Of a stretch of DNA of 64,000 bases, positions 1 through 64,000 are shown piece after piece (position 1 is the stretch's first letter; every line of letters starts with the position of its first letter). The DNA comes from Schleiferiaceae bacterium (GTDB lineage: Bacteria > Bacteroidota > Bacteroidia > Flavobacteriales > Schleiferiaceae). Below the pieces are notes generated by a model. It ran no database searches. It saw nothing but the letters and a program-made list of their open reading frames with translations, and was not told the origin of the DNA. The position numbers and the translations under genes are program-made. The DNA lies in contig JAOMWM010000001.1 in assembly GCA_028357285.1 (NCBI GenBank), forward strand, positions 62,001 to 126,000, given 5' to 3'.

Positions 1-909
1 AGTGCTTTTGAATTAAAGCTACTGGAAGGATGGAGACCAGTAGAAAAAAGAATTGTTAAGGTTAAGCAAAAGCCTATTACTTTACTTTCACAATTAGAGT
101 CTGAACTAAACAAAATACTCAAGGGTAACTATTCGTTTCATCACAAAAGAGATTGCAAATGGGTGTTTAGTGAGTTGAGTAAATTCTTGTCGGAGCGTGG
201 TCTAACCAACTCTACCATCAGCACCATTAATACGGAACTCTTAGGTGAGTTCATCACCCAAACTAAATGGTCCAATCGTACTCAAAAGAATGTTCTAACA
301 ACTCTAAAATGTCTCTCTAATACTCCTTTGAAAGAGCGTCTTAATTTGCTTAAAACAAGAAAGTGTAAATCCAACCTTCACAAGCCTATAAAGAACATTC
401 AGGAACTCTTAAATGACCTTAAAGAGCATAATCAGAACTTGTATCTCTGCTGTTTGATAACCTATGGCTGCTTACTTCGTCCACACCAAGAAATTCGACT
501 ATTAGAATGGTCTGACATTGACTTCAACAAAGGGTTTATAGCCCTATCAGGAGACAGAAACAAATCTGGGAGAAATAGAATCGTACCAATACCGGAATAT
601 GTAAAAGAGGAGTTAGTAAGATTGAATGTAGGTTATTCAGTATATGTGTTTTCCAAAAAGGGAGAGGCTTATAGTAAAGACTATTTTAGCGTCCTTTGGA
701 AGAGGTTTAAAGAACAATCTCGTAAGGATTTAAGTGGCATCACCCTTTACAGTTTTAGACATACTGGAGCCATTAAAGTCTTTGAAAAGACCGGCTCTCT
801 ACAAAAAGTACAGCAAGTAATGGGTCACAGCGACATGAAAGTATCACTTACCTATTTAAGGGGATTAGAAGTGACGCAGCTGGATGTTGAGGATTTGCCT
901 ACCTTGTAG
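1..909 (+). CDS. Tyrosine recombinase (phage/ICE-type integrase), 5' end missing
   Basis: Site-specific DNA recombinase that would integrate or excise a mobile element. The frame is open from base 1, so the gene runs off the left edge; the GTG at 163 is only an internal codon. In the visible 302 residues the N-terminal part is a SAM-like core-binding domain. The C-terminal catalytic domain shows Arg in CLLRPHQE (residue 160 of the fragment), Lys in RNKSGRNR (188), Arg in YSFRHTGA (253), His in VMGHSD (276) and the nucleophile Tyr in SLTYLRGL (285). The first His of the usual HxxR box is Tyr, a substitution I believe is common in Bacteroidota integrases. The gene is AT-rich like the rest of the island. 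The family is clear; which element it moves is inference. Confidence 0.88.
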   Translation, partial: SAFELKLLEGWRPVEKRIVKVKQKPITLLSQLESELNKILKGNYSFHHKRDCKWVFSELSKFLSERGLTNSTISTINTELLGEFITQTKWSNRTQKNVLTTLKCLSNTPLKERLNLLKTRKCKSNLHKPIKNIQELLNDLKEHNQNLYLCCLITYGCLLRPHQEIRLLEWSDIDFNKGFIALSGDRNKSGRNRIVPIPEYVKEELVRLNVGYSVYVFSKKGEAYSKDYFSVLWKRFKEQSRKDLSGITLYSFRHTGAIKVFEKTGSLQKVQQVMGHSDMKVSLTYLRGLEVTQLDVEDLPTL

Positions 910-920
910 TTGACTCACTA

Positions 921-2099
921 ATGAACCTAATTATGAAATACTCAATTCTTTTCTCCATCCTAATTGTTACATTAAACTCATGTGATTCCCCTTCGGTTGT
1001 GGAAGAATTATCCAATGAACAAGTCCTTGAGTTAATTCAAACAGACGAAGGATATGAAGATATTATTAGACAACTCAAGAGCGTTAATTATTTATTCGAA
1101 AAAGACCCAGTATTAAAAGCAGAATTCTCTAACTATTCTTATGCTCAATTCTTCGACCTTAAGAATTATACTATCGACTCAGCAATTATCTCCAATGCTT
1201 TTGAGAGTGGTTATGAAATCGCTAAAGAGCGTTTTGAAAGCACTAAAATTGCTTACAAGAACCAATTAGGTGATACGCTCGATAAGATTAGGCAAATCGA
1301 TGCAAGTGAGGTTGCGAATATTGAATTTGAAAAATATAGATATACCGAGTCAAAAGAAAAGTATGAGCATGATAGGAGGAAGAAAAGCTTCTTAGATTTT
1401 AAAGTCCGTTCTGAAAAGCCACTTAAAGCCGCTCGTATCAAATATAATTTAACTCATAAACTTACGGATGGAACTATGCGTGAATTTTCGGAACGAGGGA
1501 TTGATAAATATATAGCTTCAAAGGGATTTCAATTCTCATTTAGCAAATCAGCTGAATCAAATACGAATCCTCAAAGTGAATTTACTCTTACGTCAGTATT
1601 GCGGTATGATGGCGTTTTCATGGATCACGAACGTGAGATTCGATACTATGCAGGTTTCGCCAATATGTACGGTGATAAGACTTCTACAGAAGATTTTCTC
1701 AATGGGGAATATAATATCTCAATCAACAGCATTGAGTTAGTAGACAGTGAAAATAAATTTTACTCTTGGCCTGTATTCTATCAGTTAAAGGACTTAGAAT
1801 ATAAGAATGAGTACAGTGATGAAGAGTTTTTTAAACTGACAAGATTCTTTTTTAACTCACCTAATTCAATGATAAATAGCAATGGGGCTTATCTTCAATC
1901 TACAGTTTTAAGGGTATTATATGAGACCTCAATTCCTCGAATATTGCGTGAATCCGATTTAGAAAACTATTTAACATCAACATTTGGATTCAATGAATAC
2001 TTGACGATATTATCAGAAAAAGATGAGTTAGGACTTAAGCTACTTTTCTTAATTGAGCAGAACTATGGGAAAACTGATTTCCAGAAACTTATAGAGTAA
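921..2099 (+). CDS. Uncharacterised lipoprotein
   Basis: I do not recognise this 392-residue protein. It starts with a hydrophobic signal followed by a lipobox-like LNSC, so it should be exported and lipid-anchored. The ATG at 933 gives a more compact signal peptide than the ATG at 921; either could be the start. The mature part is hydrophilic, rich in Lys, Glu, Tyr and Phe, with a likely coiled-coil stretch around residues 90 to 160. It begins 11 bases after the integrase stop on the same strand and shares its AT-rich composition, so it looks like island cargo. No enzyme motif or known domain is visible. Confidence 0.7.
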   Translation: MNLIMKYSILFSILIVTLNSCDSPSVVEELSNEQVLELIQTDEGYEDIIRQLKSVNYLFEKDPVLKAEFSNYSYAQFFDLKNYTIDSAIISNAFESGYEIAKERFESTKIAYKNQLGDTLDKIRQIDASEVANIEFEKYRYTESKEKYEHDRRKKSFLDFKVRSEKPLKAARIKYNLTHKLTDGTMREFSERGIDKYIASKGFQFSFSKSAESNTNPQSEFTLTSVLRYDGVFMDHEREIRYYAGFANMYGDKTSTEDFLNGEYNISINSIELVDSENKFYSWPVFYQLKDLEYKNEYSDEEFFKLTRFFFNSPNSMINSNGAYLQSTVLRVLYETSIPRILRESDLENYLTSTFGFNEYLTILSEKDELGLKLLFLIEQNYGKTDFQKLIE

Positions 2100-2175
2100 A
2101 ATCTGGCTGTTGACAACCTTGGGAAAAGTAGTTTAACTGTAACCTGTTATCACATTAGAACTTAAACAAGTTTGT

Positions 2176-2220
2176 TATCTACTATTACTTGTAAATTATA
2201 GTAGATAGGTACATACCTAT
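2176..2220. repeat. Two overlapping inverted repeats
   Basis: TATCTACTAT (2176-2185) pairs perfectly with ATAGTAGATA (2198-2207), leaving a 12-nt loop. The right arm overlaps a second palindrome, ATAGGTA (2205-2211) with TACCTAT (2214-2220). The two structures are mutually exclusive as hairpins. This resembles a protein-binding or recombination site more than a terminator, because no T-tract follows. Confidence 0.6.
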
Positions 2221-2369
2221 TCTAACTTGGGTTCAGATTCTCGAAATCTCTAAGTCGGCTAATAGTCGAGAAGGCTTCCGAACAACTGCAGAGAGCAGTG
2301 GATGAGGGGCAGAAGGGAGATAATTATTAACGGCTCCCTTAATTCCTTGACATGTGTTTGAGAGTAATG

Positions 2370-2442
2370 ACTCATTGACATTAGTGGTGGCACATTGAGA
2401 ATAAAAACAAACCGTTGGTGATAGAGGGTATACTCATTGACA
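2370..2442 (+). repeat. Direct repeat ACTCATTGACA, two copies
   Basis: Identical 11-mers at 2370-2380 and 2432-2442, 62 bp apart. The second sits in the loop of the GTGATAG/CTATCAC hairpin. Function unknown; two copies are too few to call iterons. Confidence 0.5.
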
Positions 2443-2587
2443 CTATCACGGATACTTGGTAAAGCGAAGACTGATGCGGAAGCAAGTCCCCCATTTAAGG
2501 GGGGATATAAAACTATAGTGACGCTTCAGAGCAAATACAAGTCACGTACAGCTCCTATAACCCCCTTACTACTAATTCATTAATACG

Positions 2588-2614
2588 AAAAAAAAGGAGG
2601 GCCTAACCCTCCTT
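2588..2614 (-). terminator. Intrinsic terminator of the first RHH-like gene
   Basis: A perfect 8-bp stem (2594-2601 with 2607-2614, loop CCTAA) is followed on the minus strand by a run of T, matching the A-run at 2588-2595. It lies 38 bases past the stop of the small minus-strand gene at 2652-2834, which fits a terminator for that gene. Confidence 0.8.
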
Positions 2615-2651
2615 CTCTAAACACTATAAACTACTACATTACAACACCTAA

Positions 2652-2834
2652 TCAGCTGTTAAGGGTATTGTAGAGACTTCTACGGAGTATCTCCGTCATA
2701 CTTAACCCAGATTTACAAGAGAGGCTTTTAAGAGCCTCTTTCTCCTCTGGAGTAATGAATATTAGCATTCTTGAAGTCTTAGCTGTTTGACTCTTTTGGA
2801 TGTAGTCGTTGAGGTCACTCTCATTAATAATCAT
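2652..2834 (-). CDS. Small ribbon-helix-helix-like protein, paralogue A
   Basis: A 60-residue protein with a short N-terminal arm, a strand-like segment SRMLIFITPEEKEAL and the C-terminal pattern GLSMTEILRRSL. This matches a ribbon-helix-helix DNA-binding fold of the Arc/CopG/MobC sort. The start is set at the ATG giving MIINESDL, because the paralogue at 3524-3709 aligns from its own MIIKATHL; an upstream ATG at 2858 would add eight unrelated residues. An inverted repeat TTGTAC-N10-GTACAA lies directly upstream. It could be a transcriptional regulator or a relaxosome accessory protein. Fold assignment is by pattern only. Confidence 0.65.
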   Translation of the reverse strand: MIINESDLNDYIQKSQTAKTSRMLIFITPEEKEALKSLSCKSGLSMTEILRRSLYNTLNS

Positions 2835-2836
2835 AA

Positions 2837-2859
2837 TTGTACTTTCTATAATGTACAAG
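2837..2859 (-). promoter_or_regulatory. Inverted repeat TTGTAC-N10-GTACAA upstream of RHH paralogue A
   Basis: TTGTAC at 2837-2842 and GTACAA at 2853-2858 form a perfect inverted repeat immediately before the start codon at 2834. The 12-mer ATAATGTACAAG (2848-2859) recurs exactly at 3724-3735, in the same position before paralogue B. It is a candidate autoregulatory operator. Confidence 0.5.
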
Positions 2860-3523
2860 CAAAGGGTTAGTATATATTATTTATCTTTTGGCTGTAGGTC
2901 TTCAACAACCTATGTACTTGCGTTTAAGGAAAAATAGCTTACCACTGAACATACCCTCCCTTTTACTTGAAAACCTAAGAGGAGCTTAGAATCAAGATTT
3001 GGAGAGCCAACTTGAGCAGATACAAAACCTTCAGGAGTATTGGCAAAACCCAAGTCCCTAGTGAAGCGCCACTGCGCTGACCACTTCACAAAATATCTGT
3101 CACTTCCATTCCATTAGTACCTTTCGGCTTCAAGTCGGATAGAGACGGAGGGTAAGTCTCTTTAAGGAAGCTGTTGACTCAGCTACTAACTTTAATCTTT
3201 CCAACGATTACATCTCGTATCACGCTTGTAAAGGTCTGAATAGAGCTTTTGCTTTCGTGTTTGATTTGATTTGATACGGCTTATGAACCTTGATCATAAA
3301 CGGTGCTCTGAGAAGTCTAACGATAAAAACACTCCTCTATGTCTTTGCATAGATTTATTATGCTTGTTTAGATAATCTACAAGAGATTGAAACTGAGACT
3401 ACCTATACTGAACATACCCTAGTGAGGTATAAATGGGCATTCATTTGCATCATCACTTATTGACGCACTTATCAACGGAAATATGTTTTGAGACTCAGGA
3501 TTGTGATGGTGGCCTGAAGAGAA
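2860..3523. other. Gene-poor spacer between the two RHH paralogues
   Basis: About 660 bases without an open frame worth calling. It contains one copy of the motif AGGTCTT-N10-TGTAC (2896-2917), a 14-base direct repeat ACTGAACATACCCT at 2944-2957 and 3407-3420, and a hairpin-like stretch near 3060-3090 with arms GTGAAG and CTTCAC. On the minus strand between about 2930 and 3160 two short frames read like protein fragments in different phases, so a decayed gene is possible, but I could not assign it. Confidence 0.45.
2944..3420 (+). repeat. Direct repeat ACTGAACATACCCT, two copies
   Basis: Identical 14-mers at 2944-2957 and 3407-3420, both in the spacer upstream of an RHH gene. Together with the shared operator-like sequences this hints that the two RHH units arose by duplication. 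Confidence 0.5.
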
Positions 3524-3709
3524 TTACATCATTAAAATCGTATTGAATAGGCTTCGTCTTACGATTTCATTCATACTCATACCTGTAGTCTGAGATAGTT
3601 TTTGAAGCTTTTCTTTCTCATCTCTTGTAATGAATAAGAGGATTCTAGAATCTTTGGTTGGTTTACTTTCCTCAATGTATTGTGCTAGGTGAGTGGCTTT
3701 TATAATCAT
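3524..3709 (-). CDS. Small ribbon-helix-helix-like protein, paralogue B
   Basis: A 61-residue paralogue of the gene at 2652-2834. The shared pattern is MII at the start, then SRxLxFIT, EEK/DEK, and GxSMxEIxRRSL near the C-terminus, consistent with a ribbon-helix-helix DNA-binding protein. The start MIIKATHL is chosen from this alignment; an upstream ATG at 3748 would add 13 non-conserved residues. It diverges from hsdM, with about 110 bases between the two starts, so it is well placed to regulate the restriction-modification operon. A mobilisation accessory role is the alternative. Confidence 0.65.
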   Translation of the reverse strand: MIIKATHLAQYIEESKPTKDSRILLFITRDEKEKLQKLSQTTGMSMNEIVRRSLFNTILMM

Positions 3710-3713
3710 AGAT

Positions 3714-3795
3714 AGGTCTTTATATAATGTACAAGTTTCACTACCCAACTACTCAATTGTTTGATACGCTTTCAAGGTCTTGTAATCTTATGTAC
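3714..3795. promoter_or_regulatory. Shared bipartite motif AGGTCTT-N7-10-TGTAC between RHH paralogue B and hsdM
   Basis: AGGTCTT occurs at 3714-3720 followed by TGTAC at 3728-3732, and again at 3775-3781 followed by TGTAC at 3791-3795. A third copy lies upstream of paralogue A (2896-2902 with 2913-2917). Spacing is 7, 9 and 10 bases. Position between two divergent starts suggests an operator controlling both. The binding protein is inferred to be one or both RHH proteins. Confidence 0.45.
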
Positions 3796-3819
3796 CTTGA
3801 CAATTACTAATCTGAACCA

Positions 3820-5526
3820 ATGAGTACATACCAAGAGATTTCTTCCTTTATATGGAAGGTTTGTGACGATGAATTAAGAGGTCTATTTAAGCCTCACGAA
3901 TACGGAGATGTAATTATACCCTTTGTTGTATTGAGACGCTTAGATTGTCTCTTAGAGCCCCATAAGGACGAAGTAGTTCAACTATATAACGACCTTAAAG
4001 ACACCATAGATGATGTCTCGCCTATTATCAGGAAAAAGACAGGCCTGACATTTTATAATTACTCAGCCTTTGATCTTCAGCGATTAAAGTCAGACCCCAA
4101 TAAGATAGGTCCAAACTTCAGTTATTACCGAGGTTGCTATTCAGACAATGTCATTCAGATCCTTGAAAACTTTCAGATAGAGAAACTTTCTGATAAGCTT
4201 GCTAAGAATAAGAAACTTTACAGCCTTATTGATAAGTTTACAGAGGTAGATCTTCACCCTGACAAAGTGGATAATCATACGATGGGATCCATCTTTGAAG
4301 AGTTGCTCAGAAGATTTTCTGAGATGAGCAATGAAACAAGTGGAGAGCATTACACCCCAAGAGATGTTGTTAACTTACTTGTATCATTAGTCTTCAGTGG
4401 AGACAAGAATCATTTGAAAGGAGAGGGTATTCTTCGCTCAATATTTGATCCTTGTTGTGGAACAGGTGGTATGTTAACGATTGGAAAAGAGTGGGTTCAG
4501 GAGAATGTTTCAGAAGATGTAAAGTTTCAATTGTATGGCCAAGAGCTGAATCCTCAAACCTTCTCCATATGTAAATCGGACTTCCTTATTACAGGTGAAG
4601 ACCCTGATAATATCAAACTTGGCTCTTCACTTTCGTTTGATCAATTTCAAGGAAAGAAGTTTGACTATATGATAACCAATCCTCCATTCGGAGTTAGTTG
4701 GAAGTCTGAGAAAGATTATATCCTAACTGAGAAAGAAGACCCACAAGGTAGATTCAGTGTGGGTACGCCAAGAGTTTCTGATGGTTCATTACTATTCTTA
4801 CAACATATGATTTCCAAGATGAAATCAGGAGGTTCAAGAATAGGAGTTGTATTTAATGGATCACCACTTTTCACAGGAGATGCAGGAAGTGGAGAATCAG
4901 AAATAAGAAGATGGATAATTGAAAACGATTGGTTAGAATGTATTGTAGCACTACCTGATCAATTATTCTTCAATACAGGTATCACAACCTACATATGGAT
5001 TGTGACTAACAAAAAGAGTCCATATAGAAAGGGGAAGGTTCAGTTAATCAATGCTACCAACCTTTCAACCTCTATGAAAAAAAGCCTTGGGAATAAGAGG
5101 AAATACCTCTCCGATGAGCAGGTTAAGCAAGTCGTCAATGAATATGAACTTAATGGAGAGACTGAAATTTCAAAGATCTTTCCTAACGAGTTTTTTGGAT
5201 ATACCAAGGTTACAGTTGAACAGCCACTTATTGAAAATGGCTTCGTAAAGACAGATAAAAAAGGCAATGCTAAATCTGATAGTAAGCTAAGAGATTATGA
5301 GTCAATACCACTTTCGGAATCGGTAGAGGAGTATTTTGAGCGTGAGGTTCGCCCTCACCTTCCTGATGCTTGGATGGAAAGAGACAAGGATAAAGTTGGG
5401 TATGAAATCAATTTCACCAAGTATTTCTACGAATACAAACCATTGAGAGCAGTTGAAGATATTCTTAACGATCTAGCGAAACTTGAAGAAGAAACTGAGG
5501 CACTCAAAAAAGACCTTTTCAAATGA
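3820..5526 (+). CDS. hsdM: Type I restriction-modification DNA methyltransferase (M subunit)
   Basis: The M subunit transfers a methyl group from S-adenosylmethionine to adenine N6 within the bipartite site read by HsdS. At 568 residues it has the usual HsdM layout: an N-terminal helical domain starting about residue 5 (IWKVCDDELRG), the SAM-binding motif FDPCCGTGG at about 209-217, and the catalytic NPPF at about 287-290. The C-terminal region carries helices that typically contact HsdS. It is the first gene of a four-gene operon and overlaps the next gene by ATGA at 5523-5526. No frameshift or missing motif is seen, so it should be functional. Confidence 0.95.
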   Translation: MSTYQEISSFIWKVCDDELRGLFKPHEYGDVIIPFVVLRRLDCLLEPHKDEVVQLYNDLKDTIDDVSPIIRKKTGLTFYNYSAFDLQRLKSDPNKIGPNFSYYRGCYSDNVIQILENFQIEKLSDKLAKNKKLYSLIDKFTEVDLHPDKVDNHTMGSIFEELLRRFSEMSNETSGEHYTPRDVVNLLVSLVFSGDKNHLKGEGILRSIFDPCCGTGGMLTIGKEWVQENVSEDVKFQLYGQELNPQTFSICKSDFLITGEDPDNIKLGSSLSFDQFQGKKFDYMITNPPFGVSWKSEKDYILTEKEDPQGRFSVGTPRVSDGSLLFLQHMISKMKSGGSRIGVVFNGSPLFTGDAGSGESEIRRWIIENDWLECIVALPDQLFFNTGITTYIWIVTNKKSPYRKGKVQLINATNLSTSMKKSLGNKRKYLSDEQVKQVVNEYELNGETEISKIFPNEFFGYTKVTVEQPLIENGFVKTDKKGNAKSDSKLRDYESIPLSESVEEYFEREVRPHLPDAWMERDKDKVGYEINFTKYFYEYKPLRAVEDILNDLAKLEEETEALKKDLFK

Positions 5527-6452
5527 AACTATTCAATATTTTAGGAGAGAAATTAGAGGCGGTTGGTAGCAACCCTTTTAAACTAGAAAAAGACATTCAA
5601 TCTCTGATTGAAAACAATGTAGACGAATTGTTTGAATTAGAGTTTGTCAAGTCTGAACTACGAATAAACAACTTCAGGTTTGATACTCTTTGCTTTGATG
5701 CTAGCAATAATTCATTTGTAGTTATTGAATACAAGAAAGGGCATAGCTATTCCGTAATTGATCAGGGTTACTCTTACCTCTCCACTCTTCTCAATAACAA
5801 GTCAGACTTCGTTTTAGAATATAACGAGACTTTGGGTAAGACAATGAAGCGAGATGAGGTTGATTGGAGTCAGTCAAGAGTCATCTTCATTTCTCCATCT
5901 TTCTCATTGTATCAAAAGACATCTGTCAACTTTAAAAACCTTCCCTTTGAATTATGGGAGGTTACACGCTATAAAAATGGTTCATTGGCTATGAATCATA
6001 TCAGTACAGAATCTGATGTAGATATTAATTCCACGCTTGTTGATGACGAGAAATCCAATGTGGTAAAACAAGTGTCAAAAGAGGTAAAAAGATATGATGA
6101 GGACTTTCATCTGAATTACTCGCCAAATCGTCCTGATTGGGTCTTTGAAGCCTACGAAGACTTAAAGCAACGGATACTTTCAATAGATGAAAGTGTTGAA
6201 ATAAGAGTAGCAAAACAAACCATTGGTTTCAAAGCAAAAAGAGTATTTGCAGATATCATTGTAACAAATAAGGGCCTCAAAGTCGTGCTAAACCTCAAGA
6301 AAGGTGAATTAAGAGATGACCTAAACAAGGCAGAAGACATCAGTAATAAAGGGCATTGGGGTACAGGAGATTATTGGTATTGGATCTTTTCAATGGATGA
6401 CATTGACTATGCGCTAAATCTGATCAAACAGTCATTTAATAAGCAGGCCTGA
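5523..6452 (+). CDS. DUF91/NucS-like and DUF5655 protein inside the RM operon
   Basis: A 309-residue protein of two parts. The N-terminal half (about 20-150) resembles DUF91/NucS-type nucleases, with a PD-(D/E)xK-like arrangement: Asp in RFDTLCFD followed by VVIEYKKG, giving D...ExK. The C-terminal part (about 200-305) has the DUF5655 pattern, including NKGHWGTGDYWYW and a final DIDYALNLIKQ. Such proteins occur beside type I RM genes in other bacteria; their role is not settled. It overlaps hsdM by four bases and its stop shares one base with the hsdS start, so it is translated as part of the RM unit. Nuclease activity is inference from the motif. Confidence 0.75.
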   Translation: MKLFNILGEKLEAVGSNPFKLEKDIQSLIENNVDELFELEFVKSELRINNFRFDTLCFDASNNSFVVIEYKKGHSYSVIDQGYSYLSTLLNNKSDFVLEYNETLGKTMKRDEVDWSQSRVIFISPSFSLYQKTSVNFKNLPFELWEVTRYKNGSLAMNHISTESDVDINSTLVDDEKSNVVKQVSKEVKRYDEDFHLNYSPNRPDWVFEAYEDLKQRILSIDESVEIRVAKQTIGFKAKRVFADIIVTNKGLKVVLNLKKGELRDDLNKAEDISNKGHWGTGDYWYWIFSMDDIDYALNLIKQSFNKQA

Positions 6453-7726
6453 TGAAAGCTTATAATTCATACAAAAGTTCAGAGATTGATTGGATTGAAC
6501 AAATCCCATCGCATTGGTCAGAAAATAGAATTAAGTACTTGTTCTCAGAAAAACCAAGTACACAAAATACAGATCTAAATTCAGGCTCAATAAGTTTCGG
6601 TTCAGTAGTTTACAAAGATGACAATTCAATCCCTGAATCTACCAAACTCTCATATCAAGAAGTGTTAGTTGGAGAATTCTTGATTAACCCATTGAACCTT
6701 AATTACGATTTAAAAAGTTTGAGAACTGCTCTGTCAGATAAAAATGTCGTGGTTAGCCAAGGTTATATAGTTTTAAGGTTAGAAGAAAGAGATACTGATC
6801 AATCTTTTTTCAAACACCTCCTTAGAGTATTTGATGTTGAGCATATGAAATCACTTGGAAGTGGAGTCAGACAGACTATTTCTTTTAATCACCTTGGCAC
6901 AGAAGCTTTGCCATTACCACCAATTAAAGAGCAAAAAGCAATTGCATCTTTTTTAGATACCAAATCTTCACTCATTGATTCTCTAATTGAGAAAACCCAA
7001 CGAAAGATTAAACTACTAAAAGAGAAAAGAACCTCTTTAATAAATGAAGTAGTTACCAAAGGATTGAATCCTAATGTAGAGATGAAGGATAGTGGTGTGG
7101 AATGGATTGGAACAATGCCTAATAATTGGGTTAAGAAGAAGGTTTCTTGGATTAGTAAAGTCGCAAGCGGCACTACCCCAAAATCAGATAACAAAGAGTA
7201 TTATGAGAACGGAACAGTTAAGTGGCTGAATACAGGCGATTTAAATGACGGATTTCTAAGCACAACGAAAAAGTTAATTACTCAAAAAGCAGTTGATGAC
7301 TGTAAACTCAAACAGTATAGCTCTTATTCTGTGGTTGTAGCTATGTACGGTGCAACAATTGGAAAGACTTCTGTAATTACTGAACCTATGACTGTTAATC
7401 AAGCGTGCTGTGTGATCAACGATATAAAGGAAGTAAGCTCCACTTGGGTATATTATGTGTTTTTAGCAAGTAAGTCAAACCTTATTTTTCAAGGAGAAGG
7501 TGGGGGTCAGCCAAATATAAATCAAGAGACCATAAGGTCTCACTTTGTAACAATACCTCCTTTAAGTGAGCAAAATAGAATTTTGACATTCTTGAACGAA
7601 CAAACAGAATTAATTGATAAATCAGTTTCCATTGAAGAAGAGAGAATCAAACTTCTCAAAGAATACCGTCAATCGCTAATTTCAAGTGTAGTTACAGGTA
7701 AAATTAAAGTAACTGAAGATGCCTAG
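6452..7726 (+). CDS. hsdS: Type I restriction-modification specificity subunit (S subunit)
   Basis: HsdS reads the two halves of the target sequence and holds two HsdM and two HsdR subunits. The 424 residues show the expected duplication: a first target recognition domain (about 15-150), a conserved helical spacer (LPLPPIKEQKAIASFL, about 150-205), a second recognition domain beginning after VEWIGTMPNNW (about 213), and a second spacer (IPPLSEQNRILTFL to the end). The two recognition domains differ from each other, as expected for an asymmetric bipartite site. The gene overlaps hsdR by 8 bases. No adjacent second hsdS or inverted repeats for phase variation are seen. Confidence 0.93.
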   Translation: MKAYNSYKSSEIDWIEQIPSHWSENRIKYLFSEKPSTQNTDLNSGSISFGSVVYKDDNSIPESTKLSYQEVLVGEFLINPLNLNYDLKSLRTALSDKNVVVSQGYIVLRLEERDTDQSFFKHLLRVFDVEHMKSLGSGVRQTISFNHLGTEALPLPPIKEQKAIASFLDTKSSLIDSLIEKTQRKIKLLKEKRTSLINEVVTKGLNPNVEMKDSGVEWIGTMPNNWVKKKVSWISKVASGTTPKSDNKEYYENGTVKWLNTGDLNDGFLSTTKKLITQKAVDDCKLKQYSSYSVVVAMYGATIGKTSVITEPMTVNQACCVINDIKEVSSTWVYYVFLASKSNLIFQGEGGGQPNINQETIRSHFVTIPPLSEQNRILTFLNEQTELIDKSVSIEEERIKLLKEYRQSLISSVVTGKIKVTEDA

Positions 7727-10661
7727 TAAGCCGAGTGAATTAAGATTTGAAGAATGGGTTGAAGCCTCGCTTGTAAAAGTGGGCTTCAAAGATAGTTTTG
7801 TGCATTCTAACGAGTTTTCAGAAGCTTACGACAAAGACCTATGCCTTCTTCCTGAACACCTCTTAAACTTCGTTAAATCAACTCAGATAGAGACCTATGA
7901 AAGGCTTCAATCATTGAAGGACTCAGCTACGGATATTTTTCTTTTAAAGAAGATAGATGAGCTTATTTCAAAGAGAGGAATTATTGAGGTATTAAGAAAC
8001 GGTATTCAGACATCAGGCTGTAATTTTCAATTAGCTTACTTCAAGCCCAAAAGCGACCTCAACCCTGAGCTGAATGCACTTTATTCTAAGAATCATTTTA
8101 CGGTTGTTAGACAACTTCATTATTCAAAGAGAAATAATAACTCTTTAGATATGACACTCTTCTTGAATGGAGTGCCTATTTCAACCCTAGAGCTTAAAAA
8201 TCAACTTACAGGTCAATCCATTCGTGATGCTGAAAAACAGTACAAGTTTGATCGTGATCCAAGAGAGCCGTTATTCAAGTTTAAGCGCTGTCTAGTGCAC
8301 TTTTGTGTGGACAATGACAAAGTCTCTATGACGACAAGATTGAGTGGATCTAAGACAAGGTTTTTACCATATAACAAAGACATAGAGAATCCGTTGGTAG
8401 AAGATGATTATCGCTCAAACTATCTATGGAATGAAATCTTAAAACCTGACTCTCTTCTTGATATCATAGAAAATTTTGTCCTCATCTCAGAAGAGGAAGA
8501 AAGAGAGTGGAATCCTAAAAAGAAAATTGTTGAGAAGAAGAAGTTTGAAGTCCAAATATTCCCAAGATATCACCAATTAGAAGTAATTCGTTCTCTACGA
8601 GAAACAGTTAAAGTTGAAGGCGTAGGAAAGAACTATCTAATTCAACACACAACAGGATCAGGGAAGTCATATTCTATAGGTTGGTTGTCCCATACCCTCG
8701 CCTCTCTGTATCAAAAACAGGGAGACACTAAGAGAATGTTTGATAGCATTCTCGTGCTTACGGATCGTAAAGTTTTGGATAAGCAACTTCAAGGTACAGT
8801 CTCAAAGCTAGAACAAACCGATGGGGTTGTTAACAATGTTGACCTCAACTCTCAGCAATTAAAAGAGTTTTTGGAGAAGGGTAAAGATATTATTATAACC
8901 ACCGTACAGAAGTTCCCTGTAATCTCAGATGCTATTGCTAACCTAAAGAGCAAAACATTTGCTGTGGTGATTGATGAGGTTCATTCATCTCAAAGTGGTG
9001 AAACAGCCAAGCACATTAAGAAGTCGCTTTCTAAAACTGAAGAGGAAGAAGAACTTGACTTTGAGGATCTGATTCGCTTAGAAATATCCTCAAGAGGAAA
9101 GCAAGACCACATTTCATATTTCGGCTTCACAGGAACACCTAAGAACAAGACACTTGAACTATTCGGTAGAAAGAACTCAGACGGTTTATTTGTTCCGTTT
9201 CATTCGTACACAATGAAACAATCAATAGCCGAGGGATTTACTTTGGATGTTCTTCAGAACTATACAACTTACAAGAGGTTCTTCAAGGTTCTTCAAACAG
9301 ATGATGAAGACAAAGAAGTTCCTGAAAGTCAGGTTAAACGAGAATTGGTGCAATTCGTAGACTCTCACGAGGAAACCATTAAGCAGAAGGTCACAATAAT
9401 TCTAGACCATTTCGTTGACAAAGCATCTAGAAAAATTGATGGTAAGGCTAGAGGGATGGTTGTTGTGCGTTCTAGAAAACACTGCGTCCTATTCCACGAA
9501 GAGATGGTAAGTCAAATGAGAGAAAGAAATCTAACATATAGCTGTTTGGTTGCTTTCTCAGGCACTATCTATCACAATGGAATTGAGAACACTGAAGTCT
9601 CATTGAACAAGGCAAATGGACTTAAAGGAAACATACCTGACGGCTTGAAAGATCCGAGATTCAGGATATTAATTGTTTCAAATAAATACCAAACAGGTTT
9701 TGACGAACCTATGATGCAGTCAATGTATGTTGACAAGAAATTGAATGGAGTTCAATGTGTACAAACACTCTCAAGACTCAACAGGACGAAAAGCGGAAAG
9801 ACAGATACCTTCGTTTTAGATTTTGCTAATGAAACCGAAGAGATTGTAGAGTCGTTTCAGCCATATTTCACCTCTACCGTTTTAACAGAGGAAACTGACC
9901 CTGATAAGGTTTATGATCTTCTCTATGAGATTGAACAATATCAGCTTTATACTGATTATCAGCTAGATGAATTCTGTAAAGAATTTTATTCTGTATCAGA
10001 CTCAGACGAAAAACTACATCCAATCATTGATGAAGTAGTAAAGAGGTTTAAAGACAGGCTAGACGAAGAAGTACAGGATAAATTCAAATCTCTGATCCAA
10101 TCATACATAAGGCTCTATTCATATGTCACACAGATATCTTCTTTTGCTGAGGTGAGTTGGGAGAAGAATTATGTATTCCTGAGATTCTTAAACAAGAAGC
10201 TACCTAAAGGAAAAGCAGAGAGAGTTTCAGTTTTGGATTATGTTGATTTGGATTCCCTAAGGATTCAGATGATGGGAGAGTCTCAATTATCCCTTCAAGA
10301 TCAGGTTGGCGAATTAGATCCTCAATTTGGTGGAACATCAACATTGGCCCCTGAAGAAGAAAAAGAACTTCTCTCTCAAATCATAGATAAGGTTAACAAT
10401 CTTTATGGTGTTGATCTTGGGGAAGAGGATAAGATCAATATGGATCTTGTGGTTAAGCGTGTTTCGCAAAACGAAGATCTCAGGAAGGTTATGAAAGGTG
10501 ATAATACGGATGATGATCGTAAGGCCTACTTTGAGAAAATATTCAAAGACGAGATGGTAGACTTCTATGGTGATCGTATTGACTTCTATAAGAAGGTTAT
10601 GGATAAGAATGTATTTCCATTAATTGCTGATGGAATCTTTAGGGCTATTCAAAATCTCTAA
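7719..10661 (+). CDS. hsdR: Type I restriction endonuclease, motor/nuclease R subunit
   Basis: The R subunit cuts unmethylated DNA after ATP-driven translocation. The 980 residues have an N-terminal nuclease domain with D144 and the pair E158/K160 (in STLELKNQ), forming the PD-(D/E)xK site. A superfamily 2 helicase follows, with Walker A TTGSGKS at about 311-317, a Walker B of type DEVH near 418-422, and motif III FTGTP. A C-terminal helical region follows the motor, from about residue 750, and would bind the core methylase. The start overlaps hsdS by 8 bases, which suggests translational coupling. All catalytic motifs are intact. Confidence 0.95.
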   Translation: MPSKPSELRFEEWVEASLVKVGFKDSFVHSNEFSEAYDKDLCLLPEHLLNFVKSTQIETYERLQSLKDSATDIFLLKKIDELISKRGIIEVLRNGIQTSGCNFQLAYFKPKSDLNPELNALYSKNHFTVVRQLHYSKRNNNSLDMTLFLNGVPISTLELKNQLTGQSIRDAEKQYKFDRDPREPLFKFKRCLVHFCVDNDKVSMTTRLSGSKTRFLPYNKDIENPLVEDDYRSNYLWNEILKPDSLLDIIENFVLISEEEEREWNPKKKIVEKKKFEVQIFPRYHQLEVIRSLRETVKVEGVGKNYLIQHTTGSGKSYSIGWLSHTLASLYQKQGDTKRMFDSILVLTDRKVLDKQLQGTVSKLEQTDGVVNNVDLNSQQLKEFLEKGKDIIITTVQKFPVISDAIANLKSKTFAVVIDEVHSSQSGETAKHIKKSLSKTEEEEELDFEDLIRLEISSRGKQDHISYFGFTGTPKNKTLELFGRKNSDGLFVPFHSYTMKQSIAEGFTLDVLQNYTTYKRFFKVLQTDDEDKEVPESQVKRELVQFVDSHEETIKQKVTIILDHFVDKASRKIDGKARGMVVVRSRKHCVLFHEEMVSQMRERNLTYSCLVAFSGTIYHNGIENTEVSLNKANGLKGNIPDGLKDPRFRILIVSNKYQTGFDEPMMQSMYVDKKLNGVQCVQTLSRLNRTKSGKTDTFVLDFANETEEIVESFQPYFTSTVLTEETDPDKVYDLLYEIEQYQLYTDYQLDEFCKEFYSVSDSDEKLHPIIDEVVKRFKDRLDEEVQDKFKSLIQSYIRLYSYVTQISSFAEVSWEKNYVFLRFLNKKLPKGKAERVSVLDYVDLDSLRIQMMGESQLSLQDQVGELDPQFGGTSTLAPEEEKELLSQIIDKVNNLYGVDLGEEDKINMDLVVKRVSQNEDLRKVMKGDNTDDDRKAYFEKIFKDEMVDFYGDRIDFYKKVMDKNVFPLIADGIFRAIQNL

Positions 10662-10922
10662 TCCCCCCTCAAAGAGGTTAGCTTACTAGAAACAGCGAAA
10701 TTCTCCGGTCAATCCAAAAACTGACAGTAAAAACTGACAGTATTGACAGTAAATCGTACCTTTTCACTGATTATTAACCCACTGTTGGTTTTTAAGAAGT
10801 TCTCTATTTAATTGGAAAATCTGGGTTTCTAAAGCGGAGTAGCAACTTCAATGCTTTAGCGTTGATTTGAGGCTGTGCCTCAGTTGTAGCGAGTTATAAG
10901 AGTACAACGATGCTATAAACGA
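10662..10922. other. Non-coding junction between the RM island and the tRNA-Met
   Basis: No gene seen. It contains three copies of TGACAGTA near its left end and a small hairpin GAGGC-TGT-GCCTC near 10870. It lies where the AT-rich island gives way to ordinary chromosome, so it may include an end of the mobile element. Confidence 0.45.
10722..10751 (+). repeat. Three direct copies of TGACAGTA
   Basis: Copies at 10722-10729, 10735-10742 and 10744-10751; the first two sit in the larger repeat AAAAACTGACAGTA. Short tandem sites near a tRNA and at an island edge resemble arm-type integrase sites, but no binding consensus for this integrase is known to me. Confidence 0.5.
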
Positions 10923-10956
10923 AGAAACCCTCTGAAGTTTCCTTCAAAGGGTTTCT
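10923..10956 (-). terminator. Terminator of tRNA-fMet
   Basis: A stem of 15 pairs with one G-T mismatch (10923-10937 with 10942-10956, 4-nt loop) begins a few bases after the mature 3' end of the minus-strand tRNA and is followed by a short T-rich stretch on that strand. This is the expected position and form of a tRNA transcription terminator. Confidence 0.75.
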
Positions 10957-10959
10957 GAG

Positions 10960-11032
<73 letters not shown>

Positions 11033-11043
11033 CTATTGTGGGG

Positions 11044-11076
11044 CAAATATAGGGCTGTTCGTCGCATTATACCAAA
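11044..11076 (-). promoter_or_regulatory. Promoter of tRNA-fMet
   Basis: On the minus strand a perfect Bacteroidota -7 element TATATTTG (11044-11051) is preceded by TTTG (11073-11076) with a 21-bp spacer. It lies 11 bases before the mature tRNA 5' end. The spacer is slightly longer than in the recA promoter, so the -33 assignment is weaker than the -7. Confidence 0.65.
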
Positions 11077-11237
11077 CTAATACATAGAGAATGCCATTAA
11101 ATACGAGTCTAGGGTCAGAACAAGCAGATTATCAAAGTAGTAGGGAATTGCTAATTCTTTAAAGACTCCTATGTCGGTGAAGAGAATGATCTGCGCATTC
11201 ATCAACGGTGATTTGAAAATCGTGGAGATGGCAGAAT

Positions 11238-12167
11238 TTAGAAGATATAGGTTTCATATTCACGCATAATGGATATATCAGAGTCTGGCATGCGGTTGAC
11301 TCGGTTATCGACTTGAACTAAGGCATAGATGCACTTTTGAGCGTTACGAGATTTAGCGACTTTGTGAAGTTGTCCAGCGATAGCATTGCCTAAACCCTTG
11401 GCTTGGAATTCACGTAGAATACCTATGGTTTTAAAAATGATGGTAGCGTCGGGGAGTTCTGATAAATAGGCAAAACCTACTTTTTGATCTTTTATCTGGA
11501 CCCAGTACAACAGCGGAGTGTTATTAGAGCCTGCGGTTATGTGCTGCAGCCAATTTTGGAATTGGACCTTCGTCATAGACTCATAGCCCCAATTACCACT
11601 AAAGATGGCGTCGATCAAATTTAGGAGGGCATCGGCTGTTCCGGACGAGCCTAGCTCTATGTGCTCAAGGGAGAATCCTTGATCATACCAGTCTTGAACA
11701 AAAGGTTCGGACACTTCGATGACGCCGTCAAAGTGCGTGCGATAAGCGCTGCGGTATTTTACTACTTTTTTTGGTCGGCAGGCGTTAAAAAAGTTAGCCA
11801 CGTACGGAGCACTCTCCCACTCGCCAGGGAAGATGGGACCACCGTTAGTCATCGAAATGAATTTATACGGCAAGAAAGTCGAACCGTTGATAGGTCCGTA
11901 CAAAGGGCCTACGAATTGAGCCCTGGTTTGGGCCCATGCTTCGCGTTGATTTTCTTCAGTGCCCCCTTTCAGTTCAAAAAATCCAAAGGCGTGTCCGTCC
12001 ATAAATGGATAGGTTCCGAAGCAGAAATAGTCATTATCGATCCACTGGGCATTAATCTTTGATGAATAGAAGTCCCAGCAGGTGCGTTCATAATCACACG
12101 ACTCGTGGCCAAGGTTGGCTTTGCGGTAGCGAACAAAATTTTGAAAATGGTCAAGCGTAGGTATCAT
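11238..12167 (-). CDS. GNAT-family N-acyltransferase, likely tandem-GNAT
   Basis: A 309-residue protein. The C-terminal half has the GNAT acyl-CoA-binding pattern (GILREFQAKGLGNAIAGQL, a variant of the V-x-x-x-x-R/Q-G-x-G/A loop). The N-terminal half has features seen in other two-domain GNAT proteins, such as FVGPLYGPINGST and later YRSAYRT, so it is probably a degenerate second GNAT fold. It would acylate an amine or similar group on an unknown acceptor. It is the last gene of the four-gene operon and overlaps the dikinase gene by four bases, which links its job to that pathway. The substrate cannot be read from sequence. Confidence 0.75.
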   Translation of the reverse strand: MIPTLDHFQNFVRYRKANLGHESCDYERTCWDFYSSKINAQWIDNDYFCFGTYPFMDGHAFGFFELKGGTEENQREAWAQTRAQFVGPLYGPINGSTFLPYKFISMTNGGPIFPGEWESAPYVANFFNACRPKKVVKYRSAYRTHFDGVIEVSEPFVQDWYDQGFSLEHIELGSSGTADALLNLIDAIFSGNWGYESMTKVQFQNWLQHITAGSNNTPLLYWVQIKDQKVGFAYLSELPDATIIFKTIGILREFQAKGLGNAIAGQLHKVAKSRNAQKCIYALVQVDNRVNRMPDSDISIMREYETYIF

Positions 12168-14464
12168 AGTATGGGTTTTAACGTGCCGCTTGCGGCGTCA
12201 AGAACGGCTTCTCCCCCATCTTTTAGTTGTGCTGTTGCATTTGGCGCACCGATAATGCAGGGTATGCCCAATTCTCTTGTTACGATGGAAGCGTGTGAAA
12301 GCAATCCACCTTGCTCGACCACTAAGCCCTTAGCTTTACTTATGAGCATACTCCATCCCGGGTCGGTATGTTTAGCCACGAGGATATCAAAGTCTGGCCA
12401 GGGTCCTGGTCGGTATTCATCCATTACCAATAAGCGGCCTTTGACGACACCAGGGAACACACATTGTCCCTCAACAATTTCGCCGGTGGCAGTACCAGAA
12501 ATGTAGGGCGGTGCCTCCCCCGATGGAGTTGTAGCGAAACTCCGCGGGTATCGATCATCTGCATGCTTGACATATTTTGCTTTGCGCTCTACAATCAAAT
12601 CTTTCCACTGTGTAATATCACCGGCAAACCATTCTTCAATTTTAAGGTAGAAGATGTCATCGGGTTCTTGAATATGACCGGATTGGGCCGCGTTAATTCC
12701 ACCTTGAAGCAATATGCGACGTAACCAACCGAAGCCAGTGGAGCGCAATAGTCTAAACGCTTCACGTTGTTTGATATAGCGCTGTAGTTGCTTTATGCCC
12801 CAGGGTAATTTTTGGTCGGTATGTGGGCCGCTAGACAAAAGTGGGCTGGACGCAATCTCTTGAATTGCGTTCGACAGAGCGCCGAAATCATCCATAGGAC
12901 TCGGTGATTCGAGCTTAAGCTCGTTGGGGAATCGACCACCGAAAATGGAGAAATATGTGGTCCAACGCTCATGTAATTCGCGATTTTGTTGGAGTTGATT
13001 GTAGAATGCAGATTCGTCTACCGCGATTAACGCCTTCTTCAATAGGACATCTTCAATCACCTCATGGGCTAAGGCTTTGAAGTCTCTCAATTGTTTGACG
13101 CTTGGGGTTTCCACTGAGAGGAAGCCCTGAAGTTCCTCTGGGCTGTACTTTTTCTCAGCCCATCCAAGGAACGTCATCAGTACAGTGTCGCTCTCTACGG
13201 TGACATACCAGCGGCGTAACCAGCGGCGCTCGCAATGGTTCCATAAAGTTTGGAGTTCGGAGGTGGAGCGCTTCGAAAAATCAGTCCTGCCTAAGGCATT
13301 AAAATCTTTCTGAACAACTCGATTGAATCTGTTCTTCGTCCATGGGAAACAGAGCACCTTCCACAACATTAGCGGATAGTAGGCAATTTTCAACCAAGCT
13401 GATGGTCGCATACTTTCAGGAAGGAAAATTTGTTGGCGAATTTCAGCAGTGATCATGCGCTCTAAGTTTTCCTTGTTCCTCTCATAACCAGGCAGGAAAA
13501 ACATCATGGAATACCAATGATTCATGACATAGTACATGCGGCCATTAAAGTCTTTGACAAGGTTATCAAAAACGCTTTGATGGCGCCGGATGGTTTGCTT
13601 GGGTACCCCGCTATGTGCGAGTAAATCCTCGTATACATATTTGTAGAGTCGGCGCGCCACGCTTGCCGTCATTGGGCTTACCGTGCCCGTGTAAGATTCG
13701 GCTAGGTTAGAATTATCGAATAGCCAAAGCTGAGGGAGCCAGTCTACCGTCACCGGACGAATTTGTAGTACGTACAATTTACCCTCAACAAAGGTCCACT
13801 CCACATCCATAGGCTTGCTGTAATGCTGGCGAACCTTTCGGTACAAACGAAGCAGCGCTCGATCCAGGATAGGGGTCCATTTATTAGACTCAAATTCCTT
13901 AGTCACGATTTGACCCGAAGTGCTGTCAAAGAGCTGACCTTGTCGTAAGTCGGAGCCCTGGTCCATCCAAGTTTCTCCGCTGGGATGAAACCCTCTTTGG
14001 GCAACTTCAAACCCTTGAACCACATAATTACACAATCCCGGCGCATAGTTGACCATCCATCGTTCTTCGTGGGTAAACATCACGCCTGAAGTACTATTGA
14101 CACTATGAATCAGGGGCTGTATCACGACGCCGTGAGGTTCATTATCGGGAGATAATTCTGGTAAACTTGCGGCCACAACATTGATGGCATCGGCAATTGA
14201 TTCTTTGGTGATACCCAGTAGGGTCTTAAATTGGCCCGCGGCAGCGCTTTCCTCAGTATCCTCCGTAATGCTTGAGCTGCGAACCGCGTAAAAATCGGAC
14301 TCCCCTATTTCATCTAAAACCGCTTTAGCAATCTCCTCGGGATTAGCGTTTGGAAGGTCATCGTCAGCGCATACCGAAGTGAAAGGCAACGTTTTAAATC
14401 CATGTTCTTGCAAACTTGCGAGCCCTTTAGCCTTATTCCCAAAAACGCCTAATGTTAGAGCCAT
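12164..14464 (-). CDS. PPDK/PEP-synthase-like dikinase (ATP-grasp plus phosphohistidine domain)
   Basis: A 766-residue enzyme with an N-terminal pyruvate-phosphate-dikinase type ATP-grasp domain (residues 1 to about 240; VRSSSITED at 61-69, LQIRPVT near 235) and a C-terminal swivelling phosphohistidine domain ending the protein, with catalytic His724 in GGLLSHASIV. Between them lies about 400 residues of unrelated, mainly helical sequence instead of the PEP/pyruvate-binding barrel of true PEP synthase, which would follow the His domain. This order is like rifampin phosphotransferase and other small-molecule dikinases. It would therefore phosphorylate, or activate by phosphorylation, a specific small molecule. 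It overlaps the UbiA gene by 10 bases. The substrate is unknown. Confidence 0.8.
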   Translation of the reverse strand: MALTLGVFGNKAKGLASLQEHGFKTLPFTSVCADDDLPNANPEEIAKAVLDEIGESDFYAVRSSSITEDTEESAAAGQFKTLLGITKESIADAINVVAASLPELSPDNEPHGVVIQPLIHSVNSTSGVMFTHEERWMVNYAPGLCNYVVQGFEVAQRGFHPSGETWMDQGSDLRQGQLFDSTSGQIVTKEFESNKWTPILDRALLRLYRKVRQHYSKPMDVEWTFVEGKLYVLQIRPVTVDWLPQLWLFDNSNLAESYTGTVSPMTASVARRLYKYVYEDLLAHSGVPKQTIRRHQSVFDNLVKDFNGRMYYVMNHWYSMMFFLPGYERNKENLERMITAEIRQQIFLPESMRPSAWLKIAYYPLMLWKVLCFPWTKNRFNRVVQKDFNALGRTDFSKRSTSELQTLWNHCERRWLRRWYVTVESDTVLMTFLGWAEKKYSPEELQGFLSVETPSVKQLRDFKALAHEVIEDVLLKKALIAVDESAFYNQLQQNRELHERWTTYFSIFGGRFPNELKLESPSPMDDFGALSNAIQEIASSPLLSSGPHTDQKLPWGIKQLQRYIKQREAFRLLRSTGFGWLRRILLQGGINAAQSGHIQEPDDIFYLKIEEWFAGDITQWKDLIVERKAKYVKHADDRYPRSFATTPSGEAPPYISGTATGEIVEGQCVFPGVVKGRLLVMDEYRPGPWPDFDILVAKHTDPGWSMLISKAKGLVVEQGGLLSHASIVTRELGIPCIIGAPNATAQLKDGGEAVLDAASGTLKPIL

Positions 14465-15327
14465 ACGACTAGATTGAGTAATATATACGATAAGACTGCG
14501 CCAGCTTGAATACTGTACTTGCCTTTTTTATCAGGTTTGTTGGCGTAGCGCATTGCGCCTAGAAGCAATGGCAAGATCGCTAACCAAATGTACAGTTGGG
14601 ATACTCCGGAAATTTGAGCATAGAGCCACATAGAAAGTAGCCCAATTAGCAAGGTTACGACTGCACTCCCCCAAATTCCTAAGCGTGAAGAATAGCTGTC
14701 TCTGTAAGCTGTTTCTTCGTCAGGTGGAAGGCATTTTCGAGCTGCTTCGACAAGAGCACTTAAGGCAAATACACCTAAGGCATGCCACCAAATATTTTCG
14801 GACCATTGAAGTGTTTTGGAGATGGCAGCATAAGCGACCAATTGGAGCAACAACATCTGCATCAACATGATTACATTATATAACCAAAAGTGAGGCTTGA
14901 GTTTTGCTAAGGGACCTACCTCGTAACGCGCCAATATAGAATAGAGCAATAGCCCTGCAGAAAGTAAGCCAGACAAGGGATCCAACACTATGTGGATGCT
15001 GATGAATATTCCGCCATTCCAATAACCAATACGCAAGATTTCCTTTTCCGTGATCAGTCCACGCTGTAGTGGGCGATCCGGATGATGCACATCATCAACC
15101 TCTTTATCTCTTAACTCATCAATAACTCGAGTGTGAAGTAAGAAGGACAGTCCAGCCACGGCGAGTAAGGCATATTTCCACCACTCCGCGTAGTAACCGT
15201 CCAGTTCTAAAACAGCCAACGTTGATACAATAATGGCCAATGTAGTTGGCAACAAAAAGACCAGCGGGAACCGTTCGATCTGGTATTGATAGAGCCGACG
15301 CCCTAGACCTTGCTTTGTTTCTTCCAT
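14455..15327 (-). CDS. UbiA-family prenyltransferase-like integral membrane protein
   Basis: A 290-residue polytopic membrane protein with about eight or nine hydrophobic segments. It carries the two Asp-rich loops of the UbiA superfamily: VIDELRDKEVDD (D70, D74, D78/79) after the second membrane segment, and PPDEETAYRDSYSSRLG (203-219) later. These loops bind Mg-diphosphate of a prenyl donor. The first loop has D in place of the classic N of NDxxDxxxD. It is not obviously UbiA, MenA or a heme O synthase. It overlaps the BtaA-like gene by 25 bases and the dikinase gene by 10. Prenyl or phospholipid-like donor and acceptor are unknown. Confidence 0.8.
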   Translation of the reverse strand: MEETKQGLGRRLYQYQIERFPLVFLLPTTLAIIVSTLAVLELDGYYAEWWKYALLAVAGLSFLLHTRVIDELRDKEVDDVHHPDRPLQRGLITEKEILRIGYWNGGIFISIHIVLDPLSGLLSAGLLLYSILARYEVGPLAKLKPHFWLYNVIMLMQMLLLQLVAYAAISKTLQWSENIWWHALGVFALSALVEAARKCLPPDEETAYRDSYSSRLGIWGSAVVTLLIGLLSMWLYAQISGVSQLYIWLAILPLLLGAMRYANKPDKKGKYSIQAGAVLSYILLNLVVWL

Positions 15328-16244
15328 AGGTAAAAGTTATTATAAAATGGCACCCTATCATTTTCGGTCACTTTCATTAGGGTCCACTGGTTTTGGAAGG
15401 AATGCGGCACTGTTATGGCATAGCGATGTTCCCAATACAGAAATAATGAACCCGGCGTACATGCCCGATCAACCAAAGCAAAAAAGTCAGCATTGTACTC
15501 CTCATCCGTTCCTTCCATAATGTCCGAAGCGTGAATCATATGGCGAGCCCGCGGCAATTGCTTTACGTAGGATTTCATATCCATATGGTGGAATAGTAGA
15601 GCATCTGATTCTGGGATCCAATTTCCTTGTAAGTAATCTAACCGACTGTGTTTGTGATAGCCGTGAATGATATAATCTACATATGGATTTTCAATGAGCG
15701 GGTGGGCAAGGATTTTTTCTTTGAATTGGTCCAAGTAATTCACCTGCCTAGGTTTTTTACTCTTGTCCTGAATCAATCCCGGAGGACGCGCTTTGGTATC
15801 CACATTTTCGAGAGAGAAAATTCGACTTGTTAAAAATTGAAATCTTCGAGTATCCCATCCCCGGGCATATACCTCAGCTCTGTGCGCTGTTGAATCTGCC
15901 TGCACCATCTGTTTTCGTGCTCCTGGAGCTAATAAAATAGGGAACACCCTAGCGAACTTCTGCAGAAAGCCTTCCAATTTACCCCCGTGCAGCAACCCTC
16001 GTCGTGAATTAACACCAAAAAGTTGATCGCGATTCGGAGCACTTAGCGCCGCAAGCTTCTTTTGAACGTGTCCAATCTGTGCATGTTCTGTATCGATCAA
16101 ATGAATGTACGTGACTCCGTGGTGGAGTAAACTGAAGGCATGGTCTCCACCACTGGCAACCATGTGATAGTGTTCAACCTCATGCGTATCAACGATACTA
16201 CGAAGTAGATTGGTATCTTCCCAAGATTGCGAGTAATAGAGCAC
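15303..16244 (-). CDS. BtaA-like 3-amino-3-carboxypropyl transferase (DUF3419)
   Basis: A 313-residue protein with the signature of the DUF3419/BtaA family: YYSQSWEDTNLL at the N-terminus, a SAM-binding region VASGGDHAFSLL at 29-40, and HLIDTEHAQ with D51. BtaA moves the aminocarboxypropyl group of S-adenosylmethionine to diacylglycerol in betaine-lipid synthesis. This protein is shorter than the roughly 400-residue BtaA, and no BtaB methyltransferase gene is nearby, so the product may be a different lipid or small molecule. It begins the four-gene overlapping operon. It lies 141 bases downstream of a gldA-like gene on the same strand. Function is by family only. Confidence 0.75.
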   Translation of the reverse strand: MLYYSQSWEDTNLLRSIVDTHEVEHYHMVASGGDHAFSLLHHGVTYIHLIDTEHAQIGHVQKKLAALSAPNRDQLFGVNSRRGLLHGGKLEGFLQKFARVFPILLAPGARKQMVQADSTAHRAEVYARGWDTRRFQFLTSRIFSLENVDTKARPPGLIQDKSKKPRQVNYLDQFKEKILAHPLIENPYVDYIIHGYHKHSRLDYLQGNWIPESDALLFHHMDMKSYVKQLPRARHMIHASDIMEGTDEEYNADFFALVDRACTPGSLFLYWEHRYAITVPHSFQNQWTLMKVTENDRVPFYNNFYLWKKQSKV

Positions 16245-16385
16245 TAAAAGCGTGATTTACAATGAAGGTAGGAAAATTGCAATACACTGTATTTTCAAAG
16301 TGGTCAGATTAATGGGAGAACAGGCTTATGAGGTCCTATATGAGGCTTTCAGCCGATGTAATTGCTTCATTATTGAGACAACAAC

Positions 16386-17072
16386 CTACTTCGCGAAGAT
16401 TTCTTCTAGATGTTTTGAGCCTTTTTGGATTTCAGTTTCGGTCAATACCTGTTTCAACTCGCCTCCTTGCAGGAATATACAACTAGAACATAACTCCACC
16501 ACCTCTTGCATGATGTGTGTGGAGAACAGCACTGTTTTATCAGTAGCGATGTTTTTAAGCAACGTACGGATTTCAATCAATTGGGCTGGATCTAAACCTG
16601 TCGTAGGTTCATCTAAAATGAGCACCTCAGGATCCGGAATCAACGCAGCTGCTAATCCCACCCGTTGTCTGTAACCCTTCGATAAAGAACCAATTTTCTT
16701 ATGCTGTTCAGGTCCTAAGACTGTTTGCTCAATCACGGTTGGGATTCTTTCTTTATCTACTTTGTACAATTGGGCCACATATTCCAAATACTCGCGAACA
16801 TAAAGCTCGAGATATTGCGGATTGTGTTCCGGTAGGTAACCTAACGACTGTTGCACCTGAAGAGGCGACACAACCACATCTACTCCATTCACCACAGCAG
16901 TTCCAGAGGTAGGTAAGATTGCACCCGTAATGATTTTCATCAAGGTACTCTTCCCAGCACCGTTGGGACCTAGAAGTCCCGTGATTTGGCCTTTCTCAAT
17001 GGTCAAAGTCACTTCGTTCAGCGCCTTTTGAGCACCGTAGTTCTTCGAAATATTTGTTAGCTCGATACTCAT
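16386..17072 (-). CDS. gldA: ABC transporter ATP-binding protein, GldA-like
   Basis: A 228-residue ABC ATPase with Walker A GPNGAGKST (about 35-43), signature LSKGYRQR, Walker B LILDEP and switch THIMQE. The run GYLPEHNPQYLELYV and the overall N-terminal pattern resemble GldA, the ATPase of the GldA-GldF-GldG transporter linked to gliding in Flavobacterium. It ends shortly after the switch region (KHLEEIFAK), shorter than the roughly 300 residues I recall for GldA, so the symbol is tentative. No gldF or gldG is nearby, as is usual for gldA. The start overlaps the stop of the upstream peptidase gene by four bases. Confidence 0.65.
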   Translation of the reverse strand: MSIELTNISKNYGAQKALNEVTLTIEKGQITGLLGPNGAGKSTLMKIITGAILPTSGTAVVNGVDVVVSPLQVQQSLGYLPEHNPQYLELYVREYLEYVAQLYKVDKERIPTVIEQTVLGPEQHKKIGSLSKGYRQRVGLAAALIPDPEVLILDEPTTGLDPAQLIEIRTLLKNIATDKTVLFSTHIMQEVVELCSSCIFLQGGELKQVLTETEIQKGSKHLEEIFAK

Positions 17073-19186
17073 GACTTAATACCCATCAAATCTAAGAAGA
17101 AGGCGTATTCCATCGCCGTTTCTTTTAAACTTTCGAAACGACCTGAAGCACCACCATGGCCGGTTTCCATATTACAAAACATTAGCAAAGGTTCCCTCCT
17201 GTTTGTACGTGATTTACGCAAGCGCGCTACCCATTTTGCAGGCTCCCAGTATTGTACCTGACTATCGTGTAAGCCCGTTGTAATAAGCATGGCTGGATAG
17301 TCCTGAGCTGTTACATTATCATACGGGCTGTAGCTCTTCATGTAGTTATAACTGTCCTCATTATTTGGATTGCCCCATTCGTCATATTCCCCTGTAGTAA
17401 GTGGAATAGTTTCATCGAGCATCGTAGTCATGACATCCACAAAAGGTACTGCTGCGAGCACCCCTCTAAAAAGATCGGGACGAAGATTAACTACTGTTCC
17501 CATTAATAAGCCCCCAGCACTGCCTCCTGAAGCCATTAAAGTTTCTGGAGAAGCATAGCCCTGCTCTATAAGGGTCTCCGCACAACTGATGAAATCTGTA
17601 AAGGTGTTCATCTTATCAAACATTTTACCGTTCTCATACCACGGTCTGCCTAGGTATTGTGATCCGCGAATGTGAGCTATGGCATAGACGAAACCCCGAT
17701 CTAGAAGGCTTAATCGGACACTAGAGAACTGCGGATCAACGGTGATTCCATAACTTCCGTACCCATATAGCATGGTGGGATTAGGACCGTCAGAACGAAG
17801 TTTATCTTTTCGATATACGACAGACATCGGCACTTGCGTTCCATCTGAGGCCGTGGCCCAAATTCGTTTCGTTTCGTAAAGTGACTTGTCATAACCACCC
17901 ACCACTTCTTGTTCCTTCTGAACGGTTTTTTCTCCAGAGGTAAAATGGTAATCAATCACGCTACCCGGCGTGGTCATACTCGTATATCCAAAGCGCAAAT
18001 GCGTTTGATCAAAGCCTGGATTATTACCTAGATAGGCGGTATAGGTTTCTTCTTCGAACGGCAAATAGGTAGGTTCGCCGCCCCAAGGTTGAATTCGAAT
18101 GTTCGTCAAACCGTTTGAGCGCTCCTCAGTAACGAGGTAATCGCTAAAAAGTGCTATGTCCTCGAGATATGTGGATTCGCGATGGGGAATAACATCTTCC
18201 CAGTTTTCTATCGACGGTGCAGTCACGGGTGTACGGACCAATTTAAAATTCGTAGCACCATCCGCATTTGTGCGAATGTAAAAATGATCACCAAAGTGGC
18301 TTAACCCATATTCTAATCCACGTGTGCGTGGGTGAATCAACTCAAAAGTTGCCTCAGGCTGATTCGCTGGAATAAACCTGTGTTCATCCGCCATGGTAGA
18401 GCCGCTGCCAATGAAAATGTATTTCTTGCTTTTACTCTTGTAAACGAAGGTGCTGAAGGTCTCGTCTTGCTCTTCGTAAATGGTGCTATGCTCAGCCGTT
18501 TGTGCATTCCATCGTTTAATTCTACAACTTCGTAAGGTCTCTAAATCTTTTACAGAGTAAAAAAGGAAGTTGCCATCTGCACTCCAGGTCGATCCGCCTG
18601 TACATTCAGCTTCGGAGATTAGGGCTATAGCCCCGGTAATAAGATCTTTTGTGTATAACGTGTAGATGCGTCTACTCACAGTATCAACTCCAAAGGAAAT
18701 CTTTTGATTGCTCGGGTGCATACTGAGTCCTGTGACCTGATAATAGTCGTGCCCTTTGGCCAATTCGTTGACGTCTAACAAAACTTCTTCCTCAGCCTGT
18801 AATGAACCTTCTTTGCGGCAGTATAGCGGATATTCAGAATCTGCATTGAATCGGGTATAGTAGAAATAACCGTCCAGTTCGTACGGAACAGAACTATCGT
18901 CTTTTTTGATACGACCCACAATCTCTTCATAAAGACGCTCCTGCAATGGCTCTGTTGCCTTCATGATTTTCTCTCGATATGCATTCTCAGCATTGAGGTA
19001 TTCTATCACTTCAGGGTTTTCACGATCACGCATCCAATAATATTCGTCCACACGTGTATCACCGTGTGCTGTCATCTCGAATGGGACAGATTTTGCCAAA
19101 GGTTCGCCAGCAGGGTTTTGCTCAGTCATAGTACATTGGGTCAGAATGACCACAAAACTAAGGCTTAAGAGGGCCTTTTGTCGCAT
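17069..19186 (-). CDS. Oligopeptidase B-like serine peptidase (family S9A), lipoprotein
   Basis: Cuts short peptides, in oligopeptidase B after basic residues. The 705 residues begin with a signal and lipobox-like ILTQC, so it is predicted to be an exported lipoprotein. The seven-bladed propeller domain occupies about 60-420. The alpha/beta-hydrolase domain has the Ser in GGSAGG (about 550), Asp in LHDSQVQYWE and His in ETGHGGASGR, the full S9 triad. Start at 19186 is a clear ATG before the signal. It leads a minus-strand run with the gldA-like gene, overlapping it by four bases. The divergent GDPD gene starts about 50 bases away. Confidence 0.88.
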   Translation of the reverse strand: MRQKALLSLSFVVILTQCTMTEQNPAGEPLAKSVPFEMTAHGDTRVDEYYWMRDRENPEVIEYLNAENAYREKIMKATEPLQERLYEEIVGRIKKDDSSVPYELDGYFYYTRFNADSEYPLYCRKEGSLQAEEEVLLDVNELAKGHDYYQVTGLSMHPSNQKISFGVDTVSRRIYTLYTKDLITGAIALISEAECTGGSTWSADGNFLFYSVKDLETLRSCRIKRWNAQTAEHSTIYEEQDETFSTFVYKSKSKKYIFIGSGSTMADEHRFIPANQPEATFELIHPRTRGLEYGLSHFGDHFYIRTNADGATNFKLVRTPVTAPSIENWEDVIPHRESTYLEDIALFSDYLVTEERSNGLTNIRIQPWGGEPTYLPFEEETYTAYLGNNPGFDQTHLRFGYTSMTTPGSVIDYHFTSGEKTVQKEQEVVGGYDKSLYETKRIWATASDGTQVPMSVVYRKDKLRSDGPNPTMLYGYGSYGITVDPQFSSVRLSLLDRGFVYAIAHIRGSQYLGRPWYENGKMFDKMNTFTDFISCAETLIEQGYASPETLMASGGSAGGLLMGTVVNLRPDLFRGVLAAVPFVDVMTTMLDETIPLTTGEYDEWGNPNNEDSYNYMKSYSPYDNVTAQDYPAMLITTGLHDSQVQYWEPAKWVARLRKSRTNRREPLLMFCNMETGHGGASGRFESLKETAMEYAFFLDLMGIKS

Positions 19187-19235
19187 GGGGTCAGTATTTT
19201 AGAGGTTTACTAAATAGATCTTGAAAGTACATAAT

Positions 19236-20120
19236 ATGAAGCACTCTATCCTAGTCCTGCTGGGTTCCATTTTACTTATGAATTGTACCCGTCCCATACG
19301 AACCCTAGACTTGCAAGGACATCGCGGCGCAAGAGGTCTCTTTCCTGAAAACTCATTGCTCGGATTTGAAAAGGCGTTAGAGATTCCAGAGGTAAGTACG
19401 CTCGAATTGGACCTTTGTGTTACTGCAGACGATCAGCTCATCGTATCGCATGAGCCCTGGATAAACGAGCAAATCTGTACGATAAATGATACCTTAAAAG
19501 AAGGCAGACACTACAGTCTCTATAAAATGACCTACGACAGTATTCTACAATTTGACTGCGGTTCAAAGGGGCACTCTGACTTTCCTGAACAGCAACTCGC
19601 TTCAATAAGCAAGCCGCTACTCAAGGAGTTGTTTGCGATGATTGACGAAAAGGGATTGCGCTGGCCCAACTTCAATATTGAAATCAAATCACGCCGCAAA
19701 GGAGATCATGAGTACCATCCTGGGCCGAAGAAATTTGCTGCATTGGTAGTGGAAACGCTAAATGAATTGAACGAAGTTTATCCCAAGGCGGATGTACTGA
19801 ATAAAGTAAGTATTCAAAGCTTTGATTTTCGCGCACTTCGTGAGGTTCGCAAAACCGCTCTACCCGTTAAGCTTAGTTTAATAACCGAAAAAACAGCGAA
19901 TCCTGCCAAAGAAATGGATGCCTTGGGATTTCCTGTGGATATATACAGCCCCAGCTACGAATTGGTCACCCCAGAGCTGATTTCTTGGTGCCACTTTAGA
20001 CAAATTGCGGTTATTCCATGGACGGTAAACGAATTGGATGAAATGCAAGAATTAGTCGATATGGGTGTGGACGGGCTTATCTCAGACTATCCAGACCACT
20101 TCAACTTACTGGTTTATTGA
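19236..20120 (+). CDS. Glycerophosphodiester phosphodiesterase, lipoprotein
   Basis: Hydrolyses glycerophosphodiesters to glycerol-3-phosphate and an alcohol, probably in the cell envelope. The ATG at 19236 is preferred over an upstream TTG at 19221 because it gives a clean signal peptide ending in LLMNC, a lipobox. The GDPD active-site pattern is present: QGHRGARG with catalytic His and Arg, PENSLLGF, ELDLCVTADD, and VSHEP. A later SIQSFD and the end PWTVNELDEM complete the TIM barrel. The stop overlaps the convergent TPR gene by seven bases. Confidence 0.88.
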   Translation: MKHSILVLLGSILLMNCTRPIRTLDLQGHRGARGLFPENSLLGFEKALEIPEVSTLELDLCVTADDQLIVSHEPWINEQICTINDTLKEGRHYSLYKMTYDSILQFDCGSKGHSDFPEQQLASISKPLLKELFAMIDEKGLRWPNFNIEIKSRRKGDHEYHPGPKKFAALVVETLNELNEVYPKADVLNKVSIQSFDFRALREVRKTALPVKLSLITEKTANPAKEMDALGFPVDIYSPSYELVTPELISWCHFRQIAVIPWTVNELDEMQELVDMGVDGLISDYPDHFNLLVY

Positions 20121-21157
20121 CCCAGCTGAGTTTTTGCGCGCTCAATTCTCGCCAATCCTTCTTGCGAACCTCTGTGTTGTGGGTTAAAACTCAATGCCTG
20201 GCGGTAGTCCGCTTCGGCATTCGGTAAATCGCCCAGCAACTCAAAACAGTATCCTCGACCATAAAGTGCACGGTGATTCACTGGCTGTATAGCTAGGGCT
20301 TGGGTAAAGTATTGACGGGCTTCAGCATACAGTTGCAATTGCAAGTGTACGTATCCAATATTGAAAAAGGATTCTAAATCCTGTGGATCCAATTGGGTAC
20401 ATTTCGTAAAATCTTCCAATGCGCCGTTCCAATTCTTCTGGCCTAGATAAAACATCCCTCTGTTGTAAAAGTGCACGCGAACCTCAGGTTGCAATTCGAT
20501 CAATCTATTAAAATAGCCCAACGCAAGAGGGTTGCCTATACCGCTGTACAACACTCCAGACATATCTAAAGCTTCAATGTAGTCTGGCTTGAGATCTATG
20601 GCTTTCTGGAACCAGTCCAATGCCCTCGTTGTATCCTCTATGGCATCTCGCATAAGTAAACCTTTTAAATAGGTTGCCTCCGCATTTTTCGGCTCCATTT
20701 CCAGTACCTCATCTACTAACGCTGCACTCTTCTCAAATTCTGTAACAACATGGTATAATTGAGCCATCTTTAGTCGACACGGCACATAGCTTGGGTCCTC
20801 CTTCATGCAACGCACCCATGCATCACGACTCTGTCTCGTTTGATTTGTAGCGAAACTAATGTCGCCCCATAATTCTAGTGCTCTCGTTCTACTGCTGTCC
20901 AATTCTAGAACCGCAGCAACATCCGCGGCCGCATATTTCAAATTCTGGCGTTTCAAATACATGGAGGCACGGTATTCCAATGCTTCTAAATTATTTGGCA
21001 CATCACGCAAAACAGCATTGATACTGTCGATAGGGTCTTTAACACTAACGGCAATGGATTCCGTCGCATCTACCTCAGGTGAAATCGAGGATTCTTCAGG
21101 AGTACCACAACGCGTGAGAACCAAAATTGTAAACGCAAATAGGACTAAGTTTTTCAT
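20114..21157 (-). CDS. TPR-repeat lipoprotein
   Basis: A 347-residue protein with a lipobox-like LVLTRC and at least six tetratricopeptide repeats from about residue 60 to 330, for example AEATYLKGLLMRD, PDYIEALDMSG and HRALYGRGYCFELLG. TPR arrays are protein-binding scaffolds; the partner here is unknown. It probably sits on the inside of the outer membrane facing the periplasm. It lies just downstream of the TonB-receptor terminator on the same strand and has its own start, so it seems separately transcribed. Confidence 0.8.
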   Translation of the reverse strand: MKNLVLFAFTILVLTRCGTPEESSISPEVDATESIAVSVKDPIDSINAVLRDVPNNLEALEYRASMYLKRQNLKYAAADVAAVLELDSSRTRALELWGDISFATNQTRQSRDAWVRCMKEDPSYVPCRLKMAQLYHVVTEFEKSAALVDEVLEMEPKNAEATYLKGLLMRDAIEDTTRALDWFQKAIDLKPDYIEALDMSGVLYSGIGNPLALGYFNRLIELQPEVRVHFYNRGMFYLGQKNWNGALEDFTKCTQLDPQDLESFFNIGYVHLQLQLYAEARQYFTQALAIQPVNHRALYGRGYCFELLGDLPNAEADYRQALSFNPQHRGSQEGLARIERAKTQLGQ

Positions 21158-21173
21158 ACCTCAAAAATGCACC

Positions 21174-21203
21174 AAAAAAAAAGCCCCGCCAAGTGGCGGG
21201 GCC
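21174..21203 (-). terminator. Terminator of the TonB-dependent receptor gene
   Basis: Perfect 8-bp GC-rich stem GCCCCGCC (21183-21190) with GGCGGGGC (21195-21202), loop AAGT, followed on the minus strand by nine T (the A-run at 21174-21182). It lies about 25 bases after the receptor stop. Confidence 0.9.
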
Positions 21204-21228
21204 TTCTTATACAATAAGATGATTCTTA

Positions 21229-23781
21229 TTAGAAGTTGTAACGCAATGAAGCGTTCCAAGTACGTCCGAAACCGAACCATACAGAATTCGCTGTATTGAT
21301 TCCATTCCACTCATCATCTCCGTCTTCAACGTGAATACTTGTGTTAGATTCCGCGATATAAGTAGCATCTAATAGGTTATTTACGTTCAAACGTAAAGTC
21401 CAATTATTCATTCTATACGTCGCACCTAAATCTACTAGACCATATGATGGCAACTTAACGGCGCCTCTGTTATCAGCGGTATAAAATTCTTCGTCAACGA
21501 TGGAGAAGTCAGCGTAAAGACCGTCTACTAAACGTAGGCCTAGATCAATACTAGCTCCTTTTGCTACTTTGTAATCTGCAGTAAAGTAAGCAGTCGTCTG
21601 CGCTGCATCACCAACCTTAGCACCTGCTAAGTATAGCGTGCCTTCACCTATAGCTTCCTGGTTGTCATCAAATAACGTTGCACTGAAGTCCTTAGTGTAT
21701 CTCCAATCGCCAATTGAAGTCATTGCTTTGAGACGCAATTTGTCAGTAGCGAAATAGTCCGCTTCTAACTCAATACCGTTGTGACGAACGTCAATATCTC
21801 TAAACTGAGCCGTTCCATCAACACCATTTGCATTGCTTAATGAAACAGTCTGGAAACGATTACCCCACGTCGTAGAATATGCATTTACATTAATTCTCAA
21901 GTTGTTTGAAGTATATCCATAACCTGCCTCGAATGAGATAATCTCTTCGTTCTGCAAGTCTTCGTTAATAGCGTTTCCGTAGTTAGGGAAGACTGCGCCA
22001 AACTGCGCCTGACGAGAAATGAAACCAGCGTTAACAAAGAAGTTAGATGCATCGTTCATGTTGTAGTTCGCACCTCCTTTTAGGTAACCACCTAACGAGT
22101 TTTGTGTTTCTGAAATTGGGTTTGCAGGCTGGTCGAAGTAATCTTCACGTTGGAATGACTGATTAGAAACACCACCTTGAAGTACCACGTTGTAGAGGTT
22201 GTCTTCGTTATATTCTACTAAACCGTTCAAACCTGCCCAGCCTACGTTACCTACGTTGTAGAAATCAATCTTAGGACCGTTCAATCCTGTATTGCCAAAT
22301 GGACTTGCGTTTATCGTAGTATTGATGATCTGACCGCCTGAGTTACGGTTACCTGTTGAGTAGTATCCGTCTAGACCCATAAGGTTGTTTACTGTACGGT
22401 AGTGGAAACCTTTGTATGATCTCAAGTCTACACCAATAGATGTTCTTACTTTACCAAACTGACCTTCTAGGTTAGAAATGGCTCCAATCCAGTTGTGTGA
22501 GTTCATAGAAGCACGACGAATCAAGACTGCACGATTAACATTGCTGTCATTAAATCCGTTTGAACCTATCATCTGACCAGCAAAGTTTGAAATGTCACCT
22601 GTGTAACCATCAGTAGTAGACTGATTTGCAGCAACTAGTGCATCGAAATCGATTGTACCATCCTCGTTTCTCGAACCATTACCATCCTCTAGGTAGTGCT
22701 CTGTAAGGTCTTTTCTAAATGGTAAAATATCCATGTCTCCATTGTAGTAATTTTTACCACGAGGACCTGTACCACCGCCACGACCTGCCGATCCGTAGAA
22801 TGAAGAGTTCAACTTCCAAGTTGAGTTGATGTCCCAATCCCAGTTCAGTGTTGCGAGTGGTTTGTTGTAAAAGTTACGGCGCATAGAGAACTCTTCTACT
22901 TCACCGTCTGCATTCGTCATTGTACCACCGTTTGTATTCCAGCGACGGTTGATGTCACCACCTTCGCCCTTGTAACCATTGTCATTAGAGAAACTCTGGT
23001 AATCACGAATACTCACCCATACATCACGTTGGTGGTGCCATTGACCTGCACCCAAGAAAGTGAAGTTCAAGCTGTGGTCAGATCCTTTAGGTGCGTAACC
23101 TACAGAAGCGAAGTAGTTGTAACCTTCACCCTGAGTATTATTAATGTAACCGTTACCCATCCATCTGCTTAAAAGCAAAGATGTAGCCCATCCTTTATCG
23201 TTTACACCTGTATTGTAAACAGCAGATGTCTTAAAATACCCATCGTTACCTAATGCCTGAGTCAAAGAACCGCCTTCTTTTTTCTCCGCTGCTTTAGTGA
23301 AAATACTGATGGTTCCACCAACAGAAGGAACAGCAAGTTTCGAGGCACCTAAACCACGCTGAATCTGGATACCAGAAGCAACATCTGTTAAACCTTGCCA
23401 GTTTGACCAGTACAGACGACCGTTCTCCATATCATTCACTGGCTGACCATTGATAAGAAATGAAGTGTTCGTTTGGTCGAAACCACGCAATGAAATGCGT
23501 GAATCACCGTAACCACCACCCTGTTTTGTTGCGTATACACCAGGAGTAGTATTCATGATTTCAGGGAACTCTAGGTTACCCACTTTTAGAGCAATGTCAG
23601 AAGGAGATATTGTTGAAACTGCAACTGGCGTTTCGCGAGCAACAGCAACATCAATTACTTCAGACACAACAGTAATCTCATCCAACATGTCGAACAAGGA
23701 ATCTGCAGAAGCAGATGCGTCTTGTGCACTTAAGGCAAAGCTTGCCGAGAGCGCACCGATAATTAAAAATGCTTTTTTCAT
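21229..23781 (-). CDS. TonB-dependent outer-membrane receptor
   Basis: An 850-residue outer-membrane transporter for an unknown large substrate, powered by TonB. It has a 20-residue signal peptide ending at SAQ, a plug domain at about 40-160 (PVAVSTISPSDI, the usual RGFDQTNTSFLINGQ, GRLYWSNWQGL), and a beta-barrel ending in aromatic NASLRYNF. There is no N-terminal CarboxypepD-like extension and no adjacent SusD gene, so it is not a typical Sus pair. No metal, heme or vitamin riboswitch is visible upstream, and the neighbours do not reveal the substrate. Confidence 0.92.
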   Translation of the reverse strand: MKKAFLIIGALSASFALSAQDASASADSLFDMLDEITVVSEVIDVAVARETPVAVSTISPSDIALKVGNLEFPEIMNTTPGVYATKQGGGYGDSRISLRGFDQTNTSFLINGQPVNDMENGRLYWSNWQGLTDVASGIQIQRGLGASKLAVPSVGGTISIFTKAAEKKEGGSLTQALGNDGYFKTSAVYNTGVNDKGWATSLLLSRWMGNGYINNTQGEGYNYFASVGYAPKGSDHSLNFTFLGAGQWHHQRDVWVSIRDYQSFSNDNGYKGEGGDINRRWNTNGGTMTNADGEVEEFSMRRNFYNKPLATLNWDWDINSTWKLNSSFYGSAGRGGGTGPRGKNYYNGDMDILPFRKDLTEHYLEDGNGSRNEDGTIDFDALVAANQSTTDGYTGDISNFAGQMIGSNGFNDSNVNRAVLIRRASMNSHNWIGAISNLEGQFGKVRTSIGVDLRSYKGFHYRTVNNLMGLDGYYSTGNRNSGGQIINTTINASPFGNTGLNGPKIDFYNVGNVGWAGLNGLVEYNEDNLYNVVLQGGVSNQSFQREDYFDQPANPISETQNSLGGYLKGGANYNMNDASNFFVNAGFISRQAQFGAVFPNYGNAINEDLQNEEIISFEAGYGYTSNNLRINVNAYSTTWGNRFQTVSLSNANGVDGTAQFRDIDVRHNGIELEADYFATDKLRLKAMTSIGDWRYTKDFSATLFDDNQEAIGEGTLYLAGAKVGDAAQTTAYFTADYKVAKGASIDLGLRLVDGLYADFSIVDEEFYTADNRGAVKLPSYGLVDLGATYRMNNWTLRLNVNNLLDATYIAESNTSIHVEDGDDEWNGINTANSVWFGFGRTWNASLRYNF

Positions 23782-23883
23782 TTCGTTTGTAAAATGGTTA
23801 TTCAGGTCTAAAATTAAAAAATGTTAACATGTCTTTAACGATTCAATGTTAAGGAATGTTGAACTTTTATTAACCACTTTTAA

Positions 23884-23913
23884 ACAAAATAAGGCGCTGA
23901 TGAACAGCGCCTT
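23884..23913 (-). terminator. Terminator of recA
   Basis: Perfect 9-bp stem AAGGCGCTG (23891-23899) with CAGCGCCTT (23905-23913), 5-nt loop, followed on the minus strand by TTATTTTG. It lies 27 bases past the recA stop. Confidence 0.85.
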
Positions 23914-23939
23914 ACTCAAAGTATATATAATGCTTTTCG

Positions 23940-24941
23940 CTATTCTGCAGCCACTAAAACGGCTTTTATCTTAGCCTCCACTTCTTCCGCAAGCTCCGGA
24001 TTATCGATGAACAACTGCTTTACAGTATCACGTCCTTGGCCCAGACGTGTATCTCCGTAACTGAACCAAGAACCACTTTTAGTTAGAATATCATGCAGCA
24101 CACCTAAGTCGATCAATTCGCCCGCTTTTGAAATACCCTGTCCGTACATAATATCGAACTCTGCTAAGCGAAATGGTGGCGCGACTTTATTCTTAACCAC
24201 TTTCACACGAGTACGGTTACCCATGACACGATCGCCATCTTTGATCTGCGTAGAACGACGGATATCTAGTCTGACTGAACTGTAAAATTTAAGCGCATTC
24301 CCTCCAGTGGTTGTTTCAGGATTTCCAAACATCACGCCAATTTTTTCGCGCAACTGATTGATAAAGATTACACAGCAATTCGTTTTACTGATTGTACCTG
24401 TTAATTTTCTTAATGCTTGAGACATGAGGCGTGCATGAAGCCCGACACGCGCATCACCCATTTCACCTTCGATTTCAGCTTTCGGGGTTAAGGCCGCAAC
24501 AGAATCAATGATTAAAATATCTATGGCACCTGAGCGAACTAGATTATCCGCAATCTCCAAAGCCTGCTCTCCATTATCGGGCTGCGAAACAATAAGGTCA
24601 TCGGTATTCACTCCTAAGCTCTCCGCGTATGTTCTATCAAAAGCGTGTTCAGCATCAATAAAAGCCGCTATTCCTCCTTTGCGCTGACATTCTGCAATGG
24701 CATGTAAAGTAAGGGTTGTTTTACCTGAACTCTCAGGTCCGTATATCTCTACAACACGACCCATAGGATAACCGCCCACGCCCAATGCAATGTCTAATGT
24801 CAATGAACCCGTAGGTATTGATTCAACTTCAATTACAGGCGCATCGCCCATTTTCATTACTGTTCCTTTACCGTAGGCTTTGTCCATACGGTCCATAGTT
24901 AGTTTGAGTGCCTTGAGTTTGGCGTCTTTGTCTGCGCTCAT
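23940..24941 (-). CDS. recA: Recombinase RecA
   Basis: Forms filaments on single-stranded DNA, drives strand exchange and triggers LexA-type self-cleavage. The 333 residues show Walker A GPESSGKT (68-75), the Walker B region [12 protein letters not shown], the L2-type region [12 protein letters not shown], and the full RecA core. The C-terminal tail is short and only mildly acidic compared with E. coli RecA. The gene has its own promoter and terminator, so it is a single-gene unit. I saw no obvious LexA operator upstream. Confidence 0.98.
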
Positions 24942-24974
24942 AATCTTAGAATGCTAAAAATATTAGAATTTATA

Positions 24975-25004
24975 CAAATGTAGAACTTTGTTTCAAACGA
25001 CAAA
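24975..25004 (-). promoter_or_regulatory. recA promoter (Bacteroidota type)
   Basis: On the minus strand: -33 element TTTG (25001-25004), 18-bp spacer, -7 element TACATTTG (24975-24982), a perfect match to TAnnTTTG. The start codon lies 33 bases downstream. Confidence 0.8.
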
Positions 25005-25040
25005 GCCCTTTCTAATAAATTACACGAAGAATTTAAATTA

Positions 25041-25496
25041 TTAGTAAAGCGCGAGGATTTGTTCCGTCGCTTCTTTGGTTTTAACTTTCTCTAATACTTG
25101 CTCAATAACACCTTCTTCGTCGATCACATAAGTATGTCTGTAGATGCCTTCATATTCTTTGCCCATGAACTTCTTCCATCCCCACGCTTCAAAGGCGAGT
25201 ATGATCGATTTATCTTCGTTCGATATGAGATTGTAATTTAATTCTTGCTTAGAGGCAAAATTGAGCTGACGCTTTACAGAATCTGCGCTGACGCCTACTA
25301 CTTCGAAGCCTTTTGACGCTAAATCAGCGTAGTGATCTCTAAAATTACAAGCCTCAACTGTACACCCTGGTGTACTCGCTTTTGGGTAGAAAAATAGGAT
25401 CACCTTTTTTCCTTTAAATTGCTCAGAAGTAATGTGTTCACCGTGCTGATTTACGCCGCTCCAATCAGGTGCGGACTGTCCAATTTTTAATGCCAT
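25041..25496 (-). CDS. bcp: Thioredoxin-dependent thiol peroxidase (Bcp/PrxQ)
   Basis: Reduces hydrogen and lipid hydroperoxides using thioredoxin. The 151-residue protein has the peroxidatic Cys45 in STPGCTVEAC and a resolving Cys50 five residues later, the arrangement of atypical two-Cys PrxQ/Bcp. Length is normal. It is divergent from nth with about 85 bases between starts. It is cytoplasmic, with no signal peptide. Confidence 0.95.
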   Translation of the reverse strand: MALKIGQSAPDWSGVNQHGEHITSEQFKGKKVILFFYPKASTPGCTVEACNFRDHYADLASKGFEVVGVSADSVKRQLNFASKQELNYNLISNEDKSIILAFEAWGWKKFMGKEYEGIYRHTYVIDEEGVIEQVLEKVKTKEATEQILALY

Positions 25497-25581
25497 TGTT
25501 AATTCATTTTATTTCTCAACAACTCGAAGTTAGCTTTGTTTCATTCGATAGCGACCTTGTTAGCACTAAATAGTTTTGCAC

Positions 25582-26280
25582 ATGACCAAAGCAGAGAAAA
25601 TCCAATTTACACTTGACGCATTAGAGCAATTATATCCAGAAACCCCTGTCCCGCTTGATCATGAAGACCCTTTTACTTTGCTGGTAGCGGTGGTTCTAAG
25701 TGCGCAATGCACCGATGAGCGAGTAAATAAAATCACACCCAAGCTCTTCGCAGTAGCTGATAATCCTTACGACATGGCGAAATTGACTGTTGAGCAAATC
25801 GCGGAAATCATTCGACCTTGCGGTTTAGTCCCGATGAAAAGTAAAGGGATTCATGCATTCAGCAATACCATAGTTAATGAATACGGAGGAAAAGTGCCTG
25901 CCAGTTTTGAATCACTAGAAGCCATGCCGAGTGTTGGTCATAAAACCGCAAGTGTCGTTATGAGCCAAGCTTTTGGTGTTCCCGCCTTTCCCGTTGACAC
26001 ACATATACAACGTTTAATGTACCGCTGGGGTTTTTCTAACGGAAAATCTGTAGTGCAAACAGAAAGAGATGCCAAGCGGTTGTTCCCAAGATTTTTGTGG
26101 AATAAACTGCATTTGCAAATCATTTTTTATGGCAGGGAATACAGTCCAGCGAGAGGATGGGATTTAGACAAAGATTTTATTACCAGCACGGTGGGTAGAA
26201 AAAGTGAAATAGAACGTTGGCACAAGGAACAGGAAATGAAACATAAGAAGGGCAGCACAGGCAAAAAAGCTCGTAGATAG
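25582..26280 (+). CDS. nth: Endonuclease III-family DNA glycosylase without iron-sulfur ligands
   Basis: Base-excision repair glycosylase/AP-lyase for oxidised pyrimidines. The ATG at 25582 is chosen over the TTG at 25576. The helix-hairpin-helix MPSVGHKTA carries catalytic Lys121, and Asp139 follows in FPVDTH. In E. coli Nth the C-terminus has four Cys (C-x6-C-x2-C-x5-C) binding a [4Fe-4S] cluster. Here the corresponding stretch, GREYSPARGWDLDKDFITS (about 184-202), has no Cys at all. The glycosylase core is intact, so it is probably active. A near-perfect -7 element TAGTTTTG overlaps 25571-25578, only three bases before the start. Confidence 0.92.
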   Translation: MTKAEKIQFTLDALEQLYPETPVPLDHEDPFTLLVAVVLSAQCTDERVNKITPKLFAVADNPYDMAKLTVEQIAEIIRPCGLVPMKSKGIHAFSNTIVNEYGGKVPASFESLEAMPSVGHKTASVVMSQAFGVPAFPVDTHIQRLMYRWGFSNGKSVVQTERDAKRLFPRFLWNKLHLQIIFYGREYSPARGWDLDKDFITSTVGRKSEIERWHKEQEMKHKKGSTGKKARR

Positions 26281-26284
26281 TTCC

Positions 26285-26292
26285 TATTTTTG
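26285..26292 (+). promoter_or_regulatory. -7 promoter element of yebC
   Basis: TATTTTTG is a perfect TAnnTTTG, 28 bases before the yebC start. No matching -33 TTTG was seen at the expected distance, so confidence is moderate. Confidence 0.45.
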
Positions 26293-26320
26293 ATAAACGA
26301 TAAAATGAAAACTCCTCTAT

Positions 26321-27052
26321 ATGGGTCGCGCATTTGAATTTAGAAAAGAACGAAAGTTTAAACGTTGGGCAGGGATGGCAAAAACCTTCTCTCGCATCAG
26401 CAAGGACATCATCATGGCTGTTAAAGAAGGAGGAGATAATCCGGACTCAAATTACAGACTGCGTATGCTTTTTCAAAACGCAAAAGCCGCCAACATGCCT
26501 AAGGATAATGTGGAGCGTGCGATCAAAAAAGCAATGTCGAAGGATCAATCGGACTATAAAACCATTGTTTACGAAGGATATGGTCCGCACGGAATAGCAG
26601 TGCTCGTTGAGACGGCAACTGATAATAATACTAGAACGGTTGCAAATGTCCGTTCATACTTCAACAAATGTGACGGTTCATTAGGCACCTCTGGCTCGGT
26701 AGAATTTATGTTCGAACATAAATGTCACGTAAAAATTGCTGCAGGTGATTCGGATATAGAAGAGCTCGAGTTTGAGATGATCGATCACGGCGCGGAGGAT
26801 GTATTCAAGGATGTAGAAGAGAAAGACGGTGAAGAATCAGAGGTAATCATGGTGTACGGTCAGTTCGCAGATTACGGAAACATAACCAAAGGGCTCGAGG
26901 AATTAGGGCACGAAATAGTAGAGTCTGGCTTCGAATATATTCCTACAACTACGAAAGAAATAGGGGCGGAGCAAACTAGGGACTTAGAAAAGCTCATCGA
27001 AAAGCTGGAAGAAGACGACGATGTTCAAAACGTCTATACTACGATGCGTTAG
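26321..27052 (+). CDS. YebC/PmpR-family protein
   Basis: A 243-residue YebC-family protein. Members are DNA-binding regulators or, as shown for some, ribosome-associated factors that help translate proline-rich stretches; which applies here cannot be told. Diagnostic sequences are MGRAFEFRKERKF at the start, SRISKDIIMAVKEGG, NAKAANMPKDNVERAIKKA, and YEGYGPHGIAVLVE. The acidic C-terminus (DLEKLIEKLEEDDDVQNVY) is also typical. It is a single-gene unit ending in a shared bidirectional terminator. Confidence 0.93.
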   Translation: MGRAFEFRKERKFKRWAGMAKTFSRISKDIIMAVKEGGDNPDSNYRLRMLFQNAKAANMPKDNVERAIKKAMSKDQSDYKTIVYEGYGPHGIAVLVETATDNNTRTVANVRSYFNKCDGSLGTSGSVEFMFEHKCHVKIAAGDSDIEELEFEMIDHGAEDVFKDVEEKDGEESEVIMVYGQFADYGNITKGLEELGHEIVESGFEYIPTTTKEIGAEQTRDLEKLIEKLEEDDDVQNVYTTMR

Positions 27053-27068
27053 GAGGCATTGATTCATT

Positions 27069-27097
27069 AAAAAAGCCGCTCATTGAGCGGCTTTTTT
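27069..27097. terminator. Bidirectional terminator between yebC and clpX
   Basis: Stem GCCGCT (27075-27080) with AGCGGC (27086-27091), loop CATTG, flanked by an A-run on the left and a T-run on the right, so it can stop transcripts from both convergent genes. Confidence 0.88.
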
Positions 27098-27104
27098 AAT
27101 GCTT

Positions 27105-28340
27105 TTAAATGGCTTTTCGAAGCGAACTTCGCTCAATCTGCGATTTCGCGTATTCAAGTGTAATATGAATTTCTTTTGCCTCTAATCCAGGTGCATCAAA
27201 CATATGATCCGTAAGAACGGCCTCACAAACACTGCGTAATCCACGCGCACCTAAGCTATACTCAAGAGCTATTTCAACAATGTAATCATACACATCCTCG
27301 TCAAATGACAACACAATGTCGTCCATATGAAAGAGGTGTTGGTACTGTTTTATTAATGCATTCTTCGGCAAGGTTAAAATGGCTCGAAGAGCCTTTTTAT
27401 CCAACGGTGACATGAATGTAACGATCGGCATACGACCGATCAATTCTGGTATCAGTCCATAACTCTTTAAATCCGAAGGAGTGATATAGCTCAATACTTC
27501 ATCTTCCTCAACGTGCTGACGTGACTCCTTAGAATAACCTAAAGAAGCAGAATTCAATCGTGAACCAATTTTCTTTTCTATTCCTACAAATGCACCTCCA
27601 GCAACGAACAATATGTTTGTCGTATCTACCTCGATGTATTTTTGATCCGGGTGCTTACGCCCACCTTTAGGAGGAACATTGACCTTAGATCCTTCCAATA
27701 GTTTAAGCAATCCTTGTTGCACACCTTCTCCACTCACATCGCGAGTAATAGAAGGATTGTCACCCTTGCGCGCGATTTTATCAATCTCATCAATAAACAC
27801 GATGCCCACCTGCGCTTTTGGTAAATCATAATCTGCCGCTTGAAGTAAACGGGTTAAAATGCTTTCGACGTCCTCTCCTACATATCCAGCTTCAGTTAAT
27901 ACCGTGGCATCCACGATAGTAAAAGGCACATTGAGTAGTTTGGCAATGGTACGAGCCATCAGGGTTTTACCTGTACCGGTGTTCCCAACGATGACGATAT
28001 TTGATTTATCTACCTCTGGCGCGTCTTTTAAAGGAACTAGACCGATTCTCTTGTAGTGATTGTACACTGCAACGGCCATCGTTCGCTTAGCCTGTTCTTG
28101 TCCGATGATGTATTCGTCTAAGTGGGACTTAATCTGAGCAGGTGTAAAGTCAAATTCTACTTTTCCTGCAACATCTAATGGGCTGCTTTGCGGTGCTTCA
28201 CCTAATTCGGTGTGTAGTATACCACCTGCCTGTTCAACACAACGGTCGCAGATGTGGGCATCCACACCCGCAATCATCATTTCTGCTTCAGTCTTACTGC
28301 GTCCGCAGAAAGAACAATGTATGTTGTTTTCTTCGCTCAT
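27105..28340 (-). CDS. clpX: ATP-dependent Clp protease, unfoldase subunit ClpX
   Basis: AAA+ unfoldase that feeds tagged substrates into ClpP. The 411 residues start with the zinc-binding domain (Cys9, Cys12, Cys31, Cys34), then Walker A GNTGTGKT, Walker [10 protein letters not shown], and pore and sensor motifs in the usual order. The gene starts on the last base of clpP (28340), so clpP-clpX are translationally coupled. The upstream tig gene is on the same strand, giving the common order tig-clpP-clpX. Confidence 0.98.
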
Positions 28341-29014
28341 TATTTGGCCTGACCCTTACCTAGCAGAATTTCATCAACCATCCCATAGGCTTTTGCTTCC
28401 TCAGAGGTCATCCAGTAATCGCGATCAGAATCCGCTTCTACTTTATCAAAAGCTTGACCACTATGATGCGCAATAATGCTGTATAATTCTTTTTTCAGTT
28501 TAAGAATCTCAGTCAATGTAATCTCCATATCTGAGGCCTGACCTTGTGCGCCACCCATAGGCTGGTGAATCATGATACGGCTGTGCTTTAATGCAGAGCG
28601 CTTTCCAGCGGTACCTGCACACATTAAAACTGCCCCCATAGATGCTGCCATACCTGTACAGATAGTAGCTACATCTGGGTTTACAACTTGCATGGTATCA
28701 TATATTCCGAGACCTGCGTACACTGAGCCACCAGGTGAATTGATGTAAATCTGGATGTCTTTCTTCGCGTCTGCACTTTCTAAAAAAAGCAATTGGGCCT
28801 GAACGATATTCGCAACTTGATCATTAATTCCGGTGCCCAAAAAGATGATACGGTCCATCATTAGACGGGAAAAAACATCCATTTGCGCGACATTCATCTG
28901 GCGCTCTTCTATAATGTAAGGCGTCAATGAAGCATCAACGTATTGATCTACATACATGCTGTTTATACCAGCGTGTTTCGTAGCGTATTTTTTGAATTCT
29001 TTTCCGAAATCCAT
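28340..29014 (-). CDS. clpP: ATP-dependent Clp protease, proteolytic subunit ClpP
   Basis: Serine protease forming a double heptameric chamber with ClpX or ClpA. The catalytic triad is visible: Ser125 in GMAASMGA, His150 in IMIHQP, and Asp199 in DRDYWMT. The 224 residues include a short N-terminal propeptide-like stretch before ALPYII-like TPYIIEER. It lies 30 bases after tig and overlaps clpX by one base. Confidence 0.98.
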   Translation of the reverse strand: MDFGKEFKKYATKHAGINSMYVDQYVDASLTPYIIEERQMNVAQMDVFSRLMMDRIIFLGTGINDQVANIVQAQLLFLESADAKKDIQIYINSPGGSVYAGLGIYDTMQVVNPDVATICTGMAASMGAVLMCAGTAGKRSALKHSRIMIHQPMGGAQGQASDMEITLTEILKLKKELYSIIAHHSGQAFDKVEADSDRDYWMTSEEAKAYGMVDEILLGKGQAK

Positions 29015-29044
29015 GAAGTCTTATTTTCTAAAGTGAAGGAATGA

Positions 29045-30400
29045 TTATGCGTTTTCCGTTACCAATTTAATGAATTCATCGTAGGTAACTTCCTTCTCGT
29101 CCACCTTAAAGGTTTCTTTATAATACGTCAGTAATTTTGCGTTATACACCTGATCATTGATTCGGCGAGCTTCCTCCTCATTTTTTAGCGCATTTTCAGC
29201 AATACCCTTTAACATTTCATCATCCATAGCCTGCTGGCCATACTGTTGGAATTGTGCTTTTACCATTCCTACAGTGTGATCAACGAGTTCTTCTTGAGAA
29301 ACTGAAATCTCACTCAATTGAATGACTTTATTCTCAATCAATTGATAACGCAATCCACGTTCAGTTTTCTCCCAGTCCGCCTCAATCTCTTCGGCTGAAA
29401 CTGGTTTTTCTCCTGCAGTTTGCATCCATTTCTTAAGGAAAGCTACTGGCAGGTCAAATTTGGTTTTATCCAATAAGTATTCTGCCACATTGTTGAGGAA
29501 GTACTGATCAGATTCGTTCATGTACATGCGCTCTGCTTCTTCCTTCATCTTCTCGCGCATCTCATCCTCACTGGTCACTGCGCCTTCTCCGTATACTTTA
29601 TCAAAGAACTCCTGGTTCATTTCAGCAGGCTCCATGCGGGCAACGCTCTTAAGCTCGAAGTGGAAAAGACCTGTTGATGCTTCTAATTGGGCATCTGTAA
29701 CGCCTAGAAGACCTGCAGCATTGTAACCTTTGACAAAGCTCTTCGCTGCGTCAATAGGGAGTACATCGCCAGCTGCAGCCTTACACCATTCGCCTTGTGC
29801 TTTCTTGGTTTTCAAGTTTGAACCCATAATTTGGGTATCCTCTTTTACGATGCCACCGTCAACAACAGCTCCTTCAGCATCCACTTCAGTGAATGTTCCG
29901 TGGAACATGTCAGTAACTTCAGGTTTCTCTGGAGCAGACATTTTTCCGTAACGGTTACGGATATCTTCTACGTAGGTATCAAGAACTTTTTTATCTGCAA
30001 CGACTTTAACGGCTTTGACTTTATTCTTCTTTGAGATGCTTACCTCAAATTCAGGGCTTAAACCCAATTCAAACTGGAAATTGTAGGATCCCGCGGTATC
30101 AAAATCTAAATCCGGCTGCTCTATTGGCATAGGATTGCCGAGGATGTTCAACTTTTCATCAGTAATGTATTTGTAAATACTGTCTTGCAAGAGGTTGTTG
30201 ATCTCTTCAATGAGTACGGCTTTACCGTATTGTTTTTTGATCAAACCCATAGGCACTTTCCCTGGACGGAATCCCGGAATATTCGCACGCTTGCGGTAAT
30301 TTTCCAATACATCGCTCACCTTCGTTTGGTAATCTTCTGGGGTGATGTCAATGTTCACTAATAGGTTTAGTGCGTCTACTTCGTTCTTGCTGATGTTCAT
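29045..30400 (-). CDS. tig: Trigger factor
   Basis: Ribosome-bound chaperone and peptidyl-prolyl isomerase. The ATG at 30400 (MNISKNEVDAL) is chosen because homologues begin here; the frame extends upstream without conserved sequence. The ribosome-binding loop appears as GFRPGKVPMGLI, a slight variant of the G-F-R-x-G-x-x-P signature. The central PPIase domain is present but divergent, as is usual in Bacteroidota, and the C-terminal chaperone arms follow. First gene of the tig-clpP-clpX unit; divergent from the processing protease at 30559. Confidence 0.95.
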   Translation of the reverse strand: MNISKNEVDALNLLVNIDITPEDYQTKVSDVLENYRKRANIPGFRPGKVPMGLIKKQYGKAVLIEEINNLLQDSIYKYITDEKLNILGNPMPIEQPDLDFDTAGSYNFQFELGLSPEFEVSISKKNKVKAVKVVADKKVLDTYVEDIRNRYGKMSAPEKPEVTDMFHGTFTEVDAEGAVVDGGIVKEDTQIMGSNLKTKKAQGEWCKAAAGDVLPIDAAKSFVKGYNAAGLLGVTDAQLEASTGLFHFELKSVARMEPAEMNQEFFDKVYGEGAVTSEDEMREKMKEEAERMYMNESDQYFLNNVAEYLLDKTKFDLPVAFLKKWMQTAGEKPVSAEEIEADWEKTERGLRYQLIENKVIQLSEISVSQEELVDHTVGMVKAQFQQYGQQAMDDEMLKGIAENALKNEEEARRINDQVYNAKLLTYYKETFKVDEKEVTYDEFIKLVTENA

Positions 30401-30558
30401 TACTGTAGAATTAAATGTTGCAAAACTCCCTTCAAAAGGGGGTGCAAAGGTAAGTAACATTTTGCCTTTTACGGACTTATGTGAGACCCTTCGCGTTTGC
30501 ATTCCTTTAACGTTCGAATTGCTGAAGCTTGGAACAAAGATTGTACCTTGCCTATTCT

Positions 30559-32712
30559 ATGATTCAGAGACTTATGCAGCGTAAAAATCTCAAATATTTA
30601 CTCCCACTAGTTGTGGGGGCTTTGGTTGTTTTAGGGTTTAAATGGTTCGGCCCAGAGGAAGAAAAAGAGGCCGTGATCTTTTCGTTAGTGCGCGATGCAT
30701 TGACGAATGTGCATTTACAACCTAAGGAGGTAGACGATGCACTAAGTGAAGAAGTGTACGAGAATTACCTGAACACCTTGGATTACAACAAACTGTTTTT
30801 GACGCAAAATGAGGTGGGCCAATTGGCTGCTTATAAAACGGAATTGGACAACCTCTTTCAGTTAGGAGATACCAGATTCTTCACGCTCAGCTACGCATTA
30901 ATCACCTATTCTATTGATGCTTCAAAGGAAATCTACAGGCAGCTGCTTTCTGAACCTTTCGACTACACGGTAGACGAACGAATTGGCAATAATCCTGAAT
31001 CGCGAACCTTCGCTCAAAATAATGAAGAGCATTTGGAGTTTTGGCGCAAACACCTTAAATGGCGCGTGCTGAACCGTATTTACGAAAAGGACCGTGCGCA
31101 AAAGGAGGATGCAGAAACCGACGAAACCGTGGAGTTAAAGTCTTTCGAAACGCTCGAAAGTGAAGCCCGTAAGAAGGAATTGGAATTGCAAAATGAATGG
31201 CACGAAGACCTTATGGACGTGAGTCGATTGGAGTGGTTTGGCATGTATATGAATGCATATTGTGAGGCTTTCGACCCGCACACTTCGTATCTGGCACCAC
31301 AACAAAATGAGGACTTTGAATTGAGTATGACAGGCCAGTTTGAAGGCATAGGCGCCCAATTAAAACAAGACGGAGACTACATTACCATAGAACGAATCAT
31401 TGTCGGTTCAGCTTGCTGGAGACAAGGCGATCTCGAGGCAGGTGATAAAATTTTAGCCGTTGCGCAGGGTGAGGCTGAACCTGTGGATGTCGTTGGTTAT
31501 AAAGTACGTGATGGCATCAAACTCATTCGCGGTAAAAAAGGAAGCGAAGTGCGCCTAACGGTCAAAAAGAAAGACGGCGCTAGACAGGTCATCCCGATCA
31601 TTCGTGACATCGTCGAAATTGAAAGCACTTTTGCCCGCAGCACCATATTAGACGGTGCAGTTTATAATAAGAAAACTGGTGAGCGCATTAAAGAAGGTAC
31701 AGGCAAATCGGGTTACATCAGGCTACCTAAATTCTATGTAAACTTCTACGACAAGAACAACCATAATGCGGCTGAGGATGTGAAAAATGAAATCATCAAA
31801 CTCAAAGAAGCTGGAGTTGAAGGTATGATTCTTGACCTCAGAGGAAATGGTGGTGGTTCATTACAAGCAGCCATTGAAATCGCAGGACTCTTTACTGGAA
31901 ATGGCCCGATGGTTCAAGTAAAGAATTTCCAAAGCGGAACACGTGCTAAAAATAACCGCAGCAATACTGTGTATTGGGACGGACCGCTTGTCGTTCTAGT
32001 CAACGAATACAGTGCTTCGGCATCAGAAATTGTCAGTGCAGCATTGCAAGATCGCGGACGGGCTTTGATTGTAGGTCCCTCGAAATCTACTTACGGTAAA
32101 GGAACCGTGCAAAACATGTTTGATTTTGACCGTGCAGTGCCTGCTTCGATGAACCAATTAAAACCTTTAGGTGCTATTAAAATAACTACGGAGAAGTTTT
32201 ACCGCATCTCTGGCGGCACAACCCAGCTCCAAGGTGTTGTACCAGATATTTCACTACCTGGAGCTTACGATGGTATTGAGATTGGTGAAAAGGAATATGA
32301 TAACGCATTGGCTATTGATTTTGTGGAAAAAGCCGATTTCACACCTTTAACCCAATGGGAGAAACAATTTGCAAAAGCGAAAAAATCTGCCCAAAAACGC
32401 GTGGCTTCAAATCCAGCATTTACGAAATACAAGACGTACGCGGATTGGATTGCAGAGGGCGATAAGGACAAATGGATTCCACTGAATTACAACAACTATC
32501 TTGGGTTTCAGGACTCCATTAAATCGGCAAGTGAGATGTATAAAAATCTCTCAAAACTAAATGACAGTTTAGGCATTGTTGCTTTAGATCATCACCCTAC
32601 AGTAGCAACTGATAGCGCGCAAGCTGAAATATATCACAAATGGTACAAAGGACTTTCAAAAGACCTCGTCCTGCGTGAAGCGAATACCATTGTAGGTGAA
32701 CTGGCTAAATAG
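30559..32712 (+). CDS. Carboxy-terminal processing protease (tail-specific protease, S41)
   Basis: Periplasmic serine protease that trims or degrades proteins from their C-terminus. The ATG at 30559 (MIQRLMQRKN) is preferred to a TTG at 30529, because a membrane anchor (YLLPLVVGALVVLGF) follows it. A PDZ domain starts near GQFEGIGAQL, and the protease domain has the Ser in YSASASEI (about 485-490) and Lys in TYGKGTVQ (about 512), a Ser-Lys dyad. N- and C-terminal extensions match the longer Prc form (about 700 residues). Its end overlaps the permease gene by 17 bases. Confidence 0.93.
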   Translation: MIQRLMQRKNLKYLLPLVVGALVVLGFKWFGPEEEKEAVIFSLVRDALTNVHLQPKEVDDALSEEVYENYLNTLDYNKLFLTQNEVGQLAAYKTELDNLFQLGDTRFFTLSYALITYSIDASKEIYRQLLSEPFDYTVDERIGNNPESRTFAQNNEEHLEFWRKHLKWRVLNRIYEKDRAQKEDAETDETVELKSFETLESEARKKELELQNEWHEDLMDVSRLEWFGMYMNAYCEAFDPHTSYLAPQQNEDFELSMTGQFEGIGAQLKQDGDYITIERIIVGSACWRQGDLEAGDKILAVAQGEAEPVDVVGYKVRDGIKLIRGKKGSEVRLTVKKKDGARQVIPIIRDIVEIESTFARSTILDGAVYNKKTGERIKEGTGKSGYIRLPKFYVNFYDKNNHNAAEDVKNEIIKLKEAGVEGMILDLRGNGGGSLQAAIEIAGLFTGNGPMVQVKNFQSGTRAKNNRSNTVYWDGPLVVLVNEYSASASEIVSAALQDRGRALIVGPSKSTYGKGTVQNMFDFDRAVPASMNQLKPLGAIKITTEKFYRISGGTTQLQGVVPDISLPGAYDGIEIGEKEYDNALAIDFVEKADFTPLTQWEKQFAKAKKSAQKRVASNPAFTKYKTYADWIAEGDKDKWIPLNYNNYLGFQDSIKSASEMYKNLSKLNDSLGIVALDHHPTVATDSAQAEIYHKWYKGLSKDLVLREANTIVGELAK

Positions 32713-33535
32713 CATAGGACGCCTAGAACTGGGGCAGAAAATTGCGCTCAGTTTTTTGATACTCATTGTCGTTATGGCTATTGCTGCACCTTTGGTCGTA
32801 CTGGACCATAGTGCCAATGCCAATGACATGGACCTGCGAAGAGCACTATTAGGACCGGGTAGTAGTACGGATATGGGTTTGCATTTGTTTGGAACGGATA
32901 AGTACGGTAGGGATCATTTTTCTCGTGTCATTTTAGGCAGTAGGATCAGCCTCACTGTCGGATTCATCGCAGTAGGCATCTCGCTACTCATTGGTATCCC
33001 TGTAGGCGCCTTTGCCGGTTACTACGGTGGTAGATTAGACCGGTTTCTTACATGGGCCATGTCAGTGCTCTGGTCCATCCCAACCCTGCTTTTGGTAATT
33101 GCATTGACCTTTGTCTTAGGTAAGGGAATCGTACAAGTCTTCATTGCAGTTGGGCTAACGATGTGGGTTGAAGTAGCACGCGTAATTCGAGGCCAATTTT
33201 TAGGTGAAAAGTCGAAGGAATATGTCGAAGCAGCTAAAGTTCTTGGCTTCTCTACTTCGCACATCATTTTCAAAGAAATACTCCCGAATACTTGGGGTCC
33301 TCTAGTAGTTATTTGCGTCACTAATTTTGCGAGCGCCCTTCTGATCGAAAGTGGGCTGAGCTTTTTGGGAATTGGTGCGCAACCGCCCATTCCTTCGTGG
33401 GGTGGTATGATCCGGGAATACTATCCATATCTCATCACTGGAAAGGCCTATTTAAGCCTTATACCTGGGGCACTCATTGCGGTAAGTGTTTTGAGTCTGA
33501 ATACGCTAAGCACCGTTTGGGGCAAGCAGCATTAG
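32696..33535 (+). CDS. DppC/OppC-like ABC transporter permease
   Basis: Inner-membrane permease of a peptide or nickel-type ABC importer. The 279 residues have about six membrane segments, an N-terminal domain with FGTDKYGRDHFSR (typical of DppC), and the coupling loop EYVEAAKVLGFS with the EAA motif and a later ILPN. The start is GTG at 32696, inside the end of the protease gene. It is an orphan here: no partner permease, ATPase or binding protein is next to it, so its transporter must be completed from elsewhere. Confidence 0.88.
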   Translation: MNWLNSIGRLELGQKIALSFLILIVVMAIAAPLVVLDHSANANDMDLRRALLGPGSSTDMGLHLFGTDKYGRDHFSRVILGSRISLTVGFIAVGISLLIGIPVGAFAGYYGGRLDRFLTWAMSVLWSIPTLLLVIALTFVLGKGIVQVFIAVGLTMWVEVARVIRGQFLGEKSKEYVEAAKVLGFSTSHIIFKEILPNTWGPLVVICVTNFASALLIESGLSFLGIGAQPPIPSWGGMIREYYPYLITGKAYLSLIPGALIAVSVLSLNTLSTVWGKQH

Positions 33536-34260
33536 AGGGATAAGCGGAATTTTTCTGTCGGTAGAATCGTGATGTCTTCCACGACTAATCCGGCATGATC
33601 ATGCATGATTTCTAAGAACTCTTCCCGCTCGATGTTTACAGCACCTAGACTGTCCAGATGTTCCGTAGGTAGTTGATTATCAACGGCAACAACGCCCTGT
33701 GCATGTAGGTATTGACACATGCCTATGTAGGCGAATTTAGAAGCATTGGCCTGCGTGTGGAACATGCTTTCACCAACGAAGATGGCGCCAGTAATCACAC
33801 CGAAAGTCCCGCCAACTAAATCCTCACCGTCCCAAACTTCAAAGCTGAAGCCCTTACCTTCTTGGTGAAGTGCCATAAAGTTGTCTCTGAATTTTTCAGT
33901 AATCCATGTACCTGCTTGTCCAGGTCGCTCTACCGCGCTACACTTTTCCAACACTTGCTCAAATGCCGTATTCACTGAAAAGCGCCACTTTGTGCCGTTG
34001 ATATACGGACGCATGCTCTTAGAAATTTTTACCTGGTCCGTTGCAGTAATGCTCCGTACCTCTGGAGAAAACCAGAATACAACCCCTTCTTGCTCAAACC
34101 ATGGAAAAATTCCAGAAGGATAGAGTCGATCGTACATCTCAGGGCTAAGCTCCCAAGAAAGTGCAATCAAGCCTTCGTCGTTCGAGACATCATTGGGATC
34201 GGGAACTTCCCAGTCCCCTTGCCCAATGAAGTATAATGGATTGTTTGTAGAGGAAAACAC
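33532..34260 (-). CDS. aat: Leucyl/phenylalanyl-tRNA-protein transferase
   Basis: Adds Leu or Phe from tRNA to proteins with N-terminal Arg or Lys, marking them for Clp degradation (N-degron pathway). The 242 residues contain the diagnostic YPSGIFPWF, VVFWFSPEVRS, and GQAGTWI. The partner protease genes clpP-clpX lie only about 5 kb away, though ClpA/ClpS are not in the window. Last gene of a minus-strand trio with DUF3127 and the flavin reductase-like gene; the gap to the previous gene is 10 bases. Confidence 0.95.
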   Translation of the reverse strand: MFSSTNNPLYFIGQGDWEVPDPNDVSNDEGLIALSWELSPEMYDRLYPSGIFPWFEQEGVVFWFSPEVRSITATDQVKISKSMRPYINGTKWRFSVNTAFEQVLEKCSAVERPGQAGTWITEKFRDNFMALHQEGKGFSFEVWDGEDLVGGTFGVITGAIFVGESMFHTQANASKFAYIGMCQYLHAQGVVAVDNQLPTEHLDSLGAVNIEREEFLEIMHDHAGLVVEDITILPTEKFRLSL

Positions 34261-34270
34261 GTCGGTCTAC

Positions 34271-34648
34271 TTAGAACGGTAAGTCGTCGTCTAGCACTGA
34301 ATTATCTGCACCTGAAGGTGTGAATGGCTGTCCAGCAGGCGGCAAATCAGATGGCCCAGGTCCTGCAGCAGCTTCAACGGCATTCATTCTCCAGGCTTGA
34401 AGTGTCGTGTAGTAACGAGTATCACCGCCTTGAGGAGGTGTCCACTCACGTCCACGAATATTGAATTCAATATTTACTTCTTGACCTTCCTTGAAATTAT
34501 TGAGTACACCCGTTTTGTCCTGTGTAAACTCGAACAATAACGTCTGAGGATATTGATCTTTAGTTTGAACTACGAATTCTCTTTTTTTGAATCGGTCTGA
34601 AATGACCTGCTCATCCATAATACGCTGGATTCTCGCTTCTAACTGCAT
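34271..34648 (-). CDS. DUF3127 OB-fold-like protein with an SSB-type acidic tail
   Basis: A 125-residue protein of the Bacteroidota-typical DUF3127 family, with a probable OB-fold (strands around KKREFVVQT, TLLFEFTQD, NIEFNIRGREW). The last 40 residues are Pro/Gly-rich and end in DDDLPF. That tail resembles the C-terminal DDDIPF of SSB, which recruits replication and repair proteins. It may therefore bind single-stranded DNA or compete for SSB partners; this is inference. It sits between aat and the flavin reductase-like gene with 10- and 12-base gaps. Confidence 0.8.
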   Translation of the reverse strand: MQLEARIQRIMDEQVISDRFKKREFVVQTKDQYPQTLLFEFTQDKTGVLNNFKEGQEVNIEFNIRGREWTPPQGGDTRYYTTLQAWRMNAVEAAAGPGPSDLPPAGQPFTPSGADNSVLDDDLPF

Positions 34649-34660
34649 CTGCTTACCCTT

Positions 34661-35554
34661 TTATCGGGCCGATTTATCTATTAATAATACTTTCCAAGCT
34701 TCCTTCACTTGGCCATTGTCTAATAAGTCTTTGGCCATTTCATGTAATTGCTCGCGCAATTCTATTCCATCAGCAAAATTTTGCAAAATGCGACGGACAT
34801 CAAAGTCATTTTTCTTTGCCTCTACCTCTTCGGCAGTTGGGAGTGTAATTTCAGCCCCCAATTGGCCTAAATTATTTCCCGTTAAAATAGTCGAACGGCG
34901 AATTACATCAGGAATTTGATCCACACCTATACCTAACTTTGGAGGTGCTAATTCAAACAAGGAATCGCCTGAGGCTCTCACCCACCAAGCTTTGCCCAAT
35001 CTACCAACTAAATCAATCGCATCCTGATCAATACCTCCATTCTCCGACAAAACATCATCCGCAATGTGCATTTTCTTAACCACACACATCACGAGGTTTC
35101 CTGCTCCGCCTTCTTCGCCCATATGAAGAACATCACGAACTTCACATTCTAGACTCACAGGACTTTCCATCACTCTTCTCGGCCCAACAAGATCTGAATC
35201 TATTGGTGTCAAACCGCTTTTCACAAACTCATCTACATCCGACGCATATTCAGCGGAACTTAGATTCACCTGCTGTGTAATGGCATAATTAACCACGTTT
35301 ATGACCACTTCCTTCTGCTGCATCGCATTGTGCAACGTATCCTTAGTTGTGTTGTTTCTGACCCGTCTCGCAGCCGAAAAAACTACTACTGGAGGATTGG
35401 AGCTGAATATATTAAAGAAGCTGAACGGGCTGAGATTATTGTTGCCAAATTCGTCTATGGTACTTACCAAAGCGATAGGTCTTGGAGCTATGGCTCCAAG
35501 CAATAAACTGTGACGCTCTTTCGTTCCGAGCTCGTTGGGATCAAAACTTGCCAT
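34661..35554 (-). CDS. Flavin reductase-like, FMN-binding split-barrel protein
   Basis: A 297-residue protein with a flavin-reductase-like split barrel in the first 200 residues: APRPIALVSTIDEFGNNNLSPFSFFN, then NPPVVVFSA and later RRVMESPVSLECEV. It would bind FMN and reduce it or a linked substrate with NAD(P)H. Substrate and partner are unknown. The last 80 residues are a helical extension. First gene of the aat trio. Confidence 0.83.
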   Translation of the reverse strand: MASFDPNELGTKERHSLLLGAIAPRPIALVSTIDEFGNNNLSPFSFFNIFSSNPPVVVFSAARRVRNNTTKDTLHNAMQQKEVVINVVNYAITQQVNLSSAEYASDVDEFVKSGLTPIDSDLVGPRRVMESPVSLECEVRDVLHMGEEGGAGNLVMCVVKKMHIADDVLSENGGIDQDAIDLVGRLGKAWWVRASGDSLFELAPPKLGIGVDQIPDVIRRSTILTGNNLGQLGAEITLPTAEEVEAKKNDFDVRRILQNFADGIELREQLHEMAKDLLDNGQVKEAWKVLLIDKSAR

Positions 35555-35627
35555 GTTAAAGGATTTTGAGCAAAGTTAATTTTTCAAGCCACCCAATCAT
35601 TTTTTCTCTCAAAGTAATTTTTCTATC

Positions 35628-35635
35628 TATATTTG
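35628..35635 (+). promoter_or_regulatory. -7 promoter element of tRNA-Leu
   Basis: TATATTTG, identical to the -7 box of the tRNA-fMet promoter and followed in both by GCC. It lies 14 bases before the mature tRNA 5' end. No clear -33 TTTG was seen. Confidence 0.6.
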
Positions 35636-35649
35636 CCGTCCCAATGGAA

Positions 35650-35731
35650 GCGGATGTGGTGAAATTGGTAGACACGCTAGTTTTAGGCACTAGTGCTTTA
35701 TCGCGTGAAGGTTCGAGTCCTTTCATCCGCA
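35650..35731 (+). tRNA. tRNA-Leu (anticodon TAG)
   Basis: A class II tRNA of 82 bases with acceptor stem GCGGATG/CATCCGC, anticodon loop TTTTAGG, a long variable arm and T-loop GTTCGAGTC. CCA is not encoded. A strong terminator follows. Confidence 0.95.
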
Positions 35732-35736
35732 CATTC

Positions 35737-35769
35737 AAATCCCAATCAGGCAACTGATTGGGATTTTTT
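35737..35769 (+). terminator. Terminator of tRNA-Leu
   Basis: Perfect 13-bp stem (35737-35749 with 35754-35766), loop GCAA, ending in a T-run. Confidence 0.88.
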
Positions 35770-35897
35770 GTTTCGACTCAAGCCAAGCTTGCTTGAGCGA
35801 AGAGTCGAAACAAAAAAGACCAGCCATGCACAGCATGGAGGGGATTTGAATGAATGCAACCCCATAAGGTCCGCCACATATGCAACGCATGGGTGGC
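35767..35897. repeat. Block of successive palindromes downstream of tRNA-Leu
   Basis: Just past the terminator, TTTGTTTCGACTC (35767-35779) pairs perfectly with 35802-35814, enclosing a 7-bp hairpin CTCAAGC/GCTTGAG. Next are CCATGC-ACA-GCATGG (35824-35838) and GCCAC..ATGC-AAC-GCAT..GTGGC (35873-35897). The run contains ATTTGAA and GCAACCCC reminiscent of a tRNA T-arm on the other strand. It could be a repeat-family member or tRNA-derived remnant; it is not a coding sequence. Confidence 0.55.
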
Positions 35898-35928
35898 AAT
35901 CCTTCGAGATGGTTACCCTAAAATCTTC

Positions 35929-36720
35929 TTAGAGCGAATCCTCTTCATCTAAAGGAACCCCCAAAACTGGATCGTCAGAAACCTGATCATACATGTCATA
36001 ATAGACGAGCATGACTATCGGAATTATTGCGAGAAGCCCTATAAATAGGGTTAAAACTGTGAAAATTACCGTTAGAATACCCACTAGAAAAAACGTGATA
36101 AAAATTCTCGGGAAATTCGGCATGCTAACTTTAAAACTCCAGGTAATGCTTTCAAATAAATCACTTCCCTCAATAGACGCCTTATACGTTGAGAATATAA
36201 GCCCAATACTAAAGACCAATTGAATCAAACCTACCGCAATGAGGGTCCCACTGCTTTCACGCAGATCGATACCCATGTCTTGAATCATCATAAGAATTTC
36301 ATCCGGATCTTGAATCTGTGCAGAAGCCATATTAAAGAATTCATCAGGGAACAAAATGATAGAAATCAATCCAACTAAGCTGGTCACTATACTGACTTGA
36401 AGCAGCGGTTTTTGGTTTACACGAAAGGCATCGAAAAAAGTGCCGAACTCCACGGCTTCACCTGATTGATCCTTACGTGCTACATGAGCATAACCTAATG
36501 TGAGGAAGCTCGCAGCTACGCCAGAGATAATTGAAGATATCGCTAACGAAGCCTTCGCACCCCCGAGGAATCCAAACATTTCACCCACACCGTTAGCCAC
36601 TGAAGAGATCAGGGTTAAAATGACAAAATAGACAACGGTAAAGGCGACGTAAAGTGCTGCTTGATTTTTAAAACGTACCCATCCTGCTTGGATGGCTTGT
36701 CCTGGGCTAATTTTATTCAT
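35929..36720 (-). CDS. Integral membrane protein of unknown function
   Basis: A 263-residue protein with about six membrane segments (for example AALYVAFTVVYFVILTLI and the final VIFTVLTLFIGLLAIIPIVM) and short hydrophilic loops. The start MNKISPGQAIQAGWVRF at 36720 is preferred to the frame's upstream extension, which has no membrane or conserved features. The opening resembles multi-pass proteins of the DUF975/DUF4013 type, which is only a loose likeness. It is divergent from ribF, 46 bases apart. Function unknown. Confidence 0.7.
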   Translation of the reverse strand: MNKISPGQAIQAGWVRFKNQAALYVAFTVVYFVILTLISSVANGVGEMFGFLGGAKASLAISSIISGVAASFLTLGYAHVARKDQSGEAVEFGTFFDAFRVNQKPLLQVSIVTSLVGLISIILFPDEFFNMASAQIQDPDEILMMIQDMGIDLRESSGTLIAVGLIQLVFSIGLIFSTYKASIEGSDLFESITWSFKVSMPNFPRIFITFFLVGILTVIFTVLTLFIGLLAIIPIVMLVYYDMYDQVSDDPVLGVPLDEEDSL

Positions 36721-36766
36721 GGTTTTGCGGTTTCTATGCTTAATTTGTGGAAAAATACAACACACG

Positions 36767-37690
36767 GTGAAAGTATACCGCTCCTTAGCCGAATTTAATA
36801 CGTTAGAATGCGCTGTCGCTACCACTGGGACTTTCGACGGCGTACATCTCGGCCATCAAAAAATATTGAACCAATTGGTTCAAACTGCTCATAAAGTAGG
36901 TGGTGAAAGCGTTTTACTCACTTTTGATCCGCATCCACGTGTAGTTCTACAACCGGATGTAGAGCTCAAATTGCTCTCAAGTATTGAAGAAAAAATTGAA
37001 TTACTTGAAAAAACCGGATTAGATCATTTGATTATTCATCCTTTCTCTAAAGAATTCTCACGTACACCTTCTTTAGAGTTTGTTAGAGAGATTCTCGTAA
37101 ACACCATAGGTGTGAAGCACTTAGTCATTGGTTACGATCATCATTTCGGACGAAACAGAGAAGGTAGCTTCGAGCATCTCAAAGAATTTGGACCCATTTA
37201 CGGATTTGAAGTCCAGGAAATTTTAGCGCTCGATGTGGAAAGTGTAAATGTGAGCAGTACTAAAATACGTCAAGCCTTACATCGAGGTGAAGTTGGATTA
37301 GCTGAAGAATATTTAGGCCACCCCTTCACCTTGAGCGGTACTGTTATAAAAGGAGATCAGATAGGCCGTACCATTGGTTTTCCTACCGCCAATATAGGTC
37401 TCGATTTTGCAAGAAAGCTCGTGCCCTCTGACGGAGTCTATCTAGGCCTACTTCATATCGACAGACAAACCTTTAAGGCCATGGCCAACATCGGTCGCCG
37501 TCCTACCGTTGGTGCTACACAACGCTCTGTCGAAGTCCATATTCTCAACTTTGAAGGGGATTTATACGGAAAACGCATCTGTTTTGAGGTGATAAAGAAG
37601 CATAGAGAAGTTCTTCATTTCAATACACTCGAAGATTTAAAACGCCAATTAGCAAAAGATCGAGAGGCGGCACAAACAGAATTGGCATAA
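36767..37690 (+). CDS. ribF: Bifunctional riboflavin kinase / FAD synthetase
   Basis: Makes FMN from riboflavin and then FAD from FMN. The N-terminal nucleotidyltransferase domain has TGTFDGVHLGHQ; the C-terminal kinase domain has GRTIGFPTANI with the flavokinase PTAN motif. The GTG at 36767 (encoding the start of KVYRSLAEF) is chosen because homologues begin at this sequence; upstream residues are not conserved. At 307 residues the length is normal. A near -7 box TTAATTTG lies about 20 bases upstream. Confidence 0.95.
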   Translation: MKVYRSLAEFNTLECAVATTGTFDGVHLGHQKILNQLVQTAHKVGGESVLLTFDPHPRVVLQPDVELKLLSSIEEKIELLEKTGLDHLIIHPFSKEFSRTPSLEFVREILVNTIGVKHLVIGYDHHFGRNREGSFEHLKEFGPIYGFEVQEILALDVESVNVSSTKIRQALHRGEVGLAEEYLGHPFTLSGTVIKGDQIGRTIGFPTANIGLDFARKLVPSDGVYLGLLHIDRQTFKAMANIGRRPTVGATQRSVEVHILNFEGDLYGKRICFEVIKKHREVLHFNTLEDLKRQLAKDREAAQTELA

Positions 37691-37726
37691 AATTTGGCAT
37701 CTTTACAACACTAATAAAACCCAATC

Positions 37727-38200
37727 ATGAAAAAAATCGCATTATTTATCGTAGTTGCTGCTTCATTAGCTGCTTGTACGAAGTGGGAGAACCAAAGCAC
37801 CGAATTTAAGGTTACTGGCGTCTGGACAGGTATCAACACGCAAATTAACATTCAAGCATTGCCGTTCCTAGATTCTTCGGATGTTCAAAATACAACTTCA
37901 ATGGAAGCAAATTTCATGGAAGACGGAAGTCTAACGATCGATTCAGCGGGGACCCGAATGGATTCACTAGGATGGGCAATCAAAAACGATACGATTCTCG
38001 TATTGAAAGGACTCGACCTTGGAATTGAACTTCCAGGCGGAGGCGGAGGAGTTGGCGCTGCCAACCTGAACTTCGTTATCAGAACATTAGAACAAGACGC
38101 ATTCACCTTCAGAACGGATACTAACGTAACAGTTACGGTTCCTGGCGTCCCAATTCCTTTATCTATTGATATTGCTCAGATTCAGCGCTGGGGTAAATAA
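37727..38200 (+). CDS. Small lipoprotein, function unknown
   Basis: A 157-residue protein with a signal peptide and lipobox LAACT. The mature part is short beta-rich sequence (VTGVWTGINTQ, LTIDSAGT, LVLKGLDLG, FTFRTDTNV) with a glycine run, resembling lipocalin-like domains seen in other Bacteroidota lipoproteins. I cannot name a family. It follows ribF by 36 bases and ends at a strong terminator. Confidence 0.65.
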   Translation: MKKIALFIVVAASLAACTKWENQSTEFKVTGVWTGINTQINIQALPFLDSSDVQNTTSMEANFMEDGSLTIDSAGTRMDSLGWAIKNDTILVLKGLDLGIELPGGGGGVGAANLNFVIRTLEQDAFTFRTDTNVTVTVPGVPIPLSIDIAQIQRWGK

Positions 38201-38220
38201 CACTTCATATCTACAAAAGA

Positions 38221-38244
38221 AACCCGCCTCGAGCGGGTTTTTTT
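38221..38244. terminator. Terminator between the small lipoprotein and cutC
   Basis: Stem AACCCGC (38221-38227) with GCGGGTT (38233-38239) followed by a T-run; it also touches the stop codon of the convergent cutC gene. Confidence 0.85.
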
Positions 38245-38980
38245 ATGCCAATTTGCGCCAGAGTGCATCACCTAGTTGTTCTACTTTTTTACGGTCAAGC
38301 GACCAGTAATCGCCAAAGCCTAACTTCGCCTCTACACTATCTTCACGCGCAAGCATTTTCGTGCGTGCAGTACAATGGTAAGAACGAATACCAGCAGTCC
38401 ACAAGTCGTCTACAATGGCAGCGCTAACCCCAGATCCTGCTTGAATTTCTATACGTCCAGCTGCTTGCTCGCACAGGTGTTTCAAAGAAGGCAAGCCATC
38501 CTTCACCGTAGGTGCAAAACCACTGGTCAATATGCGTTCAACGCCCAACTCAACGAGCAACTCCATCGCCACATCCGGTCGAGCGCACGCATCAAAGGCC
38601 CGGTGAAACGTCATCCCCATTCCATAGTCTTGTGCAAATTGCGCAACCAATTCCACGAATTCCGCATCCACATTTCGGCCTCCATCAAGCGCCCCGAAGA
38701 CTATTCCAGAGGCGCCGCAATCACTCAAGATTTTAAGTTCCTCAAGCATCATGTGTTTTTCCAATCTATTGTAGATAAAATCTCCAGCGCGCGGACGCAA
38801 CATGACATACACCGGAAGGTCACTGATATCTACAGTCATTTCAATTTGAGCAGCGGAAGGGGTTAATCCACCTTCATTGAGATTACTGCACAGTTCTATT
38901 CTGTGAACACCCAAATCGATGAGTTGCGAAGCATGTCCTGGCTCCTCAATTGCGATTTCTATTTCAAATTGGTCGGCCAT
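38243..38980 (-). CDS. cutC: CutC-family protein
   Basis: A TIM-barrel protein of the CutC family, once linked to copper homeostasis, though the biochemical role is unsettled. Diagnostic sequences are RIELCSNLNEGGLTPS, VMLRPRAGDF, GIVFGALDGG, TFHRAFDA and ERILTSG. The start MADQFEIEIAI at 38980 is preferred; an ATG at 38995 would add five residues. Either start lies within the end of the upstream hexosaminidase gene, so the two are coupled. Confidence 0.9.
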   Translation of the reverse strand: MADQFEIEIAIEEPGHASQLIDLGVHRIELCSNLNEGGLTPSAAQIEMTVDISDLPVYVMLRPRAGDFIYNRLEKHMMLEELKILSDCGASGIVFGALDGGRNVDAEFVELVAQFAQDYGMGMTFHRAFDACARPDVAMELLVELGVERILTSGFAPTVKDGLPSLKHLCEQAAGRIEIQAGSGVSAAIVDDLWTAGIRSYHCTARTKMLAREDSVEAKLGFGDYWSLDRKKVEQLGDALWRKLA

Positions 38981-41141
38981 AAATCTGTACTTCATCTAAG
39001 AAATGCCAGACGGACTGCCCCGCTGACGGGTGATTATCCGGCAATTTCTCACTATTAGGAATTTTGAAATCGACCTCTTTGGTCGGTGTAAATCCACCTT
39101 CAGGTGCAAGCACCATGGTTTCAATAAAGGTCCCCTCTTCTGAGGTTGAACTGGTTCTTCGCCACTCATAGCGTTCAATCACATCGCTTTCGACATAGAT
39201 GTCAGTGAAGACCAATTCTGGAATAAGTATCCAACTCAACCTGCTTTGGAGAAAGTTAATCTTAATGGAATCTATTTGATAGGGTATATTAAAATCAAAA
39301 TGGCCACTGAAATAATCGGGGCCAAAATATCCTACCCAATTTCCATCTCTATAATTTTCCGATCCCAACACCCCGTTGGCCAATGGGACATCTTTAGTGC
39401 CGGTATAAGGCTCGGTTGGAGGACTAGTCAAACAACTGTGCGTCACTAAGCCCTCGTGCACGGCGAATCCGTAGTTCAGCGCTTTACCCATGGCATGCCC
39501 ATCGCGAGCCGGTTGCACCTTCATTTGATGTGTACCGCGTGCCGTAAAGGTGGTCAAACTCCCCATGGTCATTCCCGTCGGCGCCTCAACAGCGAGTTCA
39601 AGATTTGCAAAAGCCGGCTCTGTTGTAACCGCAACTTTGAGATCCTCTTTAAAGGAATCGTTTTTAGTGGCCAATTTCACGGGTATCTGCTCCACATCAT
39701 AGCTATAGCCTAATGTATCAAGCATAGGGTAATGATTTTGAAGTCGCTCCCAAAATGCATCGTATTCACGATCAGCAGGGTGTGACCATAAAACCTCAGC
39801 CATGGCGATTCCGCGAGGTAGGAATCGGCGATCTAAAGTTTCTATATCTGGAATACGTTCCGACCATAAATTACATTCGCCGCCCAAAATATGTCCTGCC
39901 AAAAGCGGGTCTAAATCATTTGGAATAGGACTGTAACTATACACTTTCGGCACATCAATACTACTCACCGGATAATCAAAATAGGCGTGTGAAGTCGGAC
40001 TCATAATGGCATCGTGACCTTGCTCTACAGCCTCAATTCCTCCTTCAAAACCGCGCCAGCTCTGCACCGTAGCATTGGGACTTAGTCCGCCTTCAAGAAT
40101 TTCATCCCATCCGATGATTTGCTTGCCCTTAGTGGCTACATAATTTTCAATTCGCGTATTGAACCAGCCTTGCAAAGCCTCTTCGTCATGAAGGCCTTCT
40201 GCCTTCATGCGCTGTTGACATTTTGGACAATGTTCCCAGCGGTACTTCGGCGCCTCATCCCCGCCAATGTGAATGTAATTTGAAGGGAAGATCTCACATA
40301 CATAGTCGAGCACATCCTCGAGAAATTCAAAGGTCTGCTCGTTTCCGGCACAGTAGATTTCTTTAAAAACTCCCCATTCCGTTGCTACTTGTACCGACTC
40401 ACCCTTGCAACCCAACTCTGGATAAGCAGCCAAGGCAGCTTGACTGTGTCCCGGTAATTCAATTTCAGGAATGACTTCAATGCCATAACCCGCAGCATAG
40501 TTTACCACTTCTTCTAGATCCTCTCGACTGTACGACCCGCCATAGGTACTGTCTCCATGCATTCGAAAAGCCGCAACCTCTGCTAATTTTGGGTACTGAT
40601 TCATAGCAATACGCCAACCCTGGTCTTCAGTTAAATGCCAATGCAATACATTGAATTTATACAGCGCCATAATATCGAGGTGTCGCTTGACTTCATCAAC
40701 CGTGAAAAAATGACGGCAAACATCTAGTAGCACACCGCGGTGGCTAAAAACTGGTTCGTCAGTAATCTCACCCCAAGGAAGTGCAACCTCAGCACCCATC
40801 AAGCCCAATTGACCCAAGGTGCTTTGTGCACGATGATCTCCTTCCAAACCGTGATAAACCTTAACTCCGTCCTCGTCTGAAACAATACGGTAGGCTTCTT
40901 TAGATAGATTTGAATCCAATTCAAACTCCACAACATCCAAGGTATTCCACTCTGTACTATCGAAATCGTAGGATTGAACAGGAGGTATCAACGATTCCAC
41001 AGATGCCCAGTCACGACAATCTTGAGCACCATTCAAGGTTTTCGTTTTCGTAGTGACTAAAGCTCCAATTAATATTACAATTCCAAAAACAATGGAAATA
41101 CGCCACCATCTGCGCTGCGCACTTCTCTTCTTTACTCCCAT
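38964..41141 (-). CDS. Beta-N-acetylhexosaminidase (GH20)
   Basis: Removes terminal beta-linked GlcNAc or GalNAc. The 725 residues have an N-terminal signal anchor (ISIVFGIVILIGALV), a GH20b domain at about 50-130, a GH20 catalytic barrel at about 130-480 with the Asp-Glu pair in HIGGDEAPK (about 293) and HWHLTEDQGWR, and a C-terminal beta region. It is followed by cutC and preceded by glycosylasparaginase on the same strand; that overlap of 10 bases and the divergent GH92 gene suggest a glycan-degradation unit. Confidence 0.93.
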   Translation of the reverse strand: MGVKKRSAQRRWWRISIVFGIVILIGALVTTKTKTLNGAQDCRDWASVESLIPPVQSYDFDSTEWNTLDVVEFELDSNLSKEAYRIVSDEDGVKVYHGLEGDHRAQSTLGQLGLMGAEVALPWGEITDEPVFSHRGVLLDVCRHFFTVDEVKRHLDIMALYKFNVLHWHLTEDQGWRIAMNQYPKLAEVAAFRMHGDSTYGGSYSREDLEEVVNYAAGYGIEVIPEIELPGHSQAALAAYPELGCKGESVQVATEWGVFKEIYCAGNEQTFEFLEDVLDYVCEIFPSNYIHIGGDEAPKYRWEHCPKCQQRMKAEGLHDEEALQGWFNTRIENYVATKGKQIIGWDEILEGGLSPNATVQSWRGFEGGIEAVEQGHDAIMSPTSHAYFDYPVSSIDVPKVYSYSPIPNDLDPLLAGHILGGECNLWSERIPDIETLDRRFLPRGIAMAEVLWSHPADREYDAFWERLQNHYPMLDTLGYSYDVEQIPVKLATKNDSFKEDLKVAVTTEPAFANLELAVEAPTGMTMGSLTTFTARGTHQMKVQPARDGHAMGKALNYGFAVHEGLVTHSCLTSPPTEPYTGTKDVPLANGVLGSENYRDGNWVGYFGPDYFSGHFDFNIPYQIDSIKINFLQSRLSWILIPELVFTDIYVESDVIERYEWRRTSSTSEEGTFIETMVLAPEGGFTPTKEVDFKIPNSEKLPDNHPSAGQSVWHFLDEVQIYGRPI

Positions 41142-42121
41142 GTTCTCATATATTTCGCATCGACCATTTCATTGCGGTCTTTGGTGCGCAAGGCATAATT
41201 AAATCCATTGTAAACACTATATCCGCCGTATTCCCCTTGCATATTCATCGCCAGGAATCCCACCTGCATTCCGTTTACACCTGGATGCTTTTTCAATATG
41301 CGCTGGACAATATCGTAGCACGCTTCCTCAGGTGAGGCTCCGCGGCGCATAGATTCAACTACGGACGCACAACCTGCTGTTTTAATCATAGCTTCACCCA
41401 CACCCGTCGCAGTAGCTCCTCCGACATCACCATCAATGAAAAGTCCAGCGCCAATAATGGGACTGTCTCCTACTCGACCTCTAATTTTATAGGCCATTCC
41501 GGAGGTGGTACAAGCCCCCGCCATACGTCCACTAGCATCCAGTGCTAACATGCCGATGGTATCGTGATTTTCAACATTTACGCCGGTCTTGTATTCCGAT
41601 TTAATGAGCCACTCTTCATAGTCTTTTTGCACCGGTGGAACGGGCACATCGAATGTTGCTTTGGAGAAACCGTTCTCGAGCGCCCATTTCTGCGCACCCT
41701 CCCCAACAAGCATGACATGGGGTGTTTTTTCCATGACCGCTCGAGCCACATCAATGGGGTGAATAATATCTTCTAAAAAGGCCACAGAACCACATCGACT
41801 GTCGTGATCCATAATACACGCATCTAGAGTGACGTAGCCGTCGCGATCGGGCCGACCGCCTAAACCTACACTTCTATTATTCAAATCATTTTCCGTAACT
41901 GCAACACCTTTTTGAACTGCATCTAGTGCATATCCACCGGATTCTAAGATTGACCACGCCCCTTGATTTGCCTCCATACCATGAATCCACGTACTGATCA
42001 CTAACGGATTATCCTTGATGGAAGGACCTAGATTTAAGGGTTGCGCGGCTGATTTCAAGGGGTTTATAGCTAGGCCCGCGCCTGCCAAGCTGAGATTTTT
42101 TAAAAATCTTCGTCTAGACAT
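41132..42121 (-). CDS. N4-(beta-N-acetylglucosaminyl)-L-asparaginase (glycosylasparaginase)
   Basis: Splits the GlcNAc-Asn bond that joins N-glycans to peptides. It matures by self-cleavage before a Thr. The 329 residues begin with a twin-arginine-like signal (SRRRFLKNLSLAGAG), indicating export in folded form. The cleavage site is NHDT with Thr188 as new N-terminal nucleophile, and GRVGDSPIIGAGLFID and GGATATGVGE follow, both typical. It overlaps the GH20 gene by 10 bases and is divergent from the GH92 gene. Confidence 0.94.
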   Translation of the reverse strand: MSRRRFLKNLSLAGAGLAINPLKSAAQPLNLGPSIKDNPLVISTWIHGMEANQGAWSILESGGYALDAVQKGVAVTENDLNNRSVGLGGRPDRDGYVTLDACIMDHDSRCGSVAFLEDIIHPIDVARAVMEKTPHVMLVGEGAQKWALENGFSKATFDVPVPPVQKDYEEWLIKSEYKTGVNVENHDTIGMLALDASGRMAGACTTSGMAYKIRGRVGDSPIIGAGLFIDGDVGGATATGVGEAMIKTAGCASVVESMRRGASPEEACYDIVQRILKKHPGVNGMQVGFLAMNMQGEYGGYSVYNGFNYALRTKDRNEMVDAKYMRTWE

Positions 42122-42167
42122 GCTTCTGTGTTTCTTTAAACTTACGCATTATTCCTAATTTGTAGAC

Positions 42168-45107
42168 ATGCGAAATTGGACCCAATTACTTGCCTTATTC
42201 ATCGGGCTACAACTTTCCGCTCAAGATGCGGAGTGGACTTCTATTAAAGACATCAATCCGTTTATTGGTACTGGCGGCCATGGCCACACACATCCTAGTG
42301 CGCAGGCACCATTTGGTATGATCCAATTAGGCCCGAATACCCGTTACGACGGTTGGGACGGCTGCGGAGGCTATCATTATACAGACAGTGCGATGTATGG
42401 ATTTTCGTGTACCCACCTCAGCGGCACGGGAGTAAGCGATTATGGCGATTTGTTGATGCTGCCTTATTCCTCGCCGACCAAAGAGGGGGATCATATCAAA
42501 TTCTTCAAAGAAGACGAACATGCTCAGGCCGGTTATTACGCCTGTATTCTTGACGACGGGACGCGTATTGAAGCTACTGCAAGTGATCGTGCAGGAATCT
42601 TACGAATCCGATTTGGTGAAGGAGGCGAACCTGGGATTATGATAGATCTGAATTTTCGAGACCGAGTCCTCAAAAAATCGTTCGAAGCCACAGGGATTGG
42701 AGAATGGCAAGGAAGCCGGATTTCGGAAGGATGGGCCAGGGAGCAGCATTTCTACTTTGGACTCGAAATCACAGCACGGCCTGATACCGCCATAGAAGTC
42801 AGCGACGGAGTGTATTGGATTCCTATGCCAGAGGGAACTCGGGAAACCACGGTTCTAGTGGGAATGAGCGGAACCTCTGAGCAAGGTGCGTGGAGAAATT
42901 TTGTTGCAGAATTAACCAACAAAAACTTTGAAGAGGTATTTGACGAAACACAAGAGAAATGGGCTAAGGAATTAGCCAAGAGCAAAGTTAAAAGCTCCTC
43001 AGCTGATGACCGTGCCATTTTTTCCACGGCCCTTTATCACGCCTATTCTGTGCCCAATTTGTGGAGCGATGTAGATGGTGCTTATCGCGGTGCAGACGGT
43101 AAAATTTACACCGATACCGAGCATGCACATTACACCGTCTATTCGCTGTGGGACACCTACAGAACAGCACATCCCTTATATACCATTACCCAACCCGAGC
43201 GCACACAGGAGTTTGTGTACGGGATACTCGATATGTACAAGCAACGTGGGCGATTGCCCATATGGGAATTGGCCGGTAATGAGACCGATTGTATGATCGG
43301 CTACCACAGCGTCAGTGTACTCGCCGATGCCATCGCCAAAGGGTACCATACGGATACTGCCCTGACCCTCGAGGCTATGCGTGCAACGGCAGAGATGGAT
43401 GTCTTCGGACTGGGCGCTTATCAGGAATCTGGATTCTTGAGTATTGAGGATGAAAGTGAATCGGTCAGTAAGACTCTTGAGTATGCTTATGACGATGCTT
43501 GTATTGCCTGGACTGCCGAGCGCCTAGGGAACCTCGGAATGATGAGCCGTTATAAGCAACGTGCTTCCGCTTACCGCTCGCTCATTGATCCAGAAAGCGG
43601 CTTTGTACGTCCGCGGACTAATGGAGATTTCTTTTCGCCTTATGCCCCGCAGGAGGTAAATAATCATTTTACCGAAGCTAACGCCTATCAATACAGCTTT
43701 TCCCCAGTGCATGATATAGAGGGTTGGATGGAAGTATTGACCAATTTTAGAGCGGCCCGTGAAGACTGGAATTCACTGCCCCGCAAAAAGCAAGCGATGG
43801 TGGTTAAAAGCAGGCATGATGTGCTCGAGGATATGCTTGACGAACTATTTTCAGCACCAAGCGAAACAACGGGTAGGGAACAAGCAGATATCACAGGACT
43901 GATCGGTCAATATGCACACGGGAATGAACCTTCACACCACATTGCCTACCTCTACAATGCCACCAACAACCCCGGCAAAACGAGCTATTGGGTCAACGAA
44001 ATTCTGAACTCACAATATCAAAATGCCCCAGACGGATTGAGCGGTAATGAAGATTGTGGACAAATGAGTGCGTGGTACGTGATGGCCTCCATGGGACTCT
44101 ATCCGCTGGTACCCGGTCTGCCACATTACCAGCTGAGCACACCCAAATGGGATGCCATTCACCTTGAATTGGCTAGTGGAAAATCATTGGATATAGCAGC
44201 CAATGGAAAGGGGCCTTACCTATCAAAATATAGCCTGGGTGAAGAAGTTATGATGAATAAACAGAAGCGCTTCGTCACTCACGAAAAGCTGCTTGAAGGA
44301 GGTTCCTGGAACGTGGAGCGTAGCACAGATGAAAGACTCTGGAAGACCACGCAACGCTATAAAACGAGCCTCAATAACCCTACGCCTCCTGCACCCATCA
44401 TTCGTGTGAATAGAACTTTCTCTGAGGAAACACCAGTGGAAATTATACCCACGGGCAGCTATGATTTGTGGCGTTATGACCGCTATGAAAACGTGAAATG
44501 GAAAAAGGACCGCAAGGGCCGTGAACGCATAGGTACGGCTTATGATGATGGATTCGTTACTGCAATCACGTCACATTTTGGGTACGGCAATCATATAGCA
44601 AAAGCCGTTTTCACCAAACGCGATGACAATTTCAATGCCGAATGGATCAAAGGAACTCCTACTGCTCAATACACAGCGGGCGGTGCTAGAGCAACTGTAG
44701 ATGGAATTTTGGGAGATACAGATTGGCGCAAGGGCCACTGGATTGGTATTCAAGGGGAAGATGCCATTTTAGAGATTTCCCTAAAAGAACCTAAATCTGC
44801 AGATTCTATTTCCGTGGGGGTATTAAAAGATATTCGAGCTTGGATTGCCCTACCGAATAATGTGACCGTAAAAGTACTTTTTCAAGGTGCAGAAAATTGG
44901 ACAACACTTGGTATAAGGAATTTCGAATATCGAGCACTTTTTGAAGAAGAACCGGTACGACTTTCATTACTCTTCAAAACCGACAACGAAACTCCTGTTT
45001 CAAAAATTAGAGTCTGCTATGAAAACGCAGGTGAATTAATGCCATGGCATCCTGGAGCAGGTTATCCCAGTTACTTTTTCACCGATGAGGTCAGGATAAT
45101 TGACTAA
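42168..45107 (+). CDS. GH92 alpha-mannosidase
   Basis: Exo-acting, calcium-dependent alpha-mannosidase of family GH92, typically acting on mannose chains of N-glycans. The 979 residues start with a short signal peptide (to about residue 19), then the GH92 N-domain INPFIGTGGHGHTHP, APFGMIQLGP and the catalytic barrel with ELAGNETDCMIGYH and GLSGNEDCGQMSAWYV. A C-terminal module follows the catalytic domain. Its start lies 46 bases from the divergent glycosylasparaginase gene; its end overlaps the nadE end by four bases. Confidence 0.95.
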   Translation: MRNWTQLLALFIGLQLSAQDAEWTSIKDINPFIGTGGHGHTHPSAQAPFGMIQLGPNTRYDGWDGCGGYHYTDSAMYGFSCTHLSGTGVSDYGDLLMLPYSSPTKEGDHIKFFKEDEHAQAGYYACILDDGTRIEATASDRAGILRIRFGEGGEPGIMIDLNFRDRVLKKSFEATGIGEWQGSRISEGWAREQHFYFGLEITARPDTAIEVSDGVYWIPMPEGTRETTVLVGMSGTSEQGAWRNFVAELTNKNFEEVFDETQEKWAKELAKSKVKSSSADDRAIFSTALYHAYSVPNLWSDVDGAYRGADGKIYTDTEHAHYTVYSLWDTYRTAHPLYTITQPERTQEFVYGILDMYKQRGRLPIWELAGNETDCMIGYHSVSVLADAIAKGYHTDTALTLEAMRATAEMDVFGLGAYQESGFLSIEDESESVSKTLEYAYDDACIAWTAERLGNLGMMSRYKQRASAYRSLIDPESGFVRPRTNGDFFSPYAPQEVNNHFTEANAYQYSFSPVHDIEGWMEVLTNFRAAREDWNSLPRKKQAMVVKSRHDVLEDMLDELFSAPSETTGREQADITGLIGQYAHGNEPSHHIAYLYNATNNPGKTSYWVNEILNSQYQNAPDGLSGNEDCGQMSAWYVMASMGLYPLVPGLPHYQLSTPKWDAIHLELASGKSLDIAANGKGPYLSKYSLGEEVMMNKQKRFVTHEKLLEGGSWNVERSTDERLWKTTQRYKTSLNNPTPPAPIIRVNRTFSEETPVEIIPTGSYDLWRYDRYENVKWKKDRKGRERIGTAYDDGFVTAITSHFGYGNHIAKAVFTKRDDNFNAEWIKGTPTAQYTAGGARATVDGILGDTDWRKGHWIGIQGEDAILEISLKEPKSADSISVGVLKDIRAWIALPNNVTVKVLFQGAENWTTLGIRNFEYRALFEEEPVRLSLLFKTDNETPVSKIRVCYENAGELMPWHPGAGYPSYFFTDEVRIID

Positions 45108-45889
45108 TGTTTTAAATCGACCGGAATCTCACAGACTGGAATGGGCAGCATTTTGTGCTTATTCGCAGTGTTGAATCGGTCATAAATAGTCATTACTTCG
45201 GCTTCGCGGCCTGAGAACTCTTTTGGAGATTTTCCGGCTTCTTGCTGCTCCATCGCCCATTCAAGTTCAGGATACGATGCGCCGAGCTGGTCTTCGTCCG
45301 TTCTATCATCGCCCCACAAACCGTCAGTGGGTTGCGCGGTAAGTATGCTTTCAACAATTCCTAAATGACGTGCCAGTGCAAAAACTTCAGTTTTATACAG
45401 ATCAGCAATTGGGCTAAGGTCAACCCCGCCATCGCCGTATTTCGTGTAGAATCCCACTCCGAAATCTTCGACTTTGTTTCCCGTGCCGGCAACTAAAAGC
45501 CCATTCGCCTGACCGTGGTAGTAAAGTGTGGACATCCGCAAGCGCGCGCGGGAGTTGGCAAGAGAAAGTTCATGGTCCGCGCCTCCCGGTTGCATAGCAG
45601 CAACAAAGTGGTCGTATACGGGGGTAAGGTCAACTTGAGTGTGCCTTGTGTTGGAAAAGTTAGCAGCGAGCCAATTTTGATGCTCCTGACCACGCGAGGC
45701 TTGGTCGGGATGCTGATGGATGGGCATTTCTAAAGTGAGTACTTCAAGCCCAGTACGGGCACAAAGTGTGGAGGTGAGCGCCGAATCTATTCCACCGCTA
45801 ACACCCACAACAAAACCTTTGACACCTGCGTTCTCAGCATAGCTTTTTAACCAGTTTATAATATGATCTGCCGTTTCCTGTAATTTCAT
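45104..45889 (-). CDS. nadE: NH3-dependent NAD+ synthetase
   Basis: Amidates nicotinic acid adenine dinucleotide to NAD+ with ammonia. The P-loop GVSGGIDSALTS and later LLVAGTGNKVED and GDGGVDLSPIADLYKTEV are diagnostic. There is no N-terminal glutaminase domain, hence ammonia-dependent. The ATG at 45889 (MKLQETADHII) is chosen; the frame's upstream extension is unconserved. It is divergent from gldB with 24 bases between starts. Confidence 0.95.
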   Translation of the reverse strand: MKLQETADHIINWLKSYAENAGVKGFVVGVSGGIDSALTSTLCARTGLEVLTLEMPIHQHPDQASRGQEHQNWLAANFSNTRHTQVDLTPVYDHFVAAMQPGGADHELSLANSRARLRMSTLYYHGQANGLLVAGTGNKVEDFGVGFYTKYGDGGVDLSPIADLYKTEVFALARHLGIVESILTAQPTDGLWGDDRTDEDQLGASYPELEWAMEQQEAGKSPKEFSGREAEVMTIYDRFNTANKHKMLPIPVCEIPVDLKH

Positions 45890-45900
45890 TGCTTTCCCCT

Positions 45901-45908
45901 TAATTTTG
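45901..45908 (+). promoter_or_regulatory. -7 promoter element of gldB
   Basis: TAATTTTG, a perfect TAnnTTTG, ends five bases before the gldB ATG. If used, the transcript would be leaderless or nearly so. A -33 element is not evident. Confidence 0.45.
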
Positions 45909-45913
45909 ACCCC

Positions 45914-46924
45914 ATGAAAGGCACCTACCAAATATACCTCTTCGCGCTCACCTTCGTTGTCGCTATCGGCTTCTTTATTCAACGGAGTTTTAACGGTTCG
46001 GGTTCATTATATCCCATAGAAAATGTTGAACGTCACCCTTGGGATGTGCGTAGTTTTGATAAAGCGCTTTTTGGAGGTGATTCGCTCAACATGACAGCAT
46101 TGACCACGCTATTTCATCCCTTTTTTGACTCTAACCCACTTCCTAATTTTTGGGAACAAGAGCGCAATAACCCAATCTTACGCGATCATTATACCAACGT
46201 CCAAAATCTTATGGACAAGGATGCTATCGCCAATGATCTAAACGCAATAAGTGTACGCGCAAATAGTCTTTTAGGACTGCCGCTACCGAACCAACTGTTC
46301 TTTTATATCAGCGGTATCGATCTCGAATCGCCGTGTATCTATTTTCCCGGAGTAACGGCAAACGATACGTCGTATGCTTTTGTAGGTTTAGATAATTTCT
46401 TGGGCTCTGGCTACCCCGGATACGCGGGAATTCCTGCCTACCAAAGCGTATTGTTACGTCAAAGCCAACTCTCCGTTGCTTATACCCATGCGTTTTTAGC
46501 AACCCTCTCTTTAGAAAACTTCAACGACCCTACCTTAGTCGGTCAAATGGTCTATCAAGGAAAAATTGCACTGGCCACCGAAGCCCTTACCGGGTATACT
46601 ATCACAACCGGCGAAGTTTTAGGTTATGGACCGGAGGAATGGGACTTTTTAGAATCGAATGAATCTAATATTTGGGAAGTCTTCGTGCGTGAAAAATTGC
46701 TTTTTTCTACGGATATGATGGTTCGCCAACGTCTGTCGGAACCGGCACCATTTTCAAAGCTTGGAACCGCAATGGACGCTGATATACCCGGAAGAGTTGC
46801 TCGATATATTGGGTATAAATTGGTGAAGAGCTACGCGGAGAACCACCCCGAACTGAGTTTAAAAGAAATCATTAAAATTCGCGACGCACAGAAATTTTTG
46901 CGCGACGCACAATACAAACCGTAA
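45914..46924 (+). CDS. gldB: Gliding-motility lipoprotein-type protein GldB
   Basis: GldB is needed for gliding in Flavobacterium and is also found in non-gliding relatives, suggesting an envelope role tied to type IX secretion. This 336-residue protein has an N-terminal membrane segment (YLFALTFVVAIGFFI) and GldB-type sequence such as FFDSNPLPNFW, FYISGIDLESPC and the end KFLRDAQYKP. I could not see a lipobox Cys, so it may be anchored by the membrane segment. It overlaps the gldC start by one base. Confidence 0.85.
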   Translation: MKGTYQIYLFALTFVVAIGFFIQRSFNGSGSLYPIENVERHPWDVRSFDKALFGGDSLNMTALTTLFHPFFDSNPLPNFWEQERNNPILRDHYTNVQNLMDKDAIANDLNAISVRANSLLGLPLPNQLFFYISGIDLESPCIYFPGVTANDTSYAFVGLDNFLGSGYPGYAGIPAYQSVLLRQSQLSVAYTHAFLATLSLENFNDPTLVGQMVYQGKIALATEALTGYTITTGEVLGYGPEEWDFLESNESNIWEVFVREKLLFSTDMMVRQRLSEPAPFSKLGTAMDADIPGRVARYIGYKLVKSYAENHPELSLKEIIKIRDAQKFLRDAQYKP

Positions 46925-47268
46925 TGGCTGTACAGAAAGAAAGTGAAATCAGAATTACCGTCGGATTAGATGAAAATAAAATCCCTGAAACTATTACATG
47001 GGATGCCACAGACGGCGGCGTATCAAATGAGCAGGCAAAAGCCCTGATGATGGGTGTCTGGGATGATAAAAATTCCGAATGTCTCCGTATTGATTTATGG
47101 ACAAAGGACATGCTTATGGACGATATGAAACGCATGTACCACCAGACCTTTATTTCAATGGCAGACGGATATGAGCGTGCGACAGAGGATACAGCCTTAG
47201 CAGCAGATATGCGCGACTTCGCGCGTTACTTTGGTGAAAAATCAGGTTTGATTTCGCCGGAGAAATAA
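46924..47268 (+). CDS. gldC: Gliding-motility protein GldC
   Basis: A 114-residue cytoplasmic protein, commonly encoded right after gldB. The sequence (KIPETITWDATDGG, WDDKNSECLRIDLWTKDM, MYHQTFISMADGY) matches GldC. Loss in Flavobacterium reduces but does not abolish motility, and its molecular role is unclear. It shares a base with the gldB stop, so the two are coupled. Confidence 0.92.
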   Translation: MAVQKESEIRITVGLDENKIPETITWDATDGGVSNEQAKALMMGVWDDKNSECLRIDLWTKDMLMDDMKRMYHQTFISMADGYERATEDTALAADMRDFARYFGEKSGLISPEK

Positions 47269-47274
47269 GACGTC

Positions 47275-47895
47275 TTACAGTTTGCGGTACATCTCGGCGG
47301 TAATGCTATTATTTACCTCATCAATGTAGCGCAAGACTTCCTCACGACCGGATCTACCTTCAGCTGAAGTCATAAATACTGGTGGCAAGGCTTCCCATTG
47401 CAATAAAAGTTTCTTCTTGTACTGTGCGATTTGCTTCATTAAGGACGATGAGCCTAGCTTATCTATTTTCGTGAAGACGATCGAAAAGGGTATTCCTTCC
47501 ATACCACACCACTCCATAAATTCTAGATCTATTTTCTGTGGATCGTGACGGCAATCGATCAAGACGAAGGTGTTGATTAAGTTGTCGCGCTTCTTAATGT
47601 AGTTTGTGATCATTTCCTGGAAAATGGCGCGATTCTTCTTTGAAGTTTTCGCGTAACCATAACCCGGTAAATCAACTAGGTACCAATTTTCGTTCACTTC
47701 AAAGTGATTGATTAATTGGGTCTTTCCTGGCCGACCAGAAGTCTTTGCGAGGTCTTTGCGTTGCATCAACATGTTGATCAACGAGCTCTTCCCAACATTC
47801 GACCTCCCGATGAAGGCAAACTCGTTTTTATTTGGTGCAGGGCACTCTTTGAGTTCTGTGGATGATTTTACGAATTCGGCACTGTTAATCTTCAT
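47275..47895 (-). CDS. engB: Ribosome-biogenesis GTPase EngB (YihA/YsxC)
   Basis: Small GTPase needed for 50S ribosomal subunit assembly. The 206 residues have G1 GRSNVGKSS, G2/G3 around SGRPGKTQ and DLPGYGYA, and G4 FTKIDKL. The gene is convergent with gldC and its stop lies six bases from the gldC stop. The start is at the MKINSAEFVKSS ATG. Confidence 0.96.
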   Translation of the reverse strand: MKINSAEFVKSSTELKECPAPNKNEFAFIGRSNVGKSSLINMLMQRKDLAKTSGRPGKTQLINHFEVNENWYLVDLPGYGYAKTSKKNRAIFQEMITNYIKKRDNLINTFVLIDCRHDPQKIDLEFMEWCGMEGIPFSIVFTKIDKLGSSSLMKQIAQYKKKLLLQWEALPPVFMTSAEGRSGREEVLRYIDEVNNSITAEMYRKL

Positions 47896-47950
47896 AGTTC
47901 CTAGGATTGGCGCAAAGTTAGGCCAATTTATTGAGGTACCTCAAAAATCG

Positions 47951-48061
47951 CTATTCACAATCTTATTCACACTCTGTTTTCACTTCTTCCCACTTCTTCC
48001 CACCGCTCTATACAAGGGCTATGATGGAGTTTTAAATTTTTACAGCCAAAAGTTATTCACA
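47951..48061 (+). promoter_or_regulatory. DnaA-box-like 9-mers upstream of mraZ
   Basis: TTATTCACA occurs at 47963-47971 and 48053-48061 and CTATTCACA at 47951-47959, each one or two bases from the DnaA consensus TTATCCACA. They might tie division-gene expression to DnaA, but three near matches in AT-rich DNA can be chance. Confidence 0.35.
47988..48002 (-). promoter_or_regulatory. MraZ-type repeat pair, minus orientation
   Basis: On the minus strand TGGGA occurs at 47998-48002 and 47988-47992 with exactly five bases between. This matches the TGGGA-N5 spacing of the MraZ operator known from other bacteria. A third, degenerate repeat (TGAAA) continues the same period. Confidence 0.55.
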
Positions 48062-48074
48062 ATGTGTATGTTTG

Positions 48075-48089
48075 TGGGAAATCGTGGGA
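48075..48089 (+). promoter_or_regulatory. MraZ operator: two TGGGA repeats with 5-bp spacing
   Basis: TGGGA at 48075-48079 and 48085-48089, 40 to 50 bases before mraZ and directly upstream of the -7 element at 48099-48106. MraZ is known to bind such direct repeats and repress its own dcw operon, so this is the likely autoregulatory site. Confidence 0.65.
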
Positions 48090-48098
48090 CAAGAATTC

Positions 48099-48106
48099 TA
48101 CTTTTG
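48099..48106 (+). promoter_or_regulatory. -7 promoter element of the dcw cluster
   Basis: TACTTTTG, a perfect TAnnTTTG, 21 bases before the mraZ ATG. The nearest TTTG (48071-48074) lies 24 bases further upstream, longer than the recA spacer, so the -33 box is uncertain. The TGGGA repeats fall between the two. Confidence 0.6.
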
Positions 48107-48127
48107 TAAGAGAGCAGTCAAAAACAC

Positions 48128-48601
48128 ATGTTAAACCTCATTGGAGTACACGAATGCAAGATGGATGCGAAGGGTCGCATCAGTCTCCCGGCAGCGCTGA
48201 AGAAGCAGCTGGCGCCGGAGATGCATGATGCATTTGTACTTAAAAGGAGTGTATTTAACAGTTGTTTGGAGTTGTATCCTATGCAGGAGTGGAATACGGT
48301 CATGAACAAGGTCAACACCTTGAACCGGTTTGTCAAAAAACACAATGATTTTATTCGACTTTTTACGGCAGGCGTAAAGCTTGTAGAATTGGACGGTGCG
48401 TCTAGGGTGGGGATCAGTCCCGACCTGAAGGCATTTGCCAACCTTAGCAGTCAGATCGTGCTGAGTGCCCACAGCGGCATCATCGAGATTTGGGATAAGG
48501 ACGCGTATGAAAACGCCGTAAATGTGGATAGTGATGACTTTGGATTGCTCGCTGAAGAAGTAATGGGCGGAAAAAATCCAAGTCAGAATGAGCTATCATG
48601 A
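48128..48601 (+). CDS. mraZ: Transcriptional regulator MraZ
   Basis: DNA-binding regulator of the division and cell-wall cluster that it heads. The 157 residues contain two AbrB-like swapped-hairpin domains, with MDAKGRISLPAALKK near the N-terminus and a second at VELDGASRVGISPDLK. It has candidate binding repeats directly upstream, consistent with autoregulation. It overlaps rsmH by 14 bases. Confidence 0.94.
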   Translation: MLNLIGVHECKMDAKGRISLPAALKKQLAPEMHDAFVLKRSVFNSCLELYPMQEWNTVMNKVNTLNRFVKKHNDFIRLFTAGVKLVELDGASRVGISPDLKAFANLSSQIVLSAHSGIIEIWDKDAYENAVNVDSDDFGLLAEEVMGGKNPSQNELS

Positions 48602-49508
48602 TCCAGTTCTCTTAACGGAATGCCTTGAAGGTTTACGCATCGATCCTACCGGATCGTATGTGGACGTAACCTTTGGCGGTGGTGGTCACAGTAAAGCCGT
48701 ATTAGACCAATTAACGACCGGTACCCTATATGCCTTTGACCAGGATCCTGACGCTAAGAACAATCTTCCCGACCACCCAAATCTCGTTTTTATCGCAGCA
48801 AATTTCCGCTACATAAAGAACCACCTCCGCCTGCACGGGGCTAAAAAAGTAGACGGTATTCTTGCGGATCTCGGCGTCAGCTCACATCAGTTCGATGAAG
48901 GTTCACGTGGATTTTCAATTCGCTTCGACGGTCCGTTAGATATGCGGATGAACCCAGCAATTGGCATTTCAGTAGAAGAGGTTTTAGCCACTTACGAAGA
49001 ACAAGAGCTCTACGATTTATTCAGAAAACATACAGATCTAAAAAGCCTTAAGCCGCTTGTTCACGCGTTGCTACTCGCACGTGTTCAAGCACCCTTGAAG
49101 ACCACTGCGGAACTGCGTGAATTATGCGAACCACTTGCGCCACGCGGCGGATGGCATAAATACATAGCTCAGGTTTTTCAAGGCTTGCGCATGGAGGTCA
49201 ATAAAGAGCTTGAAGTTTTAGAAGACCTCTTGAACGGGTGTATCGATGTATTAACGCCCGGCGGAAGGCTTGTTGTAATGAGCTACCACAGCCTTGAAGA
49301 CCGAATGGTCAAAAACTTTATCAAAGAGGGCAAGGCCACGGGACAAACAGAATCGGACTTTTTCGGTGTGAAACGACTCCCGTTTAAAGCGATCACTAGA
49401 AAACCCGTCGTCGCAACCGCAGAGGAAAACGCAAGAAACCCAAGGGCTACGAGCGCAAAACTGCGCATCGCAGAGCGCTCAGAACACGAATGGAACCGCG
49501 ATGAGTAG
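48588..49508 (+). CDS. rsmH: 16S rRNA (cytosine1402-N4)-methyltransferase
   Basis: Methylates N4 of C1402 in the ribosomal decoding centre. The 306 residues show DPVLLTECLEGL, the SAM motif VDVTFGGGGHS, GILADLGVSSHQFDEGSRGFS and the end MSYHSLEDRMVKNFI, all diagnostic of RsmH/MraW. Overlaps mraZ by 14 bases and ftsL by eight. Confidence 0.97.
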   Translation: MSYHDPVLLTECLEGLRIDPTGSYVDVTFGGGGHSKAVLDQLTTGTLYAFDQDPDAKNNLPDHPNLVFIAANFRYIKNHLRLHGAKKVDGILADLGVSSHQFDEGSRGFSIRFDGPLDMRMNPAIGISVEEVLATYEEQELYDLFRKHTDLKSLKPLVHALLLARVQAPLKTTAELRELCEPLAPRGGWHKYIAQVFQGLRMEVNKELEVLEDLLNGCIDVLTPGGRLVVMSYHSLEDRMVKNFIKEGKATGQTESDFFGVKRLPFKAITRKPVVATAEENARNPRATSAKLRIAERSEHEWNRDE

Positions 49509-49821
49509 GTGGAACAACATATCGTCAAAAATTGGGGCAACGCTGCGTATTAGTGACGAAAGCATCCTACATGCACTGCCATTTGCCGCATGGCTAAGCT
49601 TTTTGGCACTGATTTCAATATACACCAGTCACAGTGCAGACCGCAAGGTGCATGAGATAGAGAAGCTAAGTGAATCCCGTCAAGAACTAGAAGCGGAATA
49701 CACGGAAACGAAAGAGAAATTAACAGAACTCTCGCTAGAGAGTAAGGTATTGCGAAAGGCAGAAGAATTGGGACTTACTGCGCCGACAGAGCGTGCGGAC
49801 AAAATAGTTGTGGAAGAATGA
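49501..49821 (+). CDS. ftsL: FtsL-like division protein
   Basis: A 106-residue bitopic membrane protein: a cytoplasmic N-terminus, one membrane segment (LPFAAWLSFLALISIYT) and a periplasmic coiled coil with heptad-like Leu/Lys/Glu. Size, topology and position between rsmH and ftsI identify FtsL, which activates FtsW-FtsI during septation. The sequence itself is poorly conserved, as usual. It overlaps rsmH by eight bases and ftsI by four. Confidence 0.85.
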   Translation: MSRWNNISSKIGATLRISDESILHALPFAAWLSFLALISIYTSHSADRKVHEIEKLSESRQELEAEYTETKEKLTELSLESKVLRKAEELGLTAPTERADKIVVEE

Positions 49822-51797
49822 GCATCGAAATTGGACAAATAAAGAAAAGGATCACATGGATCAGCGCAGTCGTTTATGCGTTCTTCCTGATCATCCTTGT
49901 CCGATTATTCTATGTCGCTCTAGTCATGGGACCCGAGCTCAGAGCACAGAGTCAAGAGCGGGTGATCGAACGCCGACCTATTGAAGCAAAAAGAGGGGAT
50001 ATCTACAGCGCCGACGGCAAAACGCTCGCCACAACCAAACCCGTCTATAATATCCACTTTGACGCTCTAACAGTAGATCCAACTGTCTTTAATGAAGATG
50101 TTTCTGGACTCAGTGAAAAGTTAGCCATCCTCAATCCCAAGCGGAACGCAGCACAATGGGAACGGTATCTACGCAGTGAGCGGGATAAAAAACACCGCTA
50201 CATTCCGTTGGCGGCAGATTTGAATTACAGTCAATTGCAACGGATAAAAACGTACCCAATTCTCTCTCGCGGGGCGTTTCAAGGCGGCTTGATTATTAAA
50301 GAAAAGCTCGAGCGCATTCAGATGGCTACCGACGTTCGATCTAGAACTATAGGTCGCGATAAAGACGGTGCACAGGCTGGTCTTGAGGGGTATTACAGCA
50401 ACTACCTCCAGGGCAAACCCGGTAACCGATTAATGCAAAAAATCACGGGAAATGACTGGAAGCCTCTTGACGATCCGCAAGCCGTAGAGCCTGTGGACGG
50501 ATTCGATTTGTTTACCACCATTGATACACGCATTCAAGACGTTGCCCAGCAAAGCCTTCTTGCCCAATTGAAAAAATATGATGCAGATCATGGTTCCGCA
50601 GTGGTCATGGAAGTTGCAACAGGTCGCATCGTAGCAATGGCAAACCTCGGGCGCAATGCAGACAGTATTTATAGTGAGCTGCGCAATTACGCAGTCTGGG
50701 AACGCACTGAACCAGGCTCAACCATAAAACTGCTCAGCGCCATGGCCCTGCTTGAAACCGGGGTAGCCGATACTAGCGATAAGGTCAATACCGAAAATGG
50801 AGTAGTTACTATTTACGGCAAAAAGGTAAGAGACTCACGTAAGGGGGGTTACGGCACTATTTCATTACGTAAAGCTTTTGAGGTAAGCTCGAATACCGGG
50901 ATTGTGAAACTGGTTCAAGAGCATTTCGAAAAGCATCCGGACGACTATGTCGATTTTCTTTACAGCCGAGGTTTCCATAAAAATACAGGCATCACCATTA
51001 AAGGTGAAAGCGCACCAAACATCCCCAAACCTAATGACGATCGCTGGTCTGGAATCTCACTTCCGTGGATGGCGTATGGTTACGGTGTAGAATTTACTCC
51101 ACTTCAACTATTGACTATCTATAACGCTGTTGCAAACAATGGCACCATGGTTAAGCCTCAAATCGTAGAACGCATCATGGATCACGGTCGGATCGTTGAG
51201 GACTTTGAAACTGCTATTCTCAATCCTGCGATTTGCTCGCAAGATGTCGTTAAAAAACTTCAAGCTATGCTGGAAGGAGCAGTAGAGTCAGGAACAGCTA
51301 AAAATATTTACGACCAGCGCGTTCCCGTTGCAGGAAAAACCGGCACTTGTCAGTTGAATTACTGGCGCGGTGGAAAAGATTACCAAAGCTCATTTGCAGG
51401 CTACTTCCCGGCCAATGACCCACAATACAGCTGTATTGTGGTGATTAATAAGCCAGACTACTACATAGGATACTATGGAAATATCGTCGCCGGACCAGTA
51501 TTTAAAGCGATTGCAGATGAAGTGTACAGCCATTTGCCTGAAACCCCAACTACTTTAACCAGCGAACAACTTATAGCCGCTCGAACTACTGCAGTCGGCG
51601 AAGACCGCTTCGAACAAGCCTTCCAAAAGAACTTCCTGCCCAGCCTTAGTGGATTAGATGCGCGCACAGCGACGCGAATTTTAGAAGGACAAGGACTAGC
51701 CGTTTCGCTTGTAGGTAAAGGCCGGGTAGCACGACAAGAACCGGCTCTAGGCACACCACTCCACCAATGTTCCACCGTAAAACTAGTGCTACGATGA
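49818..51797 (+). CDS. ftsI: Septal transpeptidase FtsI (PBP), with PASTA domain
   Basis: Penicillin-binding transpeptidase that crosslinks septal peptidoglycan. The 659 residues have an N-terminal membrane anchor (VYAFFLIILVRLFYVALV), a dimerisation domain, and the transpeptidase domain with Ser in GSTIK (about 301), SSN in EVSSNTGIV and KTG at about 506. A C-terminal PASTA domain (FLPSLSGLDARTATRIL to the end) follows, a feature of the FtsI/SpoVD type. It overlaps murE by ATGA. Confidence 0.96.
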   Translation: MSIEIGQIKKRITWISAVVYAFFLIILVRLFYVALVMGPELRAQSQERVIERRPIEAKRGDIYSADGKTLATTKPVYNIHFDALTVDPTVFNEDVSGLSEKLAILNPKRNAAQWERYLRSERDKKHRYIPLAADLNYSQLQRIKTYPILSRGAFQGGLIIKEKLERIQMATDVRSRTIGRDKDGAQAGLEGYYSNYLQGKPGNRLMQKITGNDWKPLDDPQAVEPVDGFDLFTTIDTRIQDVAQQSLLAQLKKYDADHGSAVVMEVATGRIVAMANLGRNADSIYSELRNYAVWERTEPGSTIKLLSAMALLETGVADTSDKVNTENGVVTIYGKKVRDSRKGGYGTISLRKAFEVSSNTGIVKLVQEHFEKHPDDYVDFLYSRGFHKNTGITIKGESAPNIPKPNDDRWSGISLPWMAYGYGVEFTPLQLLTIYNAVANNGTMVKPQIVERIMDHGRIVEDFETAILNPAICSQDVVKKLQAMLEGAVESGTAKNIYDQRVPVAGKTGTCQLNYWRGGKDYQSSFAGYFPANDPQYSCIVVINKPDYYIGYYGNIVAGPVFKAIADEVYSHLPETPTTLTSEQLIAARTTAVGEDRFEQAFQKNFLPSLSGLDARTATRILEGQGLAVSLVGKGRVARQEPALGTPLHQCSTVKLVLR

Positions 51798-53248
51798 AAC
51801 TACTAAAAGACCTGCTTTACGGCGTTCGCATTCAAGAAATTATAGGGAATACACAAATCGCTATTGAGCGCATTTGTTATGATAGTAGAAAGTCCGGTAA
51901 GAATGCATTGTTCGTGGCTATTTCCGGCACCCAAGTAGACGGACACGACTTCATCGAGACTGCTTTAGACGCAGGTGCGATTGCAGTAGTTTGTGAAAAA
52001 ATACCTGCAAAAACCAGAGAAGGCATTCATTACATCCAAACGAAGGACAGTGCTTATGCATTGAGCGCTATTGCTTCAAATTGGTTTGGTAATCCAAGTG
52101 AGGAAATGAAAGTTATAGGTGTTACCGGCACCAATGGTAAAACCACGGTTGCAACGCTTCTTTTTGATCTGTTCAGCGCACTTGAAGGTGAGCTTTGCGG
52201 ACTATTGAGTACAATTTCTGTTCGTATCGGAAGAACAACCGTACCAGCGACGCATACCACACCTGATGCATTGGCTGTTCAAGAGCACATGCGCGCAATG
52301 GTCGATGCAGGGGTAAAATACTGCTTCATGGAAGTCAGCTCACATGCGCTCGTGCAGCACAGGACCTCTCACGTTGATTTCGACGTCGCCGTATTCACGA
52401 ACATCACGCGCGACCATTTGGACTACCACGGGGACATGAACGGCTATATAGCGGCGAAGAAATTACTCTTTGACGGGCTCAAATCTGATGCTCTTGCGCT
52501 TTATAACGAAGACACCAAACACGGCCCTACAATGATCAGCGCAACAAAGGCCAAAGTGAAGAGCTACGCCTTAAAATTCCCTGCAGATTATAAAGTCAAA
52601 ATATTAGAACGTCGGTTTGACGGAATGCTTTTAACCTTAAACGACCAGGAATGTTGGTCCCGAATTCTAGGCGATTTCAACGCCTATAATTTGTGTGCGT
52701 TGTATGCAGTTGGTGTAGAATTGGGGAAAGATCCGCTTCAACTCCTCACCGCTATTAGTTTACTCAAACCGGTGGATGGTCGATTCCAAACCATTCAAGG
52801 AAAGGACATCACTGCCGTCGTGGATTACGCCCATACGCCTGATGCACTTCAAAACGTCCTAGGTACAATAAATGATCTCAATCAAGGGCAAGGAAAAGTC
52901 ATAACCGTAGTGGGCTGTGGCGGAAACAGGGATAAGGGAAAACGTCCTCAAATGGCAGCAATCGCGGCAAAAGAAAGCAATAAGGTCATCCTCACCAGCG
53001 ATAATCCGCGCAACGAAGAACCCGACACCATACTCGCTGAAATGGAGGCTGGGTTAAGTCCCGATCAAAAAGCTCGGGTCTTGACTATAGAAGACCGCGC
53101 GCAAGCCATAAAAAGCGCACTAATGCTGGCCCAAGCGGGAGACATTGTTCTTATCGCAGGCAAAGGGCATGAAAAATACCAGGAGATCAAAGGAGTACGA
53201 ACCCATTTCGATGATGTCGAAGAGGTACAAAACTTCCTAAACCACTAA
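51794..53248 (+). CDS. murE: UDP-MurNAc-tripeptide synthetase, meso-DAP type
   Basis: Adds meso-diaminopimelate to UDP-MurNAc-L-Ala-D-Glu. The ATG at 51794 ([10 protein letters not shown]) is chosen over an upstream one at 51767 because it overlaps the ftsI stop as ATGA and homologues start here. Walker motif [10 protein letters not shown], Mur-ligase central domain, and the substrate motif SDNPRNEEP with DNPR, which specifies meso-DAP rather than lysine. Four bases separate it from mraY. Confidence 0.97.
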
Positions 53249-53252
53249 TATT

Positions 53253-54488
53253 ATGCTGTACTACCTATTTACTTATTTAGACCAAGCCTACGACATTCCA
53301 GGAGCAGGTGTATTTCAGTACATCACGTTTAGAGCCGCAATGGCGGTGATTACCTCATTGATCATTTCAATGTTGTTTGGAAAACGTTTGATTGACCGAT
53401 TACAACGTTTGCAAGTCGGTGAAACCGTACGTGATCTAGGCCTAGAGGGACAGAACCAGAAGGCGGGAACACCTACGATGGGTGGTGTGATTATCATTTT
53501 GGCCATTGTAGTACCTACCCTACTCTGGGCAAAATTAGACAACATCTACATTTTGTTGATGCTCATTTCGACACTATGGATGGGCGCAATCGGCTTTTTA
53601 GACGACTACATCAAGGTCTTCAAAAAAGACAAAAAAGGACTCCGTGGAATTTTCAAGGTCATCGGTCAAATAGTACTGGGAATTATTGTGGGAAGTACAT
53701 TGTATTTCCACCCTGAAGTCACCATCAAGGAAAAACTACCTGTAGTAGAAACTGCCTCGTGGGAAGCTGGTGAAGAAGCGCCTACAACGACATATGGTGA
53801 TGCGGTAAAGAGTTCGAAAACTACCCTTCCCTTTTTGAAAGACAACGAATTTGACTACGAAATCTTTACTCGTTGGTTAGGGCCTAGCGGATCGAATTGG
53901 ACCTGGTTAGTCTATATTTTTGCAGTCATCTTTATCATTACAGCCGTCTCGAATGGAGCCAATTTGACCGACGGTTTGGACGGATTAGCTACGGGCACCA
54001 CAGCGATTGCAGGAACAGCCCTACTGGTACTAGCCTATGTAAGTGGCTCGATTGTCTTCTCGAGCTACCTCAACATTATGTACATCCCTAATTCAGGGGA
54101 ACTTGTGATTTTCACTGCCGCATTTATTGGAGCCGCCATAGGATTCTTATGGTACAACAGCTTCCCAGCGCAAGTCTTCATGGGCGATACGGGATCACTA
54201 GCGATTGGCGCCATCGTAGCCGTCATCGCATTGGCCGTTCGTAAAGAGTTCTTATTGCCCATCATAGCAGGAGTATTCCTAGCGGAGAATGTAAGTGTCA
54301 TTTTACAAGTGAGCTACTTCAAATACACGAAGAAAAAATACGGTGAAGGCCGCCGTATTTTCTTGATGAGTCCGCTCCACCACCACTACCAAAAGAAGGG
54401 GTACCCCGAAACTAAAATTGTGACTCGATTCTGGATTGTAGGCATCATGCTCGCAGTATTGGCAATCGCAACCTTGAAGCTGAGATAA
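53253..54488 (+). CDS. mraY: Phospho-MurNAc-pentapeptide translocase
   Basis: Moves phospho-MurNAc-pentapeptide onto undecaprenyl phosphate, forming lipid I in the inner membrane. A 411-residue polytopic protein with GTPTMGG (written AGTPTMGGV), [24 protein letters not shown] and the late [12 protein letters not shown], all signature MraY loops. The insertion between residues about 150 and 200 is somewhat long. The next gene starts one base after its stop. Confidence 0.97.
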
Positions 54489-54489
54489 G

Positions 54490-55854
54490 TTGAATCACCC
54501 TTACCCAAATATCGCCATACTTGGTGCCGGCATTAGCGGCATGGGCGCAGCGCAATTAGCGTATGCACTGGGTATTCCTGCATTTCTCAGCGACGCAAAA
54601 GCGCTTTCTGAGAAAGACAAGGAACGGCTAAACCAGTGGGGTATAGACTATGAGGAACACGGTCACAATGTGGACCGATTAAAAGCTGCATCAGCCATCG
54701 TAAAAAGTCCCGGTATTCCGCACACGGCGGCAATCATAAAAGCACTGAAAGCCGATGGAGCAGTCGTTTTGGGTGAAGTGGACTGGGCGGCCCACTACAC
54801 TACGGCAAGGCTAATAGGCATCACAGGAAGCAACGGCAAAACCACGACTGCGACCTTGTGCCATCACATTATGGCAGCTGAAATGGATGCCGTCTTAGCA
54901 GGAAATGTTGGTCAAAGTTTAGCCGGTACGCTAGCGGACCGAATGCGGTACGGACAGCCGGATCCTGAAGTGGTGGTTTTAGAGTTGAGTAGTTTCCAGT
55001 TAGACGATGTATTCGAACTAAAATTGGACCAAGGCATACTTACCAACATCACCCCCGACCACCTCGATCGGTACGACTACGATTTGAATAAATATGCGGC
55101 TAGTAAAATGCAATTGGCCACCTATACCTCAGGGCAATTTATCTACTGCGACGATGACCCTATTACGAATACAGCATTAGAGCAGTGGCTGCAAGAGCAT
55201 TCCAACCCTCCGAAGCTATTAGCCTACGGAACAGACACACCCGCAGGCCCACATCGAATAACAACGAAAGAAAACAACACAATAACCATTCAATTAAATA
55301 ACGAAGCAATGACTATTGAAGAACTCGCATTACAAGGAAAGCATAACATGTACAACAGTATGGCGGCTGGATTAAGCAGCCGCTTGATGAACATTAGAAA
55401 AGAAACCGTTCGCAAACAACTATCGACTTTCGATTCGCTAGAGCATCGTTTGGAAAGCATTTTGAATATCAGCGGTGTGGAATACATCAACGACAGCAAG
55501 GCGACTAATGTGAACGCGACGTATTATGCCTTAGAATGCCAAAGCAAGCCCGTGGTCTGGATTGTTGGCGGTGTGGACAAAGGAAATGACTATGCGGAAT
55601 TACTCCAGCTCGTTCAAGGAAAAGTAAAAGGTATCGTCGCCTTGGGTTTAGACAACGAGAAAATCAAAGAAGCTTTTGGAGAAGTTCCAGCCTTCGCTGA
55701 AGCAGAAACGATGAAAGATGCGGTTCGCGCAGCTTCGAAAATGGCAGATAAAGGGGATGTAGTCTTGCTCAGTCCTTGCTGCGCTTCATTCGATCTCTTC
55801 GAAAACTATGAAGATCGCGGACGCCAATTCAAAAACGCAGTACGCATGCTCTAA
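54490..55854 (+). CDS. murD: UDP-MurNAc-L-alanine:D-glutamate ligase
   Basis: Adds D-Glu to UDP-MurNAc-L-Ala. Start codon is TTG at 54490, directly after the mraY stop; no ATG fits the conserved N-terminus NIAILGAGISGMG. Walker GITGSNGKTTT, the central NITPDHLDRY, and the C-terminal VEYINDSKATN are all present in 454 residues. Confidence 0.96.
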   Translation: MNHPYPNIAILGAGISGMGAAQLAYALGIPAFLSDAKALSEKDKERLNQWGIDYEEHGHNVDRLKAASAIVKSPGIPHTAAIIKALKADGAVVLGEVDWAAHYTTARLIGITGSNGKTTTATLCHHIMAAEMDAVLAGNVGQSLAGTLADRMRYGQPDPEVVVLELSSFQLDDVFELKLDQGILTNITPDHLDRYDYDLNKYAASKMQLATYTSGQFIYCDDDPITNTALEQWLQEHSNPPKLLAYGTDTPAGPHRITTKENNTITIQLNNEAMTIEELALQGKHNMYNSMAAGLSSRLMNIRKETVRKQLSTFDSLEHRLESILNISGVEYINDSKATNVNATYYALECQSKPVVWIVGGVDKGNDYAELLQLVQGKVKGIVALGLDNEKIKEAFGEVPAFAEAETMKDAVRAASKMADKGDVVLLSPCCASFDLFENYEDRGRQFKNAVRML

Positions 55855-55865
55855 GACAGAATACG

Positions 55866-57050
55866 GTGAATACAGTCCAGAAATATCTAAAAGGGGACCA
55901 ATTCCTTTGGGGCCTTATCCTACTGCTCATGCTAATGAGCTTCTTGCCTATCTATAGTGCGAGCAGCTCCCTTGCATACAAATATGGCGGTGGAAACACA
56001 TTTAGATTTTTGACCAAACACCTTATTCATTTGGTCTTGGGAGGCTTCTTTCTGTACAGCGTACACCGATTAAACTTCAGAATCATCGGTAAATTTTCAA
56101 TCATCATACTGCCCGCAGCCATCGTCCTACTCATGGTGACCTTATTCCAAGGAACTACAATGGGTGGGGCAAATGCCGCGCGTTGGGTACGTATTCCGGT
56201 TATAAACATGAGTTTTCAAACCTCAGCTTTTGCTTCGTTAGCGCTGTTGGTTTGGCTCGCCCGGTGGTTGGCAAAACCCCGAGACTTCACCTTGTTTAAA
56301 AGCTTGTATTACCCGCTAGGCGCTATTGCCCTAACGCTTATTTTTATTTTACCGGCCGATTTCTCTACAACCGCTATCATTTTCGGGATGACCTTCATTC
56401 TCATGATTGCCGCCGGTGTACCATGGAAGCATTTAGGCAAAATCATCGGTATAGGAGCGGCAGTACTGACTCTTTTCATCTTAATAGTTCTTGCCTTCCC
56501 TGGAATTTCTAACCGGGTCGATACCTGGAAATCACGGATCGTAAACTTCGGCGCAACGGATTCCGATGCCTCTTACCAAACCGACCTTGCAAAAATGGCC
56601 ATTGCGGAGGGACAACTCTTTGGCAAAGGGCCGGGGAAAAGTGTACAGAAAAACTTCCTACCCCAATCGAATTCGGACTTTGTTTTTGCCGTCATAACAG
56701 AAGAATATGGCCTTATTGGCGCAAGCGGTGTAGTACTACTATACATGGCACTTTTTCGACGCTTTGTACGAATTGCGCGACGCGCCCACACCAAATTTGG
56801 CACATTACTCGTCTTAGCCGCGGCCTCTGGTATGATCTTACAAACCCTCGTGAATATGGGGGTAGCTACGAACCTCATGCCCGTCACTGGACAAACGCTT
56901 CCTTTCTTAAGTGCTGGAGGTTCATCCATATGGATGACTTGTATTGCTCTGGGCATCATATTGAGCGTCAGCCATACTGATGTCAAAAAGGTAGTAGGCA
57001 AGAGTGTACAGAGCCAAGAAGAACTCGAAAATGCTGAAGCCCATGTCTAG
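55866..57050 (+). CDS. ftsW: Septal peptidoglycan glycosyltransferase FtsW
   Basis: SEDS-family glycosyltransferase that polymerises lipid II at the septum with FtsI. A 394-residue protein with about ten membrane segments; it shows the SEDS pattern around GEGPGKS-like FGKGPGKSVQK, and the late TGQTLPFLSAGGSS. Start is GTG at 55866. Its last eight bases overlap the murG start. Confidence 0.95.
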   Translation: MNTVQKYLKGDQFLWGLILLLMLMSFLPIYSASSSLAYKYGGGNTFRFLTKHLIHLVLGGFFLYSVHRLNFRIIGKFSIIILPAAIVLLMVTLFQGTTMGGANAARWVRIPVINMSFQTSAFASLALLVWLARWLAKPRDFTLFKSLYYPLGAIALTLIFILPADFSTTAIIFGMTFILMIAAGVPWKHLGKIIGIGAAVLTLFILIVLAFPGISNRVDTWKSRIVNFGATDSDASYQTDLAKMAIAEGQLFGKGPGKSVQKNFLPQSNSDFVFAVITEEYGLIGASGVVLLYMALFRRFVRIARRAHTKFGTLLVLAAASGMILQTLVNMGVATNLMPVTGQTLPFLSAGGSSIWMTCIALGIILSVSHTDVKKVVGKSVQSQEELENAEAHV

Positions 57051-58128
57051 AAGTTTTATCATTAGCGGCGGCGGAACCGGAGGACACATTTTTCCGGCCT
57101 TAAGTATTGCCAACGGCCTAAGAGCAAAGTATCCAGATGCTGAGATCCATTTTATAGGCGCTAAAGGCAAGATGGAAATGACCAGAGTACCGGCCGCTGG
57201 TTTTAAAATTACCGGTGTACCCATCGCGGGAATTAACCGTCAAAAACCTTGGAAAAGCTGGAGTGTTCCGTTCAAACTGGTATACGCCCTATGGCTGTGT
57301 CGCAAGATTTTAAAAACGCGTAAACCCGACGCTGTCATTGGTACAGGCGGCTATGCTAGTGGGCCTGCATTGTTTATGGCACAACGCATGGGTATTCCCA
57401 CTCTTGTTCAAGAACAAAACAGCTTCGCCGGGGTAACAAATATTAAATTGGGTGCTAAGGCTAAAGCCATCTGCACTGCATATAAAAATGCAGAGCGGTT
57501 CTTTCCCACTGACAGAGTACACCTCACGGGCAACCCCGTGCGTGAAGCATTCACCAATCCATTGCCGAAACAAAGTGAGTCTAAGCAGAAAGTGGGCCTC
57601 GATCCGCAACGACCGACACTACTCATTTTAGGTGGGAGTCTAGGTGCAAGAGCCGTCAACCAACAAATGGAAAAAAGTCTTCCTACCCTACTACAACAAG
57701 GCTGGCAGATCTATTGGCAGTGCGGAAAACTGTATGAAGCTGAATACGTAAGGCTTACTTCTGAGACGGTGAAAGTGCATGCATTTATTGATGATATGGC
57801 TACTGCTTATGCCGCTGCAGATGCGATTGTAAGTCGGGCTGGAGCCGGCACCTTGAGCGAACTCTGTTTAATCGGTAAAGCTGCAGTGCTCATTCCTAGC
57901 CCAAACGTCGCGGAAGACCATCAAACACATAATGCGCGTGCTTTGAGCGAAAAAGGTGCAGCAGTACTCATACCTGAAATAGAATTGGACCAGCGCTTTA
58001 CGATTGAGCTTGAAGCGCTGTATCAAAATACCAAGCGTAGAGACCGATTAGGCGAGAATATTAAAAAAATTTCCCTACCCGAAGCGACTCAAGATATATG
58101 CACTCTGATTAGCGAATTAATTACGTGA
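57043..58128 (+). CDS. murG: Lipid II-forming N-acetylglucosaminyltransferase
   Basis: Adds GlcNAc to lipid I on the cytoplasmic face. The ATG at 57043 (MSRSFIISGGG) is preferred; it overlaps the ftsW stop by eight bases, and upstream ATGs in the frame encode ftsW-shadowed residues. The glycosyltransferase GGGTGGHIFPALSIA, the second-domain GGSLGA, and SRAGAGTLSEL are present. It overlaps murC by four bases (GTGA). Confidence 0.97.
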   Translation: MSRSFIISGGGTGGHIFPALSIANGLRAKYPDAEIHFIGAKGKMEMTRVPAAGFKITGVPIAGINRQKPWKSWSVPFKLVYALWLCRKILKTRKPDAVIGTGGYASGPALFMAQRMGIPTLVQEQNSFAGVTNIKLGAKAKAICTAYKNAERFFPTDRVHLTGNPVREAFTNPLPKQSESKQKVGLDPQRPTLLILGGSLGARAVNQQMEKSLPTLLQQGWQIYWQCGKLYEAEYVRLTSETVKVHAFIDDMATAYAAADAIVSRAGAGTLSELCLIGKAAVLIPSPNVAEDHQTHNARALSEKGAAVLIPEIELDQRFTIELEALYQNTKRRDRLGENIKKISLPEATQDICTLISELIT

Positions 58129-59429
58129 TAAAGAAACACTCACATATCGTTTTTATTGGGATCGGTGGGATAGGTATGAGCGCTTTAGCGCGTCATTTTC
58201 TGCATCAAAACATTCCCGTTTTCGGTTTTGACCGAACCAAAACGGAGCTGACGGAAGCCTTGGAAAATGAAGGCGCACTACTTTGCTACACGGAAGATGT
58301 ATCTGCGTATCCGGGTTGGTCCGAAGCAGAAACTACGGTTATTTATACTCCGGCAATTGCATCGACACATCCATGGCGCTTGTTTTTTGAGACCTTTCAA
58401 CCCATCAAACGTGCGGCTGCCTTAGGCCAACTCACTAAGGGATATAAAACCCTTGCTGTAGCTGGAACACATGGAAAAACCAGTACGAGCGCAATGCTCA
58501 CGCACCTTTTAACGTCAGCCGGATTAGATCCTACCGCCTTTATTGGTGGCATCTTAAGCGCATCCGGGACCAACTACAGGTTAGGCAATGGCCCGTGGAT
58601 GATTGTAGAGGCAGATGAATTTGACAGATCCTTCCTTCACCTTCATCCAAACGCTGCGGCAATAACAACGGCCGATGCGGATCATCTTGATATTTACGAC
58701 GACGAAACTGATCTAAACAACACCTTCGATGCCTTCATACAACAAGTTGAGGGACCGACTTTTTCAGGAACTACATTAAAAGAGACTACGGCTGTTGGCA
58801 GTGCCGGTAACCACTCCTTTGCCACGGATATCCGCGCCCATGAAGGTGCCTATGCGTTTACCATTCACCTAGGGAATGACAAGTTTGAGACAAAGCTCTT
58901 CATGCCTGGAAAACACAACGTCTACAATGCCGTCCTTGCTGCTGCACTTGCACATCATACGGGCGTTTCTTTAGAACAGATCGCAGCAGCCCTTCCAACC
59001 TTTGAAGGAATAAAACGCAGGTTTGAATACCATTTAAAAGGCAATACAACGCTCATCGAAGACTATGCCCACCACCCAACAGAGCTCAAAGCACTGATCG
59101 ATAGCATGGATGAAATGTACCCTAAAAAGAATATTCTGCTGTGCTTTCAACCTCATTTATACAGTCGCACGCGTGATTTCTTTGACGGATTTGTAACGCA
59201 ACTAAAACGCGTACATCGTTGTATTCTATTACCTATTTATGCGGCTCGGGAACACCCCATTCAAGGTATACATTCTACCGCTCTCGCAGCACAAATACCT
59301 GGTGCCGAAACCTGCAATTTAAAGGCGCTAACTCAGGTAGTACAAAAAGAAAGGTGCGATGTGGTTCTCGTTGTAGGCGCCGGGGATATTGGTGATACTG
59401 TACCTCAATTAAAAGCTGTTTTGCGATGA
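58125..59429 (+). CDS. murC: UDP-MurNAc:L-alanine ligase
   Basis: Adds the first L-Ala to UDP-MurNAc. Start is GTG at 58125, overlapping murG. It shows IGIGGIGMSALARH at the N-terminus, Walker VAGTHGKTSTS, and IEDYAHHPTELKA in the ADP-binding C-terminal domain. 434 residues, normal length. It overlaps ftsQ by ATGA. Confidence 0.97.
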   Translation: MIKKHSHIVFIGIGGIGMSALARHFLHQNIPVFGFDRTKTELTEALENEGALLCYTEDVSAYPGWSEAETTVIYTPAIASTHPWRLFFETFQPIKRAAALGQLTKGYKTLAVAGTHGKTSTSAMLTHLLTSAGLDPTAFIGGILSASGTNYRLGNGPWMIVEADEFDRSFLHLHPNAAAITTADADHLDIYDDETDLNNTFDAFIQQVEGPTFSGTTLKETTAVGSAGNHSFATDIRAHEGAYAFTIHLGNDKFETKLFMPGKHNVYNAVLAAALAHHTGVSLEQIAAALPTFEGIKRRFEYHLKGNTTLIEDYAHHPTELKALIDSMDEMYPKKNILLCFQPHLYSRTRDFFDGFVTQLKRVHRCILLPIYAAREHPIQGIHSTALAAQIPGAETCNLKALTQVVQKERCDVVLVVGAGDIGDTVPQLKAVLR

Positions 59430-60154
59430 AAAAGAAACGACTTTTATATACCGCCTTAAGTATCATCTTCGGTACGGGACTGATTTTCAGCGCTGTGCTA
59501 AGCATGCAGCACTGGAAAAACACAGCCTTTGATACAATCGAAATAAAATTTCAATATCCTGATAATCAGGCGCTTGTTGTTCGCCCCGAAGTGTTGCCAC
59601 TGATCGATGCATTTTTAAGTGCACAGTCCGATTCTAGCGCACTGAACACCCCTACATTTTTGTTAGAAACCTCTTTGGAAGCCCTGCCGTACGTGGCCGA
59701 TGCGCAAGTATATTGGAATTTAAATCAGTCTTTGGTCGTAATCATAGTTTCAAAGCAAGCGAAGGCAAAAGTCTTCATGAACGATGAATCGTTTTTGCTT
59801 ACAGAAGCGCATGAGCTTTTACCAGCACCGAGACAAACACCACTGGACTTGCCCATTATTACAGGGGTGAAAGACAGTGCAAATGCCGCTAGAGCCGGCC
59901 TGCTATTAGACGAAGTGATTGCCAGCCCTGCATTCACTTTTGACGGCCTAGCACAGATGGAGGTAAACGCGTCGTATGTAGTGCTAATTCCTCAAGGATA
60001 TGCGCACCACATCACAGCAAATATCGGCAATGAATTGGCTGGTGACCTGCGAAAGCTGAGCGCCTTCTATGCTGCTAAACCGGCGCAGGAACTTGAAGAA
60101 ATAAAAAGCATTGACTTGCGATATAAAAACCAAGTAGTAAGCAAAACGAGATGA
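59426..60154 (+). CDS. ftsQ: FtsQ-like division protein
   Basis: A 242-residue bitopic protein with a membrane segment near the N-terminus (YTALSIIFGTGLIFSAVL) and a periplasmic domain. The sequence is poorly conserved, as usual for FtsQ in Bacteroidota; identification rests on topology, the QVYWNLNQSLVVII-type POTRA end, and position between murC and ftsA. It links FtsK to FtsL-FtsB in E. coli. It overlaps both neighbours by four bases. Confidence 0.85.
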   Translation: MKKKRLLYTALSIIFGTGLIFSAVLSMQHWKNTAFDTIEIKFQYPDNQALVVRPEVLPLIDAFLSAQSDSSALNTPTFLLETSLEALPYVADAQVYWNLNQSLVVIIVSKQAKAKVFMNDESFLLTEAHELLPAPRQTPLDLPIITGVKDSANAARAGLLLDEVIASPAFTFDGLAQMEVNASYVVLIPQGYAHHITANIGNELAGDLRKLSAFYAAKPAQELEEIKSIDLRYKNQVVSKTR

Positions 60155-61524
60155 CACAGAACGCCCCTTTAGCAGTAGGTCTGGACATCGGAACCACTAA
60201 AATTGTAGCCGTAGTGGGCCGATTAAACGAGCACCGTAAGATTGAGGTCTTGGGTATTGGAAAAAGTAAAAGCCTCGGTGTCCAACGCGGGGTAGTAGCG
60301 AATATTACACTTACCATTGAAAGCATTCAGGCCGCGGTAAAAATGGCTGAAGAAAATTCTGGCCTGAAAATCACTGAGGTCATGGTAGGTATTGCCGGAC
60401 AACACATTCGCTCGATGCAGCATTCCGACTACATCATGCGCGAAGATGCTGAAGCCATTATCAATGTGGAGGATCTCGCTTCCTTGCAAAAAAACGTGCA
60501 CAACCTGGTGATGATGCCTGGGGAGCAAATCTTACATGCATTACCTCAAGAATACAAGGTGGATGGGGATGCCAACATCGTGAATCCGCAAGGAATGTAC
60601 GGATCGCGATTAGAAGCAAATTTTCACATCGTCGTTGGTCAAATTGCTTCTATTAAAAATATCGCCCGTTGTGTTGAGCAAAGCGAGCTCAAAGTGGGAG
60701 ACATTACGCTAGAGCCACTAGCTTCAGCCGCTGCAGTTCTTGCAGAAGAAGAAAAAGATGCAGGTGTAGTCCTCGTCGATATCGGCGGTGGAACTACAGA
60801 TATAGCCATTTTCAAGGACCAAATCATTCGCCATACCGCAGTTATACCTTTTGGTGGCAAAGTCATAACAGAGGACATCAAAGAAGGCTGCGAAATTATT
60901 GAGAAACAAGCGGAGACTTTGAAAGTGAAGTTTGGCTCTGCATGGCCCGGAGAGAATAAAGACAATGAGATTGTCAGTATTCCTGGACTGCGCGGAAGGC
61001 CGCCAAAGGAAATCAGCCTAAAAACATTGTCGAAGATTATCAATGCACGTGTTCGTGAAATCATGGAAAGCGTCATTGCCGAAATCCGCAATTACCAACA
61101 AAACGATCCACGAAAGCGACTTATCGGCGGTATTGTACTCACTGGAGGAGGTTCGCAGTTGAAACACATGAGCCAATTGGTCGAATACCTGACGGGCATG
61201 CCAACTCGCATTGGTTACCCGAACGAGCATTTAGCGAGTGGATACGTCAAGGAATTGGCCTCACCCGTTTATGCAACTTCCATTGGTTTATTAAGTATGG
61301 CGCTAGAATCGCAAGACCATCCTATGGCTTACGACCCTAGAGAAACCGAGCAGCCAATCGCTCTTGAAACTCCTGAGGAAAAAGAAGAAGAACCCATCGA
61401 AGAAGTTGAAGGTGCACCTGACCAAACGGGCAGTACACAAGCTGCGCCTCGTAAAGATCCTTTCTGGAAGGGCTTTATGAACAACCTCAAAGAATGGCTA
61501 GAAAACGACGAAGACATAGAATAA
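60151..61524 (+). CDS. ftsA: Actin-like division protein FtsA
   Basis: Tethers FtsZ to the inner membrane. The 457 residues show the actin-fold phosphate loop VGLDIGTTKIVAVVG, the 1C domain, VLVDIGGGTTDIA and GIVLTGGGSQLKH. The C-terminus ends in an amphipathic helix, FWKGFMNNLKEWLEND, preceded by an acidic linker, the usual membrane anchor. Located directly before ftsZ with 10 bases between. Confidence 0.96.
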   Translation: MTQNAPLAVGLDIGTTKIVAVVGRLNEHRKIEVLGIGKSKSLGVQRGVVANITLTIESIQAAVKMAEENSGLKITEVMVGIAGQHIRSMQHSDYIMREDAEAIINVEDLASLQKNVHNLVMMPGEQILHALPQEYKVDGDANIVNPQGMYGSRLEANFHIVVGQIASIKNIARCVEQSELKVGDITLEPLASAAAVLAEEEKDAGVVLVDIGGGTTDIAIFKDQIIRHTAVIPFGGKVITEDIKEGCEIIEKQAETLKVKFGSAWPGENKDNEIVSIPGLRGRPPKEISLKTLSKIINARVREIMESVIAEIRNYQQNDPRKRLIGGIVLTGGGSQLKHMSQLVEYLTGMPTRIGYPNEHLASGYVKELASPVYATSIGLLSMALESQDHPMAYDPRETEQPIALETPEEKEEEPIEEVEGAPDQTGSTQAAPRKDPFWKGFMNNLKEWLENDEDIE

Positions 61525-61534
61525 CCGAACAACC

Positions 61535-63901
61535 ATGATAGAAGACGGAATTCAATTCAACCTTCCTAAGAACAGAAGCTCAGTCATCAAGGTAATTGGT
61601 GTCGGAGGTGGAGGTTCCAACGCAGTCAATCACATGAAGAATGTGGGTGTGAACGGCGTAGACTTCATTATCTGTAACACAGATGCACAGGCACTTTACC
61701 ACAGTCCTGTCGCAAATAAAGTTCAATTAGGCGCTTCACTTACTGAAGGGCTTGGTGCTGGAGCAGATCCTGAGATAGGTCGCAGTGCAGCGGAAGAGAG
61801 TATTCAAGAAATTCAAAACATTCTTGAAACTGGAACTAAGATGTGTTTCATCACGGCCGGAATGGGCGGTGGAACAGGTACAGGAGCGGCACCCATCATC
61901 GCTAAAGCCGCGCGTGAAATGGGTATACTCACTGTAGGTATTGTAACCGTGCCTTTCTCTTTCGAAGGGAAAATGAGAGCGGATCAAGCAGATGAAGGCA
62001 TCAAAGCGATGCGTGATGCCGTGGATAGCCTCATTGTCATCAACAACGATAAACTACGTCAGGTCTATGGTGACTTAGGATTTAGAAATGCATTTAGCAA
62101 AGCTGATGAGGTTTTAGCTGGAGCAGCTAAAGGCATTGCCGAAGTCATCACGAACCACTACACTCAGAACATTGACCTACGCGATGCCAAAACCGTCCTT
62201 GAAAATAGCGGGTCCGCTTTGTTTGGAACTGGCGAAGGCGAAGGTCCTGGACGCGCCGCAGCAGCCGTAGGTGCAGCATTAGACTCGCCACTCCTAAATG
62301 ACAACCACATTAAAGGCGCTAAAAATGTCTTATTGTTGTTGACTTCAGGGGATGGAGAACAGGAAGTAACCATCGATGAAATTGGCGAGATTACCGACCA
62401 TATTCAGCGCGAGGCAGGTGGAAATGCGAATGTGATTATGGGAATTGGCTCTAGTGAAGAAACTGGCAGCCGCATTACATGTACCATCATCGCTACAGGT
62501 TTCCCAACAGGGACACAAGTGCTGCCATCCGATAAACCGGAGGTAGTGAAATATAAATTAGACGGTCATGAAACGGAAGATGTTGTTGCACCACAACCAG
62601 CTGTCGAAACGATACCTGATTCGCAAAAATCAGAACGAGTCATCATGGATCTCGGTGCGGTTGAAGACGATATACAAGCATTAGATACAGTGGTGGCATC
62701 GCAAGACGAAGTTCATTTAGAGCCTGTCACAGAGCCTAATGAGATTGAGGACACTATTGAGGCAGAAACAGAGGGCTTTCCGCAATTGCCAGATGAAGAT
62801 ATCGATGCAACCTTCGAGGAAACATTAGAAGCCGATACTCAAACAATAGAGGAGGAAGCTCCCACAGTCCATGTCTTAGAATGGGATATGGAAGATGACG
62901 CTGATGAAGCTGCCATAGTGAAGGAAGAAGAAGTAGTAGACGACGCTGAGTTAAGCGATGGAGAACCTTTAGAAACCGAGGAAGCTCCGGCGCTGGCAGG
63001 AGGTTGGGATCTATTCTCTCAAGACGAATCGGTCGAAGAAGAAATGGAGTTGACCTTTGTTGATGAGGATGAAGCTGAAGAATTTATTACACAGGAAGAA
63101 ACTACTGTAGAAGCGCATATTGAAGAAGAATTTGATGCACCTGCTCCACCAAAAATGGAGCGCACTATTTTGGATTCCGAAGAGGGAATAAACGAAGAAG
63201 TTGTGCATGACGCAGCTTCAGCGATCCCTACGAGTGCCGATTCTTCTTTCGAAGACGTTCAAGCCATTGGCGAAGAGCGGAGATTTACCCTCGAAGATAT
63301 TGACGGTGATGGCTTTACGCTTGAAATGGAAGACTTAGAGTCTCCGCAAGCACATCAAGATTCGAACGAAGGAATTGAAGACACGGAATACGACCCTTTT
63401 GATTTAAGCTTGAGTGAAATGCCTGAACTCAAGCAAAAAGCGGAACAGGACAGCCTCGAGGGCAGTTTTACTTTAGTTAGCAATGAGTTTGAATTAGAGC
63501 CTCAAATCAATAATCCCACCGCGGAGGTAGAGACTCTGAGTTCTGAAGATCCGACCCTGCATTTTCAATTAAAAGAAAGTGAGACTCCATCAGTTAAGGA
63601 ATCACCTGAAGAAACGACTAATTTTGATATGGACCAGCCGTTGAGTCAAATGCCAAAGCGCACACTCAGCGATTTACCTCCTAAAATTCAAGACCGTATG
63701 TCTCGCTTACAATCGTTTCAATACCAGTTCAAAGCGAATCTTCAAAACCTGAGTGAAGCGGAAAGAGTTCCGGCATACATGCGCCAGGGGATGGAGGTAG
63801 ATCTAGATCATAAAAGCAGTGAACAACCCTCTAATATTGGGGTTGATAACGATGGAAATATCAGAACAAATAATTCATTCTTACACGATAACGTAGATTA
63901 A
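61535..63901 (+). CDS. ftsZ: Division GTPase FtsZ with a very long acidic linker
   Basis: Tubulin-like GTPase that forms the division ring. The globular domain (about 1-330) is normal: GGGGSNAVNHM, AGMGGGTGTGAAP, and the T7 region NNDKLRQVYGD. The remaining 450 or so residues are unusual. A linker of about 400 residues, very rich in Glu, Asp and Thr, is followed by the conserved tail core VPAYMR (745-750), the FtsA-binding peptide, and 38 more residues. Most FtsZ proteins are 350 to 450 residues; Bacteroidota often exceed this, but 788 is long. Confidence 0.97.
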   Translation: MIEDGIQFNLPKNRSSVIKVIGVGGGGSNAVNHMKNVGVNGVDFIICNTDAQALYHSPVANKVQLGASLTEGLGAGADPEIGRSAAEESIQEIQNILETGTKMCFITAGMGGGTGTGAAPIIAKAAREMGILTVGIVTVPFSFEGKMRADQADEGIKAMRDAVDSLIVINNDKLRQVYGDLGFRNAFSKADEVLAGAAKGIAEVITNHYTQNIDLRDAKTVLENSGSALFGTGEGEGPGRAAAAVGAALDSPLLNDNHIKGAKNVLLLLTSGDGEQEVTIDEIGEITDHIQREAGGNANVIMGIGSSEETGSRITCTIIATGFPTGTQVLPSDKPEVVKYKLDGHETEDVVAPQPAVETIPDSQKSERVIMDLGAVEDDIQALDTVVASQDEVHLEPVTEPNEIEDTIEAETEGFPQLPDEDIDATFEETLEADTQTIEEEAPTVHVLEWDMEDDADEAAIVKEEEVVDDAELSDGEPLETEEAPALAGGWDLFSQDESVEEEMELTFVDEDEAEEFITQEETTVEAHIEEEFDAPAPPKMERTILDSEEGINEEVVHDAASAIPTSADSSFEDVQAIGEERRFTLEDIDGDGFTLEMEDLESPQAHQDSNEGIEDTEYDPFDLSLSEMPELKQKAEQDSLEGSFTLVSNEFELEPQINNPTAEVETLSSEDPTLHFQLKESETPSVKESPEETTNFDMDQPLSQMPKRTLSDLPPKIQDRMSRLQSFQYQFKANLQNLSEAERVPAYMRQGMEVDLDHKSSEQPSNIGVDNDGNIRTNNSFLHDNVD

Positions 63902-63903
63902 TC

Positions 63904-64000
63904 ATGTCCTTAGAAGCACTCATCATGACCGATTTAAAATCGGCAATGAAAGCAAAAGACCGCGTCGCTCTAGAAGCCCTTCGCGCTATTAAAACAGCCA
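63904..64000 (+). CDS. GatB/YqeY-family protein, 3' end outside the window
   Basis: Only the first 32 codons are visible: MSLEALIMTDLKSAMKAKD and RVALEALRAIKTA, the start of a YqeY/GatB-like tRNA-interacting domain. It begins two bases after the ftsZ stop. Such a gene after ftsZ is common in Bacteroidota. Assignment is from a short fragment. Confidence 0.7.
   Translation, partial: MSLEALIMTDLKSAMKAKDRVALEALRAIKTA

Follow-up and report, generated by a model that had tools for sequence, protein, structure and literature searches.

A recurrent gene module uniting DUF3419, UbiA-type, rifampin-phosphotransferase-like and tandem-GNAT proteins, a candidate pathway for a membrane-associated aminolipid

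The closest described systems to the locus reported here are betaine-lipid synthesis by BtaA and BtaB, phytol salvage, bacterial sphingolipid synthesis, the mevalonate-pathway HMG-CoA reductase (HMGR), and the rifampin phosphotransferases. Phytol salvage is composed of phytol kinase, phytyl-phosphate kinase, and chlorophyll synthase, the last of which uses phytyl diphosphate as its substrate; DUF92 proteins are linked to phytyl-phosphate kinase. Bacterial sphingolipids are formed by serine palmitoyltransferase and ceramide synthase. In the rifampin phosphotransferase of Listeria (RPH-Lm), the β-phosphate of ATP is reported to pass to a histidine and then to a hydroxyl group of the drug; residues Lys22, Arg117, and Thr136 take part in the first of these transfers and Arg666 and Glu667 in the second, with His825 as the phosphate carrier, and Glu297 is dispensable (PMC4844700). 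RPH-type dikinases phosphorylate other small molecules too, as reported for HpeHI (PMC12167813).

The window, which is the whole stretch of 64,000 nucleotides analysed from a Schleiferiaceae bacterium, belonged to a 1.67-Mb draft genome (G000) that was 74% complete. It contained four genes, A, B, C, and D, arranged head to tail on the minus strand from window position 16244 to 11238, with overlaps of 25, 10, and 4 bases (Table 1). The open reading frames and Pfam matches confirmed the four overlapping genes and the families given for them in the initial annotation. Apart from the DNA methylase HsdM, no methyltransferase was found in the operon, in the next six genes beyond A, or in the next four beyond D. 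The product was therefore rightly separated from a classic BtaA/BtaB betaine lipid in that annotation, as BtaB was found neither in the operon nor among these ten annotated flanking genes. None of A to D matched a PADLOC model at 1e-5.

Table 1. Genes of the window operon and the features at its two boundaries (window positions)
Feature	Position	Strand	Family match
Gene A, DUF3419 (BtaA-like) aminocarboxypropyl-transferase-like, 313 aa, GTG start	15303-16244	-	PF11899, 60.7 bits (cut-off 28.2)
Gene B, UbiA-superfamily membrane enzyme, 290 aa	14455-15327	-	PF01040, 58.3 bits (cut-off 34.2)
Gene C, rifampin-phosphotransferase-like dikinase, 766 aa	12164-14464	-	PF01326 and PF00391 (Pfam)
Gene D, tandem-GNAT acyltransferase-like, 309 aa	11238-12167	-	PF00583, 30.0 bits (cut-off 20.7)
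ABC-transporter ATPase (GldA-like), module boundary, not a pathway member	16386-17072	-	
tRNA-Met, other module boundary, not a pathway member	10959-11032	-	

The DUF3419 family (PF11899) was found in 46 of 395 genomes of the window's phylum, G000 included, and the flanks were taken for 40 of the other 45. Nine of these 40 loci contained a module-type DUF3419 protein, which scored about 230–280 bits on a profile made from the first relatives. Genes B, C, and D flanked it in all nine, and a further gene, E, in eight. The 28 BtaA-type loci scored at most 85 bits, and none contained B to E. The presence of C near DUF3419 thus differed between 9/9 module-type and 0/28 BtaA-type loci (Fisher p 8e-9, with relatives counted singly and four of the nine loci from one genus). 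A class-I methyltransferase, read as BtaB-like from sequence only, was located within the flank in 25 of the 28 BtaA-type loci. Of the other loci, L069 and L075 were intermediate and L083 had no local match. In L069 (8002–11869), the DUF3419 protein formed a fusion with a PEMT-type methyltransferase domain and was adjoined by a D-like GNAT and a protein of a lipid kinase family, with neither B nor C; the locus possibly represents another DUF3419 pathway.

In a tree of 51 DUF3419 sequences, hand-picked from a larger set, the module-type proteins formed their own group with a support of 83/90 for the separating branch, one long-branched row excepted. Window A clustered with this group on a very long branch (5.55), so that its substrate may differ. 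A variant BtaA route, in which A makes diacylglyceryl-homoserine and the other genes are unrelated neighbours, would agree with the DUF3419 assignment of A but is highly improbable. The linkage of B, C, and D to the module-type but not to the BtaA-type protein, the separate tree group, and the BtaB-like methyltransferase that accompanies most BtaA-type proteins and is absent from the window operon all argue against it. The same linkage upheld the proposal that the operon is one functional unit.

When named genomes were scanned with the C alignment, 583 stretches from 579 relatives were obtained, and the best 80, which are those nearest to the query and no census, were analysed. A search for the same gene order in other genomes had been suggested as a check, and a rare co-occurrence of the families was refuted, with A, B, and C together in 54 and A to E in 38 of these best 80 of 583 stretches. 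C stood without other module genes in 5 of the 80 loci among the matches listed, and its distribution is thus wider than that of the module. According to the record titles, the 54 loci with A, B, and C among the matches listed came from about a dozen phyla, although most were metagenome bins and single placements may be wrong. The taxa included Bacteroidota, Acidobacteria, Verrucomicrobia, Planctomycetes, Proteobacteria, Cyanobacteria, Melainabacteria, Trueperaceae, Leptotrichia, Balneolaceae, Endomicrobia, Clostridia, Methylomirabilis, and Thermoleophilia.

A set of 94 loci was assembled from 15 loci obtained apart from the C scan and 79 loci among the matches listed of that scan, with L090, a repeat of L019, excluded. 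Three further genes recurred in this set: H, an HMG-CoA-reductase-like protein; L, an AMP-forming ligase; and E, a membrane kinase-like protein. Protein clustering placed C in 94, B in 76, A in 76, D in 67, E in 63, L in 61, and H in 45 of the 94 loci. A six-frame rescan with hand-set thresholds gave C in 94, B in 84, A in 83, D in 78, E in 70, L in 65, and H in 52, and A, B, and C together in 78. These counts were inflated by close relatives, including four loci of one genus and five of the window type. The commonest full gene order among the matches listed was H-B-C-A-E-D-L. Fused open frames joined A to D in L102 and L111, C to A in L136, C to D in L128, L to B in L134, and, weakly, C to L in L117. 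The four genes of the window, which had neither L nor E alongside, are a trimmed copy of a module that normally has seven genes.

Protein A was matched in 8 of 100 relatives, G000 counted. The carriers were G000, G017, and G024 among the 25 genomes of the genus and G034, G048, and G056 in a second genus, with weak matches in G026 and G042. The A-B-C-D order was also found in G024, G017, G034, and G048, and G056 contained A-B-C up to a contig end. The 25-, 10-, and 4-base overlaps were identical in G024 and G017. Between G000 and G024, dN/dS was 0.09 for A, 0.03 for B, 0.11 for C, and 0.12 for D. These low values and the recurring overlap pattern indicate that the operon genes are maintained.

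The operon was located between the ABC-transporter gene and tRNA-Met in G000, G024, and G017. Among the 25 genomes of the genus, the ABC gene was detected in 17, and A was missing from 14 of these. In 10 of these 14, tRNA-Met followed the ABC gene directly, at about 60–160 bp; the remaining four comprised one contig end and three genomes with other small genes at the site. Synonymous differences between G000 and G024 were 0.26–0.44 in the module, smaller than 0.75 in the ABC gene. With the site empty in relatives and the synonymous divergence lowered, the module behaves as a cassette that was recently gained, lost, or exchanged.

An integrative element of about 12 kb (window 163–10958 and C1:60700–62000, the latter being L187 12700–14000) was inserted at tRNA-Met. 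It contained an integrase (163–909), a type I restriction-modification set (3820–10661), and 44-bp direct repeats at window 10925–10968 and L187 12700, and at window 10959–11002 and L187 13728. A DUF5655 protein between HsdM and HsdS (window 5523–6452) matched the candidate defence family PDC-S18 with an E-value of 5e-114. In G024, the site of the element was uninterrupted.

The C protein was composed of an ATP-grasp domain, a substrate domain, and a C-terminal phosphohistidine swivel domain, with no PEP-barrel family among its Pfam matches. The C-family profile matched RPH-Lm (PDB code 5hv2) with an E-value of 8e-117 over two stretches, which spanned the ATP-grasp and the substrate/swivel parts. 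The earlier description as a dikinase without a PEP barrel was therefore retained, and its PPDK-like label was replaced by rifampin-phosphotransferase-like. Residues Lys22, Arg117, Thr136, Glu297, Arg666, Glu667, and His825 of RPH-Lm corresponded to Lys11, Arg62, Thr81, Glu222, Arg567, Glu568, and His724 of window C, and the Arg-Glu pair was invariant in 11 of 11 aligned family members. On the NCBIfam RPH equivalog model, window C scored 127.1 bits against a cut-off of 999, which placed it below RPH proper; it reached 112 bits on prodigiosin-ligase-type models. Judged from its sequence, C probably phosphorylates a small molecule.

Among 26 matching plasmid records with C-like proteins, five were examined. 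Four belonged to other cluster types, and the fifth, from Roseinatronobacter, contained H (truncated where the record stops), B, C, A, E, D, and L by profile. On two Streptomyces plasmids (L175 4669–14991 and L176 9466–16144), C-like dikinases were located beside AfsA-type hotdog and isoprenylcysteine-methyltransferase-like proteins. In Thioclava, a C homologue was found inside an NRPS/PKS-type cluster.

These relatives bear on the reading that the module makes a diffusible secondary metabolite, such as a signal or antibiotic derived from an amino acid and prenylated, in which case C would be a phosphotransferase for self-protection or a PigC-type ligase. The relation of C to rifampin phosphotransferase and to the prodigiosin-ligase-type models, the Streptomyces AfsA-type and Thioclava NRPS/PKS-type settings, and the patchy, cassette-like distribution are in accord with it, as is a P450 family that was the next-commonest neighbour after the seven families and adjoined 9 of the 94 loci (79 among the matches listed). 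Several features oppose it, however, and it is considered rather improbable. Module copies include genes of lipid type, which encode CdsA-like, CDP-alcohol transferase, phosphatidylserine (PS) decarboxylase, and lipid kinase proteins. No regulator was found among the identified families common to at least four loci. Transporters were few: the MMPL family, including a protein inside L114, occurred in 4 and the family of the flanking ABC gene in 8 of the 94 loci (79 among the matches listed).

In the PDB, the A-family profile matched designed repeat proteins and a calponin. In window B, the first UbiA motif was retained and read RVIDELRDKEVDD, starting at residue 67. The second Asp-rich motif of UbiA enzymes is expected to be DxxxD; at its position, window B had E..RK......E instead (EAARKCLPPDEE, from residue 194). 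Both features were invariant in 12 of 12 aligned members of the B family, the first as DE..D...D and the second as E..RK......E at a site aligned to chlorophyll synthase. The nearest solved structures to the B-family profile were chlorophyll synthase (7e-9) and DGGGP synthase (0.0018). The predicted fold of D had two GNAT folds per chain and matched tandem GNATs, for example 7q3a (E 1.9e-7) and mycothiol synthase, which bears out the tandem-GNAT assignment made earlier; the pLDDT of the model was 76.6, with the first 44 residues below 50.

H matched PF00368 at more than 330 bits. In 25 module genomes, HMGR was found in 21 and the MEP enzyme DXR in 21; 17 had both, with one HMGR each, and in 16 of these 17 the HMGR was within the module locus. 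A role of H as isoprenoid supplier, which was the first reading, was rejected because the sole HMGR was the module H and DXR was present in 16 of the 25 genomes. DXR was the only marker used in this comparison, and the HMG-CoA synthase family PF08540, found in 1 of 25, seems blind to the Bacteroidota types. A second HMGR was present in G042 and G158, in which DXR was not found. In Leptotrichia (G505), the HMGR adjoined HMG-CoA synthase and DXR was absent, as for an ordinary mevalonate enzyme. No HMGR was seen in the module locus of G503.

Against the module-H profile, four housekeeping HMGRs of the window's family did not exceed 27 bits per domain, compared with 334–408 bits for fusions of H to an APH kinase, so that the housekeeping proteins are another HMGR type. 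In an HMGR tree that did not include these housekeeping proteins, the H-APH type fell into a clade of its own, separate from the remaining module HMGRs. In the genomes that combine a module HMGR with DXR, H is independent of isoprenoid supply. Acting together, L and H could convert an acid to an alcohol.

E had no Pfam or NCBIfam match over the cut-off and no match in a PDB sequence search; DUF2339 matched below its cut-off, and in the long E proteins the best match for a second domain, DUF92, was 0.005, also below the cut-off. With Foldseek, nothing was found under an E-value of 0.001, and CdsA was third by E-value (0.1) with the highest probability (0.95–0.96). CdsA was first with VIA-align (Z 8.5), which is a weak match for a helical protein. 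The conserved residues and motifs of E presumably resemble those of phytol and dolichol kinases.

Gene replacements pointed in the same direction. H and an APH kinase were joined in one open frame in L102, L111, L161 (Kosakonia), G000, and G024. The first three of these loci had no E, and an APH match occurred in 0 of 70 E-bearing loci (Fisher p 0.015). E was likewise not found in the sequences of G000 and G024 (drafts 74% and 88% complete) and is likely absent from both genomes, whereas G017, G034, G048, and G056 had E and one HMGR each. L078 was without E and contained a YegS lipid kinase. That unrelated kinases take the place of E is the strongest argument for E being a kinase that acts after H; the identity of E as a kinase rests on this replacement together with the motifs and the weak fold match.

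The fusion of G000 (778 aa, C1:57008–59344) was located about 2.7 kb before window base 1, beyond the integrative element, and formed a separate unit. A fatty-acid desaturase overlapped this fusion (L187 9008–12264, C1:57008–60264). In G024, one contig ended with the matching part of the desaturase, after the module and its tRNA, and another contig with the fusion plus the remainder of the desaturase. As L is missing from the window lineage and H-APH is located apart, the product of this lineage may be simpler or may differ.

Lipid-type neighbours were found in some module copies. CDP-alcohol phosphatidyltransferase (CDP-OH_P_transf) and CTP transferase (CTP_transf_1) proteins were inside L095 and L109, and PS decarboxylase was inside L078, L080, L128, and L164. 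SRPBCC-like proteins occurred in 8 of the 94 loci (79 among the matches listed), and the one that was scanned matched below its cut-off. PS decarboxylase and H were never together, H being present in 0 of 4 loci with PS decarboxylase and in 52 of the 90 others (p 0.037; 79 of the 94 loci among the matches listed). Two of the PS decarboxylase loci had a thioester-reductase-type SDR. The lack of H in these loci and the SDR in two of them weigh against the carboxyl fate proposed below. The phospholipid-type genes, each a minority feature, favour a phosphorylated and head-grouped lipid product.

The module is tentatively assigned as a conserved biosynthetic unit for a membrane-associated aminolipid, which would probably be phosphorylated. 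Every substrate, the order of the steps, and the product are what we infer in this assignment. A would move the 3-amino-3-carboxypropyl group from SAM onto a hydroxyl group of a lipid or prenylated intermediate, and D would acylate the newly added amino group. In full modules, L would activate a carboxyl group and H would reduce it to a primary alcohol; the carboxyl of the aminocarboxypropyl unit would be the most economical choice. This alcohol would be phosphorylated by E or, in the window genome, by the H-fused APH kinase, and a CDP-alcohol-type head group may be added afterwards in some module copies. B would attach a chain of isoprenoid or similar type, with oxygen as the most likely attachment point, and C would phosphorylate an intermediate with ATP via the swivelling phosphohistidine. 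The initial annotation had proposed an amino-acid-headed lipid or prenylated metabolite. A lipid-type product, with SAM, ATP, and an acyl donor as inputs, is still likely; the four-gene unit on which it was based gave way to one of normally seven genes.

The same enzymes could be arranged in another way, with L and H making an alcohol from a fatty or isoprenoid acid, E and perhaps C phosphorylating it, B transferring it as an ether or ester, and A and D decorating the acceptor. The L-B fusion and the reductase, lipid kinase, UbiA order of L078 favour this arrangement. The position of chlorophyll synthase, a phytyl diphosphate user, as the nearest structure to B and the kinase-like motifs of E, whose phosphorylation step would be as in phytol salvage, are consistent with it, and that fusion, like the weak signal for DUF92 in the long E, fits it at least as well as it fits the aminolipid assignment, although the DUF92 match was under its cut-off. 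On the other hand, the two A-D fusions couple the aminocarboxypropyl and acyl steps, and the head-group genes of some copies would act on a lipid phosphate and not on an alkyl donor; both favour the aminolipid route. Neither arrangement is singled out by these data; the alkyl- or prenyl-donor arrangement is regarded as possible, and as somewhat less likely than the aminolipid route.

If the aminolipid route is right, its product would resemble ceramide phosphate, built on the four-carbon methionine unit rather than on serine. That the product is a hitherto unknown ceramide-like phospholipid class, a lipid ether of N-acyl homoserinol phosphate formed with no serine palmitoyltransferase and spread horizontally over a dozen phyla, is a bolder and unlikely reading.

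No description of the gene set as a pathway was found in the open-access literature that was searched, and one may exist in subscription papers or preprints. All the enzyme families are known, and it is the pathway formed by them that is regarded as new. If the assignment is true, a pathway of as many as seven enzymes, so far unassigned, is present in at least 10 of the 395 sampled genomes of the window's phylum, G000 counted, and in about a dozen other groups among the matches listed. It would provide functions for orphan genes of the DUF3419, RPH-like dikinase, HMGR-like, and kinase-like types, whose family names alone would suggest betaine lipids, PEP synthase, or HMG-CoA reductase. The presence of HMG-CoA reductases in organisms without use of mevalonate would also be accounted for. 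All seven genes are present in named strains, namely Dyadobacter psychrotolerans, Rhabdobacter roseus, Rubritalea profundi, and Paracoccus xiamenensis, so that the product can be sought there directly.

When the module was compared with the described systems, each shared one part of it. BtaA/BtaB betaine-lipid synthesis has the SAM-dependent DUF3419 aminocarboxypropyl-transferase family in common with it, whereas the module lacks BtaB, has a DUF3419 protein of another group, and links it to six other enzyme families. The rifampin phosphotransferase and HpeHI-type dikinases have the same domain order as C and the residues for both half-reactions, but C scored far under the RPH equivalog cut-off (127 bits against 999) and is located in a biosynthetic module. 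As in phytol salvage, a membrane alcohol-kinase-like protein, E, is paired with a chlorophyll-synthase-related UbiA enzyme, B; the DUF3419, dikinase, GNAT, ligase, and HMGR-like enzymes of the module are additional to that pathway. H shares PF00368 with the mevalonate-pathway HMG-CoA reductase but is found mostly in MEP genomes, and the housekeeping HMGRs hardly match its profile (at most 27 bits). The proposed product would be similar to bacterial sphingolipids in being an N-acylated amino alcohol with a phosphate and a head group, whereas serine palmitoyltransferase is not among the seven recurrent families and the backbone of the module product would come from SAM.
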